Source of the DNA: a virus
DNA: 53,224 nucleotides
Strand: one strand, 5' to 3'
Virus record (IMG/VR): IMGVR_UViG_3300009180_005974
Span: 1 to 53,224 of that record
Shown: positions 1 to 53,224 of the stretch, piece after piece
How positions within the stretch are numbered: the stretch's first letter is position 1
Layout: each line of letters starts with the position of its first letter
Made by a program: the position numbers and the translations under genes
The notes under the pieces: generated by a model
The model's database searches: none
Seen by the model: the letters and a program-made list of their open reading frames with translations, nothing else
What the model was told of the DNA's origin: nothing

Positions 1-240
1 TCGAACTGGTACAAGAGCGCACCAGTCGATCAGATTGCTGCCTCCACCAAGCCCCGTGTGGTGAACCCACCTGCAGGAGGATGGGCTTCTTCGTGGTCTA
101 CCGCCGAGCTCGGTAGCCGAGACGACACATCGAGTATCGTGTGGAACTACGCTGCTGGCACTACATCCTACGGCAGAAAGGGGCCTGTCGGCGTAATCTA
201 TTGCGCCGGATCTCGCGGCCAACCCACTCAAGTTCTTTGA
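1..240 (+). CDS. 3' part of an unidentified protein (5' end outside the window)
   Basis: Frame 1 is open from the window edge to TGA at 238-240. The first 25 or so codons (SNWYKSAPVDQIAAS and following) have codon use like the neighbouring genes. Further on the reading becomes less natural, and the other two forward frames show gene-like stretches. A strong AGGAGG followed by ATG lies at 75-83 in frame 3 but meets TAG at 114-116. The true 3' end may therefore be earlier, or the region may carry frameshifts. I do not recognise the product. Confidence 0.35.
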   Translation, partial: SNWYKSAPVDQIAASTKPRVVNPPAGGWASSWSTAELGSRDDTSSIVWNYAAGTTSYGRKGPVGVIYCAGSRGQPTQVL

Positions 241-352
241 CTGTGCTCCCCTCTATGAGATGGATGGTGTGCCAACAGTCGAGGACGAGATGGAGGCGAT
301 CGGCATGGGTCCGATCACAGTGCGCAAGATGTACCTCTGGAAGCTAGAGTAA
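197..352 (+). pseudogene. Possible frameshifted C-terminal gene fragment
   Basis: Frame 2 is open after TAA at 194-196 and ends with TAA at 350-352, overlapping the ATG of the next gene as TAATG, the coupling used elsewhere in this window. The encoded stretch (KFFDCAPLYEMDGVPTVEDE and on to KMYLWKLE) has natural composition and reads like the C-terminus of a longer protein, but no start with a ribosome binding site precedes it in frame. Either a frameshift (mutation or sequencing error) joins it to the upstream frame, or a short gene begins at an internal ATG near 266. I cannot tell which. Confidence 0.3.
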
Positions 353-822
353 TGAGCGTAGTCACTTTCGATTTCGATGACACCCTCCTCTGGAAGAGGT
401 ACGTCCGTGACGAGGACGGTGAGATAGATGAGGTGGTTGTCGATGGCCCCAATCCAGAGGGACTTGCTCTCCTGAAGCGGGCCATCAGTGACGGCCACGA
501 GGTCCACATCGTCACCACCCGTTACGAGAAGATGCGAAACGACACGATCGAGTGGCTTGGGAAGTGGAAAGTCCTCGACGGGATAGCGAAGATCCACTTC
601 ACGAACGGCAAGCTGAAGAGGGACACTCTCGCCAAAATAGGCTCAAGACTTCATCACGATGACGATGAAGAGGAGCTTGACAACCTCCCGCCGGGATGTC
701 GTGGGATCATGCTATACCCGCACCCGAGCCAGATAGGGACAATAGACGGAGATTCGACCAACGAATCCAGCCTACTGCACCTCATACGGTCCCTCATCAG
801 GGAAGACCTCCGCGACTTCTAA
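352..822 (+). CDS. HAD-superfamily phosphatase-like protein
   Basis: A 156-residue protein that opens with the HAD motif I, FDFDDTLLW, with nucleophile Asp7 and acid/base Asp9, and a motif-II-like VHIVTTRY near residue 50. The Asp-rich segment HHDDDEEE near residue 100 sits where the motif IV metal-binding acids are expected. Such small phage HAD proteins are usually phosphomonoesterases acting on nucleotides, sugars or nucleic-acid ends; the substrate cannot be read here. The start overlaps the upstream stop (TAATG). A 140-bp gap separates it from the next gene, so it probably ends a transcription unit. A second HAD domain occurs at 6824-8752. Confidence 0.75.
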   Translation: MSVVTFDFDDTLLWKRYVRDEDGEIDEVVVDGPNPEGLALLKRAISDGHEVHIVTTRYEKMRNDTIEWLGKWKVLDGIAKIHFTNGKLKRDTLAKIGSRLHHDDDEEELDNLPPGCRGIMLYPHPSQIGTIDGDSTNESSLLHLIRSLIREDLRDF

Positions 823-964
823 AAGTCGCAATAGTTTCCGCAGGGGGTGTCCGCTTCTCGCTCAGTGTATCAAAGGATCTGTACAAGGAACCTGATACGC
901 GCGCCAGAGAACAAGCTCACAATGAACCCGCACGCGGGTATATTTACACTCGATAGGAGATCTC
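823..964 (+). promoter_or_regulatory. Intergenic region with a small hairpin and candidate late-type promoter motif
   Basis: This 142-bp gap holds no supportable gene. It contains a short inverted repeat, ACCCG-cacg-CGGGT, at about 926-939, immediately followed by TATATTTA at 939-946, which resembles the GATANTTA-like motif seen before other virion-type genes here. AGGAG then ATG of the next gene follow. A GTATCA/TGATAC pair lies further upstream. Promoter function is inferred from position and similarity only. Confidence 0.35.
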
Positions 965-1609
965 ATGAGAATCACAGAGTCGCAACTTCGCCAGATCATC
1001 AGGCGCACTATCATGGAGTCGCCCATGGACCTCGAGAAAAACATGACCACGCGAAGCTGGCTGCGACAGTTCAAGCTCCACCCGAACGACACGGAGCTCC
1101 ACCAAGACCTCGCAAAGGCCTGGGACATGATGTGCGAGATGGGCGCAGGTCTGGTCTTCGGAGCCGGTGGAAACAAGGGCGAGATCTGCGACCAGATCTC
1201 CCAGGCCACTGGCATCTCTCGCAATGCGATCGCATTCCACGTCCAGAAGGCTGGTGAGATGTCGAAGGCTGGGACTTGTCCCTCAGGCCAGGACTTCATC
1301 GATGCGGTGAGTTCCCACACTTCGGCAGAAAATGCCCGCGCTGAGGAGCATCGGCGCGCTGATGACAAGCTCCGTGTCGGCGGCATGATCATCAGGAACA
1401 TGTCACCGAATGGACTCGGCGCCGGTCGTCCCACCTATGGTCACACCGATATCGGCACTGCCTTCGCGCCAGAGGGTCTCTCTGATGAAGAGGCGGTGAA
1501 GTGGCTGCAGAGCAGGTTCTCTGGCGCCCCTATGTGGAAGTTCGAGATGTACCGAGACCCCGATTCAGGTCGCATCTACGCCTACTATGAAATCGATACA
1601 TCGGGCTGA
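965..1609 (+). CDS. Leader-bearing candidate capsid-internal protein
   Basis: A 214-residue protein preceded by AGGAG. The first 19 residues, MRITESQLRQIIRRTIMES, form a basic amphipathic leader ending in I-M-E (residues 16-18). This matches the (L/I)-x-E site cut by the T4 prohead protease gp21 and the layout of the T4 capsid-targeting sequence. The rest is soluble, with no recognised domain; a helix-turn-helix-like segment (EICDQISQATGISRNAIAFH, about residues 74-93) is visible but not decisive. It is the first of five consecutive leader-bearing genes (965-4693), consistent with a late-expressed set of packaged proteins. The leader similarity is seen directly; packaging is inferred. Confidence 0.7.
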   Translation: MRITESQLRQIIRRTIMESPMDLEKNMTTRSWLRQFKLHPNDTELHQDLAKAWDMMCEMGAGLVFGAGGNKGEICDQISQATGISRNAIAFHVQKAGEMSKAGTCPSGQDFIDAVSSHTSAENARAEEHRRADDKLRVGGMIIRNMSPNGLGAGRPTYGHTDIGTAFAPEGLSDEEAVKWLQSRFSGAPMWKFEMYRDPDSGRIYAYYEIDTSG

Positions 1610-1620
1610 GTGGAATCTCG

Positions 1621-2136
1621 ATGAAAATCACAGAGAGCAGGCTGCGAGAGATCATACAGGAAGAACTGCTGGAGGCCAAAAATCCTCCGCAGTATGATGC
1701 TCCTGAGGGCAGCAAGCGGGACAAGCAGCTTGACATGACGAAGGCTGATCTGGAGTCTGGTGACCCAGAGAGGATCAAGCGGGCGTATGCTCGCCGTGAG
1801 CGCATGGAGAAGAAGGAGCGCGAGAAGCCTGGGTTCGAGTCAAAGCCGCGACCTGACTCGCAGAAAGAGGGGCATGAGGTCTTGCTTGATCTCATCCAAG
1901 AGATCGTAGTAGAAGCCCTCTCCAAGAAGACCAAAGAGACCCTGAAGAAGAAGGCAGAGAAACGCGGTCTGACCCCAGGTTCTGTGTACACTGAGTATGA
2001 GAAGGGACTTGCGGCATGGGCGAGGTCTGGCTCACGGAAGGGAATGTCACAGCACCAGTGGGCCATGGCGAGGGTCAACTCTGCGAACCCATCAAAGTCC
2101 TGGGCTGTCGTCAAGAAGTCAAAGAAGAAAAAGTGA
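1621..2136 (+). CDS. Leader-bearing basic protein, possibly DUF5872-type C-terminal domain
   Basis: A 171-residue, strongly basic protein. The leader MKITESRLREIIQEELLEAK is almost the same as that of the preceding gene and contains L-L-E18 before Ala, a good gp21-type cleavage site. The middle is charged and probably disordered. The C-terminal part, from about residue 103, with KKAEKRGLTPG, YEKGLAAWARSGSRKGMS, QWAMARVNS and a poly-Lys end, resembles a small domain (DUF5872-like, from memory) common in large phages. The basic tail would suit DNA binding inside the head. Confidence 0.65.
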   Translation: MKITESRLREIIQEELLEAKNPPQYDAPEGSKRDKQLDMTKADLESGDPERIKRAYARRERMEKKEREKPGFESKPRPDSQKEGHEVLLDLIQEIVVEALSKKTKETLKKKAEKRGLTPGSVYTEYEKGLAAWARSGSRKGMSQHQWAMARVNSANPSKSWAVVKKSKKKK

Positions 2137-2143
2137 GGATAAG

Positions 2144-2425
2144 ATGAACAGCAACCAGTTCCGCGACATGACACGTGGATTCCTGCTTGGCGAGGGTTCT
2201 TATGGAGAATACAACCCCAATCCCGACAGGACCCTTGGCATCCTTCGCGAAGCATACTCCCAGTGGGATCCAGCAGGCGCTATCGAGGCTGTGAATCCCG
2301 CAGAGACTGGCGGATACACGATCGATCTCCCAAATCCAATTCTCGTGAATCAGCTCACCCAACGTGGCTGGACCATCAACAAAGTTCCGGGCGGCGTCCA
2401 TGTGATGCCACCAGAGGCATCATGA
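2144..2425 (+). CDS. Small leader-bearing protein
   Basis: A 93-residue protein starting at ATG 2144 after GAGGATAAG. Its leader, MNSNQFRDMTRGFLLGEG, diverges from the MRITES type but has the same length and ends in L-G-E17 before Gly, again fitting (L/I)xE. No domain is recognised in the remainder (SQWDPAGAIEAVNPAETG, GWTINKVPGGVHVM). Its stop overlaps the start of the ADP-ribosyltransferase gene, suggesting translational coupling. Confidence 0.6.
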   Translation: MNSNQFRDMTRGFLLGEGSYGEYNPNPDRTLGILREAYSQWDPAGAIEAVNPAETGGYTIDLPNPILVNQLTQRGWTINKVPGGVHVMPPEAS

Positions 2426-3660
2426 TGAGAGAGACGCTAATAGAGAGAATCCTCCACAGGATCATGTTAGAGAGCAAGGGTCTCTCTGCCGGCGAAGTCT
2501 ACGACCTGATGTTCGGATCGGGTGAGGCTGCTACCGCGCTCAAGGCTATGTTGACGAGAGTGGATGCAGGCCACATGTGGGCGCCACAGTTCGAAGATTC
2601 CAACAAAGAGCTGGCAGCGAAATTTGCGCCGGCTTTCGAGGCTTTCAAGAACAGCCAGGAAGCCAAGGCGCTGATGAACGAGCCTGACGTCGCAGTTCGC
2701 ATAGAATGGAATCGCAGTCTGGACCCGCTTGGCTTTGTCAGGAACAACTATGACAAGTTGCCGATCATCAAGCGCGCGCTGAAGATCCGCTCCACCGTCG
2801 GCAAGAAGAAGGGTCGTGGTGCTCCTGCTCTCGGATCTAAGAAGTGGCTCAGGCAGTGGAAGAACACCAACGGCTATGGCATGCCAGAGCCGAGGCCAGA
2901 GTACGTAATTGACCTCGAGCCGTACCGCATGCAGGAGCGCACTGTCCTCTACCGTGGCATCAGATTCAGGGAGGTCGTGGACCTCCTCGACTTTGCAGAA
3001 AAGTACGGAGATGGCAAGAGGCCGTTCCCATTCCAGCAGGATAAGCCCAGCGCGTGGACGAAATCAAAGAGCGTCGCAGAGCGTTTTGCCACGATGTCGT
3101 CAGCCGGATCTGAGTACGAGGCAATGATGCAGTGGGCCGCCAGAGCAAAGTCTGGTAAGAATTACGCAGAGAAAGGTGGCTACATAATCGGTGCTGTAGT
3201 CAATCCAGAGGACACCATCGTGGATTTCGACAACATCGAAGTCAACTCAGAGCACGGCGGTGAGGGAGAGGTCATCGTGAAATCTGGAGCACAGCTCACC
3301 TGCAAGGTGTACCAGATGTGGGGCGATGTCCCGCGAGAGATTGCATCATTTGCAGACTCATACAACAGGTCGAATCCAGAAGACGTGTATTTTGACTTGC
3401 CATGGTCTGACAAGGAGGTCACGGGAGACTCTGAGTCTGGCGCCATCAAGTTCTCTGGCGAGCCATATTTTGGCTACTATGGTAATGACAACCCTGAGCT
3501 CTTAAAGAATATGACTCCCCGCAAATGGAGTTCAGTTCGTGGACATGATCCAATAAAAACCATGAGAGCACAGCTCTATGACGCTGAGTGGCAGGACGAC
3601 TACACCATAAAATACAGCCGCCGGAAAGGCGTCAGCCTGCCGCCAAAGAAGAAGAGGTAA
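2422..3660 (+). CDS. ADP-ribosyltransferase (R-S-E type) with capsid-leader-like N-terminus
   Basis: A 412-residue protein. The start at ATG 2422 overlaps the upstream TGA and has AGAGG just before it; ATG 2425 is an alternative. The catalytic C-terminal half carries the three hallmarks of arginine-type ADP-ribosyltransferases: Arg178 in VLYRGI, the Ser/Thr strand SAWTKSKSVAERF (about 210-222), and the E-x-E of GGEGEVIV with Glu281 and Glu283. The family transfers ADP-ribose from NAD to protein arginines; T4 Alt and VIP2/SpvB-type toxins are relatives in fold. The leader MMRETLIERILHRIMLESKG resembles those of neighbouring genes, with M-L-E17 a near match to the protease site. By analogy with T4 Alt it may be packaged and injected to modify host proteins. 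The target is unknown. Confidence 0.75.
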   Translation: MMRETLIERILHRIMLESKGLSAGEVYDLMFGSGEAATALKAMLTRVDAGHMWAPQFEDSNKELAAKFAPAFEAFKNSQEAKALMNEPDVAVRIEWNRSLDPLGFVRNNYDKLPIIKRALKIRSTVGKKKGRGAPALGSKKWLRQWKNTNGYGMPEPRPEYVIDLEPYRMQERTVLYRGIRFREVVDLLDFAEKYGDGKRPFPFQQDKPSAWTKSKSVAERFATMSSAGSEYEAMMQWAARAKSGKNYAEKGGYIIGAVVNPEDTIVDFDNIEVNSEHGGEGEVIVKSGAQLTCKVYQMWGDVPREIASFADSYNRSNPEDVYFDLPWSDKEVTGDSESGAIKFSGEPYFGYYGNDNPELLKNMTPRKWSSVRGHDPIKTMRAQLYDAEWQDDYTIKYSRRKGVSLPPKKKR

Positions 3661-3667
3661 GAGAATC

Positions 3668-4693
3668 GTGGAAGAGAAGTACCTTCGCGCTCTCATCCGT
3701 GAGCAACTTATGGACTCTCGCCCAGCACACCGAAGCTCACGCCTGGTGAGAGAGGTGCTGAGATCTGAAGACCTTCGAATCGTCATTCTTGAACACGAGA
3801 CCGACATGCTGATGCTCGAGGCTGGCATGACTGTCGGAGATTTGCTAGCCTCCTTTGACGAGACCGTTAGCGACATGGATGATTCCATGGCAAACTTCAT
3901 CAAGGAAGCACTTGAGTTTGCCGAAGAATATGCGCCAGAGAACATCAGCGCCATGATCAAAAAGTCCAAAGAGGCGGCAGAGCTAGCTTCTTCTAACAAG
4001 GACGACGTGAAGGAGATGCTGGAATGGTTCACTGACCTGAAGAAGTACGGCGTCGATTTACAGAGCGCCTGGAGAGAGGCTAAGAAGAAGTACGACGATA
4101 TCAAGAAGTCTCTCCAGTGGCTTTGGGGTAACAAGAAAGAGCAGATAACTGATGTTCTAGACCACTTCAAGGGACTCAAGGACCTGTACACAAGCAACGA
4201 GACGTTCAAGGGGCTAGTCGACACCGTCTTCACATCGGCGCTGAAGCAGGCAATCAAGAAGCTCGTAGAGCAAGCCGTTAAGCTCATCCCATATGGCGAC
4301 AAGCTTGTTGCTGGCTACCAGATGATCAAGAAGGCTGTCGAGGTCGGAGGCAAGATCAAGTCTCTGTTTGCCTCGTTTAGGAAGTCCCAACAGTCACCCG
4401 ACGAGAAGTTTGCTGACTTTGCCGAGAAGATCGCAAAGGGACCAGACAATGATCAGCTTGGGAAGTTTGGAAAGGCTCTACAGCTCAATGATGACCTCGA
4501 GGATGTCCTTGATGACAAGCTCGAAGCTGAGTACATCAAGTGGTATGTTGGAGAGCTGAGGAAGATCGCTAAAGACAGCCCAGATAAATCGATCGCAGAC
4601 ATCAACATCAACAAGATAATAACTGACTGGATCAAGAAGAAGTACGATAGGGCAGATGCAGACGTTGGTGTAGACGCCTCGGTACTTGCATAA
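3668..4693 (+). CDS. Helical leader-bearing protein, candidate internal virion protein
   Basis: A 341-residue protein with a GTG start; this start is preferred because it gives the leader MEEKYLRALIREQLMDSRP with I-R-E12 as a candidate cleavage site. Further (L/I)xE-like sites occur in the next 50 residues. The body is almost all helical, rich in Lys, Glu and Asp, with one semi-hydrophobic stretch (QAVKLIPYGDKLVAGYQMIK, about residues 203-222) but no clear transmembrane helix. No family is recognised. It ends the leader-gene run and is followed by a strong promoter. Confidence 0.6.
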   Translation: MEEKYLRALIREQLMDSRPAHRSSRLVREVLRSEDLRIVILEHETDMLMLEAGMTVGDLLASFDETVSDMDDSMANFIKEALEFAEEYAPENISAMIKKSKEAAELASSNKDDVKEMLEWFTDLKKYGVDLQSAWREAKKKYDDIKKSLQWLWGNKKEQITDVLDHFKGLKDLYTSNETFKGLVDTVFTSALKQAIKKLVEQAVKLIPYGDKLVAGYQMIKKAVEVGGKIKSLFASFRKSQQSPDEKFADFAEKIAKGPDNDQLGKFGKALQLNDDLEDVLDDKLEAEYIKWYVGELRKIAKDSPDKSIADININKIITDWIKKKYDRADADVGVDASVLA

Positions 4694-4697
4694 TTGC

Positions 4698-4725
4698 TTG
4701 AAAATTCCTCAGAAGTGATTATAAT
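4698..4725 (+). promoter_or_regulatory. Sigma70-like promoter
   Basis: TTGAAA at 4698-4703 and a perfect TATAAT at 4720-4725 are separated by 16 bp in a short AT-rich gap downstream of the leader-gene cluster and 16 bp before the next ATG. The same hexamer pair with the same spacing occurs at 32616-32643. It would be read by host RNA polymerase, probably early. Confidence 0.75.
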
Positions 4726-4740
4726 CTAACTGAGGTGCAG

Positions 4741-5388
4741 ATGCAGAACTTCCGAGAAGACCCGCGGTTCTCCCACAACCTCTGGTACACTGCGCGCCTG
4801 TGGTGCACGGTGCTTGAGGCATCTTGGTCATCGCACGTCGAGTCAGAAGAGGAGAGGGAAGCTGCCCGGATGCCGATCAATCGGGCGCTCCATGCACTGC
4901 CTCAGCTTCCACAGGAGATGGGTGAGGGCATCCTCCGGCATGAGCGCTCCAGGTGGTGTGAGATCGGACTCAAGGATTGGAAGCGCACCGGACGTGCGGG
5001 TCAGCCTTACGTCGAGCACCCGTGGCAGAAGGGAATTACTAAGCCGACTATCTTGGCCGCAGTATTTCAGGCCTTCGATCGTGGCGTTCACCACCGCGAT
5101 CAGGTGCTGATCGAGAGCGTGGGTGAGATTCTAGACGCCAGGTGTGACACCGTCCTGCTCCCAAACGGAAAGACTGGCAAGCTCGGGATCCTCGATAAGA
5201 GGCATGGAAAGCGCCTCGATGGACTTACGGAGAGGTATGTTCCCGCGGTCAAGTCTGGAAAGCTGAAGCTCTGGGACCGCCTCCTGAAAAGGCCAGTGAC
5301 CGTCGAAGAGCTTATCGATATCGATCAGATGCGCGCCCAAGCTGTTGAGTCTGCGCTTCTGAAAATCCAATCTCTGGAGGGAAAGTGA
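4741..5388 (+). CDS. Unknown protein
   Basis: A 215-residue soluble protein. ATG 4741 is preferred with TGAGG upstream; a GTG six bases earlier is possible. It contains Trp-rich segments (LWYTARLWCTVLEASWSSH) and a basic central part (HPWQKGITKPTILAAVFQ, KLGILDKRHGKRLDGLTERY). No catalytic motif or known family was recognised. It follows the sigma70-like promoter directly and heads a chain of overlapping genes to 6329, so it is probably early-expressed. Confidence 0.6.
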   Translation: MQNFREDPRFSHNLWYTARLWCTVLEASWSSHVESEEEREAARMPINRALHALPQLPQEMGEGILRHERSRWCEIGLKDWKRTGRAGQPYVEHPWQKGITKPTILAAVFQAFDRGVHHRDQVLIESVGEILDARCDTVLLPNGKTGKLGILDKRHGKRLDGLTERYVPAVKSGKLKLWDRLLKRPVTVEELIDIDQMRAQAVESALLKIQSLEGK

Positions 5389-5723
5389 GTACACGATGCA
5401 CGATCGCTTTCGATCAGAAAGACTTCCACTTCTACCAAGAATGCTTCGAGAATGATAACGTCTATCTCCAGCTTGACGGCGATGGATGGGCAGCATCTCT
5501 TGATACAGCAAATGTCGACTGGCGGGAGGACAACGGACCACGTCCGAAGCTTGGACTCCGGATTGACGTGACCCTCTGGCGCAAGATTGTCGAGGGCTGG
5601 CTCGCATCCGAGTGGGCCAAGGATCCGTCCCGAGACCACGAGAAGATCAATCTTGATCTCGAATCCACAATCAAGTGGATCGAAGACTACGAAAGGAACA
5701 AGCAAGATGGCAACACAGAGTGA
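5385..5723 (+). CDS. Small acidic unknown protein
   Basis: A 112-residue protein with GTG start overlapping the upstream stop (GTGA) and a good GGAGGG before it. Trp-rich and acidic (DGDGWAASLDTANVDW, LWRKIVEGWLASEWAKD, IKWIEDYERN). No recognised domain. Confidence 0.6.
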   Translation: MSTRCTIAFDQKDFHFYQECFENDNVYLQLDGDGWAASLDTANVDWREDNGPRPKLGLRIDVTLWRKIVEGWLASEWAKDPSRDHEKINLDLESTIKWIEDYERNKQDGNTE

Positions 5724-5913
5724 AATTCCAGGCCTGAAGCAGATCTACGAAGAGACTGACGCTGATGGAAAGACTCGCTTTGTGTTCGAAATCGATGATG
5801 ATCGCAGTGACGAATTCTTCGTAAGGTTCGGTCTTCAGCCAGGCGACGAGGCTGGATTTGAAGCTCTTGTAATCGAAGCAATCAACAATTTCGTGAAGGG
5901 AGGCTCCAAGTGA
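5707..5913 (+). CDS. Small acidic unknown protein
   Basis: A 68-residue protein whose ATG lies inside the end of the preceding gene, with AAGGAA upstream. Sequence such as TRFVFEIDDDRSDEFFVRFG suggests a small beta-alpha fold with a strongly negative surface. Such acidic small phage proteins are sometimes DNA mimics or enzyme inhibitors, but nothing here shows that. Confidence 0.55.
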   Translation: MATQSEIPGLKQIYEETDADGKTRFVFEIDDDRSDEFFVRFGLQPGDEAGFEALVIEAINNFVKGGSK

Positions 5914-6329
5914 GGGACGAGCTCGACAAGCTCCTCTGTGAGAAGTACCCAAAGATCTTCCGAGATCGCGGCAAGTCGATGCAGGAGTCCTGCATGTACT
6001 GGGGTTTCGAGCACGGTGACGGCTGGTTCGACATCGTCGAATCCCTCTGCGCAAACATCCAGAACCACGTCGACTGGAAGCGGCGCCAGCATCCTGAGCT
6101 CTCTGACGGGGAGTTCGATGAGGAACACCAGCCCGTCGCAGCGCAGGTGAAGGAGAAGTTCGGTGGGCTCCGCTTCTACATGGACAACACTGACGACTAC
6201 ATCCAGGGTGCGATCTCCATGGCAGAGTCCGTGAGCTATCGCACCTGTGAGAACTGTGGGAACAGGGGTCACAAGCGCACTGGCGGATGGATCCGGACAC
6301 TGTGCGACACGTGCAACAAGCAGAAGTAG
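5910..6329 (+). CDS. Zinc-ribbon phage protein of unknown function
   Basis: A 139-residue protein, GTG start overlapping the upstream stop. The core GFEHGDGWFDIVESLC and QVKEKFGGLRFY belong to a hypothetical family that I recall as common in phages and prophages. The C-terminus has two Cys pairs, CENCGN and CDTCNK, about 23 residues apart, a probable zinc ribbon. Function unknown; nucleic-acid or protein binding is likely. Confidence 0.65.
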   Translation: MRDELDKLLCEKYPKIFRDRGKSMQESCMYWGFEHGDGWFDIVESLCANIQNHVDWKRRQHPELSDGEFDEEHQPVAAQVKEKFGGLRFYMDNTDDYIQGAISMAESVSYRTCENCGNRGHKRTGGWIRTLCDTCNKQK

Positions 6330-6595
6330 AGCACCGCGCAGAAATCAGGATCGGCGACCTGGTAAGGTTTGTGCCGATAGAGACTGGGGTCGACACCCTG
6401 TGCGCCGATGGCACTAGGGAAGTCGATCCCATTTCGCGTCTCTTTAAAGATGTCTGTAGGACCACCGAGCAGGACGTTGGAACCGTGGTGGATGGACCGT
6501 TTGCCTTCAGTGAGCTCAAGATTTGGCTGGTGCTTGTCAGGGGAGACCTGTGGCACTTTGAGCAAGGTCACCTCGTTACAGTCAAATCAGGCTGA
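6311..6595 (+). CDS. Small SH3-like barrel protein, GDLV family
   Basis: A protein of about 94 residues. The start is uncertain: GTG 6311, inside the upstream gene, or ATG 6287; neither has a good ribosome binding site. It contains IRIGDLVRFVPIE followed by alternating short strands (DVGTVVDG, IWLVLVRGDLWHF, HLVTV), the same plan as at least six other proteins in this window that begin MKPGDLV or similar. This suggests a small SH3-like beta barrel. Function unknown. Confidence 0.55.
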   Translation: MQQAEVEHRAEIRIGDLVRFVPIETGVDTLCADGTREVDPISRLFKDVCRTTEQDVGTVVDGPFAFSELKIWLVLVRGDLWHFEQGHLVTVKSG

Positions 6596-6601
6596 TAGTT
6601 A
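6594..6601 (+). promoter_or_regulatory. Candidate late-type promoter motif GATAGTTA
   Basis: GATAGTTA at 6594-6601 is followed by TAAGTATCTGAGG and ATG 6621. The combined GTTATAAGTA also resembles the T4 late promoter TATAAATA. The same GATANTTA pattern precedes other virion-type or envelope genes here. No matching -35 box is visible. Confidence 0.35.
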
Positions 6602-6620
6602 TAAGTATCTGAGGTATCAC

Positions 6621-6827
6621 ATGGAACTACTGAAGCAGCTCATTGCAGATGACGAGGGACAGTCCACTGTCGAGTACATGCTCCTCATCAGCGTGATCGT
6701 CATCGCCATCGTGGCGGCAGCATATGTATTCATCGAGCCGTTCAAGCAGGGCGTTCTCGATCTTGGTAAGGATATCAAGAAGATACTCTCAGATGGAAAA
6801 ATTGGAAGGGTAGGTACAACAAGATGA
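6621..6827 (+). CDS. Flp/type IVb pilin-like protein
   Basis: A 68-residue protein starting at ATG 6621 after CTGAGG. A short N-terminal segment ends in DDEGQ, followed by STVEYMLLISVIVIAIVAAA, which is a class III prepilin pattern: Gly before the cleavage point, a conserved Glu about five residues into the mature protein, then one hydrophobic helix. The short hydrophilic tail fits Flp-type pilins of Tad systems. In bacteria these are cut by a prepilin peptidase and assembled on the inner membrane. No peptidase, ATPase or secretin gene is near, so it would depend on host machinery. It could instead be a small membrane protein that only resembles a pilin. Its stop overlaps the next gene. Confidence 0.65.
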   Translation: MELLKQLIADDEGQSTVEYMLLISVIVIAIVAAAYVFIEPFKQGVLDLGKDIKKILSDGKIGRVGTTR

Positions 6828-8752
6828 AGCGGATGAAACTCGTCGATCTATTGTTCGAAGATGCAGTACCAGGTGACGCTCCTCCAGAGAAGCAAGTTCA
6901 CTTGTTCGATTTTGACGACACGCTTGGCGTCACTACAAATGCGAATGCCGTAATGTTGTACCGAGACGGAAAGCCAGTCCACAAGTCTAAGCAGGAGGTC
7001 GAGGGTTGGCTCAAGAGCCTCGGCGTCAGCACGAATGCGCTGCTTGATCCGGGCATCGTACCGATCTCCGAAAAAGACGGAGCATATGCCGCCTACGTGA
7101 ATTCTGCTGCTCTTGCCAAGATTCAGTCGCAGATACCATCAGATAGACAGTTTGCGACTGGATTCGGAGTTCCAACTGGAGCCTCTGGACAAGACGAGGT
7201 GTTGGTAGACTACACTCCCTCGAGCAGCACAAACCTGGATACCACCAAGCCAATCTCGTCCACCATTGATAAGCTCAAGAAGGCGAACGCGGCTGGCTCC
7301 AAGACGGCAGTTGTAACTGCCAGGACCGCCAGTGGACAGGTGGAGGACATTCACGGCAACAAGCTGACCGCCACGAACGCTGAAGACATGGAAGAGTTCT
7401 TGGAGAAGCAGGGTGCGAAGCCAAACTCTGGAGTCTTCGGCGTCTCAGGCGGAAACAAGGGCAAGAAGATAAAAGATCACTTTGTTGACAAAGCCGCGCA
7501 AAAGCCAGAGGAAGTTCACTTCTATGATGATCTCAGTAAGAACACCAATGACGTAGAAAAGAACATGGCAAAGCAGATTCCAGCAGAACTGCACATTTAT
7601 GGTCCAGGTGAGTTTGCTCACAATGAGGCAAATCCTTCTACACCAAACAAGTCATTCGAGCCAGCTGAAGAAGAGACCACAAAGAGCCAAGAGAATTCAG
7701 GTCGTAGATACGACAAAGATCCCATCCTCGAGCGCTGGCACAAGCTTGCTGGGCTTGAGCCACTGAACGAAGCGAAGCCAAAGGGTCTCTGGCACAATAT
7801 CCGCCAGCGCAGGAAGAAGGGCTTACCAAGAAAGAAGCCGGGTCAGAAGGGCTATCCAAAGACCCTTGACATTGGTGAGTCTGCGGTCATGGCAACTGTT
7901 CGAGGCAAATTGCTCCGCGAGTACGGAATAATTGACTCATTTCTCAACTCTCCATGGTCTGTCATCCCAGGTCTGATCGGAATCTTCAAGGAGATCTTTG
8001 GACCCAACCAGGCGCAGCGGCTCATTAATGCTGGCGACGACGAGGTGATAGAGGACTATCAGAGGTTCCTCAACACGCTTCACATGACACCAGAGTACAA
8101 GGCGATCTGGGAGAACTACAAGCTCGCCCAGAACAGGCATGCAAGCATGGACACTAACTTTGATCTAGCACGTGACATACAGACTCCGGCCGGAAGAGCT
8201 TTCAATAAGCTCAGGCACAAAGTGATGTCCAAGTTCGACGAGCTCGAGCAAACTCTATCACCAGAAAACCGTGACATCTGGGAAGAGAGCGTCACGCACT
8301 CCAGGCAGACCTTCAAGAAGATCTTCGACAACTGGAGCCGTGGCAAGATCACCACTGGGCGCGTCCTCGCGATCTTGGATCCGCGCGGCGTGGTCGAATC
8401 AAGAGTTCGCGGCAAGAGCCTCACCGAGGCGGGAGAGATGTTCGCAGGAAGGGACCTCGAGCAGATGCAGACATCCGAGCTACTTGCCGCCCTTGAGATG
8501 GCGGAGATGGATCTAGAGGACGCCGGCTGTCCAGAGGACTCAGTGGCGCTTGGCGCGCTCTTTGAGCTGATGGACATGATAGACAGCGCCCGTGAGAGAC
8601 CCAACTACACCACCGCGATGATCATCCCTCTCACCAGGGAAGCAATCTCGATAATCAGGGACTGCGAGCACATCGACGAGCAGGATGCAAATCGGATTGC
8701 GGAAGATCTTGAGTCGGCGCTGGAGCATGCTCAAGAGCAGGACGGGTACTGA
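6824..8752 (+). CDS. Leader-HAD-virion fusion protein (candidate head polyprotein)
   Basis: A 642-residue multidomain protein. The leader MKRMKLVDLLFEDAV has L-F-E12 as a protease site and matches the leader of 32308-32619 in its first nine or so residues. A HAD domain follows, with HLFDFDDTLG (Asp29, Asp31), TAVVTART and VHFYDDLSKN. At about 299-317 lies ILERWHKLAGLEPLNEA, a box that recurs at the C-terminus of 26541-29066, with L-N-E as a second candidate cut site. A basic GLWHNIRQRRKKGL segment comes next, a motif I recall from structural proteins of large phages. The C-terminal half is helical and unrecognised. The arrangement suggests a packaged protein cut into an enzyme part and a head part. 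Confidence 0.65.
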   Translation: MKRMKLVDLLFEDAVPGDAPPEKQVHLFDFDDTLGVTTNANAVMLYRDGKPVHKSKQEVEGWLKSLGVSTNALLDPGIVPISEKDGAYAAYVNSAALAKIQSQIPSDRQFATGFGVPTGASGQDEVLVDYTPSSSTNLDTTKPISSTIDKLKKANAAGSKTAVVTARTASGQVEDIHGNKLTATNAEDMEEFLEKQGAKPNSGVFGVSGGNKGKKIKDHFVDKAAQKPEEVHFYDDLSKNTNDVEKNMAKQIPAELHIYGPGEFAHNEANPSTPNKSFEPAEEETTKSQENSGRRYDKDPILERWHKLAGLEPLNEAKPKGLWHNIRQRRKKGLPRKKPGQKGYPKTLDIGESAVMATVRGKLLREYGIIDSFLNSPWSVIPGLIGIFKEIFGPNQAQRLINAGDDEVIEDYQRFLNTLHMTPEYKAIWENYKLAQNRHASMDTNFDLARDIQTPAGRAFNKLRHKVMSKFDELEQTLSPENRDIWEESVTHSRQTFKKIFDNWSRGKITTGRVLAILDPRGVVESRVRGKSLTEAGEMFAGRDLEQMQTSELLAALEMAEMDLEDAGCPEDSVALGALFELMDMIDSARERPNYTTAMIIPLTREAISIIRDCEHIDEQDANRIAEDLESALEHAQEQDGY

Positions 8753-8839
8753 CAAGATTTGCTGCGCGTTGGATCTTCAATGACGCTGTGGCAGATGGGC
8801 CAGCCTGAAAAGGCGGTCGCAAGAAGATATAGTACTGAC

Positions 8840-9076
8840 ATGTTCCCTGGTTCTCTTTGCAAATTTATTGCTCCAGACTCTTATCACGACGCAATATCGA
8901 TAACTCTCTTCGATGAGGAGGGCGATGAACTAGAGATACAGCTGGGCGACATCTGTACCATAATCGAGTGCCATCAGTTCGAGGAAGATGCCAGAGAGCC
9001 GCTGTATGACGTGCTATATCGCGGCCAGATCCTTGGAGTGGACGAGTGTTTCCTCCAGACAATCCAGAATGCATAG
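8840..9076 (+). CDS. Small SH3-like barrel protein, GDLV family
   Basis: A 78-residue protein if started at ATG 8840, which places MFPGSLCKF at the N-terminus as in the MKPGDLV family. ATG 8780 and TTG 8759 are longer alternatives. Acidic beta-rich sequence (ISITLFDEEGDELEIQLGD, PLYDVLYRGQILGV). TATAGT at 8828-8833 with CTGAAA 17 bp upstream could be a promoter, which would make the transcript nearly leaderless. Function unknown. Confidence 0.5.
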   Translation: MFPGSLCKFIAPDSYHDAISITLFDEEGDELEIQLGDICTIIECHQFEEDAREPLYDVLYRGQILGVDECFLQTIQNA

Positions 9077-9084
9077 GAGCCATC

Positions 9085-9354
9085 ATGAGTAGAATGATCA
9101 GAATCGCAATCTTTGTCGCACTTCTTTTTGCACCTGGCCACGCCAACGCGGGCGAAGACGGGGACGAGGATGGAAAGGTCGTCTACAAGCAGAAGACCGA
9201 GATCGATTTCGAGGAACTTGAGATCGAGGGAATCCTCCAGAAGCCTCAGTCCGCCCTAGTCCTCGAGAGGAAGAAGGCGAGCTTCAATCCGCTCATCCAG
9301 CTCAGGACAAATTGGAATCAAGAGATGGATCAATCAGTCGACGAGATCAAATAG
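9085..9354 (+). CDS. Small secreted protein resembling gliding-motility CglF
   Basis: An 89-residue protein with a Sec signal peptide (MSRMIRIAIFVALLFAPGHA, cut near ANA) and TAGGAG upstream. The mature part is VVYKQKTEIDFEELEIEG, LQKPQSALVLERKKASFNPL and IQLRTNWNQEM ending SVDEIK. From memory this pattern matches small periplasmic or outer-membrane proteins of Myxococcota annotated as adventurous gliding motility protein CglF; I could not run a search. It lies directly before the giant outer-membrane protein gene, and both look acquired from a host envelope locus. Confidence 0.55.
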   Translation: MSRMIRIAIFVALLFAPGHANAGEDGDEDGKVVYKQKTEIDFEELEIEGILQKPQSALVLERKKASFNPLIQLRTNWNQEMDQSVDEIK

Positions 9355-9465
9355 AGAGATTATAAAAATTTCCAGAAGCGTTCATTAGTCGTGTTCTGGT
9401 TATGGCCAATCTAAGAAAGTAAATTTTGGAAGAATTATGTAAAATCTCAGCGCATAATTACAGGT
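9355..9465 (+). promoter_or_regulatory. AT-rich leader region upstream of the giant surface-protein gene
   Basis: This 111-bp gap has no gene and is clearly more AT-rich than its surroundings. It contains GATTATAAAAATTT near 9358, similar to a T4-type late promoter, and TTATGTAAAATCTC with CATAATTA close to the start codon. One or more promoters are likely, but no single -35/-10 pair stands out. Confidence 0.35.
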
Positions 9466-12400
9466 ATGCGCAAACTATGTCTAAATCAAATTCTATTCCC
9501 TGTTCTTTTAGCAGCGTTCGCTTCAGCTCCCAGAGTAGCACACGCCTCCGGATTCTGTGAGGTAAGCGATCCTGGGTCCGCAGCCTTCATCCGCAACTCC
9601 TACGTTGAGCTTGGTCTTGGAAGTGAAGGTGCCTTTGGCGAGGGAGGGTATCCTGCTGGCTGGCACTATCGCTCCAACACGGGCCAGATGGGTTTTGTCG
9701 CGAACCCGCAAGCCAACGGATGGGCATCATTCTACGGTGACTTCTTCTCTCCCGGTTCGCCTCTCGAGGGATGGGGAGTCGAGGTCAACGGCACTTCCTA
9801 CACAAACTTCAACGGAAGCCAGAACATTGTAGGCAGCCTCGGTGACCCTGCCTGTGAAGTCGACATCTGTGGGAATCTCGGCGGGGCCGCGACATGGACC
9901 GGAAACAGGGGAGACCTTGGTATTGAGACGCAGTACGGCGTTGTGAATGACGGCGTCTACATCGTCATGACCGTCACACTCACCAACAACGGATCGAGCA
10001 CCCTGTCGGACGTGTACTGGTTCAGGAACGTAGATCCTGACAACGCTGTGATGACTGGTTACGGTTACAGCACGACCAACACCATCATCTCCCAGCCAAA
10101 TGCCTCAACTGATCTCGCTGAGGTGAAGGCCACGGGAGGCGATGGGTCTGACCTCTACCTTCTTGCCTCTGACTCACGCGCAAAGGTCACGCACGGCGGA
10201 TTCAGCAACACAGACGGTTCCAATATCTGGAACGGCTCAGGACTAAACTCATCAGTTGGATCCACAACCACCGCAGATCAGGCAATCTCTCTTGCAGTCC
10301 GCATAGGTGATATGATACCTGGACAGTCTGAGACATTCAGGGTTGTCTATGCACTTGATGACTCTGCGATCACCGCTGCGACGGAATGTGCCGAGGCACC
10401 CGTGATTCCAGATGCAGATTCTGACGGCATACCTGACACTGAGGACACTTGCCCGACCGATCCTGAAAACGATGCGGATGCTGATGGTATCTGTGGCGAT
10501 ACCGACATTTGCCCTGGATACGATGACCTTGCTGACGCAGATTCAGATCTTACCCCTGACGGATGCGATGTTTGCCCTAATGATCCTCTCGATGACGAAG
10601 ACCTAGATGGAATCTGCGGTGACTTCGACACATGCCCAGGGTTTAGCGATATCGTAGACTCTGACTCAGATGGAACTCCAGACGGATGTGATATCTGCAT
10701 CTACGATCCTCTCGACGATGAGGATGAGGACACTGTCTGCGGAAACAACGAGGCCTGTCCTGGGTCTGATGACCTGATGGACACCGACTTGGACTTTGTC
10801 CCAGATGGTTGTGACACCTGTCCATTCGACGCCCTTGATGACTCTGACGCTGACGGTTCTTGTGATTCGGACGACATTTGCCCAGGCGCCGATGACCTGC
10901 TTGACGTCGACGGCGACTCTGTTCCGAACGGATGCGACACCTGCCCGACCGACTCAGCAGATGACTCTGATGGAGACGGCTCCTGCGACTCTGCAGACAT
11001 CTGCCCTGGCTTCGACGACGTCGCGGACGTAGACTCTGATGGTCTTTCTGATGACTGTGATGCCTGTCCGCTCGATGAGCTGAACGATGCAGATGATGAT
11101 GGGGTGTGCGGAGACGTCGACGCCTGTCCATCGGACGCGCTCGATGACCGTGACAGCGATGGACTCTGCGAATCGGCAGACACTTGCCCGCTTGATCCCA
11201 TGAACGATGCTGATGAGGACGGAAACTGTGGAGACGTCGACATCTGCCCAGCTGATGCTGAGAATGATTCGGACGCGGACGGAGTCTGTGGAGATATCGA
11301 CATCTGCGCAGGCTCTGATGACCTTGTCGACTCTGACCTCGACACTGTCCCTGACGGATGCGACGCATGCCCCCTTGATCCGGAAGATGACGTCGACTCT
11401 GACGACAAGTGCGCTGACATAGACCCATGCCCATACGATCCGTTCAACGACGCCGATGGTGATGGAGTCTGCGATGGATCGGACACTTGCCTCGGAGATC
11501 CATCGAACGATGTCGATTCTGACGGAGTCTGCGGACTTGCCGACAACTGCCCTGACTATCCGAACGACGAGCAGCTAGACTTCGATCACGACGGTATTGG
11601 AGATTTCTGTGACTCTGATGCTGACGGTGACACATACGCCGACGACAGCGACAACTGCTTCGGTGAGCCTAATGATCAGACGGATATTGACGGTGACGGA
11701 ATCGGAGACGCATGCGACCCAGTGGACGACAGACCAGTAGATACTGGTGACACAGCAGTCGATACTGCCATCGACTCAGGGATCGATTCCGGAATAGACT
11801 CGGGGATTGATTCAGGCATCGACACAGCAGTTGATACCGACACAGACCCCGTAGAAGATCCAGTCAAGCCAGCTGTGGGTAAGTACGTTCCTGGCGGATG
11901 CTCAACGACAGGTGGTGGACCATCAGGTGGAATCATCTTGCTTGGAGCTGCCCTCCTCGCCTCGGTGAGGCGACGTGGCCTCGGTCTCATGGCTGCTATC
12001 CTGGGTACTCCACTATTGATGGGCGCTTCAGGCGGTGAGGTCCCAGAGATGAGCGTGGTTCCTCTTCCTCCGAGGGGAGCCTCGGTATTCAAGGGTGAGG
12101 AATCGGCAGTGGTCGGCGGTATCGTTACTGACCCGCTCTCCTATGTGAATCCAGACGGCACTGAGACGGTCGTCATCGGTGACACCTTCTGGGGCTGGAC
12201 GACAAATAGGTACACTTTCGATCACTTCTCCTTCGACGTGGGTCTCCCGGGATCTATTATGCAGGATGGTGTACCAAGAATCGGAGACGCCTGGGGTGGA
12301 GCTCGTGGATATACAAAGGCATTCGGAGAGGACGGCTGGGGAGCTTACGGCGATCTCGCGGTCGTTGTTCCCACTGGCGTTGGGCTCGGGGTCGCGCACC

Positions 12401-13248
12401 CGAACACAGTGATGCAGGTCGAGGCCGGTGCCGAGGGACAGGTCGGGGATCTAAGCTTTACAGCTGGTGGTGGTTACCTTGTTTACCCAGAAATTGATCT
12501 CGAGGGTTACGAGCTCGGAGACGGTCCTTACCTTAACGCTCTAGCTGCCTACGGTCTTGGTAACTTCACGGTTGGCGTCGATACGCAAGCCTACTACAAC
12601 ATCGGTGAGAGACCAGTTTCCTCGCTCTTTGTGGGGACATCACTCGACTGGACAATAGGAAACTTCTCCGTGGGAGTCGCGGGAAGCAAGGGAATCATCC
12701 GCCAGCCAGGAGACCCCGACTGGCAACTATCAGCTCAGTTGACCTTTGGCTCTGATGATAAACCTGAAGTAATTCCAGCCCCAGCTCTGGTCATACCCCC
12801 ACCAGCTCCAGCATGCGACTGCAAGTCAGTCACCGTGTACGAGCAGCCGATAGTGATAGTTGTTCCAGCTGCGCCAGACGCGGTCACGGCTCCGAAGCAA
12901 GAGATCGGCATAGGTTTCAAGGCTGGAGATTCCAAGCTGAACGCCAGGGGACAAGCAACACTCGATGGCGTTTGGGTTATCTTGAACTCTCGACCTGGAT
13001 TTGGAGTCAAGGTAGTTGGTTATGCTGATTCCTCTGAGATTGAGTACAAGCATCCTGACGAGCTCTCATACGAGAGGGCAAAGGTTGCCGCCGACTATCT
13101 CGCTGGAAAAGGAATCTCGACCGAGAGGATCTCGATCGAGGGCAAGGGTGATGAGTCTCCGATCGATTCCTCTGGAACGCCAGCTGGCAAGGCCCTAAAC
13201 AGGCGGGTCGAGTTTGTCGTTACCGTCTCTGCTGAGCCGGTCAAGTAG
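9466..13248 (+). CDS. Giant surface protein: TSP3 repeats, internal MYXO-CTERM-like segment, beta-barrel and OmpA domain
   Basis: A 1260-residue protein. Residues 1-27 are a Sec signal peptide ending VAHA. A beta-rich extracellular-type domain follows (28-305). About 315-748 is a run of Asp/Cys-rich calcium-binding thrombospondin type 3 repeats (DADSDGIPDTEDTCP type). Next come a VDTGDT linker and four IDSG units. About 810-838 is GGCSTTGGGP, a hydrophobic helix and VRRRG, the plan of a MYXO-CTERM sorting signal, which normally ends a protein. Here it continues into a second hydrophobic segment, a barrel-like domain (860-1100), a Pro-rich linker and an OmpA peptidoglycan-binding domain with ELSYERAKVAADYL and NRRVEF. 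It looks like two adjacent host genes fused. The probable location is the outer membrane of the infected cell, with a calcium-binding stalk outside. Confidence 0.8.
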   Translation: MRKLCLNQILFPVLLAAFASAPRVAHASGFCEVSDPGSAAFIRNSYVELGLGSEGAFGEGGYPAGWHYRSNTGQMGFVANPQANGWASFYGDFFSPGSPLEGWGVEVNGTSYTNFNGSQNIVGSLGDPACEVDICGNLGGAATWTGNRGDLGIETQYGVVNDGVYIVMTVTLTNNGSSTLSDVYWFRNVDPDNAVMTGYGYSTTNTIISQPNASTDLAEVKATGGDGSDLYLLASDSRAKVTHGGFSNTDGSNIWNGSGLNSSVGSTTTADQAISLAVRIGDMIPGQSETFRVVYALDDSAITAATECAEAPVIPDADSDGIPDTEDTCPTDPENDADADGICGDTDICPGYDDLADADSDLTPDGCDVCPNDPLDDEDLDGICGDFDTCPGFSDIVDSDSDGTPDGCDICIYDPLDDEDEDTVCGNNEACPGSDDLMDTDLDFVPDGCDTCPFDALDDSDADGSCDSDDICPGADDLLDVDGDSVPNGCDTCPTDSADDSDGDGSCDSADICPGFDDVADVDSDGLSDDCDACPLDELNDADDDGVCGDVDACPSDALDDRDSDGLCESADTCPLDPMNDADEDGNCGDVDICPADAENDSDADGVCGDIDICAGSDDLVDSDLDTVPDGCDACPLDPEDDVDSDDKCADIDPCPYDPFNDADGDGVCDGSDTCLGDPSNDVDSDGVCGLADNCPDYPNDEQLDFDHDGIGDFCDSDADGDTYADDSDNCFGEPNDQTDIDGDGIGDACDPVDDRPVDTGDTAVDTAIDSGIDSGIDSGIDSGIDTAVDTDTDPVEDPVKPAVGKYVPGGCSTTGGGPSGGIILLGAALLASVRRRGLGLMAAILGTPLLMGASGGEVPEMSVVPLPPRGASVFKGEESAVVGGIVTDPLSYVNPDGTETVVIGDTFWGWTTNRYTFDHFSFDVGLPGSIMQDGVPRIGDAWGGARGYTKAFGEDGWGAYGDLAVVVPTGVGLGVAHPNTVMQVEAGAEGQVGDLSFTAGGGYLVYPEIDLEGYELGDGPYLNALAAYGLGNFTVGVDTQAYYNIGERPVSSLFVGTSLDWTIGNFSVGVAGSKGIIRQPGDPDWQLSAQLTFGSDDKPEVIPAPALVIPPPAPACDCKSVTVYEQPIVIVVPAAPDAVTAPKQEIGIGFKAGDSKLNARGQATLDGVWVILNSRPGFGVKVVGYADSSEIEYKHPDELSYERAKVAADYLAGKGISTERISIEGKGDESPIDSSGTPAGKALNRRVEFVVTVSAEPVK
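10408..11710 (+). repeat. Thrombospondin type 3 repeat array
   Basis: Protein-level tandem repeats of DxDxDGxxD...CP type inside the giant surface protein, alternating with CPxDxxD units. The acidic residues coordinate calcium and the Cys pairs form disulfides in this family. The DNA is also repetitive, which creates long false open frames on the other strand. Confidence 0.85.
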
Positions 13249-13833
13249 CTCGTCAATCTTATCGATAGAGGAGGCGGCACCACCGACCTCCTCTTTCATT
13301 TTTGACATATCCTGCTCAAGCTTGCCCATCTTTGATTCCAGTGCCTTGACTGCCACGATCGTACCAGCGGTTACCGCTGCCGCGCCAGCAATTGCGCCCT
13401 TAGAGCCGAACATCGATGCGATCTTGGCTTGTATCGATGAAATTCCTCCTGCGGCAGAAGTTGCCGCTGCGGCACCTATGGCGGCAACACCAAGCACCGC
13501 CGCACCGGCAGCAATTTCACTTGAAGACAGCCCATTGTTGATGACAGGCTGCGGCACTTCGATCACCTCTTTGGTGACCACTTTCTTCTGTGGCGCCACT
13601 TTCGGCGCCTCTACATTTGCAACAACTTCTTCAGGCTTTGCTTCTGTCTTTTTGATTTCTGCCTGTTTCTTGACTTTGGCAGGCTTTGTTTCTGCCTTCT
13701 TATCGACAGACTCAACTTCTGGAGCTAAAGGTGGCCTGATTATGACCCCAGCCTCGATTGTGCAGTTGGGGTCATTCAGCCTCAGGTCTTCGAGGCTGAC
13801 AATTTCCCCAGACTTGATTGTGCAGTCAGGCAT
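13195..13833 (-). CDS. Membrane-associated protein with Lys/Glu/Pro linker and coiled coil
   Basis: A 212-residue protein. A short N-terminal part is followed by a long Lys/Glu/Ala/Pro-rich linker (about 45-100), then a hydrophobic Gly/Ala-rich region with two possible membrane helices (IAAGAAVLGVAAIGAAAATS and AIAGAAAVTAGTIVAVKAL), then a C-terminal coiled coil (ESKMGKLEQDMSKMKEEVGG). The linker is like that of periplasm-spanning proteins. Its 3' end overlaps the end of the giant surface-protein gene by 54 bp, tail to tail. It is the last of three overlapping minus-strand genes. A lysis or envelope role is possible; no family is recognised. Confidence 0.55.
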   Translation of the reverse strand: MPDCTIKSGEIVSLEDLRLNDPNCTIEAGVIIRPPLAPEVESVDKKAETKPAKVKKQAEIKKTEAKPEEVVANVEAPKVAPQKKVVTKEVIEVPQPVINNGLSSSEIAAGAAVLGVAAIGAAAATSAAGGISSIQAKIASMFGSKGAIAGAAAVTAGTIVAVKALESKMGKLEQDMSKMKEEVGGAASSIDKIDELLDRLSRDGNDKLDPPV

Positions 13834-14296
13834 TCTTCTTTGGCTTTGCGGCCTTTGCCGCTGGCTTTGATGCCGGATTTGCCTTTGCAGCAGTCTTCTT
13901 TGGCGGAGGCTCTGGAGCTGGTGGCTCTGGTGCTACCTTTCCACCTGCAAGGAGGATCTCGAGCTTTGTCTCAATCTTGGCCAGCTTTGCGCGAAGCTCA
14001 CCAACCTGCTCGAGGAGGTCCTCCTTTGCCTTCACAGCCGCCTCGAGCTTCACTTCAAGAGCGGCGACGCGCTCCTTCAGGTCGTCTTTGAACTCGTTCC
14101 GTTCCTTGCGATCGAGGAGCTTCTCTTCCTTGACGTCCTTACGGACATTGTCGTTGGCCTTGAAATTGAGGTCTGCCTTCTTCTTGTAGAAGTCCCAGGC
14201 GTACTTGCCTAGACCACCGGAGACCGCAAGTCCAAGCACTGCCCAGACATTTCCACCGCCTGATGCTTCCAGGATCTGTGCTAATGGATCAGCCAT
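13826..14296 (-). CDS. Single-pass membrane coiled-coil protein
   Basis: A 156-residue protein with one N-terminal membrane helix (GGGNVWAVLGLAVSGGLGKY, about 13-32), a basic stop-transfer KKK, a long coiled coil (about 60-115) and a disordered Pro/Ala/Lys tail. The layout resembles inner-membrane spanins or holin-associated proteins, but no signature confirms this. It overlaps both neighbours by 8 bp on the minus strand, so the three are probably translated together. Confidence 0.6.
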   Translation of the reverse strand: MADPLAQILEASGGGNVWAVLGLAVSGGLGKYAWDFYKKKADLNFKANDNVRKDVKEEKLLDRKERNEFKDDLKERVAALEVKLEAAVKAKEDLLEQVGELRAKLAKIETKLEILLAGGKVAPEPPAPEPPPKKTAAKANPASKPAAKAAKPKKNA

Positions 14297-14777
14297 CGAT
14301 CACCTCGCTCTCGACAACGTCAGAAGGAACCTGTGCCTTAGTGCCAAAGTAGTAGCTGAACACCATGAGCGTGATGTCCTTGATGAACGTAAGCAGTTGT
14401 GTGCTTTCTTCAGGAAGAAGCAGTTCGGTAGAGGGACCTGCAATGAGCTTGTCTGCTATCCAGACGCCAACAATAAGGGCGAACATCGCAGTTACGAACT
14501 GCGTGAGCGCCTTGTGCTCCATCTTTTCCGAAGAGAAGATCTTCCTTACCGTCCACTGGATTCCGCCGATGATTCCAATACCGATCGCGATCGCCGCAAT
14601 TGTTGTCGGAATAGTGTCATACAGGCTTGGATAAACTTTCGCTCCAGTCGTAACAGGCGCTTCGACTATTTCGGTAGTTTCGACCGCTGGCTGTGCAGCA
14701 ATCATTTCTGGCGGTGCCTCAGGCCCAATCGCCGGTGTTGCAATTTCGTGATTTACTATCTCTGCTGGTGTATCCAT
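14289..14777 (-). CDS. Multi-pass membrane protein, possible holin
   Basis: A 162-residue protein. An acidic, Pro-rich N-terminal 50 residues precede three hydrophobic segments: TTIAAIAIGIGIIGGIQW, LTQFVTAMFALIVGVWIAD and LLTFIKDITLMVFSYYFGTK. Three short membrane helices in a small phage protein suit a class I holin, and it heads a minus-strand unit with two further envelope proteins. No lysin is found in the window, so the holin call is weak. A GGAGGG ribosome binding site and a GATAAATATG motif precede it. Confidence 0.5.
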   Translation of the reverse strand: MDTPAEIVNHEIATPAIGPEAPPEMIAAQPAVETTEIVEAPVTTGAKVYPSLYDTIPTTIAAIAIGIGIIGGIQWTVRKIFSSEKMEHKALTQFVTAMFALIVGVWIADKLIAGPSTELLLPEESTQLLTFIKDITLMVFSYYFGTKAQVPSDVVESEVIDG

Positions 14778-14790
14778 GTTGACCCTCCAA

Positions 14791-14820
14791 CATATTTATC
14801 ACTAGCAGATCGGATCTGCT
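14791..14820. promoter_or_regulatory. Divergent control region with a perfect palindrome
   Basis: Between two divergent genes lies a perfect inverted repeat, AGCAGATC-G-GATCTGCT (14804-14820). On the minus strand the sequence GATAAATATG (reading 14800 to 14791) resembles a T4-type late promoter and leads to the membrane-protein gene. On the plus strand the palindrome is followed by AAGGGAGG and the next start. A repressor operator is plausible; a bidirectional hairpin is the alternative. Confidence 0.45.
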
Positions 14821-14837
14821 AAGGGAGGATGTTTACA

Positions 14838-15023
14838 ATGGCTCTAAAACCAGAAGAATTGCTTGCCATCGCACCAGACGCTGCCAAGCTCGTTGAGCTC
14901 CTTAACAAGGCGCTGAAGAAAGATGACGACGGAAAGGTCAGAATCACACCTGAAGAGGGTAAGGCTATCAAGGCGCTCATCACGAGGATGGCGCTCCAGC
15001 TTGCCAAGGATGCGATAGACTAA
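14838..15023 (+). CDS. Small helical unknown protein
   Basis: A 61-residue protein. ATG 14838 is chosen over ATG 14829 because the GGAGG at 14824-14828 is then correctly spaced. Sequence is amphipathic helical (ELLAIAPDAAKLVELLNKAL, EEGKAIKALITRMALQLAK). Followed immediately by a terminator, so it is a one-gene unit. Function unknown. Confidence 0.6.
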   Translation: MALKPEELLAIAPDAAKLVELLNKALKKDDDGKVRITPEEGKAIKALITRMALQLAKDAID

Positions 15024-15037
15024 TCTTCCCGCGATGT

Positions 15038-15079
15038 AAAGCCTCCGGTCTCCAGTTAGATTCTGGTACCGGAGGCTTT
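15038..15079 (+). terminator. Rho-independent terminator-like hairpin
   Basis: AAAGCCTCCGGT (15038-15049) pairs perfectly with ACCGGAGGCTTT (15068-15079) around an 18-nt loop, followed by CTTGT. The T-run is short. The right arm contains GGAGG and is followed by TTG, so a role in hiding a ribosome binding site cannot be excluded. Confidence 0.7.
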
Positions 15080-15104
15080 CTTGTCTCAGCCTCCAGGAGG
15101 GAAG

Positions 15105-15443
15105 ATGCGTTACTATCCAAAGAGTGCTGTTGGTTTTGAGATCGATTCCAGCGTCGCTGAGAAGCTGGGGCTCCTCGAGCAGTGGGAGGAGTGGGATGGC
15201 GAGCAGTATGACAGCGAATTCGGGTACGAGTTCGAGGAGAAGTACGGTGTGACGCCTTGGCGAGTCGTCAAGTTCTATGAGCAGAAAGGTGGTGAGATCA
15301 GCGGCCTGTCTGGTTTTGCCGATGGCTCCACCTATGTCCTGTTCGATGACGAGGAGAGTGGCGAGGCTTGGGACGCGCTCGTGAACTTTCTCGGCAACAA
15401 TAACATCGAGCTCGAAGACGGAACTTGGAGCGAGCTGGGCTGA
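15105..15443 (+). CDS. Acidic unknown protein
   Basis: A 112-residue protein starting at ATG 15105 after a strong AGGAGG; an in-frame TTG at 15081 is less likely. Very acidic and aromatic (LLEQWEEWDGEQYDSEFGYE, YVLFDDEESGEAWDALVNFL). No family recognised. The charge pattern could suit a nucleic-acid mimic, but that is speculation. Confidence 0.6.
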   Translation: MRYYPKSAVGFEIDSSVAEKLGLLEQWEEWDGEQYDSEFGYEFEEKYGVTPWRVVKFYEQKGGEISGLSGFADGSTYVLFDDEESGEAWDALVNFLGNNNIELEDGTWSELG

Positions 15444-15495
15444 ATCTCTATAAGATTCCCACGCAGCGATTATAGTGTCAAATCAAGGAGGACAA

Positions 15496-15906
15496 TTGTC
15501 AAGAGTCTGGAGCGACCCTTCTATCCTGAAGGCAATTCCCAATCCCTCGAGCAAGGGCTACGAGGTCAAGATCAAGTCACCCGAGGTAACGTTTCTCGGT
15601 GTCAAGGACCAGCCAGATTTCGCAGACCTCTTCATCACCATCTATCCGAATTCCAAGGTGGTGGAGCTCAAGTCTCTGAAGTACTATCTCCACCAGTTCC
15701 GCGAGAAGATCATCTCCTATGAGCGGCTGATCAATGTCGTCTACGACGATCTCATGGCAGCGTACGAGCCAGACCGGCTCCGGGTCGTGATGGTGTTCAA
15801 TCCTCGAGGTGGAATCAGCTCGAAGCTCACAATCGACTCTGACTGGAAGACCCGCGGCGGAGAAGAGAAGTACAAGGACTGGGTCGGTCTTGGGGAGGAG
15901 TGGTAA
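15496..15906 (+). CDS. QueF-fold protein lacking the catalytic cysteine
   Basis: A 136-residue protein with TTG start after AAGGAGG; GTG 15475 is upstream but overlaps a TATAGT (15471-15476) that may be a promoter. It matches the unimodular QueF family along its length: [37 protein letters not shown]. QueF reduces preQ0 to preQ1. In the family the motif before QPDF is CPxTG with the thioimide-forming Cys; here it is FLGVKD, with no Cys. The Asp of QPDF and the Glu of VELKS are kept. It is therefore unlikely to be a normal nitrile reductase; substrate binding or a different reaction is possible. No other deazaguanine gene lies in the window. It ends 2 bp before metK. Confidence 0.7.
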
Positions 15907-15907
15907 C

Positions 15908-17074
15908 ATGCCGAAGAACTACCTGTTTACATCTGAGTCCGTATCAGAGGGGCACCCAGATAAGATCTGTGACCAGATCTCTGACGCTGTGTTGGATTCT
16001 TACCTCCAGCAGTATCCTAACTCGAGGGTGGCCTGCGAGACCCTCGTGAAGACCGGCTTGGTCGTTGTAGCTGGAGAGATCACCGTGCCGTCTGAAGTCA
16101 AGGTCGACATCGCAAAGGTGGTGAGGAAGACGATCAACGACATCGGATTCAACCACTCTGACAAGGGATTCGACGGCAACACCTGCGCCGTCATGGTCGC
16201 CCTCGAGGAGCAGTCTCCCGATATTGCGCAGGGCGTCGATGAGGGCTCTGGCCTGTTCTCTGAGATGGGTGCTGGCGACCAGGGCATGATGTTCGGCTAC
16301 GCAGTCCTTGAGACGCCAGAGCTCATGCCGGCGTCGATCCAGTGGAGCCACGACCTGATGCGGAACCTCTCGAAGCTCCGCAAGACCGACAGCGACTGGT
16401 CCTGGGTCCGTCCGGACAGCAAGGCCCAGGTGACGGTGGAGTACCGAGACTCGAGGATCTCACGCATCGATACCGTCGTCCTGTCTACCCAGCACGAGCC
16501 CCGTGCCCACGGCGAGATCTATGAGCAGGTCGTCTCTGGTCTCATCAAGCGGTACCTGCCCTCTGACATGATCGACAACAAGACGAAGTTCTATGTCAAC
16601 CCCACGGGCAAGTTTGAGATCGGCGGACCGATGGGAGACTCGGGTCTCACGGGTCGCAAGATCATCGTCGACACCTACGGTGGCCACGGTGCCCACGGCG
16701 GTGGCGCCTTCTCGGGCAAGGATCCCAGCAAGGTTGACCGTTCGGCGGCTTACATGGGTCGGTACATCGCAAAGAACCTCGTCGCTTCCGGAGCCTGCTC
16801 TCGAGCGCTGGTCCAGCTCTCCTATGCGATTGGCGTCGCAGAACCGGTGAGCGTGATGGTCGATACTTTCGGCACCAACAGGGTAAGCGAGGATCAGATC
16901 ATTCGCTGCGTCAAGGACGTCTTCCCGCTGAAGCCGAAGGGAATCATTGAGCGCCTGGACCTGCGCAAGCCGGGATACCAGCGCACCGCCGCGTATGGCC
17001 ACTTTGGGCGAGGCGAATTCACTTGGGAGAAGTTGGACATGGTTACAACAATCAAGCGTTACCTGGAGATCTAA
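15908..17074 (+). CDS. metK: S-adenosylmethionine synthetase
   Basis: A 388-residue, full-length enzyme (E. coli MetK is 384). It makes SAM from methionine and ATP. Signatures include [20 protein letters not shown] at the N-terminus, [12 protein letters not shown] near residue 120, and [20 protein letters not shown] near 258, with the ATP and metal ligands intact. The start follows the upstream TAA by 2 bp; its own stop overlaps the ATG of ahcY. The two form a SAM synthesis and recycling pair. The GC-rich third codon positions match the neighbouring metabolic genes. Confidence 0.95.
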
Positions 17075-18567
17075 TGAAATTCATGAATACTGGCCTCGAG
17101 CTTTTCTCGGGCATGCAGAGCAGAGTCAAGGACAATTCTGACAAGACGACGACGTGGGGTCGGAAGGAGATTGAGCTCGCCCAGAAGGAGATGCCCGGGC
17201 TCATGTCCGTGCGCAATCGCTTCAAGGATGAGAAGCCCCTGCAGGGCGCCCGGATCATGGGTTCACTCCACATGACTATCCAGACGGCTGTGCTGATCGA
17301 GACCCTTAAAGACCTCGGCGCAGATGTGCAGTGGGTGAGCTGTAACATCTTCTCGACGCAGGACCACGCGGCATCAGCTATTGCTTCCACCGGCACCCGG
17401 GTCTTTGCATGGGCTGGTGAGACCCTCGAGGAGTACTGGTGGTGCACCCTTCAGGCGCTCGCCTGGCCTGATGGTTCTGGTCCCACGCTCCTCCTCGATG
17501 ATGGCGGTGATGCGACCCTTCTAGTTCATCTCGGCTACCAGCACGAGAAGAATGATACGCTGCCAGACCTAGCTACTGCATCTTCGGAGGAGGAAGCCGT
17601 CATCTTCCAGCTCATCCATGATGTCCGCAGGGAGAAGGGTAACAACTTCTGGACTCCTCTGGCGGCGAACATCAAGGGTGTCTCTGAAGAGACTACTACT
17701 GGCGTGCACCGGCTCTACGAGATGCGCGATGCCGGCACCCTCTTGTTCCCGGCGATCAACGTCAACGATTCGGTGACCAAGTCGAAGTTCGACAACCTCT
17801 ATGGTTGCCGCCACTCTCTCGTCGATGCCATCAATCGTGCTACGGACGTGCTGGTCTCAGGCAAGCGGGTCCTGGTCTGTGGCTACGGTGACGTGGGTAA
17901 GGGTTCAGTAGATAGCCTCCGAGGCCAGTATGCCAGAGTTGCAGTCACTGAGATTGACCCGATCTGTGCGCTCCAGGCATGTATGATGGGCCTCGAGGTC
18001 ACTACGGTCGAGGATGCGCTCCCGCACACTGACATCTTTGTGACCGCAACTGGGAACAAGAACATCATTAACGCCGAGCACATGTCCCAGATGAAGGACG
18101 GAGCCATCGTCTGTAACATTGGCCACTTCGACAATGAGATCGACATGGCAGGCCTCGAGCGCATGCGCCGTGATCGGCTGGTTACTAAGACCGAAGTGAA
18201 GCCAGGCGTCCACGAGTGGGAGTTTGACGACACGGGTCGAAAGATCCTGATCCTCGCCGAGGGTCGACTCGTGAATCTTGGATGCGCGACCGGTCACCCG
18301 AGCCTTGTGATGAGCAACAGTTTCACGAATCAGGTGCTCGCCCAGATCGACCTCCACAAGTTCTCTGAGCTCTACGGTCATAATCGCATCAAGCTTCCTG
18401 ATCTCAATGTGAGCGTGGTCACGCTTCCGAAGCACCTCGATGAGATGGTTGCCCGACTTCACCTCGATAAGTTCGGTGCAAAGCTCACGAAGCTTACCGA
18501 GAGTCAGGCAAGCTACATTGGAGTCGACGTCGAAGGTCCCTACAAGTCGAATCAGTACCGGTACTGA
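17074..18567 (+). CDS. ahcY: S-adenosylhomocysteine hydrolase
   Basis: A 497-residue enzyme of normal length that splits S-adenosylhomocysteine to adenosine and homocysteine using bound NAD. ATG 17074 overlaps the metK stop (TAATG) with CCTGGAG upstream. Signatures: [38 protein letters not shown], the NAD loop [11 protein letters not shown], and the C-terminus PYKSNQYRY with the conserved Lys and Tyr. It relieves product inhibition of methyltransferases and lets homocysteine return toward methionine. Its pairing with metK implies heavy methyl-group use during infection. Confidence 0.95.
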
Positions 18568-18570
18568 GAC

Positions 18571-18861
18571 ATGAGCGAGAAGCTTCAGGGCGGTGACCTC
18601 GTGTCAATCGAGCCGTGGGACTGTGAGGGTATTGAGCCTCCGTGGGGATGGACTTCAGGCGATGAGAGAAAGAGAGTCATGGAAAGCAACAAAAGCTATG
18701 CCACGAAGATCTCCAGGAAGAAGCTGATCCCCGGAGTTTCTGGACTGGTAATTGAGCTGGACCACCTCGGCGTGAATGACTTTGACACCCATTATGTGGT
18801 CTTGATCAATGGTCAGAAGCTCAGCATCCCAGTGAGGTTCCTGCACAAGTTGCAGTCCTGA
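18571..18861 (+). CDS. Small SH3-like barrel protein, GDLV family
   Basis: A 96-residue protein 3 bp after ahcY. It begins MSEKLQGGDLVSIEPWD, a variant of the GDLV motif, and ends in strands (GVSGLVIELDHLG, HYVVLINGQKLSIPVRFLHK). Probably part of the same transcript as metK-ahcY, which ends in the hairpin that follows. Function unknown. Confidence 0.6.
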   Translation: MSEKLQGGDLVSIEPWDCEGIEPPWGWTSGDERKRVMESNKSYATKISRKKLIPGVSGLVIELDHLGVNDFDTHYVVLINGQKLSIPVRFLHKLQS

Positions 18862-18881
18862 AATTCTAAAAGAGCTTGAAC

Positions 18882-18916
18882 AGCCTCCAGATCAGTATTA
18901 CACTGGTTTGGAGGCT
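18882..18916 (+). terminator. Terminator-like hairpin
   Basis: AGCCTCCA (18882-18889) pairs with TGGAGGCT (18909-18916) and is followed by TCTTG. As at 15038-15079 the right arm carries GGAGG and the next in-frame TTG starts a reading frame, so translational control is an alternative. Confidence 0.5.
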
Positions 18917-18918
18917 TC

Positions 18919-19122
18919 TTGCATAACAACACGTCGGCAGGACAGCTCCGAACCTGGAAGGAAAAGTACTTTAAGCTCACACCTCCAGGCGAGGGCTTTG
19001 AGATGATGTTGCTGATCTCAGAGTCCAGAGGCACATGGACGGTCATGTTCAATGGTGGACACACCAGCGAGATGACTGAGGAATCGATACGCAGTCTCAC
19101 GAGGTTGATATCAGATGCGTGA
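18919..19122 (+). CDS. Small unknown protein
   Basis: A 67-residue protein with TTG start; its GGAGG is inside the right arm of the preceding hairpin. Sequence EKYFKLTPPGEGFEMMLLIS and GTWTVMFNGGHTSEMTEESI is beta-rich and recalls the GDLV-family proteins without the motif itself. The next gene starts within its last codons. Confidence 0.45.
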   Translation: MHNNTSAGQLRTWKEKYFKLTPPGEGFEMMLLISESRGTWTVMFNGGHTSEMTEESIRSLTRLISDA

Positions 19123-19354
19123 AGCTGACAAGGGCAAGCTGTTCCTACCGCTGGATGAGAGCGGCGAGTTTCATGAACCCTGCATCCTGATAGAGATGCA
19201 CAAGCAGTTCTCGCTACCACACGACGTTGTCGAGCACCACAGGCTCAGGTCAAACAGGTGTCACTATGAAGTCCTGGCGAAGGGAAGCATCAAATTTCTA
19301 GATACTGACCACTGGACACTAATCTCAGTTGAAAATTACAACTCAGTAGAATAG
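19115..19354 (+). CDS. Small SH3-like unknown protein
   Basis: A 79-residue protein, ATG overlapping the upstream gene. MREADKGKLFLPLDES begins like a GDLV-type protein and the end (HYEVLAKGSIKFLDTDHWTL) follows the same strand plan. Function unknown. Confidence 0.5.
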   Translation: MREADKGKLFLPLDESGEFHEPCILIEMHKQFSLPHDVVEHHRLRSNRCHYEVLAKGSIKFLDTDHWTLISVENYNSVE

Positions 19355-19380
19355 ACTCAAACTCCAACAAAGAGAAAATC

Positions 19381-20529
19381 ATGAAGTTCCTCAAGAATGA
19401 CAACGCCTGGTCCCTCACTCCTGATGCCCGTCTCGATGTCCGCGACAGGCTTCCGCCGGGAAACTACACAGTCTGCCAGAATCCCCTGACGAAGGAGTAT
19501 TTCCTCGAGGAGAGCGAGCCCTTCACCCTCCCCAAGAAGCTCTACGGGAAGACCAACCGGTACGCGGATCGAATCCTCGAGACCTTCGAGAATCGCCAGC
19601 CTGGGACCCAGGTGGGCGTGTTCCTCAGTGGCGTGAAGGGCTCCGGCAAGACCCTCCTCGCGAAGCAGGTCTCGGTGAACTCTGGTCTTCCGGTCATCAT
19701 CGTCAACACTCCCTTCTCGGACGAGCGCTTCATGCGGACGATCCAGGGAATCGAGCAGCCGGCGATTGTCATCTTTGACGAGTTTGAGAAGCTCTATGAC
19801 CGGGAGGCGCAGGAGTCGATTCTCACCCTCTTTGACGGCGTCTACACGGCGCGGAACAAGATCATGGTCATCACCTGCAACGACAAGTACTCGGTGCAGG
19901 GCTTCTTCCACAATCGCCCCAGCCGGCTCCGGTACGCGATCGCCTTCAGCGGTCTCGATGCCTCCTTCATCAAGGAGTACTGCGAGGACTGTCTGGATGA
20001 CCAAAGCTTCACAGATCCCATCATCGGTCTCAGCGCTACCTGCGATGAGTTCAATTTCGACATGCTGCAGGTCCTAGTAGATGAGCTCAACCGCTACGGT
20101 GGGCCCTTCGAGGAATGCGTTGAGATCCTCAACGTGAAGCCCATTGGTCACGGCGGGAAGTCGAAGTGGAAGACCTCTGTATCCACTCCCGGCGAGAAGG
20201 GTCGCAAGTGGGAGGTTGAGTCTCCGTCCCAGCTCGATGCTTCTCCTCTCCACATGATCTCTTCCGATCGGTACGACAACTGCATTTCGGTGCGGATCAA
20301 GGAAGTTGTCGCCAAGCGAGCCAAGTCCCGAGATGAGGAAGATGAGGACGACTACGATTCTGACGAGACGCTCTATCTCGAGCTCCACACCGACAATCTC
20401 ACGCGTATCGATCCGTTCTCGGGGACCTACGTCTTCGATGTCGAGGACTATGGAAGCAAGTTCCGCATTGTCTTCACAGAAGAGGCGAAGGGTCGCCCCA
20501 ATTACCAGATCGGCGCCTCTGACTTCTAG
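19381..20529 (+). CDS. AAA+ ATPase
   Basis: A 382-residue protein with one AAA+ module: Walker A GVKGSGKT (about 84-91), Walker B IVIFDEFE (129-136), sensor-like MVITCNDK, and an arginine-containing NRPSRLRYAIAF. The first 50 residues and the C-terminal 150 are not recognised; the C-terminus is acidic (RDEEDEDDYDSDETLYLEL) and may bind partners. The organisation, a single ATPase that grips its target with poorly conserved flanks, resembles phage and BCS1-like remodelling ATPases. It is the largest protein among small unknowns and its codon use (GC-rich third positions) is like metK. Confidence 0.75.
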   Translation: MKFLKNDNAWSLTPDARLDVRDRLPPGNYTVCQNPLTKEYFLEESEPFTLPKKLYGKTNRYADRILETFENRQPGTQVGVFLSGVKGSGKTLLAKQVSVNSGLPVIIVNTPFSDERFMRTIQGIEQPAIVIFDEFEKLYDREAQESILTLFDGVYTARNKIMVITCNDKYSVQGFFHNRPSRLRYAIAFSGLDASFIKEYCEDCLDDQSFTDPIIGLSATCDEFNFDMLQVLVDELNRYGGPFEECVEILNVKPIGHGGKSKWKTSVSTPGEKGRKWEVESPSQLDASPLHMISSDRYDNCISVRIKEVVAKRAKSRDEEDEDDYDSDETLYLELHTDNLTRIDPFSGTYVFDVEDYGSKFRIVFTEEAKGRPNYQIGASDF

Positions 20530-20536
20530 GGCTTAA

Positions 20537-20755
20537 ATGAAACCCGGCGACCTCATCATGTTTGTGTGGCCTGAATCCCTGTCTCGCGTCGATGACCCCA
20601 TGGACTGGGAGAGGGCCCGAATCGGCCTCATCATCCAGACCACCATGTCGCGTCCGGGTGATGCGAAGTACGGGGATGAGCTGCTGGTACTGCACGAGGG
20701 TGAGAGGTGGTCGGTTCCCAGTACGTGGTGCCGCAAAGTCAAGGAGTCCAAATGA
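20537..20755 (+). CDS. Small SH3-like barrel protein, MKPGDL family
   Basis: A 72-residue protein beginning MKPGDLIMFVWPE, then strands ARIGLIIQTT, DELLVLHEGERWSVP. A clear member of the paralogous MKPGDLV family. Overlaps the next family member by 4 bp (ATGA). Confidence 0.65.
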   Translation: MKPGDLIMFVWPESLSRVDDPMDWERARIGLIIQTTMSRPGDAKYGDELLVLHEGERWSVPSTWCRKVKESK

Positions 20756-20985
20756 AGCCCGGAGATCTCGTTGTTCTCCGGGAGCATAATGTGCGAACAG
20801 ATATCTCACGTAGTGATCGTCAATGGGTCCTTGAGAACATTGCCAATCGAACGATGCTTGTCATCGAACCTGTCAGCACTGGCTTCCACTACTTACTTGA
20901 CGGGAACATCTTCTATTTCAATGGAGACTGGACCCATTTGATGACAATCATCAACCTTCCTTCTCAAGAAACCGGAAAAACATGA
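20752..20985 (+). CDS. Small SH3-like barrel protein, MKPGDL family
   Basis: A 77-residue protein beginning MKPGDLVVLREHN after a good AAGGAG. Strands NRTMLVIEPVSTGFHYLLDG and IFYFNGDWTHLM follow. Tandem paralogue of the preceding gene; overlaps the phosphoesterase start by 4 bp. Confidence 0.65.
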   Translation: MKPGDLVVLREHNVRTDISRSDRQWVLENIANRTMLVIEPVSTGFHYLLDGNIFYFNGDWTHLMTIINLPSQETGKT

Positions 20986-21671
20986 AAGTCTGGCACATCT
21001 CTGATACGCATATGAATCACGGGCAGCTTGTTGTGCCTGAGGGCGTTGACATCGTCATCCACTCTGGAGATGCATCAAACTACCGGGACCCGTACCGGAA
21101 TGAGCCAGAGATGCGGGCGTTCATCGACTGGTTTGCATGCATCCCGATTCCGACCAAGGTGTTCGTCCCCGGAAATCATGACACCTCGGTAGAGAAGGGG
21201 CTGGTCAGCCGTGAACTCATAGAGAGCCGCGGCATCAACCTCCTCCTCACCGAGGAGAGGGAGATCTCTGGACTGCGGTTCTGGGGATCTCCCTTCACAC
21301 CCAAGTATGGAGACTGGTCCTACATGAAGGACCGTGGCACGATCAACCGTGTGTGGGACACCATTCCTGAGGGTGTTGACGTGGTGATCACGCACGGACC
21401 GCCGTTCAGTGTGCTTGATGCCACTATCCGTCGCGACAATGAGTATGACCTCTGTGGCGACTCCGCCCTGTTCAAGGCGGTGAAGCGGGTCGACCCCCAG
21501 CTCATGTGCTTTGGTCATGTGCACAGCTTCCGTGATGTCCGGAACTCAGGGACCCGGACCGTGCACGGTATGCGCACGGTGTTCAGCAACGCGTCTTGCG
21601 TGGATGATGGCAAATGGGGCGTGATCACGAGCCACGGCAACATCCTGGATATCCCATGCACGAAGGCCTGA
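20982..21671 (+). CDS. Calcineurin-like metallophosphoesterase
   Basis: A 229-residue protein with the full set of metal-binding motifs: ISDTH near residue 8, HSGDASN near 28, VPGNHDTS near 64, VVITHGPP near 132 and CFGHVHSF near 172. The family hydrolyses phosphomonoesters or diesters with two metal ions. Substrate unknown; cyclic nucleotides, RNA ends or nucleotides are all possible. It is embedded in the chain of small overlapping genes. Confidence 0.85.
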   Translation: MKVWHISDTHMNHGQLVVPEGVDIVIHSGDASNYRDPYRNEPEMRAFIDWFACIPIPTKVFVPGNHDTSVEKGLVSRELIESRGINLLLTEEREISGLRFWGSPFTPKYGDWSYMKDRGTINRVWDTIPEGVDVVITHGPPFSVLDATIRRDNEYDLCGDSALFKAVKRVDPQLMCFGHVHSFRDVRNSGTRTVHGMRTVFSNASCVDDGKWGVITSHGNILDIPCTKA

Positions 21672-21877
21672 AACTCCAGTACCTACCATTCGAGAACGAA
21701 AGACTGAAGGAGATCATCGAAGACCTCCTCAACCACGTTCGAAATGCTCCGTGCCTCGTCTCCCACCCAGGTGAGCTCACCTACGAGTGTAGGCATGACA
21801 ATCCCTGCCGGGTATGTGAGTGGAGAGTAAGCGTGTTGAAAGATCTTCAGCGAGAATGGGACATCCAACTACCTTGA
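21656..21877 (+). CDS. Small Cys/His-containing unknown protein
   Basis: A 73-residue protein whose ATG lies in the end of the phosphoesterase gene. The part ECRHDNPCRVCEWRV has a CxH...CxxC pattern that may bind zinc. Otherwise helical. Function unknown. Confidence 0.5.
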   Translation: MHEGLKLQYLPFENERLKEIIEDLLNHVRNAPCLVSHPGELTYECRHDNPCRVCEWRVSVLKDLQREWDIQLP

Positions 21878-21891
21878 GAATGGAGTGAATC

Positions 21892-22056
21892 ATGAGCATC
21901 CACCACTGCGATGACTGCAGATTCTTACACAGCCAGTGCAAGTGTCCAGACATCGGCCCACCATGGTACACGGCGTACACGCATGAGGAAAACATGCGGA
22001 TGCGGGAGGAGTGGTACCGAAACAATCCCGATCGCCGCCCTGAAGAGGAAGAATGA
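21892..22056 (+). CDS. Small Cys-rich unknown protein
   Basis: A 54-residue protein from ATG 21892. MSIHHCDDCRFLHSQCKCPD has four Cys in CxxC and CxC pairs, a likely metal site, followed by aromatic and acidic sequence. Stop overlaps the next start (ATGA). Confidence 0.5.
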   Translation: MSIHHCDDCRFLHSQCKCPDIGPPWYTAYTHEENMRMREEWYRNNPDRRPEEEE

Positions 22057-22217
22057 ACGAGGTCACAATCAGCATCGACACCCTCAGGCTCCTCTACGAG
22101 TGGCACTACAATCCAGCAACCGACTACCGGGACCCACCAGAGATCACCGCCGCCTGGCGTGAGATTGCCAGTCTTGCAGGATTCGATGATGAGTCGGAGT
22201 TTGATGAAACCCGGTGA
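22053..22217 (+). CDS. Small unknown protein
   Basis: A 54-residue protein, MNEVTISIDTLRLLYEWHYN followed by ATDYRDPPEITAAWREIASL and an acidic end. Overlaps the upstream stop by 4 bp and the next gene by 14 bp. Function unknown. Confidence 0.5.
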   Translation: MNEVTISIDTLRLLYEWHYNPATDYRDPPEITAAWREIASLAGFDDESEFDETR

Positions 22218-22413
22218 CCTCGTTAGGATTGTCCACTCATCCGAAGAGAAACTCCCTGACGATATCCTCGGTCACACCGGAGTGATCGTCGAACCCGTCA
22301 CACTCGAGGACGGCCATCCCATCAACAGTTGGTGCGACTGGTGGGTCCTGATCGACGGTGAGATGCAGCCCTGGGCGGAGGAGAATCTGGAGGTGATCAG
22401 TGAAACCCGGTGA
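22204..22413 (+). CDS. Small SH3-like barrel protein, MKPGDLV family
   Basis: A 69-residue protein beginning MKPGDLVRIVHSSEE, with GVIVEPVTLE and DWWVLIDGEMQPWAEENLEV. The final strand pattern (WVLIDGE...W...LEVIS) is that of the family. Overlaps its paralogue downstream by 14 bp. Confidence 0.65.
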   Translation: MKPGDLVRIVHSSEEKLPDDILGHTGVIVEPVTLEDGHPINSWCDWWVLIDGEMQPWAEENLEVISETR

Positions 22414-22618
22414 TCTCGTCAGGATCCGCAGACCGGAATACGACAAGGATTATGCCGAGAAATACTGGGAACAGATCGGTCTCATCATTGAAGTCGGGAC
22501 CAACCCGAACCCATTGAGAGTCCACACGCCGGTCGGTATCGCTTGGTTCAAACCTCGCGAAGTCGACCTTGTAAACGACGACACCGATGGTTATGATAGA
22601 GACAAGGAGACAGAATGA
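22400..22618 (+). CDS. Small SH3-like barrel protein, MKPGDLV family
   Basis: A 72-residue protein with GTG start, beginning MKPGDLVRIRRPEYD and containing QIGLIIEVGTN and GIAWFKPREVDLV. The DNA around the start (gtgaaacccggtgatctcgt) nearly repeats that of the gene before, showing a recent tandem duplication of at least the first codons. Confidence 0.65.
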   Translation: MKPGDLVRIRRPEYDKDYAEKYWEQIGLIIEVGTNPNPLRVHTPVGIAWFKPREVDLVNDDTDGYDRDKETE

Positions 22619-22779
22619 GCTGGGATTTTACGAGAGATGAACTCTTTGAGGAAATCGAAGCAAGAATGGATGAGGGGTATAATGCGACGAGGATGACAGA
22701 TTACTTCTGGTCGATTCTCGAGAGAGCGTACAAGGAAAGAGATACGGCTAAAAACGGAAATGAGGAGAAGGAATCATGA
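22615..22779 (+). CDS. Small unknown protein
   Basis: A 54-residue helical, acidic protein: MSWDFTRDELFEEIEARMDE then TDYFWSILERAYKERD. ATGA overlaps at both ends. Function unknown. Confidence 0.5.
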   Translation: MSWDFTRDELFEEIEARMDEGYNATRMTDYFWSILERAYKERDTAKNGNEEKES

Positions 22780-23030
22780 CAGAAAGCGGCAAAATCTTTC
22801 AGCTTCATCTTGCCAACGTGAAGAACCCGCACATCTTTGAGAAGGGAACAGTACCTAACAACATCTTTGCTTTCATCAGTGAGTACGATGATCCTGAGGG
22901 AGACATTCCTGTCGTTGATCACCGGATTCGCCATCTTATCGACTTCAGTCTCCTGAAAGGGAAGCCCTACGAGGATGAGGTCCGTGAGATGGTCGGCCTT
23001 CCACCGCGAAAGGTCAAGGAGAATCAATGA
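22776..23030 (+). CDS. Small unknown protein
   Basis: An 84-residue protein, MTESGKIFQLHLANVKNPHI then VPNNIFAFISEYDDPEGD and VDHRIRHLIDFSLLKGKPY. Soluble, mixed alpha/beta. ATGA overlaps at both ends. Function unknown. Confidence 0.5.
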   Translation: MTESGKIFQLHLANVKNPHIFEKGTVPNNIFAFISEYDDPEGDIPVVDHRIRHLIDFSLLKGKPYEDEVREMVGLPPRKVKENQ

Positions 23031-23197
23031 GCAACGAGCACGTAGACAATGAGGTCCCCGAAGGGGCCAGCTTTCCCATCACGGATCCCACGATTATCGA
23101 GAAGCTCGATAGCCTGACCCCAGAGGAGATGGAGAAGTTTGCAGCCGTCCTGAAGGAGAGTCTTCAGGAGCTTCGCAGGGAGAAGGAGAACGCATGA
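23027..23197 (+). CDS. Small acidic helical protein
   Basis: A 56-residue protein, MSNEHVDNEVPEGASFPITD then TIIEKLDSLTPEEMEKFAAV, predicted as an acidic helix hairpin. ATGA overlaps at both ends. Function unknown. Confidence 0.5.
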   Translation: MSNEHVDNEVPEGASFPITDPTIIEKLDSLTPEEMEKFAAVLKESLQELRREKENA

Positions 23198-23601
23198 GAA
23201 ACTGGGGTGAGATCGACCTGGCTGACATTCGAGATGAGGACATCCAGGATCGCGACAAAGCGATCATCGAGCTGTGGGATGTCCTCGAACGGCACGTTAA
23301 GATGATTGATGCGACACGACATCCAAGCGATAGAGACGGGTCGCATCCCGCTCTTGAGAAGTATCGCCGGTTTGTAAACGAGAATCGCAGCCCGTATGGT
23401 TTGCAGGAAGGAGCACCCATGACTGATTACAAGCACATTAGAGACTTCAAGAACCTTGCTGATAAAGTTAATGAGACCCTCGACAAGGGTGAAAACGGCG
23501 ATCTCCTCGCGATTGTCCAGGAACTTCTCGACTACAATGAGAAGAATCGAGAAGCCATCATCGCAGAGTGTAGAGACATTGACAACAAGGAGACAGAATG
23601 A
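23194..23601 (+). CDS. Unknown helical protein
   Basis: A 135-residue charged helical protein (WGEIDLADIRDEDIQDRD, IIELWDVLERHVKMID, NLADKVNETLDKGENGDLL). An internal ATG near 23419 with AAGGAG upstream (caggaaggagcacccATG) could be a second start that gives a 60-residue product MTDYKHIRDFKNLAD, possibly a nested gene. ATGA overlaps at both ends. Confidence 0.5.
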   Translation: MRNWGEIDLADIRDEDIQDRDKAIIELWDVLERHVKMIDATRHPSDRDGSHPALEKYRRFVNENRSPYGLQEGAPMTDYKHIRDFKNLADKVNETLDKGENGDLLAIVQELLDYNEKNREAIIAECRDIDNKETE

Positions 23602-23837
23602 GTGCCCTTACACCTGAACAGTTCGCCTCGCTCTCTTCGGCCGGTAAGTCCGATGTGCTTGAGCTTGAGATCGATTACTCCCTGAGACTCCTGGAGATGA
23701 GCAAGGAGTACGAGTTCAAGTCGACAGATCCAGATGAGATCAAGCGACGGTCGGATGAGCATGCCGCACGCTGGTCACAGTTGGTCCAGGAACGTGACAG
23801 CAAGATCCAGAACATCATGAAGAAGGAGAACCCATGA
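23598..23837 (+). CDS. Small helical unknown protein
   Basis: A 79-residue helical protein (LTPEQFASLSSAGKSDVLEL, IKRRSDEHAARWSQLVQERD). Ends KKENP with the next start overlapping (ATGA). Function unknown. Confidence 0.5.
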   Translation: MSALTPEQFASLSSAGKSDVLELEIDYSLRLLEMSKEYEFKSTDPDEIKRRSDEHAARWSQLVQERDSKIQNIMKKENP

Positions 23838-24598
23838 ACCAGCGTGCTGAACAAGATTGGTTGACCGAGGATTCAATCCGTGAGCACATCAATGCCGGTG
23901 GTACACTGCTCAACAGTGAGCAGGCAAGGGTCCTCCTCGATGAGATCGATAGTCTTCGGAAGGAGTGCTACGAGGCACATCAGGCTGGACTGGACATCGA
24001 CAAAGAGAATGACCAGCTGCGAAAGGAGAACGCCGAGCAGGCCCAGCGAATGAAGGAGATCCTTCTGAAGGCCGAGCGCCTTGAGAAGCTTGTCCCACCT
24101 GAGTCCGAGCGTGGTCCCGGATTCGTTGGGCAGGGAAGCTGGTCTGTCTACGCGGAGAAGGTGGTTGCTGAGAGGGACTATCTCCAGGAAGCACTGAAGC
24201 AAACCCTCTCTGAGAGGGATGACGCTCGCGATGAGCTCAATACCCTCTGTGAGGACATTCGGACTCTGAAGGAAGAATGTGACGATCTCAAAGAGGCGAC
24301 TGGCGATCGTATCCGGGAACTTCTAAAAGAGAACAGTGAGCTTCACAGGGCCAACGCAGGCTTGCAGGAAGAAGTGACACGGTGCGCAAATGTAGTTGGC
24401 AAGAAGGAGCTCGCCAACATCCACTATGGGCACGATGAGTTCCTCGGGATCGATGGCTACGGGCCCTTTAGCCTGAAGCAGGTCAGTAGCGATCGATGGG
24501 AGGTCCAGATGCTGCAGGAGAAGGTGACCCTCTATAACAAGAAGGGACGGCGAGTCCGTGGAAAAGTTGTCGATGGAAATCACGAGGGAGACTGGTAG
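23834..24598 (+). CDS. Coiled-coil protein with C-terminal basic domain
   Basis: A 254-residue protein. About residues 25-185 are nearly continuous coiled coil (KENDQLRKENAEQAQRMKEI, ALKQTLSERDDARDELNTLC, EECDDLKEATGDRIRELLKE) with a break near 85-110. The last 60 residues are a compact domain (HDEFLGIDGYGPFSLKQVSS, KVTLYNKKGRRVRGKVVDG). It closes the ATGA-coupled run. A scaffold or filament role is possible; no family recognised. Confidence 0.55.
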   Translation: MNQRAEQDWLTEDSIREHINAGGTLLNSEQARVLLDEIDSLRKECYEAHQAGLDIDKENDQLRKENAEQAQRMKEILLKAERLEKLVPPESERGPGFVGQGSWSVYAEKVVAERDYLQEALKQTLSERDDARDELNTLCEDIRTLKEECDDLKEATGDRIRELLKENSELHRANAGLQEEVTRCANVVGKKELANIHYGHDEFLGIDGYGPFSLKQVSSDRWEVQMLQEKVTLYNKKGRRVRGKVVDGNHEGDW

Positions 24599-24613
24599 AA
24601 CCTGGAGGGGTAG

Positions 24614-24841
24614 ATGAATTTTTCTGACCAGCAGATCGAAAAGTTTGTGACCATGATTTCTCTTGCAGTTGGATTTCTCCTGCTGATCTGGGTCTGCTCC
24701 GACTCACTGAGCTTCCAGAAGGCATGCGAGGCGAGGTGCAGCGACCAGCCCGCGCTCACACCCGTGATCGATTTTCACGAGCAGTGTCTCTGCGGAGAGG
24801 GAAATGGCAGGTGGAGGCGAGAAGACATTGGAGCCAATTGA
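24614..24841 (+). CDS. Small membrane protein with Cys-rich outer part
   Basis: A 75-residue protein with one membrane helix (FVTMISLAVGFLLLIWVCS, about 11-29) and a C-terminal part with four Cys (CEARC, CLC), probably disulfide-bonded in the periplasm. Ribosome binding site GGAGGGG. It resembles i-spanin or superinfection-type small phage membrane proteins only in size. Function unknown. Confidence 0.55.
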   Translation: MNFSDQQIEKFVTMISLAVGFLLLIWVCSDSLSFQKACEARCSDQPALTPVIDFHEQCLCGEGNGRWRREDIGAN

Positions 24842-25001
24842 GAAGGTGATCGAGCGGTGCCGGCACAGGATCGACCACTCGCTGGACGTGAATGCGGGAG
24901 ACATCATCCGGCTCATCGAGGAGATCGAGCACCACGCGCACGAGCACAAGAAGATGACGCTGGCAGTCCCGCTGTGGAGTGGTCTCGGAAACGGAGACTG
25001 A
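24804..25001 (+). CDS. Small His-rich helical protein
   Basis: A 65-residue protein starting inside the upstream gene. IIRLIEEIEHHAHEHKKM carries five His in a short helix, a possible metal site. Function unknown. Confidence 0.45.
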   Translation: MAGGGEKTLEPIEKVIERCRHRIDHSLDVNAGDIIRLIEEIEHHAHEHKKMTLAVPLWSGLGNGD

Positions 25002-25015
25002 ACATACTTACTGTC

Positions 25016-25090
25016 ATGTTTGGAAACTTCTCATTTGAGCTCCTGAGGGCTCTCGAACGGATATGGTCGAAGAGAGATGGCACCAGGTAG
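25016..25090 (+). CDS. Possible 24-residue peptide
   Basis: ATG 25016 opens a 24-codon frame, MFGNFSFELLRALERIWSKR and four more residues, overlapping the next gene start. ATACTTACTG just upstream recalls the GATANTTA motif. It has an amphipathic-helix pattern, but at this length it may be chance. Confidence 0.25.
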   Translation: MFGNFSFELLRALERIWSKRDGTR

Positions 25091-25328
25091 TCTCGTAAAG
25101 TTCCACTGGTCCATGCTGTTACCGCGTGGCTTCATGATAGTCATAAGCACCGAGCTTGTCGAGGTCTCCACAGGAGAGGGCAGTGGCGTGTACTGGGAGA
25201 ACAGGTCAGAGGTGCTCAATGACGGTCGGGTCGAGACCTATCCGACCGACTGGCTAGAGCTGGTGTCGGAAGACACTCAGATTGATTCTGGGAAGGTCCA
25301 GTCAGCGATGAGTGTTTCCACATCTTGA
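25077..25328 (+). CDS. Small SH3-like barrel protein, GDLV family
   Basis: An 83-residue protein beginning MAPGSLVKFHWSM, then FMIVISTELVEVSTGEGSG and RVETYPTDWLELVSED. The N-terminal PGSLVKF and the closing W-LELVSE strand place it with the MKPGDLV family. Function unknown. Confidence 0.55.
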   Translation: MAPGSLVKFHWSMLLPRGFMIVISTELVEVSTGEGSGVYWENRSEVLNDGRVETYPTDWLELVSEDTQIDSGKVQSAMSVSTS

Positions 25329-25389
25329 TGTAGCTCTGTACATCTGAGAGCATCTGAGTATACATACTGTTGAGGTTAACGGAGGCCCA

Positions 25390-26538
25390 ATGGTGTTATT
25401 CTTACTCACGGTCGCATGCATGGACAATACGATCACTTCCATCAAGGATCCACCCACTGATGGCGCACCGCGTATTCAGGTCGACCCCAGCCCTGTCGAC
25501 TTTGGGATCGTCCCAGCCGGTGAGAGCTCGGCGCAGATCATCACCATGTCATCGCTCGGAGACGCAAACCTCAACGTGACCGCAATGCAGATCGGCAACG
25601 GACGTGAGACATTCACTCTCCTCGAGCCCATTGTCGGTTCTTTCGAACCTGATTCCTTCGCTGAGCTCACGATCACATACACCTCCGATGGGAGCGAGAC
25701 AACCGGTGACCTTCAGATTCTTTCTAACGATCCTGCTAGTCCTAACCTTACTGTGCCTCTGCTAGCCGGTGCGGAGGTCATAGTCGACACCGGAGACACT
25801 GGGGACACCGCGCCTCCACTCTCCCAGCCAGTTGCGGTATGCTCGGTCGATCCCACGTCCGTCCTCGCCATCCATGAGTCAGCGGACTGGATTGGCAGCG
25901 CCTCGTACGATGACGGATCGATCGTCTCATACGACTGGACTCTCATCTCTGAGCCGGCTGGTGCCACCTCCACAATGCCTGGTGGCACCGCAAATCGTCG
26001 GGGTTTCACTCCGGACGTAGCAGGCGAGTACGTCGGCCAGCTGGTGGTCACTGATAACGACGGTCTCGTCTCTGAGCCCTGCCTCGCGACCCTGGAGGCG
26101 ACAGCCGGTGACGGGCTCTGGGTGGAGATGTTCTGGACATACTCCGGCGATGACATGGACCTCCACCTCCTCGATGATGGCGGCGTCCTGACAACTGATT
26201 CTGACTGTTACTATGCGAATTGCACTTGGGGCGGACTCAACTGGGGGGCTGGTGGTCCAACGGATGATCCCATCCTCGACCTCGATGACATCCCGGGAAC
26301 TGGTCCGGAGAATATCAATATCGACTCTCCCGCACGTGGGACGTACACTGTCTATGTCCATGACTACCCTGGTTCCGTCTACTCGGGACGCAATGATGTC
26401 ACTGTGAACGTCTACCTCGGTGGTGTCATGGTGTGGACTGATACGCGTAACGTCAACTCCGAAGGCTGCTATGAGCCATTTGTCGAAGTTGACGTTCCGG
26501 GCGGCTCCACTACGAGCCTCTCTGGTGCCTGCCGCTAG
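25390..26538 (+). CDS. Myxococcota-style secreted lipoprotein
   Basis: A 382-residue protein. A short hydrophobic start, MVLFLLTVACMDN, contains a lipobox-like TVAC, though without the usual basic N-terminus; CGGAGG precedes it. A domain of the choice-of-anchor/ASH type follows (VDPSPVDFGIVPAGESSAQI and LQILSNDPASPNLTVPL), then a DTGDTGDT linker, a PKD-like domain (GSASYDDGSIVSYDWTLIS) and a C-terminal domain with DMDLHLLDDGG, CYYANCTWGG and GTGPENINIDSP. That last domain and the DTGD linker are typical, in my experience, of Myxococcota surface lipoproteins. It is probably exposed on the host outer membrane. It stands at the end of a plus-strand unit, convergent with the next gene. Confidence 0.75.
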   Translation: MVLFLLTVACMDNTITSIKDPPTDGAPRIQVDPSPVDFGIVPAGESSAQIITMSSLGDANLNVTAMQIGNGRETFTLLEPIVGSFEPDSFAELTITYTSDGSETTGDLQILSNDPASPNLTVPLLAGAEVIVDTGDTGDTAPPLSQPVAVCSVDPTSVLAIHESADWIGSASYDDGSIVSYDWTLISEPAGATSTMPGGTANRRGFTPDVAGEYVGQLVVTDNDGLVSEPCLATLEATAGDGLWVEMFWTYSGDDMDLHLLDDGGVLTTDSDCYYANCTWGGLNWGAGGPTDDPILDLDDIPGTGPENINIDSPARGTYTVYVHDYPGSVYSGRNDVTVNVYLGGVMVWTDTRNVNSEGCYEPFVEVDVPGGSTTSLSGACR

Positions 26539-26553
26539 GACTAGAGCAGTCCT
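26537..26553. terminator. Small hairpin between convergent genes
   Basis: AGGACT-agagc-AGTCCT is a perfect 6-bp stem at the meeting point of two convergent genes that are only 2 bp apart. No T-run follows on either strand, so a weak bidirectional terminator is only possible, not shown. Confidence 0.3.
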
Positions 26554-29066
26554 GCCAGCTTCGACCAGCGCTCGATGATGAGGTTCTCAGAACCCGCATC
26601 GAGCGCTTCATTCTTTTTCGGCTTAGATACCGCCATACCCATGTCGACTATGAACTGCCTCAGCTCCTTCTTCTTCGCGTCATCCTTAATCTTGCTCAAG
26701 ATGGACTTGTAGGCTTCTATTTTTGGCGCAGACTCGGGCTTCTTGGAGTATATTGCCAACAACTTCTTTATGTCATCTTCTGACATCTGGAACTGTGTTG
26801 CCAGCTTTTCGTGCGCCTTGTTGCTGAAGGTGAGGATGACGTTACCACTCTTTGCCTTCTTGCGAAGGGCATTGAGTCCCTGCTGGACATCGCCGTCCTT
26901 CGATGTAGCCCTGAGATCGAAGTCGTCGTCAGTGAGCTTCATGGTGTCTTTTATTACGTCATCTTCTCTTGTGGAGACGCCCGATGGGAGCGGCAAGTTC
27001 TTCGGATCATTCTTGAACTTCTTCTTGAGCTCCTTGTAGGTCTTGCTCTTCTTGGCGTCTGCGCCAGCGACTCTTACATCTGCAGACTCATCGGTGGATT
27101 CGAATAGCACTGATGCGAGAGACGGCATCTTCCAATCTTTGATCGAAACCACTGATACTGCCCCCTTGCCAGGCTCTGTCGAGCTTCCTCTGGACTTCTT
27201 GCGCTTGTCTGTAACTTCAAACTCTAGACCCTCCAGATCCTTTGCGGACTTGCCATCTGCCATCTGGACTCCCGCCTTACCCGGAGGAGACTCGAGGTAT
27301 GCAATAACCTCTTTCTTTGTCTCCTCCTTATCGTTAAGCGGTATCTCTTCTAGGGTGTAGGCTTTGGGAATCTCAAATCCTTGAGACGCAACGACATCTT
27401 TTGGTACTGATACCATTGTGTTTGTATTGTCGAGAGTTACCAGGACTTTCCCTGCCTGAGGCGGGTCGACTTCTGGAGGATTGTCAGGAATCGTGGTAGC
27501 TCCCTTCACCTCGTCGGGCTTAATGTCCTTGAACAGGTCGACGGCTGCCTGGAAGTAAGTAGTTCTGCTGTTCTTTGCGCCGTAGTCTCTGAGAGCCTTG
27601 ATCGAGGCGGCGGCGGCGATTAGTCCAGCGCCAATTCCTACTCCCCACGGACCGAGCGCCGTGATCTTGGCACCAAGCGCTGTTTGAGTCAGCACCTTAG
27701 ATCCCGCAGACTTAATGACCTCTTGAACAGGCTTCATCACCAGTCCCTTTAGTTGGGCGCCTGACTTGACCCAGACAAGATCCCCAATCTTCTTGCCTGT
27801 GCCTGTTCCGGTGTGCCCAAGAAGGTCCATCATCGTTTTTCCATAAGCGTTTGGATTGTCCTTGAGCTTCATGAGCATCTCAGCAGTCTTTTGCCCACCC
27901 ATCAGGAACGGAGGATCACCGCTGGTGTATGCCTGGACGCCCTTGGAAAAATCTCCACCGCCAGCCATGGCAATCTTCTTGACGACGTCTGACATCGGAG
28001 ATGCGCCCGTGATGTTTGGTCCTCCGGGTGTGAGATTGTTCATGCTCCACATCCAGCCCTGGCCGTCTTTCACTGTTCCTAGAGTTTCTTCCACAAACTT
28101 TGTGGTGTTCTGGACAATTTCCGTTGGCGGCGATTCTTTCATTACCGAGGTGAGCTTGATGAACCAGTCAGACTGCGCAAGAAGTCCAGCTGCAATTCCT
28201 CCAAGTCCAAGGGCGGCTAATATTCCTGGTGCAAGGTTGCTCTCAAGACCCTTCATGCCTGAGGTCTTTCTGCCCTCCGCACCTATGTCATCATCCTCAC
28301 CCGCCTCAAGAAGCAGGGCCTCAACCAGCGTTGGAACCCTACGAGTGCGGCTCTCGAGATTGTAAGTGTACCTGTCCTTGAGTTCCCTGTCGAAGAACTG
28401 CATCGCCTGGCGAAGCTTCTTGATGATTGCGTTAGCGTCTTCGACGCTGAGCTTTGGTGCAACGCCCTGGGGTGGCGGAGTTCCATCCGTCGTGCCGGCA
28501 CCGGCGGCGGTCCTGACCGACTGATAGAACTGGTCGAACTTGGCCATCGCATCTGTGAATTCCTTGACGCTACCGCCGTTGGGCCATTCCTCGATCATAC
28601 CCTTGATCTGGTCGACCAATGTCTTCAGAGTAGTCTGACCCAGCTTTGCAAACACTTCCTGGTTCTCTTCGGTAGCATCAATGTAGGCCTGACGATACTT
28701 TGCCGTCTCCTTCTCGCCTCCACCCCCGAAGATCCACCAGTTTCTCGACTTCACACCGCCGAATGCCTTACCGAAAGTCTTGGCGAGCCCGCCTCCGAGC
28801 ATGTCTTTGAGTCCACCGAAGAAACCTTCGTTTAGACGGGCAGCAGACTCAGCAAGGAGCACGTCATTCTTGTTCACGTGCGCTCTGAAGCACGCTTCAG
28901 AGACCAGAGACTTCCTGCCATCTAGGTGCTCGCTGAGAAACTCTGCTGCGACCTGGGTCCAGATGTGGCGCTCAGTCTCGTTCTCCCAGCGGTAATCTGC
29001 GCCCTCTCTGATAAGCTGCGCCAGCTGGTCAATCCTCTGCTCTCTCGCTGCCGGTGACATTCTCAT
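26541..29066 (-). CDS. Large virion-type internal protein
   Basis: An 841-residue protein. The N-terminus has LAQLIREGADY with an I-R-E site near residue 20. The middle is helical with two hydrophobic stretches (APGILAALGLGGIAAGLLAQ near 275-295 and WGVGIGAGLIAAAASIKAL near 470-490). The rest is Lys/Asp-rich. The last residues, NLIIERWSKLAGLL, share ERW-KLAGL with an internal box of 6824-8752. The size, membrane-active segments and head-type motifs suggest an internal virion protein, perhaps one that helps DNA pass the host membrane. No enzymatic motif is visible. GATACTTA (reverse of 29091-29098) lies upstream. Confidence 0.55.
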   Translation of the reverse strand: MRMSPAAREQRIDQLAQLIREGADYRWENETERHIWTQVAAEFLSEHLDGRKSLVSEACFRAHVNKNDVLLAESAARLNEGFFGGLKDMLGGGLAKTFGKAFGGVKSRNWWIFGGGGEKETAKYRQAYIDATEENQEVFAKLGQTTLKTLVDQIKGMIEEWPNGGSVKEFTDAMAKFDQFYQSVRTAAGAGTTDGTPPPQGVAPKLSVEDANAIIKKLRQAMQFFDRELKDRYTYNLESRTRRVPTLVEALLLEAGEDDDIGAEGRKTSGMKGLESNLAPGILAALGLGGIAAGLLAQSDWFIKLTSVMKESPPTEIVQNTTKFVEETLGTVKDGQGWMWSMNNLTPGGPNITGASPMSDVVKKIAMAGGGDFSKGVQAYTSGDPPFLMGGQKTAEMLMKLKDNPNAYGKTMMDLLGHTGTGTGKKIGDLVWVKSGAQLKGLVMKPVQEVIKSAGSKVLTQTALGAKITALGPWGVGIGAGLIAAAASIKALRDYGAKNSRTTYFQAAVDLFKDIKPDEVKGATTIPDNPPEVDPPQAGKVLVTLDNTNTMVSVPKDVVASQGFEIPKAYTLEEIPLNDKEETKKEVIAYLESPPGKAGVQMADGKSAKDLEGLEFEVTDKRKKSRGSSTEPGKGAVSVVSIKDWKMPSLASVLFESTDESADVRVAGADAKKSKTYKELKKKFKNDPKNLPLPSGVSTREDDVIKDTMKLTDDDFDLRATSKDGDVQQGLNALRKKAKSGNVILTFSNKAHEKLATQFQMSEDDIKKLLAIYSKKPESAPKIEAYKSILSKIKDDAKKKELRQFIVDMGMAVSKPKKNEALDAGSENLIIERWSKLAGLL

Positions 29067-29090
29067 ATTCCAAGTACTCCGCGACCTTTG

Positions 29091-29098
29091 TAAGTATC
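29091..29098 (-). promoter_or_regulatory. Candidate late-type promoter motif GATACTTA
   Basis: On the minus strand GATACTTA lies 25 bp before the start of the 841-residue virion-type gene. Identical octamers occur at 35529-35536 and 43679-43686 on the plus strand. Function inferred from recurrence only. Confidence 0.35.
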
Positions 29099-29134
29099 AG
29101 TCAAAACATAAAAGTGCTTCAGAGGGCGGTAAAG

Positions 29135-29163
29135 TTGTTCCCACTGAGGGTGCGATGTATTAT
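29135..29163 (+). promoter_or_regulatory. Sigma70-like promoter
   Basis: TTGTTC (29135-29140) and TATTAT (29158-29163) with a 17-bp spacer lie 26 bp before the next ATG in a divergent gap. Confidence 0.5.
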
Positions 29164-29188
29164 ATTCGATCTACGGAGAGGAAAAGCG

Positions 29189-29629
29189 ATGAGCTACGAT
29201 CCCCACCACGACTGGCAGCGGAAGTTCCTCGCGACGACCCTTCAGGTCGCGCTGCACACGGCTGGCTTCCAGAAGCTCCCCAAGTCCCACGAGGCCGAGG
29301 AGGAGATCTGGTCCCGCCCAGTTGAAGACACGCCCTTCTTCATCCAGGTCTACACCTCGATCCAGGGTGACCAGGTCCGCGATTCTGGCGCCGATGCGAT
29401 CCGCGTGGTAGGCCTCTACGAGAACTCCAAGGGCAAGCGCGGACTGATCTCGAACACCCGGGTCAATCGCACCGGCGAGATCGAGGCGATCAAGGACCGC
29501 ATGATCGAGCGCGCTCGGGAGACCTGGAAGCGCTGCCGTGAGGGTCAGGCCTGCAACCGGTGCGGCGCCCCGATGCTCCGCTCCAAGAGCGATAAGCTCT
29601 ACTGCGCCGAAATCTGCTGGAAGAACTAA
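29189..29629 (+). CDS. Unknown protein with C-terminal zinc-binding motif
   Basis: A 146-residue protein from ATG 29189 after GGAGAGG. The N-terminal part has an alpha/beta pattern (DTPFFIQVYTSIQGD, ADAIRVVGLYENSKG). The C-terminus ACNRCGAPM and LYCAEICW gives a four-Cys zinc-finger-like site. High GC at third positions like the other sigma70-promoted genes. Function unknown. Confidence 0.6.
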   Translation: MSYDPHHDWQRKFLATTLQVALHTAGFQKLPKSHEAEEEIWSRPVEDTPFFIQVYTSIQGDQVRDSGADAIRVVGLYENSKGKRGLISNTRVNRTGEIEAIKDRMIERARETWKRCREGQACNRCGAPMLRSKSDKLYCAEICWKN

Positions 29630-29630
29630 G

Positions 29631-29900
29631 ATGCTGAGCAAGGGTGATCTGGTCCAATTCCTGTATAGAACGGGAGGCTGGACTACTGAGCAGCGTCTGG
29701 TCTTAGTCACAGTGCTTGAGTATGAGCCAGATGTGCTGGGTGGAACCAGCATCCACTCCTACAGGGACCCTAACTCTGATAAAATCGTCTCCTACATCTC
29801 AACAGAACCAAAGCGTGGTCGTGCCCTGATTATGTCAACTGAGTTCGAGCTAACGACATGGTGCGACGAGGCCAACCTAATCAAGGTTGAACTTTCGTAG
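29631..29900 (+). CDS. Small SH3-like barrel protein, GDLV family
   Basis: An 89-residue protein beginning MLSKGDLVQFLYRTGG, followed by LVLVTVLEYEPD and a closing TWCDEANLIKVEL. Another member of the GDLV family, here well away from the main cluster. Confidence 0.6.
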   Translation: MLSKGDLVQFLYRTGGWTTEQRLVLVTVLEYEPDVLGGTSIHSYRDPNSDKIVSYISTEPKRGRALIMSTEFELTTWCDEANLIKVELS

Positions 29901-29907
29901 CCCGCCT

Positions 29908-29915
29908 AATACTTA
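29908..29915 (+). promoter_or_regulatory. Candidate late-type promoter motif AATACTTA
   Basis: AATACTTA, one base off GATACTTA, lies 14 bp before the ATG of a leader-bearing virion-type gene. Evidence is recurrence and position only. Confidence 0.3.
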
Positions 29916-29929
29916 ATGGCGAGGATACT

Positions 29930-30535
29930 ATGAGAGTTAGAATAAGCACACTCCGCAGTTTTGTCAGGAAAGCTCTTCGTGAGCATGCTGAGGGCCAACA
30001 GGGCCGGGACTTCGACCACTCGCCTGGATACTCAGGTGATGCTGACATGGCCCGTACACAGCTGAAGAACATCGCAGCGAGGGCAACAAAGCTCCACGAC
30101 GCGCTTGAGGATGGCGATGACTTGCCAGCTTGGGTTCTCAGCAAGATGGCTGTCGCCGACTCATACATGACGAGCCTGTCAGACTACCTCCATGGCGAGA
30201 TCGATCGAAGCGGTGGTGATGCAGACTACTCTTCCGAGTATGGCGATGATGACATGGAATCTGACGAGATGGACTCTGGCGACATGTCAAGCATGCTATC
30301 TTCGCTCATGAGTGGTGAGGGCATGGAAGACATGGACGATGACTCCGATGATTCCATGGACTATGAGGACTCCGAGGAAGACACGGAAGACCCAGACACC
30401 GGTGAGTACGAAATCAGTGACTATGATGACGCCGAGGATTCGGAAGAAGACTACGAGGAAGAAGACGAAGACGCTGAAGAGCCAGAGGAAGAGGAAGATG
30501 GGCAGGAAGGACCTCCCGCGGTGGACTCAAGATGA
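29930..30535 (+). CDS. Leader-bearing, extremely acidic candidate capsid-internal protein
   Basis: A 201-residue protein. The leader MRVRISTLRSFVRKALREHA ends in L-R-E18. A helical core follows (QLKNIAARATKLHDALEDGD, LPAWVLSKMAVADSYMTSL), a motif I recall from structural proteins of T4-like phages. From about residue 100 the chain is almost only Asp, Glu, Ser and Met, ending EEDEDAEEPEEEEDGQ. Acidic internal head proteins may buffer packaged DNA or bind basic partners. The next gene starts within its last codons (ATGA). Confidence 0.65.
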   Translation: MRVRISTLRSFVRKALREHAEGQQGRDFDHSPGYSGDADMARTQLKNIAARATKLHDALEDGDDLPAWVLSKMAVADSYMTSLSDYLHGEIDRSGGDADYSSEYGDDDMESDEMDSGDMSSMLSSLMSGEGMEDMDDDSDDSMDYEDSEEDTEDPDTGEYEISDYDDAEDSEEDYEEEDEDAEEPEEEEDGQEGPPAVDSR

Positions 30536-30729
30536 GGGTCACCGTACGTCAGCTCCGTAAGATCATCCGCGAAGCTCTCAGCCAGGAGCACTCTGGCGAG
30601 GCGACACCAATCGAGGTCGACCACCCCTCCGATGTCGAAGCAGAGGAAGATTTGTGGGCAGGCGGAGACAACCTTGCCATGCCGATCAAGAGGATTAAGG
30701 AAGGCATCAGGCGTTTACGCCAGCGCTGA
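30532..30729 (+). CDS. Small leader-bearing protein
   Basis: A 65-residue protein. The leader MRVTVRQLRKIIREALSQE contains I-R-E14 before Ala, a good gp21-type site. The remainder has an acidic middle (DHPSDVEAEEDLWAGGDN) and a basic helix at the end (PIKRIKEGIRRLRQR). If cut at Glu14 the mature protein is about 51 residues. Confidence 0.6.
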   Translation: MRVTVRQLRKIIREALSQEHSGEATPIEVDHPSDVEAEEDLWAGGDNLAMPIKRIKEGIRRLRQR

Positions 30730-30747
30730 GGTTTTTAAACTTGACTG

Positions 30748-31197
30748 ATGTTCAAGGAAAAACAGAAGCCAGGATCGTACTTCATACGCGACGTCGAGAT
30801 CCGTAGGTCAACAATCCACGGTCTCGGAGTTTTTGCGACCAAAGACCTTCCTGAGCACTACTGCGTCGAGGTCTCGCCAACGATCGCGTTCGGTCGCTCG
30901 ATCCTCAAGGAGTACATGGTTGAGCATGAGTCTCGGCACATACTCCACGACTACGTCTTCATGCACAAGGATGGGATTGCGCTGGTGGCGCTGGGCTGGG
31001 CGAGCATCTACAACCACAACCACGAGCCAAATGCATTCTGGAAGTACGAGAGCACAGGTGAGGACACCTACTCCATCCAGATCTGGACCAGAAAGCCAAT
31101 TGCGGCAGGTGAAGAGGTGCTCATCAAGTACTCTCCCGACTCTGGAATGCTGTGGTTTGATGACGGATTTGTTGCGAGAAAGCTCAGCGACGTCTAG
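30748..31197 (+). CDS. SET-domain protein lysine methyltransferase
   Basis: A 149-residue stand-alone SET domain. It has the N-terminal STIHGLGVFA (21-30), the cofactor/knot motif SIYNHNHEPNA (86-96) and AAGEEVLIKYSP (119-130), all in the order of the family, with the Tyr128 expected for catalysis. Small viral SET proteins (for example chlorovirus vSET) methylate histone or other basic-protein lysines using SAM. There is no post-SET Cys cluster. Possible targets include the Hc1-like protein at 43106-43303 or host proteins. The window also encodes metK and ahcY, which would supply SAM and remove its product. Confidence 0.8.
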   Translation: MFKEKQKPGSYFIRDVEIRRSTIHGLGVFATKDLPEHYCVEVSPTIAFGRSILKEYMVEHESRHILHDYVFMHKDGIALVALGWASIYNHNHEPNAFWKYESTGEDTYSIQIWTRKPIAAGEEVLIKYSPDSGMLWFDDGFVARKLSDV

Positions 31198-31214
31198 TTA
31201 GTATCGAGGACTCG

Positions 31215-31361
31215 ATGGACCAACAGAAAGCCTACCTGATCAAGAAGATCACCCTCCTGCTATCCCAGTGCAAGTTCATGTTCACTGACCCTCAGTCAGT
31301 CAGCGCGATAATCCAGATAGAGAAGCTCATGAAGTACCTCATCGTCGAGGCGAAAAAATAG
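31215..31361 (+). CDS. Small helical unknown protein
   Basis: A 48-residue protein, MDQQKAYLIKKITLLLSQCK then AIIQIEKLMKYLIVEAKK, two amphipathic helices. A weak GAGG precedes the ATG. Function unknown. Confidence 0.5.
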   Translation: MDQQKAYLIKKITLLLSQCKFMFTDPQSVSAIIQIEKLMKYLIVEAKK

Positions 31362-31444
31362 TTCTCTCAGGCCGTTTTCTTATGAGCATTGGTGCTTATC
31401 TTCTTCACACGGCAACGACGCCGTAGATCAAAAGGAGAGAAAAC

Positions 31445-31828
31445 ATGTTCAGCATCGTGAATCGCAGCCCCTATGCCAGCTTCGACACCTTCCTCGACTC
31501 GTTCCTCGATGAGCGCAGTGACCGGTACGCTCGTAAGACGACTGCCCTGATGCCGCGTGCTCAGATCAATGAGACCGACAAGGGCTACTCCATCGCCGTG
31601 GAGATGCCGGGCCTCAGCCGCTCCGACATTGAGATCTCCACCGAGCACGACAGCCTCACCGTCACCGGTAACCGTGAGGTGAACGGCACCAAGTCCACAT
31701 ACTCCCGGTCCTGGACTCTCGGTGAGAACGTCGCGCAGGATGGAATCTCGGCGCGGTATGACGCCGGCATCCTCTATGTCGAGGTCCCCGTCCAGAAGAG
31801 CGTGAAGCGGATCATCTCCGTCGAGTAG
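31445..31828 (+). CDS. Small heat-shock protein (Hsp20/alpha-crystallin)
   Basis: A 127-residue protein from ATG 31445 with a strong AAAGGAGAG. The alpha-crystallin domain is clear: RAQINETDKGYSIAVEMPGL, SDIEISTEHDSLTVTGNR, SRSWTLGENVAQDGISARY and GILYVEVPVQKS. It binds unfolding proteins without ATP. Similar genes occur in cyanophages and other large phages. It stands alone before a strong terminator, so it is expressed as its own unit. It is one of two chaperone-type genes here, with the Hsp60-like protein at 40331. Confidence 0.9.
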   Translation: MFSIVNRSPYASFDTFLDSFLDERSDRYARKTTALMPRAQINETDKGYSIAVEMPGLSRSDIEISTEHDSLTVTGNREVNGTKSTYSRSWTLGENVAQDGISARYDAGILYVEVPVQKSVKRIISVE

Positions 31829-31851
31829 TCAGCAATCACCCGCTCTGTGAT

Positions 31852-31887
31852 GCCGTCGTTCTCTTGGGTTCGACGGCTTTTTTTTTT
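31852..31887 (+). terminator. Rho-independent terminator
   Basis: GCCGTCG (31852-31858) pairs with CGACGGC (31871-31877) around a 12-nt loop, followed by ten T. Textbook form directly after the Hsp20 gene. Confidence 0.9.
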
Positions 31888-31914
31888 GTCAGATTGAAAA
31901 CATGCCCGAAAGAG

Positions 31915-31922
31915 GATAGTTA
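31915..31922 (+). promoter_or_regulatory. Candidate late-type promoter motif GATAGTTA
   Basis: GATAGTTA lies 28 bp before the next leader-bearing gene and just after a strong terminator, so a promoter is needed here. A TTGAAA at 31894-31899 may serve as -35. Same octamer as at 6594-6601. Confidence 0.45.
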
Positions 31923-31950
31923 TCGTTACAGCTCACAGGAGAATCATCAA

Positions 31951-32292
31951 ATGGCAATCAGACTCACAGAGACGAGACTTCGTCAGATCATCCGCGAGGA
32001 AGCTTCCAAGCTCACACGTTCACGTCGTATCTCAGAGATGTCAACGCTCGCACCCCCTCCTATGTCTCCTCCCGAGTACTACGTCACACCCCAGGGTGAA
32101 GAGATTGACTGGGCGGACCTGGAGCAGGAGCTTATTGATGCCATGATGGACCTTGAGATGCGCCCCTCCAGGAAGGCAGAGACCAACGTTCGCAAGCTGA
32201 AGAGAGCCGCGAAGGACATCGGTTACGTTGGGATCCCTGAAAGTTTCCTCGAGGAAGTGGCTGACAAGCTAACGGAATACGATGTGTACTAG
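31951..32292 (+). CDS. Leader-bearing candidate capsid-internal protein
   Basis: A 113-residue protein from ATG 31951 with CAGGAG upstream. The leader MAIRLTETRLRQIIREEASK is close to those at 965 and 1621 and has I-R-E16 before Glu. The rest is helical and acidic in the middle (EEIDWADLEQELIDAMMDLE) with a basic stretch (KAETNVRKLKRAAKDIGY). No domain recognised. Confidence 0.65.
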   Translation: MAIRLTETRLRQIIREEASKLTRSRRISEMSTLAPPPMSPPEYYVTPQGEEIDWADLEQELIDAMMDLEMRPSRKAETNVRKLKRAAKDIGYVGIPESFLEEVADKLTEYDVY

Positions 32293-32307
32293 ACGTACAG
32301 TTATAGC

Positions 32308-32619
32308 ATGCACAGAATGAAATTAGTCGATCTGCTTTTTGAGACTGGATTCGGAACTTCGATGACCCAGGTCCCTCCCGGTGTCGGTAGAAATGCCCAC
32401 AGCGTCCACACTGACCCGTACACCTGGGAAGACTACGAAGACATGGAGTACGAGATCTCCACAGATGAGAAGGGCAAGACGTTTGCCAGCATCACCGACA
32501 CCACCAAGGGCAGAAAGCAGAGCTACACCCGCACGTTTGCTGATGAAGAGCAAGCGAAGATGTGGATCCGGACCGAGTTCGAGAAGATGAAACGGGATAA
32601 GATGGCAAAAGAGCGTTGA
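32308..32619 (+). CDS. Leader-bearing small protein
   Basis: A 103-residue protein. The leader MHRMKLVDLLFETGF is nearly the same as that of the 642-residue protein at 6824 and has L-F-E12 before Thr. The mature part is small and charged (WEDYEDMEYEISTDEKGKTF, YTRTFADEEQAKMWIRTEFE). A TACAGTTATAG stretch just upstream recalls the GATANTTA motif. Confidence 0.6.
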   Translation: MHRMKLVDLLFETGFGTSMTQVPPGVGRNAHSVHTDPYTWEDYEDMEYEISTDEKGKTFASITDTTKGRKQSYTRTFADEEQAKMWIRTEFEKMKRDKMAKER

Positions 32620-32643
32620 AAAGCGATTTACGCGTGGTATAAT
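32616..32643 (+). promoter_or_regulatory. Sigma70-like promoter
   Basis: TTGAAA (32616-32621) and a perfect TATAAT (32638-32643), 16-bp spacer, 21 bp before the helicase start. Same hexamers and spacing as 4698-4725. The -35 box overlaps the stop codon of the upstream gene. Confidence 0.8.
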
Positions 32644-32663
32644 CGGGTATTGGAGTGCAAACT

Positions 32664-34286
32664 GTGATTCCCGAGTACGAGATCAACTTCCCATTCTCTC
32701 AGATCCGTGACGCCCAGAAGGATGCAATCGAGTTCGCGCTCAAGGCATTCTTCGAGGAAGACAAGAAGTTCGTGGTGATCGAGGCGGGTACCGGCGTCGG
32801 CAAGTCGGCGATCGGTCTCGCGCTTTCCCGGACCGTGTCCGGTCACAGTGCCCCGGCAGACTTCAAGCCGGGCGGCTACTTCATCACGACCCAGAAGATC
32901 CTGCAGGACCAGTACCTGCGCGACTTTGGGGCACCGAAAGGCACGATGCTCTCGCTGAAGTCTTCAGCAAACTTCCAGTGCACTTACCACAAGGCGAACA
33001 CCTGCGCGGACAGCCTCAGGGCACTCAAGGTCGCAGACAAGTCCTCTGCGTTCTTCAAGAACTGTGCCCACCACTGTGTCTACCGGCAGGCCAAGAACGC
33101 GTTCATCAATGGCGAGGAGGGCGTGACGAACTTCAGCTACTTCCTGGCTGAGACGGTGTACGCTGGCCGCCTCCAGCCCCGGCGGCTCCTGGTGGTCGAC
33201 GAGGCGCACAATGCTGACATGGAGCTCAGCAAGTTCATCGAGATCGACATCAGCGAGCGGTTTGCATCCACTGCCCTCAAGCTTGAGATGCCCGAGATCA
33301 AGACCCAGCTCCAGGCGATCAAGTGGCTGCGCGAGGAGTACGAGCCCAAGCTTGATACCCATGTGAAGCACATGGAAAAGATGATGGAGAAGTACGTCGG
33401 CTTCAAGGACAAACTCAAGGAGTTCACTACAATCGCAAAGCGGTATGAGCTCCTCGACAAGCACATCTGCAAGGTCCACCGATTCCTGAAGATCTACGAC
33501 GACGAGAACTGGATCTTCAACCTGATTCCTGCCGAGGGGCAGTCCGGTCGCAAGCTCGAGTTCAAGCCGGTTGATGTCTCCCACTATGCGGACGAGTTCC
33601 TGTTCCGTCACGGTCACAAGGTCCTGCTGATGTCGGCGACGATTCTCGACAAGGAGGGCTTCTGCGGTCTCCTGGGAATCAAGTCCGAGGACTGCGCCTT
33701 CATCTCTATCCCGTCACCGTTCCCGGTCGAGAACAAGCCGATCCTGGTGAGCCCCGTCGGCAGCATGTCAGCGGACAAGATCGAGCAGACCCTGCCTCGT
33801 TTGGCCACCGCCGTTACCGAGATTCTGCGCAATCACCCGAATGAGAAGGGCATCATCCACTGCCACTCCTACAAGATCGCGAACTATCTCATGAAGAACG
33901 TGAAGTCCAACCGGCTCCTTACCCATGGCAGCGCAGACCGGGATGAGACGCTGTCCAAGCACATCACGGGGACCCAGCCAACGGTTCTGCTGTCACCCTC
34001 GATGACGGAAGGTGTGGACCTCAAGGACGATTCCAGCCGCTTCCAGATCCTCTGCAAGGTCCCATACCCCTACCTCGGTGACAAGATCGTGAAGAAGCGC
34101 ATGCACCGCTGGCCCTGGTGGTACCCGCTCCAGACCGCAAAGACCATCGTCCAGTCTGTGGGCCGATCTGTCCGAAGTGAGACTGACCACGCAGTGACCT
34201 ATATTCTCGATGGCGACTGGGATAGATTTTACTCGAAGAACTCCAAGTTCTTTCCAGAAGATTTCAGGGAGTCTATCGTAAAATGA
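32664..34286 (+). CDS. DinG/XPD-type superfamily 2 helicase with putative Fe-S cluster
   Basis: A 540-residue protein. GTG 32664 is preferred over GTG 32655 because GGAG is then 8 nt away. Walker A is EAGTGVGKSAIGLA (about 40-53), the DEAH box VVDEAHNADME near 178, and C-terminal motifs include LLMSATILDK, PSMTEGVDLKDDSSRF and QSVGRSVRSETDH. Four Cys between motifs Ia and II (about 106, 114, 134, 138; spacing 7, 19 and 3) fit the 4Fe-4S cluster of XPD/DinG helicases. The family unwinds DNA 5' to 3' in repair and R-loop removal. It follows a strong sigma70-like promoter and heads an overlapping unit with the sugar/nucleotide genes. Confidence 0.85.
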   Translation: MIPEYEINFPFSQIRDAQKDAIEFALKAFFEEDKKFVVIEAGTGVGKSAIGLALSRTVSGHSAPADFKPGGYFITTQKILQDQYLRDFGAPKGTMLSLKSSANFQCTYHKANTCADSLRALKVADKSSAFFKNCAHHCVYRQAKNAFINGEEGVTNFSYFLAETVYAGRLQPRRLLVVDEAHNADMELSKFIEIDISERFASTALKLEMPEIKTQLQAIKWLREEYEPKLDTHVKHMEKMMEKYVGFKDKLKEFTTIAKRYELLDKHICKVHRFLKIYDDENWIFNLIPAEGQSGRKLEFKPVDVSHYADEFLFRHGHKVLLMSATILDKEGFCGLLGIKSEDCAFISIPSPFPVENKPILVSPVGSMSADKIEQTLPRLATAVTEILRNHPNEKGIIHCHSYKIANYLMKNVKSNRLLTHGSADRDETLSKHITGTQPTVLLSPSMTEGVDLKDDSSRFQILCKVPYPYLGDKIVKKRMHRWPWWYPLQTAKTIVQSVGRSVRSETDHAVTYILDGDWDRFYSKNSKFFPEDFRESIVK

Positions 34287-34762
34287 TCTGCAAGAATGTC
34301 GAGCACCTGCGAGATGTGCTCAGCGAATTCCACCCAAACCAGAAGGTCTGGGCTACGAGCGGCGGATTTGATCCCATGCACGTCGGACACCTTCGTTGCC
34401 TTCTTGACACTGCCAGGCTGGCAAGCAAAGAGGGCGGCGTAACGGTCGTGATTGTGAACGGAGACGGATTTCTCCTCAGGAAGAAGGGTTATGCCTTCAT
34501 GCCCGATGAAGAGCGCATGGAGATAATCGACGGTGTCCGAGGAGTCGACTATGTTGTACCGTGGGATGATGGATCACAGACCGTGGTTGGCGCAATTGAT
34601 GCTCTAAAGCCGAACTATTTCACAAAGGGTGGAGACCGAGACACGGCGCAGAACGTTCCAGAGTTTGAGCTGTGCTCAAAGATTGGGTGCGATGTGGTAT
34701 TTGGAATTGGCGGCGGCAAGATCCAGTCGTCATCAGATCTAGTCTCAAAGGTGAAGAAATGA
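34283..34762 (+). CDS. Cytidylyltransferase-like nucleotidyltransferase
   Basis: A 159-residue protein with the family signature SGGFDPMHVGHLRCL (His33 and His36 in the HxGH motif) and a C-terminal TKGGDRDTAQNVPE region. It is closest in plan to the RfaE C-terminal domain and glycerol-3-phosphate cytidylyltransferases, which join a nucleotide to a phosphorylated sugar or polyol. Overlaps the helicase by 4 bp and the cupin by 4 bp. The substrate may be a surface sugar or a nucleotide cofactor such as NAD precursors; not decidable here. Confidence 0.75.
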   Translation: MICKNVEHLRDVLSEFHPNQKVWATSGGFDPMHVGHLRCLLDTARLASKEGGVTVVIVNGDGFLLRKKGYAFMPDEERMEIIDGVRGVDYVVPWDDGSQTVVGAIDALKPNYFTKGGDRDTAQNVPEFELCSKIGCDVVFGIGGGKIQSSSDLVSKVKK

Positions 34763-35100
34763 GAATCGTAAATAAGCCATGGGGACACGAAGAGATTTGG
34801 GCTGAGAACCCCAAGTACCTTGGAAAGATTCTGGTGATCAAGAATGGCCACCGTCTGAGCCGTCAGTACCACAATATCAAGGACGAGACAATCAGGGTTC
34901 TCAGTGGAACTCTCACAATCGAAGTCGGAGCCAAGGGCGAGAACAAGTGGAAATACACTGAGGGAAGCACGTTTCACGTGACTCCAAAGACGGTCCACAG
35001 GTTCTGTGCTTACGATGGTGATGTCCAGCTGATTGAAGTCTCGACCCCTGAAATCAACGATGTAGTGAGGCTTGAAGATGACTACTCGCGGGAGCAATAA
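34759..35100 (+). CDS. Cupin, mannose-6-phosphate isomerase type II-like
   Basis: A 113-residue single cupin. KPWGHEEIWAEN at the start, KNGHRLSRQYHNIKDETIRV with metal-binding His and Glu, SGTLTIEVG and FHVTPKTVHRF are the motifs of the isomerase/C-terminal domain of ManC-type proteins. With the adjacent nucleotidyltransferase it suggests sugar-nucleotide metabolism, perhaps for glycosylating DNA, virion or host surface. Could also be an isolated sugar-binding cupin. Confidence 0.75.
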   Translation: MRIVNKPWGHEEIWAENPKYLGKILVIKNGHRLSRQYHNIKDETIRVLSGTLTIEVGAKGENKWKYTEGSTFHVTPKTVHRFCAYDGDVQLIEVSTPEINDVVRLEDDYSREQ

Positions 35101-35530
35101 GAGGGAGCGGCGTCCTGGAGCAGGATTTGTAGTCCTGCGAAAGTTTGATGACGGCTGGAAAGTGCTGGGGCTCAGGTTCTACAGCACTTATGATCTACCC
35201 AAGGGTGGCGTGGACTCCAACAGCGAGCCGCTTCTTAGCACGGCAAAGAGAGAGTGCTTTGAGGAGGCTGACATCCTAATCGAAGACGGCGAGATGCCAT
35301 TCGGAGATCTCAGCCTCAAAGTCAAGCACCTGACTCTCTATATTGCGGTGACCAGCAAGGACGCAAAGATCAAGAAGAACGAGAAGACCGGAATCCTCGA
35401 GCATCACGGACTCAAGTGGCTTGATCTTGAGGCCGACCACGATAAGTTTCACCCCTACCTTCAGCCAGCAGTTGTTTGGGCCCGTGACATACTGAAGAGC
35501 AACGAGAGTTTATACTCGCTCAGAACCTGA
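35078..35530 (+). CDS. Nudix hydrolase
   Basis: A 150-residue protein from ATG 35078 (TTG 35072 is also possible). The Nudix box is GGVDSNSEPLLSTAKRECFE followed by EADI, matching Gx5Ex7REUxEExGU except that the last Gly is Asp. Nudix enzymes hydrolyse nucleoside diphosphates linked to another group, including NAD, sugar nucleotides, diadenosine polyphosphates and mRNA caps. It is the last gene of the helicase unit and overlaps the cupin by 23 bp. Confidence 0.8.
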   Translation: MTTRGSNKRERRPGAGFVVLRKFDDGWKVLGLRFYSTYDLPKGGVDSNSEPLLSTAKRECFEEADILIEDGEMPFGDLSLKVKHLTLYIAVTSKDAKIKKNEKTGILEHHGLKWLDLEADHDKFHPYLQPAVVWARDILKSNESLYSLRT

Positions 35531-35536
35531 TACTTA
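35529..35536 (+). promoter_or_regulatory. GATACTTA motif close to the YeaH start
   Basis: GATACTTA ends only 5 bp before ATG 35542. If it works as a -10 element the YeaH-like mRNA would be nearly leaderless; no Shine-Dalgarno sequence is visible. A TTTATACT near 35510 is another candidate promoter. Confidence 0.25.
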
Positions 35537-35541
35537 TTGGT

Positions 35542-36711
35542 ATGTCCGTTTTCAAAGAGCACAAGACCTCCGCTGACAGGTCGGCTTCTGACCGCCGACG
35601 TCACAAAGAGAAGATCGATAGGGCAATCAAGGACGGAATCCACGACATAGTCGCGGATGAGTCGATCATAGGTCAGGACGGTAAGAAGAAGATCAAGATT
35701 CCCGTGAAGGGCATCAAGGAGTATCGATTCGTCTATGGCGATAATGGAAATCGCCAGGTCGGTTCTGCTCCAGGAAAGGACGTATCCAGGGGACAGACGG
35801 TCGGCAGTGCCGGAAAGCCCCAGAAGGGAAAGCCAGGAAAGGCCGGCGAGGATGCTGGTGAGGAAGTGTACGAGGTCGAGATCACGCTCGAAGAGCTCGC
35901 ACACTACCTTTTCGATAGCCTAGAGCTTCCCGAGCTGGAGAAGAAGTCCCTAAAGCAGATCATCACCGAGAAGCCAAAGCGCCACGGCTACAGGAACGAG
36001 GGAATCAGGCCCAGGCTTGATAAGAAGGAGACGGTGAAGCGCATGCTCCGCCGGCGAAACGTGGCAAAGTCGAGCGGCTCTTATGATCCAGAGGAGCAGG
36101 AGAGCTTCTCGTTCAATGATGACGACCTGCGCTACAAGCACATCAAGCAGGTCTCACAGCCCTCTTCGAACGCCGTGATCTTCTTCATCATGGACGTGTC
36201 AGGCTCGATGACCGATGAGAAGAAGTATCTCGCACGGAGCTTCTTCTTCCTGCTATACCACTTTGTACGCTCACGGTATGAGAACACCGAGATCGTATTC
36301 ATTGCCCATGATACCGCCGCCTACGAGGTCACGGAAGACCAGTTCTTCAAGCGCGGATCCTCTGGCGGCACCACGGTCTCGCCGGCAATCGAGATGGTGA
36401 GCCAGATCATTGAGAAGCGGTACCACCAGTCCGCCTGGAACATCTATGCGTTCCAGTGTAGCGACGGTGACAACTTCTCCAACGACAATCCAAAGCTCCT
36501 TGAGCGACTCAGAGTGCTAAAGCCACTGTGCCAGCTGTACGGCTACTGTGAGATTGAGCCTGAGAAGGACAAGATGCGCTGGGCTCACAACGACTCGATG
36601 CTCGGAAACTTGCTCCAGCCGCTCAAGGACAGCAACTTCAAGATCGCCAACATCAACACGCCGAAAGACATCTGGCCAGCATTCAAGTCATTCTTTGGAG
36701 GGAAGCTTTAA
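35542..36711 (+). CDS. yeaH: YeaH/YhbH (DUF444) von Willebrand A-type protein
   Basis: A 389-residue protein of family-typical length (B. subtilis YhbH and E. coli YeaH are about 390-430). It has the basic N-terminus with SASDRRRHKEKIDRAI, a Gly/Lys linker, SYDPEEQESFSFNDDDLRY, the metal-site motif MDVSGSM (Asp218, Ser220, Ser222), the Thr loop GSSGGTTVSPA and the end PKDIWPAFKSFF. In bacteria it is encoded with the kinase PrkA/YeaG and SpoVR/YcgB and is induced in starvation. The same three genes follow each other here. Its stop overlaps the SpoVR start by 1 bp. Confidence 0.9.
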   Translation: MSVFKEHKTSADRSASDRRRHKEKIDRAIKDGIHDIVADESIIGQDGKKKIKIPVKGIKEYRFVYGDNGNRQVGSAPGKDVSRGQTVGSAGKPQKGKPGKAGEDAGEEVYEVEITLEELAHYLFDSLELPELEKKSLKQIITEKPKRHGYRNEGIRPRLDKKETVKRMLRRRNVAKSSGSYDPEEQESFSFNDDDLRYKHIKQVSQPSSNAVIFFIMDVSGSMTDEKKYLARSFFFLLYHFVRSRYENTEIVFIAHDTAAYEVTEDQFFKRGSSGGTTVSPAIEMVSQIIEKRYHQSAWNIYAFQCSDGDNFSNDNPKLLERLRVLKPLCQLYGYCEIEPEKDKMRWAHNDSMLGNLLQPLKDSNFKIANINTPKDIWPAFKSFFGGKL

Positions 36712-38021
36712 TGTCAGATTGGACCTTCAAGGAACTGGAAGAATACGATAAGAGGATCATTGAGATCGCAGAGAGCCACAATCTCGACTGGTTTCCAATT
36801 GTGTACGAGACCTGCGACTACTACGAGATGATGGGCCACATGTCATACCACGGCATGCCGAGCCACTACCCGCACTGGTCTTTCGGAAAGTCTTTCGAGC
36901 GCACTCAGCAGATGTATAACATTGGTGCTGAGGGTCTTCCATACGAGCTCATCATCAACTCGAATCCCAGCATTGCTTACCTGATGCGGGAGAATCCTCT
37001 GTACCTGCAGGTGCTCATCATGGCGCACTGTGTTGGCCACAGTGACTTCTTCAAGAACAACAGGATGTTCTCCAGCACCCAGCCGGACATCATTGTGCAC
37101 CGCTTTAGGAATGCCAGAAAGCGCATCCAGGGCTACATCGAGGACCCAAGCATTGGAATCATCAAGGTGGAGGAGCTACTGGATTCTGCGCACGCAATCC
37201 AGTTCCAGACCTACCGCTTCCCGAAGGAGTACATTCCTCACTCTGTGAAGAAGAAGGAGATGATACTACGCTTCAAGGAGCAGAAGGAACGCGGACTCAA
37301 GGTCTCAATGGACAGCCTCGAGAAGGTTCCTCTGGAGAAGGAGTACGATGTTCTGGGATTCCTGGGCGAGCACGCAAACATGGAAGACTGGGAGAGGGAC
37401 GTTCTCGACATTGTGAGGACTGAGTCACAGTACTTCATGCCGCAGATCCGCACCAAGATTATGAACGAGGGCTGGGCCAGCTACTGGCACTACCGGATCC
37501 TCCACGAGCTCAATCTCCCGCCTGAACTTCACCTTCCATTCATCAAGTCGCACAACCAGGTCATCAGACCCGCGATCGGATCAATCAATCCTTACCACCT
37601 CGGCTTCCACATGTTTCACGATATAGAGAAGCGTATGGGACTAGAGGAATGCTTCATCGCAAGAGAGGCGTGCAACGATGAGTCCTTCATCAGAAACTAC
37701 CTCACCCAAGAGATGTGCGAGGAGCTGAACCTTTTCTCCTACGGCAGGAAGAAGGAGAACTACGTTGTCGAGGATGTCTCTGATGAGATGGGCTGGAAAG
37801 AGGTGAAGCATAACCTAATCAGGCAAGTTGGCGCAAATACGATACCAACGATCTATGTTGAATCGATCGACAAGGGAAACGTTCTTGTGCTTCACCACGA
37901 GCACGATGGCAGAGATCTAGAGATCAATTACGCAGAAAAAGTCATAGGCCACGTATCAAAAATCTGGAAGAGCGAAGTCAAGCTCCTAACAACTTTGGAA
38001 GGCGAACCCTTCGAAATCTGA
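36711..38021 (+). CDS. spoVR: SpoVR/YcgB family protein
   Basis: A 436-residue protein, slightly shorter than E. coli YcgB (about 510) and near B. subtilis SpoVR (468). Family signatures: LDWFPIVYETCDYYEMMGHM, MPSHYPHWSFGKSFERTQ, INSNPSIAYLMREN, IMAHCVGHSDFFKNN, NEGWASYWHYRI and NPYHLGFHMFHDIEKR. The HC-GH segment conserves the likely metal-binding His residues. Its biochemical role is not known; in B. subtilis it affects spore cortex formation. Placed between YeaH and PrkA in one unit, with 9 bp to the PrkA start. Confidence 0.9.
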   Translation: MSDWTFKELEEYDKRIIEIAESHNLDWFPIVYETCDYYEMMGHMSYHGMPSHYPHWSFGKSFERTQQMYNIGAEGLPYELIINSNPSIAYLMRENPLYLQVLIMAHCVGHSDFFKNNRMFSSTQPDIIVHRFRNARKRIQGYIEDPSIGIIKVEELLDSAHAIQFQTYRFPKEYIPHSVKKKEMILRFKEQKERGLKVSMDSLEKVPLEKEYDVLGFLGEHANMEDWERDVLDIVRTESQYFMPQIRTKIMNEGWASYWHYRILHELNLPPELHLPFIKSHNQVIRPAIGSINPYHLGFHMFHDIEKRMGLEECFIAREACNDESFIRNYLTQEMCEELNLFSYGRKKENYVVEDVSDEMGWKEVKHNLIRQVGANTIPTIYVESIDKGNVLVLHHEHDGRDLEINYAEKVIGHVSKIWKSEVKLLTTLEGEPFEI

Positions 38022-38030
38022 GAGGTGTCA

Positions 38031-39971
38031 ATGTCGGATAAGAGCAAGAACAAGTTTCTCGACCTCATCAAGAGCCAGAGGGACAACAAGTCGGACACCA
38101 AGTTCGAGGGTAACTTTCTTGAGTACCTCGACCTGGTCCGTGATAACCCGGGCGTTGTGAAGCACGCCCACAAGCGACTCAACGATACCATCGAGGGTTT
38201 CGGAGTCTCTATCATACCGGATGAGGACCCGCGCAAGCGTAAGGTCTTTGACGGTGACAACCTGAAGCTTTACGAGTACTTCAAGGACGAGTTCTTTGGT
38301 CATGAGCGAGTCATTGCAAAGATCATGCGCTTCCTGAAGTCCGCATCCCTCAAGGGTGAGGAGAGCCGCCAGGTCCTGCTCCTCATGGGTCCTGTCGGTT
38401 CCGGCAAGTCTGCCCTTGCAGAACACATAAAGAAGGCGGTGGAGCACGCTGAGCCGTTCTACCACCTCAAGGACGACCCCCAGCGCGGAGAGCCTCTCCA
38501 GCTCATCCCCCGCTCCCTTCGTCCAGAGTTCGAAGAGCTGCTTGGCGTGAAGATCGAGGGTGACCTCAGTCCCGTTGCCCGCCACGTCCTCCTCGAGAAG
38601 TACAAGGGCGAGTACGAGAAGTTCCAGGTCGTACAGTCTACGTTCTCACAGCGCGCTCGTCGTGGTGTTGCAGTGGTCCCGCCCATGGATGCAAACTCGC
38701 AGGACGTATCGGTCCTTATCGGCTCTGAGGACATCTCAAAGCTTGACAAGTTCTCTGAGGACGATCCCCGCATCCTGTCCCTGAACGGCGCGTTCAACGT
38801 CGGAAACCGTGGCATCGTGGAGCTTGTCGAAGTCTTCAAGAACGAGATCGAGTTCCTCCACACTATCATCACTGCCACCCAGGAGAAGCGAGTCCCGTCC
38901 CCTGGCAAGCACGACATGATCTACTTCGATGGTGTGATCCTTGCGCACTGTAACGAGGCCGAGTGGAACCGGTTCCGCGCGCAGCACACCAACGAGGCGA
39001 TCCTCGACCGAATCGTCAAGATCAACGTCCCCTATGTCCTCGAGCTGGCGCAGGAGATGAAGATCTACGAGAAGATCCTCAAGAAGTCTGACTTCAAGGC
39101 GCACATTGCCCCTCACACGATCAAGGTCGCTTCGATGTTCTCCGTGATGAGCCGCCTGAAGCCGACCCAGAAGTGCGACATCATGACAAAGATGAAGATC
39201 TACAACGGTGAGGAAGTGATCGAGAAGGGCAGGGTCAAGAAGATCGACATCAAGGACCTCCGTGAGGAGTCCCGTGATGAGGGTATGAATGGCATCTCGA
39301 CCCGATTCATCATGAAGGCAATTGACAACGCGCTCTCTGATTCCGAAAAGAGCTTCATCACGCCCATCTCGGTGATGTCCGCAGTCACCAAGCAGGTGCA
39401 GGAGCAGGTAATCGACGAAGAGTTCCGCACCCGGTGCCTTGAGCTCATCCAGAAGGTCGTCCGCGAGGAGTACCTGAAGATCCTCGAGACCGAGATCGCA
39501 AAGGCGTTTGTGACGGCCTACGAGGAGCAAGCACAGTCCCTGTTTGACAACTACCTTGACAATGCCGAGGCCCACACCACTCGCCAGAAGATCAAGGATC
39601 GAGTCACAAGAGAGGAGCGTGAGCCTGACGAGAAGTTCATGCGAGCAATCGAGGAGCAGATCGGCATTGTGGCTTCCTCTCGAGACGGGTTCAGGTCAGA
39701 CGTCACCGCCTATATGTTTGCCAAGATGCGTCGCAACGAGAAGGTGAGCTACACCTCCTATGAGCCGCTCAAGGAGGCTATCGAGGGCTACCTAATCGCC
39801 TCCGTCAAGGACATGGCGCGCATCGTTACCAAGTCGAAGACCAGGGACGACGAGCAGCAGAAGAAGTACTCCAACATGATCACCACGATGGTTGACGAGT
39901 ACGGATACACCCCGGAGTCTGCGGAAGAGGTCCTTACCTTTGCCAGCAACAACCTGTGGCGCGATAGCTGA
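38031..39971 (+). CDS. prkA: PrkA/YeaG serine protein kinase (AAA-like)
   Basis: A 646-residue, full-length protein (E. coli YeaG 644, B. subtilis PrkA 631). ATG 38031 is preferred with GAGAGG upstream; GTG 38025 is possible. Motifs: FFGHERVIAKIMRFLKSA, Walker A LLMGPVGSGKSALAEHI, LQLIPRSLRPEFEELLGVKI, NRGIVELVEVFKNEIEFL, and AHCNEAEWNRFRAQHTNEA with Arg finger-like DRIVKINVPY. The C-terminal helical kinase region is complete. PrkA is reported as a kinase and, in B. subtilis, as an ATP-dependent protease; in E. coli it alters the response to nitrogen starvation. The last gene of the module, followed by a strong terminator. Confidence 0.92.
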   Translation: MSDKSKNKFLDLIKSQRDNKSDTKFEGNFLEYLDLVRDNPGVVKHAHKRLNDTIEGFGVSIIPDEDPRKRKVFDGDNLKLYEYFKDEFFGHERVIAKIMRFLKSASLKGEESRQVLLLMGPVGSGKSALAEHIKKAVEHAEPFYHLKDDPQRGEPLQLIPRSLRPEFEELLGVKIEGDLSPVARHVLLEKYKGEYEKFQVVQSTFSQRARRGVAVVPPMDANSQDVSVLIGSEDISKLDKFSEDDPRILSLNGAFNVGNRGIVELVEVFKNEIEFLHTIITATQEKRVPSPGKHDMIYFDGVILAHCNEAEWNRFRAQHTNEAILDRIVKINVPYVLELAQEMKIYEKILKKSDFKAHIAPHTIKVASMFSVMSRLKPTQKCDIMTKMKIYNGEEVIEKGRVKKIDIKDLREESRDEGMNGISTRFIMKAIDNALSDSEKSFITPISVMSAVTKQVQEQVIDEEFRTRCLELIQKVVREEYLKILETEIAKAFVTAYEEQAQSLFDNYLDNAEAHTTRQKIKDRVTREEREPDEKFMRAIEEQIGIVASSRDGFRSDVTAYMFAKMRRNEKVSYTSYEPLKEAIEGYLIASVKDMARIVTKSKTRDDEQQKKYSNMITTMVDEYGYTPESAEEVLTFASNNLWRDS

Positions 39972-39986
39972 TATTTAGCCCTGGAC

Positions 39987-40017
39987 TGGCCCGCTTCGGC
40001 GGGCCATTTCAGTTTTT
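39987..40017 (+). terminator. Rho-independent terminator
   Basis: TGGCCCGC-TTCG-GCGGGCCA, a perfect 8-bp stem with a UUCG tetraloop (39987-40006), followed by TTTCAGTTTTT. It closes the YeaH-SpoVR-PrkA unit. A GATATTTA octamer at 39970-39977 sits between the prkA stop and the hairpin. Confidence 0.92.
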
Positions 40018-40064
40018 GCTCTATACACTCTCGAAATCAATATAGATTGTGAAGAGGAGTGTCA

Positions 40065-40331
40065 ATGAACATTACAATTGGGGTACCTGAGATCATGGTT
40101 GCGGGCGGTATTGCGCTGCTTGGGATTGGTCAGGTCATTCCTGGGTGGTCCCTCATCACTGTGGGATCTGCGGGATCTTTCCTCAGGCTTGCTTACATCT
40201 CTCAGGAGAAGAAGAATCAGGCAGAGATCCTCAGCAAGACAGTGGAATCATTGACTTCTAAACTTGCGGAGCGTGGATCTGCGATAAATCTCTCGAGCTT
40301 TGTCAAAAACAAGAACGAGAGCGTCAACTAA
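40065..40331 (+). CDS. Small membrane protein
   Basis: An 88-residue protein from ATG 40065 (GTG 40059 possible) after GAAGAGGAG. Two hydrophobic segments (IMVAGGIALLGIGQVIPG and WSLITVGSAGSFLRLAY) form a hairpin, followed by a cytoplasmic-type coiled tail (KKNQAEILSKTVESLTSKL). It may anchor or partner the Hsp60-like protein whose gene starts at its stop. Family unknown. Confidence 0.55.
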   Translation: MNITIGVPEIMVAGGIALLGIGQVIPGWSLITVGSAGSFLRLAYISQEKKNQAEILSKTVESLTSKLAERGSAINLSSFVKNKNESVN

Positions 40332-41641
40332 TGGAAAATAGCCTTCCCATCTCAGGAGACCAGCACCACGACGAGATCCGTTCATGGGTTGAGTCTCTTG
40401 AGGCTTCGGTGAAGAAGCTTCGTGATGGCCATCTCACAGTCTCATTTGGAAATCGCGCTGAGAGGCTCGAGTACCTTGATTGCCTTCGTGTCGTCCACGA
40501 ACAGCGTGCGAATTCAATGTCAGCAAGGTCTTGTAGGGCTGCGCTCATTGAGGCGATTGTCTCAGCCGAGAGGAAGATTCCAGGATCCAGCTATTTTGTG
40601 GTCTGCGGATTCGTGTCATCTTATCTCGGATCTGGTAAAAAGGACCTGCATGAGATCAGCCACACTTCGAGGTTCATGGACATAGATGAGCTCAATGCCG
40701 CGTTATCTCATGTCTCATCATGCCCCATCACCACCGCGGTGGTTAGACAAGCCCTTGCCGCCGCGGGAAGTTCTGGCACAATTCGCCTGAAGAGATCTGA
40801 TGAGTTCGACATCAGAATCAAAGTCCACGAGGGCTACAGGTTTGGAGCTGGGGTCGATCCAAATTTCTGCCAGGGCTCTGGCCAGAAGACTTTTGATTTT
40901 CTCGACTGTGACGTTGCTGCAATCGATGGAGTAGTCACCACCGTCTCAGAGATCAACCACATACTCGAATCATACTCACAGACCAAACGCAGATTGTTTC
41001 TGTTTGCCCGGGGATTCGAACCAGAAGTAATCCACACACTTGCAGTGAACTACCTCAGAGGGTCTCTGAGGGTCATTCCGCACATTGTGCCCACGAGCTT
41101 GGATACGATAAACTTGATCCGTGACCTTTGCGTATGCATTGGTCATTCGGCTGTCTCGCCGCTCAAGGGCGACCTGATCTCGAGCATAAAGCTAGAAGAA
41201 ATTCCAAGCGTCAAGAGGATCGTGTCTAGCGTAAGAGAGTGCACTATCGAAAATCCTGAACGTTCCCACAGCGTCTGGGAACACGCCAGGTGGCTTCTGG
41301 ATCAGGCTGCAAGCGAGCAAGTCGAAGACAAGCGTAAGCTCTTTGAGGATCGAGCGGCCAACCTAAACCCTGCCGTTGTTGAGATCTGGCTGGGTCGCAG
41401 CGTTGGTGAGATGTCTGGACTTATCGAAGACCGCATACGTTCTGCGCTTGGGATCGTAAACGGGTTCTGTTTGACGGGTAGAATCTCAGCAGGAGACGTT
41501 GAGGGAATTTCCACCTCTGATCTGCTACCTAAAATTAGGTCCTTGCCAGCTGGATCTCTGGTTAGTGGAATGAAGATTGGCACTGAGCTGGCAGATTCCA
41601 TGAGAAAGATAGGAGCTGTGATCGCAAATGATACCAGATAA
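40331..41641 (+). CDS. Divergent Hsp60/GroEL-like protein without the usual ATP motif
   Basis: A 436-residue protein, about 110 residues shorter than GroEL. The apical domain aligns by eye: KVHEGYRFGAGVDPNFCQ (compare VVEGMQFDRGYLSPYF), FLDCDVAAIDGVVTTVSEIN, RLFLFARGFEPEVIHTLAVN and YLRGSLRVIPHIVP. Near the end, ANLNPAVVEIWLGRSVGEMS and LIEDRIRSALG parallel the GroEL return to the equatorial domain, keeping the Glu-Asp at the position of catalytic Asp398. The N-terminal equatorial part lacks the GDGTTT nucleotide-binding loop. It may form modified rings, join host GroEL, or use only the apical substrate-binding surface. Confirmation by structure prediction is needed. Confidence 0.6.
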   Translation: MENSLPISGDQHHDEIRSWVESLEASVKKLRDGHLTVSFGNRAERLEYLDCLRVVHEQRANSMSARSCRAALIEAIVSAERKIPGSSYFVVCGFVSSYLGSGKKDLHEISHTSRFMDIDELNAALSHVSSCPITTAVVRQALAAAGSSGTIRLKRSDEFDIRIKVHEGYRFGAGVDPNFCQGSGQKTFDFLDCDVAAIDGVVTTVSEINHILESYSQTKRRLFLFARGFEPEVIHTLAVNYLRGSLRVIPHIVPTSLDTINLIRDLCVCIGHSAVSPLKGDLISSIKLEEIPSVKRIVSSVRECTIENPERSHSVWEHARWLLDQAASEQVEDKRKLFEDRAANLNPAVVEIWLGRSVGEMSGLIEDRIRSALGIVNGFCLTGRISAGDVEGISTSDLLPKIRSLPAGSLVSGMKIGTELADSMRKIGAVIANDTR

Positions 41642-42134
41642 GAACATTCAGGACAGAAACTGGTTTTCTGGAGCTCAGGTCGAGTACGACTTCAATGAAA
41701 TCATCGACCAGGTCCTTGAAGAAATCTCGAGCGGTGCTGAGCTCCACGTTGGAACTGACTCTGACCCCAAGGGCAAGCAGGTCTCTTTCGTCACTGTGAT
41801 TGCCCTCTATCGACCTGGACGTGGTGGCAAGTACTTCTGGTCTCGAGAGAAGATCATGAAGAGCTCTGTGCCAAATCTCAGGAAGAGGCTGGAGCTCGAG
41901 ACTTCACACTCGCTTGAAGTTGCCCAGACACTTCGCGACAGAAATGAGAGCCTCGACATCTCAGTCCACCTGGACTGTAACAGTGACCCTTCTGCTGGAT
42001 CTTCTGTTTGCCAGAAGAGCCTCCAGTCATATGTCCAGGGAATGGGTTTCAAGCCGATCATCAAGCCAGAGTCTTGGGCTGCCAGCTGTCTCGCGGACAA
42101 AAAGACCAAAAATGCATTTACTAACGCTGCTTAA
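41628..42134 (+). CDS. YkuK/DUF458-like RNase H-fold protein
   Basis: A 168-residue protein starting inside the end of the preceding gene. ELHVGTDSDPKGKQVSFVTV with Asp in the first strand, RGGKYFWSREKI, SVHLDCNSDPSAGSS and SWAASCLADKKTK fit the YkuK/DUF458 family, which has an RNase H-like fold. The acidic residues would bind metal. Activity in phages is unknown; a nuclease role on RNA or hybrids is possible. Confidence 0.7.
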   Translation: MIPDKNIQDRNWFSGAQVEYDFNEIIDQVLEEISSGAELHVGTDSDPKGKQVSFVTVIALYRPGRGGKYFWSREKIMKSSVPNLRKRLELETSHSLEVAQTLRDRNESLDISVHLDCNSDPSAGSSVCQKSLQSYVQGMGFKPIIKPESWAASCLADKKTKNAFTNAA

Positions 42135-42165
42135 TGTCTTAGACTTCCTCAGGAGTACAATAAAA

Positions 42166-42399
42166 ATGTTAAAGCCTGCAAGTTCACAGCCCTCTGGTCC
42201 GAAGCAGGGCCAGGTTGGCCAGATGATCAATGACGTGTTTGAGATCAATCGAAACGAGTCTCTTACGGCAATCTTAGAGAATCGACGCCTACTGAAGCTC
42301 GATGATGAGTCGGTACAGAGGATTGCAGAGCTTCTTCGAGTCTGCAACGAGAAGAGCCGCACTGTTGCTCTTGACCAGCTGGTGAGACTGTACAACTGA
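42166..42399 (+). CDS. Small helical unknown protein
   Basis: A 77-residue protein from ATG 42166 with AGGAG 10 nt upstream. MINDVFEINRNESLTAILEN and DDESVQRIAELLRVCNEKSR are helical. Function unknown. Confidence 0.5.
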   Translation: MLKPASSQPSGPKQGQVGQMINDVFEINRNESLTAILENRRLLKLDDESVQRIAELLRVCNEKSRTVALDQLVRLYN

Positions 42400-42400
42400 C

Positions 42401-42859
42401 ATGGAGGGGACAAAACATCTGATCGAGTGTATGTGCATCTTGCCCCAGCTAAAGGGCAAGCCGAATCAGGTGTTTCACAAGTTTGTCGTCTTCAGTGTCA
42501 TTGATGACGAGGGAAAGGTCCAGCAGGCCCATGCACAGTGCAATAATTGCGGGGCTGTCCACAAGATCACTGACGTCTGTAAGTCTGAAATCATGATCGG
42601 CAAAGACGAGCTCAGGTCGATGATCACTGAAAAAGACATCAAGCTGACGCTTCCGACATCTCTGTCCAACGTCCTTGAGTCTTATTCGTGCGACCTGGCG
42701 ACCTGGCAGCTAGTCCAGTTTGCTTTCCACAACCAGAAGTGGGGAACATGGACAACGCTGGTCCGTGAAGAGCTTGAGGGCGGAACTTCTGGGAAGATCT
42801 TGCGGATTGATGGACCGACAAACTTCAGGGTCGAGCCCTTCAACACGGAGGATATGTGA
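42401..42859 (+). CDS. Phage protein with zinc-ribbon-like Cys pattern
   Basis: A 152-residue protein. LIECMCILPQLKGKPNQVFH and AQCNNCGAVHKITD give a C-x-C and CxxC pair, and FHKFVVFSVIDDEGK lies between. I recall this as a conserved T4-like phage family of unknown function. A helical C-terminus (DLATWQLVQFAFHNQKWGTW) follows. The next gene starts with GTG overlapping its stop. Confidence 0.6.
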   Translation: MEGTKHLIECMCILPQLKGKPNQVFHKFVVFSVIDDEGKVQQAHAQCNNCGAVHKITDVCKSEIMIGKDELRSMITEKDIKLTLPTSLSNVLESYSCDLATWQLVQFAFHNQKWGTWTTLVREELEGGTSGKILRIDGPTNFRVEPFNTEDM

Positions 42860-43095
42860 CAAAGCTATACGGTCAGATTGAGGGCGAGAAGAGGGTCGAA
42901 GAGTCGATCAAGTCTCGCGAGATTACGCAAGAGATACTCAAGTTTGGAGTTTCTCAGTATCAGATCACAAAGATAATCTACTTGCTAGCCCTTGAGCTAG
43001 AAGATAGAGACGCTCTTGAGGGCGTCGTGGAAGTCGTGAAGCCTCTGCTCGATGGACTCGACGAGGCTCAGAGTTCCAGTCCAATCATAACTTAG
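42856..43095 (+). CDS. Small helical unknown protein
   Basis: A 79-residue protein with GTG start, MTKLYGQIEGEKRVEESIKS then ILKFGVSQYQITKIIYLLAL and an acidic helix. Possibly DNA- or protein-binding through the FGVSQYQI segment, which has a turn-like pattern. Function unknown. Confidence 0.5.
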   Translation: MTKLYGQIEGEKRVEESIKSREITQEILKFGVSQYQITKIIYLLALELEDRDALEGVVEVVKPLLDGLDEAQSSSPIIT

Positions 43096-43105
43096 GAGAG
43101 ACAAC

Positions 43106-43303
43106 ATGGCAAATCTAAAGAGCAAGTGGGAAGAGATCAAGGTCCTGGTCGATAGCTTGGACCTCGACATTGCAAAGCAGGAGAATGGAAATGCCAGTGC
43201 TGGCATTCGAGCCCGAAAGGGACTTCGCCTCCTGAAGACCGAGGTTGCCGCCCTGGTGAAGGAGAGCCTCGAGGTCGAGAAGGATCGAAAGACTGAGGAG
43301 TAA
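43106..43303 (+). CDS. Histone H1-like (Hc1-type) small protein
   Basis: A 65-residue protein from ATG 43106 with TTAGGAGAG. KVLVDSLDLDIAKQENGNAS then AGIRARKGLRLLKTEVAAL matches the short Hc1-like family found in Bacteroidetes, proteobacteria and phages, in which a ...A-G-x-R-A/L-R-K-x-L-x-x-L-K core recurs. The family is thought to bind DNA. It could be a substrate for the SET methyltransferase at 30748, as histone-like proteins are for viral SET enzymes, but there is no direct evidence. Confidence 0.6.
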   Translation: MANLKSKWEEIKVLVDSLDLDIAKQENGNASAGIRARKGLRLLKTEVAALVKESLEVEKDRKTEE

Positions 43304-43322
43304 ATTCCTCAGGCAGAGGCGC

Positions 43323-43350
43323 ATCGCCGGTCGAGAGGCCGGCGATTTCT
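43323..43350. terminator. Terminator-like hairpin between convergent genes
   Basis: ATCGCCGG (43323-43330) pairs with CCGGCGAT (43339-43346), followed by TTTCT. It separates the plus-strand Hc1-like gene from the minus-strand sigma-region-4 gene and may act both ways. Confidence 0.65.
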
Positions 43351-43614
43351 CTATGTACCGAGCTCAGTCTTTGCCAGCTTCCCGATGATGTCCTTCTCGA
43401 TCTGGCAGATTCTCATCCTGGTGACGCCAAAGATGTCACCAATGTCCTGAAGGATCCAGGGTCCAGTATCAGCCGCAAGAATCGCGCAATTGAGGTGCTC
43501 ACCGCACTTCATCCAGTTTCTGCAGCTCGACTTCTCGCAGGTCAGTGAGCGCTTCTTGTGCTCCTCAAAGCAAGTGGTCTCAGGTATTACAGTGTCTTTC
43601 ATGATCTCCGCCAT
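43351..43614 (-). CDS. Minimal sigma-70 region 4-like protein with Cys cluster
   Basis: An 87-residue protein. The C-terminal half, LQDIGDIFGVTRMRICQIEK followed by DIIGKLAKTEL, is a sigma region 4.2 helix-turn-helix that in sigma factors reads the -35 box. The N-terminal half has five Cys (CFEEHKKRSLTCEKSSCRNW, KCGEHLNC) that could bind a metal. Similar small Cys-plus-sigma4 proteins occur in marine phages. It may redirect host RNA polymerase to phage promoters. TATAGT just before its start (reverse of about 43621-43626) may be its promoter. It is transcribed against the surrounding genes. Confidence 0.75.
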   Translation of the reverse strand: MAEIMKDTVIPETTCFEEHKKRSLTCEKSSCRNWMKCGEHLNCAILAADTGPWILQDIGDIFGVTRMRICQIEKDIIGKLAKTELGT

Positions 43615-43678
43615 GAGATACTATAAGAGTCCAAAACGCTATGTTCATTTTGTCATCAGTGGCGCGGCTCTAGAGAGT

Positions 43679-43686
43679 GATACTTA
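43679..43686 (+). promoter_or_regulatory. Candidate late-type promoter motif GATACTTA
   Basis: GATACTTA lies 23 bp before the TTG start of the first tail-fibre gene, in the divergent gap with the sigma-region-4 gene. It is the best-placed example of the motif. Confidence 0.5.
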
Positions 43687-43709
43687 GTCAGTGAGAACTG
43701 GAGCGTAGA

Positions 43710-45773
43710 TTGGCCAGCAAATTGTCGCTAGTCCCTGGGACCACATACACATACAGCGGATCTGATGGAAGCTACTCACTGCTTCTTGGCTCCATCAATT
43801 CTGTGAACAACAACCTGATCGTGAGCGGATCTTCCTACATGGGAGACACGCTGGCTGACCAGGTGCAGGTCACTGGATCGTTCAAGGCGCGGAGCATGAC
43901 TGGATCCATTGGCACTGTCGATGGCTCCACGGCTTTCCTGACCCAGGGTTCTGGCGCCACAGTAAGCTACAATGCCGCAAGTGGACAGTGGACGATTGGT
44001 GCCAGTGGCGGAGGAACTCCTGCGGGATTTGTGAACCAGATCCAGATGGCGAATGCCGGCGCTAGTGCCATGAGTGCCAGCTCTGGACTTTGGTTCACGT
44101 CAAATGGAAACAACCTGTACGTCTCGGGTGGTGTCTACACCTCAGGAAACTCTACTCTTGGACAGAATTCTTCGAACAAGACTACCATAACTGGATCTCT
44201 GCTCTCTAGAAACATCACTGGCTCGATCTCATCGGTCGATGGATCTACGCCATTTCTTGCACAGAGTGGAAATGCTACCGTGAGCTTCAACAGTGCCACT
44301 GGGCAGTGGACAATCGGCGCATCGGGTGGTGGTGGAACTCCAGGTGGAGCTTCCAATCAGGTACAGCTAGCGGACTCAGCAGGCACGGCTTTCAGCGGAA
44401 GCGGCGGGCTTTGGTTCACTTCGAACGGAAACAACCTGTATGTCTCAGGCACAATCACGGCCACAAACTTCCAGCTCAAGGGAAATGAAATCAAGTCAAG
44501 CGCCGGAGCTGTGGCAATCCAGACAACTGGAAGCAATGTCGCGGTCTCAGGAAACTTGATTGTCTCTGGTACGTCTCTGCTTGGCAATGACTCCTCTGAC
44601 CTGACAGCCGTCACTGGCTCGTTCATGGCCAGAAACATGACCGGATCGATTGGCACTGTCGATGGCTCCACGGCATTCTTGGCACAGAGTGGAAACGCAA
44701 CGGTCAGTTACAATGCCACAAACGGTCAGTGGACTATTGGAGCTACAGGTGGAGGAACTCCAGGCGGCGCTGGAAACCAGATACAGCTGGCAAATGCGGC
44801 TGGAAGCGCATTCAGCGGAAGCGGTGGGCTCTGGTACACTTCAAACGGGAACAACCTCTATCTCTCGGGCGCGTTAGTCATTGGCAGTGCAAACACGATC
44901 GACATACCTTCGACCAAAGACATAAATCTATTCCCGACGCTTGGAAACAACACCCTCACCATTGGACAGGTAAACTTCTCAAAGCTTATTGTTGGTGCCC
45001 AGATGGGCGTCTACAACGGCGTCAACATCTCTGGCAACGACATCCAGTCATCATCGGGTGCAGTTGCAATAAGGCTATCAAGCGCAGACACTGAGCACCG
45101 CGGCAGGACCTACTTCAACGGTGATTTGATACCCTCGACAGGATTCACCAGTGTCAACGTCCTGAACACGATTGCGACAACGGTAAGTTTTGCTGGAACT
45201 GCTACCACTCTCAACATCGGCGGCGCTTCTGCAGCCCAGACGGTGACAATAGGCGGTGGTTCGACAGGCGCTTCAACCTACAACATTGGCACAGGAACTT
45301 CAACTTCTGGTAATGACAAGACAGTCAACATTGGTACAGGAAATGCAAGCGGCTCAAAGACAGTAATCAATCTCGGCACTGCACAAGGCGGAAAGACAAC
45401 TGTCAGCGGATCATTCGAGTACAATGGCGACTTCTACGCAAGCGACATTCAAGTTGTTTCATCCAATGTTGGAGTAAGCAGCACTGCACGCTACATAAGG
45501 TTCACGGCAACAGCAGATTTAGCTCTTCCTGCTCTTTCTGAGTCGATCCACGGTAGGGTGCTGACAATTTCCAACATGATATTTGCAGGTGGCACTGGAA
45601 CAATCAAGCCAGATGGCACCGAGAATGTTATTGTTCTTGGCACTTCAGGCCTTGGATCTGTGACGCTCCCCACGCAGAGGCAGTGGGTCGAGCTAGTTGC
45701 AAAGTTTGTTGCCGGTGGAAATGACAACGGTTGGTACGCAGTGTGCGGTGGATTAGTGCCGACACTGGATTGA
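43710..45773 (+). CDS. Tail-fibre-type protein with three internal repeats
   Basis: A 687-residue protein, TTG start after TGGAG. Rich in Gly, Ser, Thr and Asn with VSG and GSS motifs every 15-20 residues, the style of trimeric beta-helical fibres. Three units of about 80 residues begin TGSI-TVDGST or similar, include ATVSYNAASGQWTIGASGGG and end SGLWFTSNGNNLYVSG. Later come short collagen-like-length repeats (TLNIGGASAAQTVTIGGG, TVNIGTGNASGSKTVINLGT). It ends in a beta-rich domain (YIRFTATADLALPALSESIH). Host recognition is the likely role. First of a fibre series. Confidence 0.8.
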   Translation: MASKLSLVPGTTYTYSGSDGSYSLLLGSINSVNNNLIVSGSSYMGDTLADQVQVTGSFKARSMTGSIGTVDGSTAFLTQGSGATVSYNAASGQWTIGASGGGTPAGFVNQIQMANAGASAMSASSGLWFTSNGNNLYVSGGVYTSGNSTLGQNSSNKTTITGSLLSRNITGSISSVDGSTPFLAQSGNATVSFNSATGQWTIGASGGGGTPGGASNQVQLADSAGTAFSGSGGLWFTSNGNNLYVSGTITATNFQLKGNEIKSSAGAVAIQTTGSNVAVSGNLIVSGTSLLGNDSSDLTAVTGSFMARNMTGSIGTVDGSTAFLAQSGNATVSYNATNGQWTIGATGGGTPGGAGNQIQLANAAGSAFSGSGGLWYTSNGNNLYLSGALVIGSANTIDIPSTKDINLFPTLGNNTLTIGQVNFSKLIVGAQMGVYNGVNISGNDIQSSSGAVAIRLSSADTEHRGRTYFNGDLIPSTGFTSVNVLNTIATTVSFAGTATTLNIGGASAAQTVTIGGGSTGASTYNIGTGTSTSGNDKTVNIGTGNASGSKTVINLGTAQGGKTTVSGSFEYNGDFYASDIQVVSSNVGVSSTARYIRFTATADLALPALSESIHGRVLTISNMIFAGGTGTIKPDGTENVIVLGTSGLGSVTLPTQRQWVELVAKFVAGGNDNGWYAVCGGLVPTLD
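43896..44870 (+). repeat. Three near-identical fibre repeats
   Basis: Units of about 230 bp near 43896-44130, 44208-44450 and 44634-44870 share long stretches of sequence; units 1 and 3 are almost the same over ggcactgtcgatggctcc and surrounding bases. This may allow recombination that changes fibre length or specificity. Confidence 0.7.
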
Positions 45774-45825
45774 TCTCTGTATCATCTGCAGCTGAAGCCA
45801 ATAAGATAAGATTGTCAAGGGAGAC

Positions 45826-47142
45826 ATGTTGAACCAGAGAAAGCTTCTAGTAATCGACACTAGTGTGATGCTGTACGATCCGAATTCGCTAAAGTTCTTC
45901 CACGGGAACGATGTTATCATTCCCCTGATCGTTCTGGAAGAGCTCGACCGCTTCAAGGAGAAGAAGGAGCAGATTGGATCTGCCGCGAGAGAGGTCAATA
46001 GATTCCTCGACTCGCTCCGTAAGATTGGCAGCTTGCATGACGGAGTCCAGGTTCCAAACACCGACATTGTGATCAGAGTCGAGCGGGTTCCTGTCGAGGA
46101 AGATGCCACGCCAGTCGAGTTTCCTATCGAGAAGGGCGACAACAAGATCGTCGCTGTCGCACTGGCCATCAAGTCGCAGAATCCTGACCGAGAAGTCAGA
46201 GTCATCTCCAAGGACATAAATCTCAGAGTCAAGTGCGATGCCCTCGGTGTCCGCGCCGAGGACTACTACACGGACATCCCCAAGGCTTATCGAGACGGAT
46301 CAGAGGCATACACTGGTCAGTGCTCAATCGACGTGACCACAAGAGATGTGGATGACTTCTACCGAGACGGAGAGGTCGAGCTCATTGATCCAGAGGTGGT
46401 GCTCTATGAGAACCAGCTGGTCCATGCGACTAGCGACATTGATCCGCAGAAGGGATTCATCGGCATCTACAACAAGGGAAAGGTAGTGAAGCCGAAGATG
46501 TTCATGGAGCAGTCGATCGGCGTGAAGCCGAGAAGCAAGGAGCAGACCGCGGCGCTCCACCTGCTCACCAACAAGGACATTCCACTGGTAAGCCTCACGG
46601 GGCTAGCCGGCTCTGGAAAGACTTTCTTGGCTCTTGTTGCCGGCATGTCAGGTCTCAACGCCAAGGTGTACGACAGGATTGTGATCACGAGGTCCATCGA
46701 ACCTGTCGGTCGCGACCTCGGATTCCTACCCGGCACTATCGACGACAAGATGGCACCGTGGCTGATGCCCATCATTGACAACTTCAGGAGCGCATTCCAT
46801 GACCCGTCCTACTTTGAGATGATGCGCCAGAAGGGAAACATCGAAATCTCGCCGGTAAGCTACATCAGAGGAAGAAGCTTCAACAATTGTTATGTGATTG
46901 TCGATGAGTCTCAGAATCTGAGCATCCATGAGATCAAGACAATTGTGACTCGATGTGGCGCAGGGACAAAGATTGTCCTGCTTGGTGACACTGACCAGGT
47001 TGACACTCCGTACCTCGACCGCCACTCAAACGGCCTCGCAATTGCAATCGAGAAGCTGAAGGGCAACGAGCTGTTTGGACACATAAAGCTTGACCGTGGC
47101 GAACGTTCTCCTCTTGCAACTTTGGCAAGCAGAGAACTATAA
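45826..47142 (+). CDS. phoH: PIN-PhoH ATPase (PhoH2 type)
   Basis: A 438-residue protein with AAGGGAG before ATG 45826. The N-terminal PIN domain has LVIDTSVMLYDPNSLKFF with Asp11 and Glu residues at LEELDRF, typical for a metal-dependent RNase. The C-terminal PhoH domain has Walker A LTGLAGSGKTFLA (about 257-269), FLPGTIDDKMAPWLMPI, VDESQNLSIHEIKTI and LLGDTDQVDTP. PIN-PhoH proteins are reported as sequence-specific RNA helicase/RNases; PhoH genes are widespread in marine phages. It is unusual in sitting between fibre genes. Confidence 0.9.
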   Translation: MLNQRKLLVIDTSVMLYDPNSLKFFHGNDVIIPLIVLEELDRFKEKKEQIGSAAREVNRFLDSLRKIGSLHDGVQVPNTDIVIRVERVPVEEDATPVEFPIEKGDNKIVAVALAIKSQNPDREVRVISKDINLRVKCDALGVRAEDYYTDIPKAYRDGSEAYTGQCSIDVTTRDVDDFYRDGEVELIDPEVVLYENQLVHATSDIDPQKGFIGIYNKGKVVKPKMFMEQSIGVKPRSKEQTAALHLLTNKDIPLVSLTGLAGSGKTFLALVAGMSGLNAKVYDRIVITRSIEPVGRDLGFLPGTIDDKMAPWLMPIIDNFRSAFHDPSYFEMMRQKGNIEISPVSYIRGRSFNNCYVIVDESQNLSIHEIKTIVTRCGAGTKIVLLGDTDQVDTPYLDRHSNGLAIAIEKLKGNELFGHIKLDRGERSPLATLASREL

Positions 47143-47143
47143 T
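47114..47143 (+). promoter_or_regulatory. Possible sigma70-like promoter within the end of phoH
   Basis: TTGCAA (47114-47119) and a perfect TATAAT (47138-47143) with an 18-bp spacer; the -10 box overlaps the phoH stop. It is followed by CCTATTTA (47154-47161), a weak form of the GATANTTA motif, and the next gene. Confidence 0.4.
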
Positions 47144-47175
47144 CCCAAAGACGCCTATTTACGTCAGAGGGTTCC

Positions 47176-47490
47176 ATGGGAAGAGTCGTTCTCAAGTCTA
47201 GAGACCTAAACAGATATAGAAAGACCTACCCAGGCGTCAGGTGGGCTGCTCGTAACGTGTACACGACCGAGGAGCCATTTGCCCTAGAGAGTGCCACGCT
47301 GAACTTCAACGGCGGCTCGACAGTAACTTATCTCTTTGAGAATGAGTATACGTCAGTCCCAAATGTCGTGGCCACATCTCTAGATGAATCTTTTAGCGTA
47401 TTTGTTCTATCAATCTCCACGACTCAGGTGCAGATTGGGGCAAGCATACCAAACAATAGCGCAGCCTCAGTCGTGGTGGTGAATACATGA
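47176..47490 (+). CDS. Small structural-type beta protein
   Basis: A 104-residue protein. After a basic N-terminus (MGRVVLKSRDLNRYRKTYPG) the chain is beta-rich (ATLNFNGGSTVTYLFENEYT, VVATSLDESFSVFVLSIST). The pattern, a strand repeat with TxVQIGASIPNNSAASVVVV, is that of small fibre or receptor-binding accessory domains. The paralogous-looking protein at 47487 follows with a 4-bp overlap. Confidence 0.6.
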   Translation: MGRVVLKSRDLNRYRKTYPGVRWAARNVYTTEEPFALESATLNFNGGSTVTYLFENEYTSVPNVVATSLDESFSVFVLSISTTQVQIGASIPNNSAASVVVVNT

Positions 47491-47729
47491 GCTGGTTCGG
47501 AGTACACAACGTCCAAATCCAGTTTGGGAAGACATCTGTGACCACGGGTGGCATTGCGCCGCTCTTGGTCACCAATACTGAGCTTGAGACGTCAACTACT
47601 GCGATAGTGGCAACCCCAGATGAGAACACAAACATCTCGATCCACACGGTCGACGAAGAGGTGTACCTCATAAACGCCACACAAGATGAGGTCTCTGCCG
47701 TGAACTACTTGATTGTGAGCTCTAGATAA
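47487..47729 (+). CDS. Small structural-type beta protein
   Basis: An 80-residue protein (MSWFGVHNVQIQFGKTSVTT, GIAPLLVTNTELETSTTAIV, TQDEVSAVNYLIVSSR). It shares the beta plan and end (a strand with N-Y-L-I-V-S-S) with the protein before it, so the two may form a jelly-roll-like pair. Its stop shares a base with the next start. Confidence 0.6.
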   Translation: MSWFGVHNVQIQFGKTSVTTGGIAPLLVTNTELETSTTAIVATPDENTNISIHTVDEEVYLINATQDEVSAVNYLIVSSR

Positions 47730-49459
47730 TGGCACAGAAACCATCAGACTTCAAAGCATCTGGCATAAGAGCCGAGAGGATCATAGCATCTGGTAGCTCT
47801 GCGAATCCGAGGCTTTTGCTGATCGGCAGTGGAGCCTCTGGAAACGAAGGTGTCAACGTCGATACCAGCAATCTAGTGCTTGCCGGCACTGGATCAGACA
47901 CATGGCTGTTTATATCTGGATCAGCTGGTGGCAACGACAGAGTCACCTTCGGTGGTGACGTATACATCTCTGGATCTCTATTCGGAGTCTCGTCAACTAC
48001 GCCAGGTCTTCCGACAAATAGCATTCAGTACAATAACGCAGGCTCCTTTGCTGGAAGCAGCAACCTAACTTTCTCCAGCAACAACCTGACCCTAACCGGT
48101 TCATCGTACATAAAGGGTGCGATGATCCTGTCGGGATCAGCTGGAGTAACCGGATCTCTCACGGTCAAAGACGATAATGTTGATAGGCCGCAACTAGTCC
48201 TGAGCTCAAGCGCAGGTAGAGTAGACCACTCTTACTACTCAGATGGGAACTACTATGTCACAAACTCAAAGTCTGGTGGCGAGCTTTGGCTGAGTGTTAC
48301 TGCGCCAAATGGTATCGGCGCCAACGTCATCAGAATCTATCCAAGAAATAATGGCCAAAGCGTAACGCTAATCAGCTCAGGGACGCTTCCCAGCTCAGTT
48401 GCTGCAAATCCAACTGTGTCTCAAGACACAAACTTCTATGTCGAAGGAATTCCAGGCACGAGGAGCAGCACTACCAGAGGAACATCAGTCTTTGGTGGCG
48501 ACCTTGTCATATCAGGAACAATAGCTGCAGTTCGAGGAATATCGGGATCTCTAACTAAGCTCTCAGATGGATCTTCTTATCTCATAGCTGGTTCCAACAT
48601 CACAATCACCACGGGCTCCAGCGGTGCAATCACTATCTCTGCAGCTGGTGGCGGAAGTGGAACTTCATTCTTCACAGATCCATCAGCGGGAAAGCTAAAC
48701 TCCACTGGATCCCTTGCACTGGCAGGAGCGCTGGGCGCCAGCTACACCACGGCAAATGTCGGTTCAGAGGTCTTCTTCTTTGTCTCCGGTTCAAAGGGAA
48801 CACTTTCTGCAAAGCCATCTTCTGGCATGTCGGTGTTTGGTGGTGATACTCTAGTCTCAGGTACGCTGTACATTGACGGCGCAACAGGCTACTCAATCTT
48901 CAACATGAGCTCTGGCGGAGAGCTCAGCATCAGGAACAGGACCTTGGGTGGGACATTCCTCGCCTCAGTGAACACCTCTATCGGAAACACCGTAAACTAT
49001 CTGGAGGTCAGGCCTAACGGCGCCGCCACCGGATCAGTGATGTCGATATTCTCTGGATTGTATGCTGGTCCTGCCAACCCCTTCTCATCGAACGACACGA
49101 CTTTCTTTGTATCAGGCAAGAGGGGAGCAAAGGGAGGAATCACCCGCGGTGCTTCCGTGTTTGGTGGTGACGCAGTAGTCTCAGGCTCAGCTCATCTCGG
49201 CACCGATTCCACTGACACGCTCGTGGTCAACTCTCTTCTGGCTTCCGACATCATACCAGATGGAAATAGGACCAGGAATCTCGGCTCAGACACCGCAAGA
49301 TTTGCAAACATATTTACTGGAGACCTCCACCTAAGAAACGAGCGTGGAGACTACACCCTCATCGAGGAAGAGGACTGCCTCACGGTGAGGTTCAACAAGA
49401 ATGGAAAGAGGTACAGGTTTGTTCTGGAGCGCGCTCCAGAATTTGATGAAATCAAGTGA
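47729..49459 (+). CDS. Tail-fibre-type protein with conserved C-terminal cap
   Basis: A 576-residue protein of the same Gly/Ser/Thr style (VFGGDLVISGTIAAVRGISG, SGTLYIDGATGYSIFNMSSG). Repeated FFVSGSKG and SVFGGDxxVSG units recur three to four times. The last 55 residues (IFTGDLHLRNERGDYTLIEE and GKRYRFVLE) are shared with the next fibre and make a compact cap, a motif I recall at fibre ends in large marine phages. Confidence 0.8.
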   Translation: MAQKPSDFKASGIRAERIIASGSSANPRLLLIGSGASGNEGVNVDTSNLVLAGTGSDTWLFISGSAGGNDRVTFGGDVYISGSLFGVSSTTPGLPTNSIQYNNAGSFAGSSNLTFSSNNLTLTGSSYIKGAMILSGSAGVTGSLTVKDDNVDRPQLVLSSSAGRVDHSYYSDGNYYVTNSKSGGELWLSVTAPNGIGANVIRIYPRNNGQSVTLISSGTLPSSVAANPTVSQDTNFYVEGIPGTRSSTTRGTSVFGGDLVISGTIAAVRGISGSLTKLSDGSSYLIAGSNITITTGSSGAITISAAGGGSGTSFFTDPSAGKLNSTGSLALAGALGASYTTANVGSEVFFFVSGSKGTLSAKPSSGMSVFGGDTLVSGTLYIDGATGYSIFNMSSGGELSIRNRTLGGTFLASVNTSIGNTVNYLEVRPNGAATGSVMSIFSGLYAGPANPFSSNDTTFFVSGKRGAKGGITRGASVFGGDAVVSGSAHLGTDSTDTLVVNSLLASDIIPDGNRTRNLGSDTARFANIFTGDLHLRNERGDYTLIEEEDCLTVRFNKNGKRYRFVLERAPEFDEIK

Positions 49460-49496
49460 TTGAGTCGTCTAGAAAGTTAAATGTCGTCTAGTACGT

Positions 49497-49504
49497 AATA
49501 GTTA
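49497..49504 (+). promoter_or_regulatory. Candidate late-type promoter motif AATAGTTA
   Basis: AATAGTTA, one base off GATAGTTA, lies 24 bp before the next fibre ATG, in a 69-bp AT-rich gap. Two copies of gtcgtcta occur just upstream. Confidence 0.4.
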
Positions 49505-49528
49505 GAAACAGCTAGCAGAGGTAATCCC

Positions 49529-52138
49529 ATGGCTTTAGTCGGCAACATATCAGGTTCATCGAGCGCCAACTCACTGATTGGCGTCACCGGTTCAGTAATC
49601 TTCTCAAACAATCCAGCTGGATCTTTCCCATCAAGCCTACCTGGAGCTGATGTTCAGTTCTTTGTCTCTGGCTCAGTTGGCGGTAAGGGCGGTGCTACAC
49701 GTAACGTTGCCGTATTTGGCGGCGACATGGTGGTCTCAGGCGCCCTCACGGTCGGCTCAGGCTCGATCGTGGTCACGTCAAATGACATTCGAATTGGAAG
49801 CACAGGTCACGTACAGTTCGGAACTGCGGCAAACAGGGTCTCTCTCGTTGGATCAGACCTCAAGTTCTTCGACGGCAACAACACCTCTGGTAAGACGCTT
49901 TCAGAGCTAGCTTCAGGTGGTGGTGGCGGCGACGCAATTTTCACTGCCGCAAACGCTTCAGAGGCATACACCACAAGCTCCATTGCAATTGGAACTGCGG
50001 CCACCGCAGATGCCAATGGCGCCGATGTATTCTTCTTCGTCTCAGGCAGCAACGCCGGTGGTGCAAACAACAAGGTATCTCTATTCGGTGGTCCTGTCAT
50101 TGCCTCTGGCTCCTTTGTACGCATCGTAGCAACAGATGGTTCTACTGCGGTAGACCTCACAAGAGGCGGCGCAATCAGCGGTTCCAGCAACCTCCAGGCT
50201 GGTGGAAATCTCACTATTGCAGGAACTTCGAATCTGGTTGGCGACGTTACACTGAGCGGTGACATCACTGTCGGTGGTAATGACATTAAGATGAACGGTG
50301 GAACCACCGCCATCACGTTCTCTGGAACAGGAGACGTTGCAGTAACTGGTGATCTCACGGTCACAGGAAACGACATAAAGTCCTCCGGTGGAACAACTGC
50401 AATCACTCTTGCCGGCACAAAGGTCACGACGGCTGGAGACCTCCAGGTCAACAGCAACTACATCTCAGGTTCAGCAGGCCTAAACCTCACGCTTGGAGCA
50501 AGCGGTGATGTCACAGTCGCAGGCGACCTCACGGTCACAGGCAACGACATCAAGTCCAGCACTGGCGCCACTGCAATCACGCTCTCGGGTGGCAACGTTA
50601 TCATCCCTGGTGACCTCACAATCCAGGGAACCACGCTAACGGTCGACGCGACCACGATTGAGATGGAAGATCCAGTCATCGGGCTCGGATTCACCAGCGG
50701 CTCGACGGCGGTGTCGGTCGGAGACAGAGGATTCATCGGTGGACTCAACGGAGTCAACAACGCGGCATTCATCTGGGATCAATCTGAGGGTGGGTTTGCG
50801 GCGATCAGGACCACTTCAGGCACTGCAACTGGTTCACCAATCACCGTAACTGACTACTCTAACCTGAGGGCTGGAAAGTTCGAGCTTGGCGGTGGAATCA
50901 ACGTATTCCTATCATCTTCTGACGGCCAGTCAGTAAATCTAGCGGTGGCCACCTCTGCAACGGCTTCATTCTCGCAGAACGGTACGACCAGGATCCAGTT
51001 CGGAGACATCGCCGGTACAGGAGAGGGCGAGATCAAGGGCATGAACGGCACAAGCCTTGGAAGCCTCTGGCTCTCAGGCACCAGCGTCAACATTGGACAT
51101 GGAAGCGGCGGCAACCAGGCCTTGAAGATGTACAGCGGTGGCATCGAGGTCGGAAGATTCACCGGCGCTGCAAACACGAGCCTCACCCTAACCGCGCAGA
51201 GTCCAGGCGCAGGTGGAGTTGGAACCGCAAGGCAGCTGGTCCTGACTGGATCATCCCTCGTGCTTGGTGCCAACACTCAGGGCATCGAGTACAGGTTTGT
51301 CGGTACTAACCGCGGTTCGATGACGTATGGAGCAAACACTCTGACGCTAGGAACTGAGAGCGGAGTTCTTCTCTCGCTCAGCGGCGCAAATGGCATTCGC
51401 TCGATACACGGAACCAATGGTTACACATTCAGGAAGGAAGGCGCTGATGGAGACCACCTTACGATCTTGTCAGATGGCCCTGGAGACTCACTGTTCAGCG
51501 CGCTGCAGGACATCATCCTGAAGCCTGCTGGCGACGAGGTCCTATACAAGAACAGCTCCAACACAACGTTCCTCACGGTCCAGAACTCGAGCAACAATGC
51601 CAATATACTCGGTGGCACTAGCGCCAACGTCACTCTTGGTTCAGGAACTGGTGCAACCACTCTTACTCTCAGCGGCAGCACAGTTGTAGCAAACGCTGGT
51701 TCAGGTGGATTCGTCTTCCAGAAAGATGGAGGATCTCCAGAGCTTCACATCAATGCAGCCGGTACAACGACAACACTGTCTGGATCAGCAAGCCAGAGCG
51801 TTACTCTGGCCTCTGGACTTGGAACAACGACTCTTATAATGAGTGGAAGTGCGGTTGAGCTCAATGCCAGTGTTCTTTCTGGCGTCACCTTCAAGAAGGA
51901 TGGAGCGGCCTTTGCGGTGGCCGGTCAGACGGTGGATGGAATCACTGGACTCTTCCCGAGCTCAGACTCAGGAGCGAGCCTCGGTTCGCCGCAGAGGCGA
52001 TGGGCCAACGTCTACACCGGAGACTTGCACCTCCGCAACGATCGCGGCAACTGGACCATCATCGAGGAAGAGGAATACCTCTCGATCACGAACAACATCA
52101 GCGGCAAGCGCTACAAGTTCGTACTCCAGGAACTGTGA
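49529..52138 (+). CDS. Long tail-fibre-type protein with conserved C-terminal cap
   Basis: An 869-residue protein. Repeats of about 40 residues centred on GDLTVTGNDIKSSGGTTAIT occur at least four times near 250-370, followed by PGDLTIQGTTLTVDATTIEM, a conserved fibre module. Several GSG and KMYSGG segments follow. The C-terminus VYTGDLHLRNDRGNWTIIEE and GKRYKFVLQEL is the same cap as in the preceding fibre. A terminator-like hairpin lies directly after. Probably a trimeric fibre that contacts the host surface. Confidence 0.82.
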   Translation: MALVGNISGSSSANSLIGVTGSVIFSNNPAGSFPSSLPGADVQFFVSGSVGGKGGATRNVAVFGGDMVVSGALTVGSGSIVVTSNDIRIGSTGHVQFGTAANRVSLVGSDLKFFDGNNTSGKTLSELASGGGGGDAIFTAANASEAYTTSSIAIGTAATADANGADVFFFVSGSNAGGANNKVSLFGGPVIASGSFVRIVATDGSTAVDLTRGGAISGSSNLQAGGNLTIAGTSNLVGDVTLSGDITVGGNDIKMNGGTTAITFSGTGDVAVTGDLTVTGNDIKSSGGTTAITLAGTKVTTAGDLQVNSNYISGSAGLNLTLGASGDVTVAGDLTVTGNDIKSSTGATAITLSGGNVIIPGDLTIQGTTLTVDATTIEMEDPVIGLGFTSGSTAVSVGDRGFIGGLNGVNNAAFIWDQSEGGFAAIRTTSGTATGSPITVTDYSNLRAGKFELGGGINVFLSSSDGQSVNLAVATSATASFSQNGTTRIQFGDIAGTGEGEIKGMNGTSLGSLWLSGTSVNIGHGSGGNQALKMYSGGIEVGRFTGAANTSLTLTAQSPGAGGVGTARQLVLTGSSLVLGANTQGIEYRFVGTNRGSMTYGANTLTLGTESGVLLSLSGANGIRSIHGTNGYTFRKEGADGDHLTILSDGPGDSLFSALQDIILKPAGDEVLYKNSSNTTFLTVQNSSNNANILGGTSANVTLGSGTGATTLTLSGSTVVANAGSGGFVFQKDGGSPELHINAAGTTTTLSGSASQSVTLASGLGTTTLIMSGSAVELNASVLSGVTFKKDGAAFAVAGQTVDGITGLFPSSDSGASLGSPQRRWANVYTGDLHLRNDRGNWTIIEEEEYLSITNNISGKRYKFVLQEL

Positions 52139-52170
52139 TAATCTAGTCAAGAGCTAGCTCCCAGTGGAGC

Positions 52171-52202
52171 ATATCGCCTCCACTTCCGGGTGGAGGCGAT
52201 AT
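52171..52202 (+). terminator. Strong terminator-like hairpin
   Basis: ATATCGCCTCCAC (52171-52183) and GTGGAGGCGATAT (52190-52202) form a perfect 13-bp stem with a 6-nt loop. The T-run is short (TTTACA). Confidence 0.8.
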
Positions 52203-52205
52203 TTA
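52198..52205 (+). promoter_or_regulatory. GATATTTA motif overlapping the terminator
   Basis: GATATTTA starts inside the right arm of the hairpin and lies 16 bp before the ATG of the next fibre. Terminator and promoter would thus share bases, as also suggested at 926-946. Confidence 0.45.
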
Positions 52206-52221
52206 CATCTGAGGTAAGCAC

Positions 52222-53224
52222 ATGGCGCTAATAGGAACAATCTCTGGAAGTGTGAGCTCTGGCGCACTGACTTCCACCACTGCAGTATCAGGAACGCTAA
52301 TCATAGCGGATGCAGCACCATCTAGCTTTCCAACGCTGGCTTCAGGTGTGAAGCTCTTTGTCTCAGGCAACAAGACACAGCTCGGTGCCGACACCCCCAA
52401 TGCGATCTTCGGAGGTGACACCTTCGTCTCCGGAGCTTTCGGAACTGACAGCTACTTCCAGATGAAGCCGGTCAACACCCTCCGGATTCCCACCAACACC
52501 ACCGCGAGCTACATCTACACCTCAGGAAGTACGAACGACCTCTACTTCACCCAGTACTCGGGTCCCTACACGAACACCACCCGTCTCCGCTGGTTGGAAG
52601 GTATGCTCACCACGGGTCTCCTTCACGGCGGTGTCCTTTCAACTGCTACTGGTTCCACAACATTCTCGATCACATCCGGTTCGGGCATCATACTCTCCTA
52701 CAATGCCACGTTGACTACCGATCCCTACCCGACTATCAATTTCGTCCAGTGGCCTGCCTACGTTAGCCAATCTCTTACTTACGTTACTTCCTCCCTCACT
52801 ACCTACATCGGAATCAATTCAACGGGTGGAATAATCCAGCAGACCTCACCCTTCACACTTACCACCGACTCTGACTACATTACAATCGGTAGGGTTCTGC
52901 ATCAATCTGGTTCTGTAACAAATGGTGTTTCTACACAACCCATTGTATCTTACGGAAACAATCATTGGCAAGACGACTTCATGCGCGCATTTGGTCCTCT
53001 CAAAGTTTCTGGTCACATACTAGCAGCCAGCGGTTCCACGCTCGGAATCACAAAGACCGCTGGTGATTCCTATGTTATTGGAAAAAACTATACCACAGAC
53101 CCAAATAATCCCAACAACATCTCATCTGCAACCGATACTGCCGTCACGGTTTCTAAGATTTACAGGGCTTATGTATCTGGTTCCACACTCAGATTAGATA
53201 CGGGTGTAAACAACGCAGGTTACA
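52222..53224 (+). CDS. Tail-fibre-type protein (3' end outside the window)
   Basis: At least 334 residues from ATG 52222 with CTGAGG upstream, open to the window end. The start, MALIGTISGSVSSGALTSTT, is like that of the previous fibre (MALVGNISGSSSANSLIGVT), so the N-terminal attachment part is shared. After about residue 100 the sequence changes to a different domain (TFSITSGSGIILSYNATLTT, YVTSSLTTYIGINSTGGI, YGNNHWQDDFMRAFGPLKVS). Codons in that part end more often in T or A than in the neighbours, suggesting a swapped receptor-binding section. Confidence 0.75.
   Translation, partial: MALIGTISGSVSSGALTSTTAVSGTLIIADAAPSSFPTLASGVKLFVSGNKTQLGADTPNAIFGGDTFVSGAFGTDSYFQMKPVNTLRIPTNTTASYIYTSGSTNDLYFTQYSGPYTNTTRLRWLEGMLTTGLLHGGVLSTATGSTTFSITSGSGIILSYNATLTTDPYPTINFVQWPAYVSQSLTYVTSSLTTYIGINSTGGIIQQTSPFTLTTDSDYITIGRVLHQSGSVTNGVSTQPIVSYGNNHWQDDFMRAFGPLKVSGHILAASGSTLGITKTAGDSYVIGKNYTTDPNNPNNISSATDTAVTVSKIYRAYVSGSTLRLDTGVNNAGY

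Follow-up and report, generated by a model that had tools for sequence, protein, structure and literature searches.

Many bacteria possess the PrkA-DUF444-SpoVR module, on which they rely to survive growth arrest. MoxR-type machines pair an AAA ATPase motor with a partner whose vWA domain bears a metal-ion-dependent adhesion site (MIDAS), and we liken the trio to them at the level of description. Bacillus anthracis PrkA, placed in AAA clade III, had hardly any kinase or protease activity when assayed in vitro (PMC13001217), and a Rhizobium etli prkA mutant was free of growth defects across 384 nitrogen sources (PMC3188799). Phages carry the module as well. The Thermus phages phiYS40, phiLo, MN1 and Lalka8 have the trio in the order DUF444-SpoVR-PrkA, with one extra gene inserted before PrkA in phiYS40, which carries DUF444 and whose annotation names SpoVR and a serine kinase. 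The megaphages LR745206, LR756504, LR756511 and LR756502 likewise have genes of each family, ordered PrkA-DUF444-SpoVR in the first three and with SpoVR elsewhere in LR756502. In the Ralstonia jumbo phage RsoM2USA a single ORF separates SpoVR (ORF28) from PrkA (ORF30), which share a strand, and the best matches quoted for them are a Vibrio SpoVR and an Alcanivorax PrkA (PMC8504454); that the intervening ORF encodes DUF444 is our guess. Finally, a marine viral survey lists spoVR, and PHROGs v4 contains families matching all three proteins. Given the Thermus phages, RsoM2USA and PHROGs v4, the suggestion of the first-pass annotation that the trio may be an undescribed phage system is not supported. 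A literature search limited in collection and terms found no publication in which a phage module made up of all three genes is described. What is new here is a conserved T4-like phage lineage that carries the trio, together with its apparently repeated capture.

The window, i.e. the whole 53,224-base stretch of DNA analysed here, encodes a PrkA-YhbH-SpoVR module as three genes forming one unit (Table 1). Pfam matches uphold the first-pass reading of three adjacent full-length genes. The PF04285 match to the DUF444 protein falls in two stretches, and the NCBIfam model TIGR02877 (spore_yhbH) covers residues 3-385 of 389 (3.1e-118, under the equivalog cut-off). The SpoVR family profile spans the whole protein, C-terminal domain included. 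In PrkA the AAA_PrkA domain precedes the C-terminal domain (PF08298 453.5 bits, PF06798 275.8 bits; cut-off 25 for each), and a solved relative is 9xip (E 4.6e-93); with a score of 398.1 against a cut-off of 576, the protein is not an equivalog of NCBIfam PRK15455. The motifs quoted earlier, among them MDVSGSM and GPVGSGKS, are present with their sites intact. The MIDAS residues D218-x-S220-x-S222, T277 and D308 are invariant in 36 of 36 aligned DUF444 rows, as are G221 and M223 across the alignment, and the Walker A lysine of PrkA (K128) is kept in 89/89 phage rows and 79/79 other rows.

Table 1. Features of the window discussed in the text. Related-ORF counts are out of 122 neighbour loci, in which 8 contigs were entered twice.
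Feature	Position	Strand	Evidence or remark
Promoter-like TTGAAA-16-TATAAT, TG before second hexamer	32616..32643	+	11/12 consensus bases
DNA helicase, first gene of tightly packed upstream block	32655..34286	+	phrog_2488 8.5e-117; related ORF 42/122
Cytidylyltransferase-like protein	34283..34762	+	Pfam PF01467 1.2e-09; related ORF 24/122
Cupin, mannose-6-phosphate isomerase C-terminal type	34672..35100	+	Pfam PF01050 1.2e-09; related ORF 19/122
NUDIX protein	35072..35530	+	Pfam PF00293 4.5e-05; 11 bases 5' of DUF444; related ORF 34/122
DUF444 (YhbH/YeaH) protein, vWA domain, 389 aa	35542..36711	+	Pfam PF04285 E 2e-114
DUF444 MIDAS motif DVSGSM, residues 218-223	36193..36210	+	Sequence
SpoVR (YcgB) protein, 436 aa	36711..38021	+	Pfam PF04293 E 7e-124; PF24755 (SpoVR_C) 2.8e-07
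SpoVR H106-C-V-G-H110, HxxxH motif	37026..37040	+	Cys where HExxH peptidases have Glu
SpoVR E253, NEGWA motif, proposed third metal ligand	37467..37469	+	Invariant in 72/72 rows; role inferred
PrkA (YeaG) AAA protein, 648 aa, GTG start	38025..39971	+	AAA_PrkA 6.6e-136; PrkA C-terminal domain 5.3e-82
PrkA Walker A GPVGSGKS, residues 122-129	38388..38411	+	K128 aligns with YeaG K116
Intrinsic-terminator-like hairpin, UUCG loop, 3' of trio	39987..40006	+	Consensus match only
GroEL-like protein lacking N-terminal equatorial part	40331..41641	+	Best solved match 9c0d, chain residues 126-450, E 1e-13

The window is DNA of a T4-like tailed phage. Gp23 and Terminase_6N find no match inside the window itself, but the whole of it matches a virus contig of 132,044 bp (G001) at 99.976-99.994%, and since that contig has genes for a Gp23 capsid protein and a terminase, both of T4 type, we count the window as T4-like and the phage-like genome of the first-pass annotation as borne out. 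Of the 11 large trio-bearing contigs, all match Terminase_6N and 10 match Gp23. The best named matches of capsid and terminase belong to phages of Flavobacterium, Rhodothermus and Microcystis and, with 32-45% identity, are too distant to indicate a host. The two findings that had been named as telling against the annotation, namely that the DNA is a section of host chromosome or that the catalytic sites are broken, were both looked for, and neither was found; a piece of host chromosome is ruled out by the G001 match, by Gp23 and terminase, and by the fixed gene order described below.

All three genes are present in 109 of the 114 distinct IMG/VR contigs retrieved by a PrkA or SpoVR match, and the remaining five end within the trio at a contig edge. 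In each of the 109 uncut contigs the genes are adjacent, on one strand and in the identical order DUF444-SpoVR-PrkA, and DUF444 and SpoVR are closely coupled, 74 of the 102 unique cassettes having them spaced by -1, -4 or -8 bases. Median dN/dS values for the trio genes are 0.045, 0.043 and 0.031. These large, uncultured T4-like tailed phages thus inherit the trio as a fixed cassette. Order and dN/dS together support the earlier suggestion that it is kept as a working cassette and show strong purifying selection on it. Carriage in the wider capsid lineage was sampled from 80 loci retained among at least 600 matches: a search of 12 contigs (59-257 kb) found PrkA in four, three of these being carriers already known.

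In each of the DUF444, SpoVR and PrkA trees the phage copies fall into a single clade, and the PrkA clade was recovered again in a 62-row tree. In two of the three trees this clade adjoins a mainly clostridial cellular subfamily, whereas in the DUF444 tree it is YeaH-type and not clostridial-type rows that adjoin the phages (support 92). Fourteen of the 20 clostridial-type loci are titled Bacillota, and the others include deltaproteobacterial, Bdellovibrionales and Sneathiellales MAGs and one labelled Lutibacter (one each). Like the window, the clostridial-type operon (e.g. L162, L166 and L174) has the three families as a single unit on one strand, with PrkA 54-62% identical to that of the window. 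It differs in its order, PrkA-DUF444-SpoVR, in reading HVYGH where phage SpoVR reads HC[VIC]GH, in having Thr or Ser in place of phage PrkA Cys 309, and in its ordinary chromosomal neighbours in both of the two loci examined. Given this cellular order, the simplest account, which we infer from trees and gene orders, is that the set was captured whole from the mainly clostridial subfamily and then rearranged. A Myxococcota donor, against which a tree had been proposed, is unsupported, the nearest cellular copies being mainly clostridial.

Other relatives are more distant. E. coli YeaG-YeaH and YcgB belong to the same families, with about 32% identity between the window PrkA and YeaG; YeaG K116 and K426 have Lys counterparts in phage PrkA (K128 and K431), while R232 is replaced by Ser in the phages. 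Thermus phage PrkA sits on a separate branch, 29-33% identical to the window protein, and three of the four megaphage PrkA proteins group with the YeaG type. A single PrkA origin shared with the Thermus phages, hinted at by the common gene order, was rejected by the AU test (p 7.1e-07, to be taken with caution given long branches), as was one shared with the megaphages (p 2.2e-45); these tests covered PrkA only, in 62 rows that included the window and 18 random rows of the 75 thinned phage rows. Since the order DUF444-SpoVR-PrkA also occurs in four Bacillota MAGs (L186, L198, L202 and L237), order alone proves little. The Thermus phages and most megaphages look like separate captures.

The AlphaFold2 model of SpoVR (pLDDT 93.6, pTM 0.91) predicts a zincin-like domain at residues ~1-340, plus a C-terminal domain. 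A Foldseek search of the model against the PDB gave no significant match and none with E under 0.2, so the fold assignment comes from a second aligner, in which ranks 1-38 were zincin-type, middling Z values being frequent with helical models. The best match, 3o0y (Z 11.7, rmsd 3.7 over 179 residues, query residues 1-332), is a relative of the DUF885 proteins by sequence. DUF885 proteins carry an EGWA motif. SpoVR resembles them in predicted fold and in its EGWA-type motif at ~13% identity and, unlike them, is without the HExxH Glu; a profile comparison with one DUF885 protein, chosen for its EGWA motif before the 3o0y kinship was established, aligned at NEGWA and was weak (E 0.0062, probability 6%; two control proteins gave E 0.49 and 0.74). 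Kinship with M32 peptidases by profile was dropped (E 0.21, alignment away from the motif).

The putative metal site reads HC[VIC]GH in 98/98 distinct T4-like phage SpoVR rows, whereas all 18 clostridial-type rows have Val in place of the phage Cys. We did not retain Cys 107 as exclusive to phages: the Cupriavidus protein, which here stands in for E. coli YcgB, has HACYGH. In megaphages and Thermus phages the position is Ala or Val, and among 23 further rows, cellular or plasmid, three escaped the motif pattern. A variant one residue longer, HxxxxH, in three SpoVR proteins of YeaG-type sets (Cupriavidus and two megaphages) makes a metal site common to all SpoVR uncertain. The catalytic Glu that defines HExxH zincins is absent from this position in 72/72 rows, and on that ground we do not class SpoVR as a peptidase. 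Keeping the putative metal-site His and Glu but no general base, it would bind rather than cut.

Taken together, these phages probably run their own copy of a bacterial growth-arrest survival programme in the infected cell. Our preferred reading, to which we give a probability of about 40%, is that the captured trio is an AAA/adaptor machine that imposes a tolerant, arrested state on the host and keeps it productive. PrkA would serve as the ATP-driven motor, and DUF444 would use its MIDAS to dock a partner, presumably SpoVR with its predicted zincin fold. The trio would then impose the tolerant growth arrest that the host module serves in stationary phase, and may thereby keep a slow or starved cell whole and producing for the duration of the lengthy cycle demanded by a large genome. 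The latent period of RsoM2USA is 270 min, which its authors suggest is linked to the lack of an RNA polymerase (PMC8504454); as support from a single phage, this is an anecdote. Weighing against the preferred reading are the near-absent in vitro activities of B. anthracis PrkA, the lack of a growth defect in the R. etli mutant, the longer HxxxxH variant, the place of the YeaH-type rows in the DUF444 tree, and the negative Foldseek and M32 comparisons. A more specific version, in which the trio is a coadapted viral machine whose PrkA and DUF444 load a Cys-bearing pseudo-peptidase SpoVR on RNA or the cell wall as its target and lock cells in a survivable arrest, at least three unrelated phage groups having captured the module independently, seems to us unlikely. 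If true, viruses would be programming host dormancy from within as a general strategy, one that differs both from phage sporulation sigma factors and from toxins. In any case, intact retention in a lineage of large phages and apparent separate uptakes elsewhere show that a virus benefits from the module while it infects. The phage copies, including those in phages that infect laboratory strains of Thermus thermophilus, are tractable versions of it, and with a pseudo-peptidase fold predicted for SpoVR a mechanism can be put to the test.

A rather unlikely alternative is that the trio strengthens or remodels the envelope against early lysis or superinfection, with SpoVR as a cell-wall effector. 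The predicted resemblance of its domain to zincin peptidases is consistent with this, and so, as cited in PMC12456014, is the action of spoVR in B. subtilis spore cortex formation and, likewise, that of a relative in Myxococcus; a Typhimurium paper also mentions, as unpublished data, that ycgB mutants are sensitive (PMC2375023). Against it stand the missing HExxH Glu and the crosslinking of B. subtilis SpoVR to RNA (PMC12456014), which points to the cytoplasm. Doubtful, in our estimate, is a counter-defence role in which the module holds down toxin-antitoxin or abortive-infection responses while infection proceeds: under nitrogen starvation E. coli yeaG is required for repression of mqsRA and dinJ-yafQ (PMC4664914), but this effect is transcriptional and was seen in E. 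coli. More improbable still is an AAA/vWA pair aiding capsid maturation or DNA packaging. In 17 of 95 unique loci the trio has Gp23 at most 6 kb upstream of it, as compatible with a late or virion role as with our preferred reading, and the trio stands between minor head protein and terminase genes in Lalka8 and near the terminase in phiYS40; in G001, however, Gp23 is ~77 kb away, and the cellular homologues function without capsids. A contaminant, host fragment or useless passenger can be dismissed: such errors do happen, as with the 305,838-bp contig that has trio and Gp23 and was binned as Methylococcaceae TMED69, but the window lies wholly inside a Gp23/terminase contig, and the order in 109/109 uncut contigs and dN/dS of 0.03-0.05 speak against it.

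DUF444 and SpoVR overlap by one base (position 36711) and SpoVR and PrkA are three bases apart, which corrects the 1-9 bp spacing given by the first-pass annotation. As for the UUCG terminator ascribed to the cassette, a hairpin with a stem of eight pairs, seven of them G-C, followed by TTTCAGTTTT, does follow the trio as a candidate, but the scanned region holds no excess of terminator-like sites (6 found, 7.9 expected from shuffles). The promoter-like site upstream of the helicase is a candidate start for a unit spanning 32655-39971; with 6 such sites in the region against 5.1 expected, the match alone is no evidence. Among the 102 cassettes, the T4 late-promoter motif TATAAATA was found within 150 bases upstream in one only, and the most strongly enriched upstream words, TACTTATA, CTTATAAT and TATAATCA, occur in 9-10, which may merely reflect near relatives.

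Chaperone-type neighbours of the trio were counted in favour of the proposed function. Cpn60_TCP1 has no match within the window at E 0.001, and the GroEL-like ORF is the commonest neighbour, with a related ORF in 69 of the 109 complete trio contigs. An HSP20 gene is present in the window, and a ClpP-type cluster lies near the trio in 14 of 95 loci.

The window is phage DNA. It is an IMG/VR record of 53,224 bp in which searches for Gp23 and Terminase_6N detected neither a capsid nor a terminase gene of these types, and the whole of it aligns in three pieces (99.976, 99.980 and 99.994%) to the 132,044-bp virus record G001. G001 codes for both: its Gp23 has a Pfam match at 4.7e-80, and its terminase, of the T4 type, reaches 6.7e-14. 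That the contig might be a section of host chromosome, a possibility raised in the first-pass annotation, is dismissed since the window lies wholly inside this record. Among 11 large contigs (123-361 kb) picked for having the DUF444, SpoVR and PrkA trio, all 11 have Terminase_6N, 10 of them above the curated cut-off, and 10 have Gp23; contig G009 is the exception for both, with Terminase_6N below the cut-off and Gp23 not found. Among named phages, the closest capsid and terminase sequences come from those of Flavobacterium, Rhodothermus and Microcystis, at 32-45% identity. One large contig carries two tandem Gp23-like capsid genes, whose open frames span 640 and 643 aa (G006:C1:139350-142938).

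As first proposed, the three genes of the window are adjacent, intact members of their families on one strand. The spacing of 1-9 bp originally given was wrong: the DUF444 and SpoVR genes share a single base, and three bases separate SpoVR from PrkA.

Trio genes and the neighbouring hairpin in the window
Feature	Position	Strand	Description
DUF444 gene	35542-36711	+	389 aa; strong Pfam family match
SpoVR gene	36711-38021	+	436 aa; strong Pfam family match
PrkA gene	38025-39971	+	648 aa; strong Pfam family match
Hairpin with UUCG loop	39987-40006		3' of the trio

Upstream, same-strand genes are tightly packed from position 32655 (helicase, cytidylyltransferase-like, cupin and NUDIX), the helicase gene being preceded by a good promoter-like site. 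Downstream lie a GroEL-like gene (40331-41641), an RNaseH-like gene and PIN-PhoH. The GroEL-like protein has 436 aa and seems to lack the N-terminal equatorial part, because its best solved match spans GroEL residues 126-450 only; a related ORF stands beside the trio in 69/109 contigs, and full-length Cpn60 genes are present in 8/12 records searched. The window also encodes an HSP20-family small heat-shock protein (31445-31828, E 3e-15).

Scanning IMG/VR with PrkA (44 loci) and SpoVR (the best 80 of 123 relatives; two loci shared) gave 122 loci, or 114 distinct contigs once eight duplicates were dropped. All three genes are present on 109 of these, and on the remaining five (L038, L039, L044, L089 and L104) the first gene found starts at most 3 bases from the end of the stretch. 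In every one of the 109 complete contigs the genes are adjacent on a single strand in the order DUF444-SpoVR-PrkA, which bears out the co-localisation that the first-pass annotation had proposed looking for in viral databases. The trio is thus a fixed cassette in this T4-like lineage; since the contigs were selected for PrkA or SpoVR, the result speaks of genes travelling together, not of carrier frequency. PrkA was found in 4/12 fragments selected by capsid. In 74 of 102 unique cassettes the end of DUF444 runs 1, 4 or 8 bases into SpoVR, which suggests that the two are translated in a coupled manner. Median NG86 dN/dS values, from pairs that are non-independent as some contigs are counted twice, are 0.045 for DUF444 (18 usable pairs), 0.043 for SpoVR (25) and 0.031 for PrkA (30), with a maximum of 0.13; the window compared with locus L003 gives 0.045, 0.043 and 0.031, respectively.

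Among the best 80 of at least 590 relatives found by scanning genome_contigs with a PrkA alignment, the closest (75% identity) is locus L161, on a contig of 305,838 bp that had been assigned to the Methylococcaceae TMED69 bin (NHDW01000006.1). Since its trio is in phage order and Gp23 lies on an equally long contig of the same TMED69 genome, L161 is evidently a jumbo phage binned as a bacterium in a metagenome-assembled genome. Next in the same 80 come the clostridial-type loci (L162-L179, L182 and L203; 14/20 titled Bacillota) at 54-62%, and the other cellular rows reach 35-39%. Clostridial-type loci have the order PrkA-DUF444-SpoVR as far as their contigs extend, eight of their genomes gave no Gp23 match, and in the two loci checked (L166 and L174) the trio is flanked by ordinary chromosomal genes, among them hemL, hemA and topoisomerase III. 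In quick maximum-likelihood trees, for which SH-aLRT is the sole support measure, phage rows from IMG/VR group with L161 in a single clade (PrkA 100, SpoVR 100, DUF444 98), recovered with support 100 in a 62-row PrkA tree under a mixture model. Clostridial-type rows adjoin this clade in the PrkA and SpoVR trees; in the DUF444 tree, YeaH-type rows sit between the two (support 92). The simplest account would be that the whole set was captured once, then rearranged, and then passed through long vertical descent.

Other phages seem to have acquired the trio separately. Searching 50,697 phage records at E 1e-5 detected PrkA in 16, SpoVR in 5 and DUF444 in 17, the low SpoVR count being due to the divergence of Thermus SpoVR, which a profile detects in all four Thermus phages examined. 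These (phiYS40, phiLo, MN1 and Lalka8) share the DUF444-SpoVR-PrkA order of the T4-like phages, phiYS40 with an extra gene ahead of PrkA. Three megaphages have the order PrkA-DUF444-SpoVR, and a fourth carries SpoVR elsewhere. RsoM2USA has one ORF between SpoVR and PrkA, according to the available text of its paper. A single PrkA clade of T4-like and Thermus phages is rejected by the AU test (p 7.1e-07), as is one of T4-like phages and megaphages (p 2.2e-45). The YeaG-YeaH pair at the first bases of Enterobacter phage LAU1 (L150, MN688132.1, 1-3308) looks like flanking host DNA retained in a prophage record. In megaphage LR756504 (L151, ORF 14522-16435), an in-frame insert of ~125 residues splits SpoVR inside its conserved NEG-(C)ATF motif. 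The insert opens with Cys and closes with HN, the next residue being Cys, in the manner of a mini-intein; Pfam Intein_splicing matches it weakly (E 0.0092, below cut-off).

SpoVR residues H106, H110, E253 and H260 do not vary across 72 rows thinned from 108 references. The first motif reads HC[VIC]GH in 98/98 distinct T4-like phage rows and in L161, whereas it reads HVYGH in 18/18 distinct clostridial-type rows; in these alignments the Cys is fixed in the T4-like lineage relative to its nearest relatives. The 23 other cellular or plasmid rows comprise HVxxH (19), HACYGH (1) and three unmatched by the pattern. The Cys is not exclusive to phages, as the longer HACYGH of Cupriavidus SpoVR contains it. 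AlphaFold2 modelled SpoVR from the 72 rows with pLDDT 93.6 and pTM 0.91 (90.5 and 0.88 for the first 343 residues alone). Foldseek gave no significant match in the PDB; a second-look aligner placed zincin-type structures top for the whole model and for the domain alone, occupying ranks 1-38 for the latter. For the domain alone the top structure is 3o0y, with 179 residues aligned at rmsd 3.7 and Z 11.7, a Z that helical models may reach by chance; it is titled a putative lipoprotein and is related by sequence to a DUF885 protein (E 1.8e-16). Many peptidase families lie behind these matches (M1, M2, M3, M13, M32, M61 and IrrE). That many families agree, and that HxxxH and the Glu are conserved, argues for a zincin-like fold with a putative metal site; we do not call SpoVR a peptidase, because the Glu of HExxH is absent.

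The Walker A Lys of PrkA is kept in 89/89 phage rows and 79/79 others, and the DUF444 MIDAS residues D218, S220, S222, T277 and D308 are invariant across 36 rows. YeaG K426 and R232 were mutated in E. coli as the kinase Lys and AAA Arg, respectively. The former position is Lys in 89/89 phage rows and Asn in 59/79 others, and the latter is Ser in 89/89 and 66/79; this lack of conservation across other PrkA rows casts doubt on both assignments. Position 309 is Cys in all 89 phage rows, and Thr (56), Ser (22) or Cys (1) in the 79 others, that single Cys belonging to the phage contig L161.

What the cassette does may be read from its cellular counterparts. PMC4664914 connects yeaG with yeaH in how E. 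coli adapts to nitrogen starvation, and reports that YeaG mutants in either domain do not complement; a Typhimurium-related paper gives sensitivity of ycgB mutants as unpublished data (PMC2375023). B. anthracis PrkA is required for sporulation and osmotic tolerance, with negligible kinase and protease activity (PMC13001217), and the SpoVR of B. subtilis forms crosslinks with RNA in vivo (PMC12456014). From the yeaG/yeaH, ycgB and B. anthracis PrkA results we infer that the module may be an ATP-driven remodelling machine setting a tolerant arrested state, rather than a classical kinase or protease. In phages, it would keep the infected cell alive and intact through a long cycle.

The initial description as an undescribed phage system is not supported. 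Phage copies of the members and of the full set are on record: phiYS40 is annotated with SpoVR and a serine kinase, PHROGs v4 contains families matching all three proteins, and PMC8940887 reports that, of the sporulation-type genes in viruses of oxygen-minimum zones, spoVR is the most abundant, proposing that it aids host sporulation. In the literature searched, we found no account that treats the set as a phage module, nor one of its being conserved across the T4-like lineage or captured repeatedly; within that literature these points are new.

Around the cassette in other phages, Gp23 lies at most 6 kb upstream in 17/95 unique loci. Among the same 95, neighbour clusters within 6 kb (e.g. at L108, L007 and L043), typed by one sampled member, are trypsin-like (27 loci), ClpP-like (14) and weakly tubulin/FtsZ-like (12). 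The window carries S-adenosylmethionine synthetase and S-adenosylhomocysteine hydrolase genes side by side (15809-17074 and 17023-18567), ~17 kb from the trio; no relatives were found in the 122 trio loci, whose flanks extend up to ~10 kb. It also encodes a 1260-aa protein (9466-13248) that has the C-terminal domain of OmpA and weakly matches thrombospondin-3, and another (25390-26538) that matches PKD and HYDIN-type Ig.
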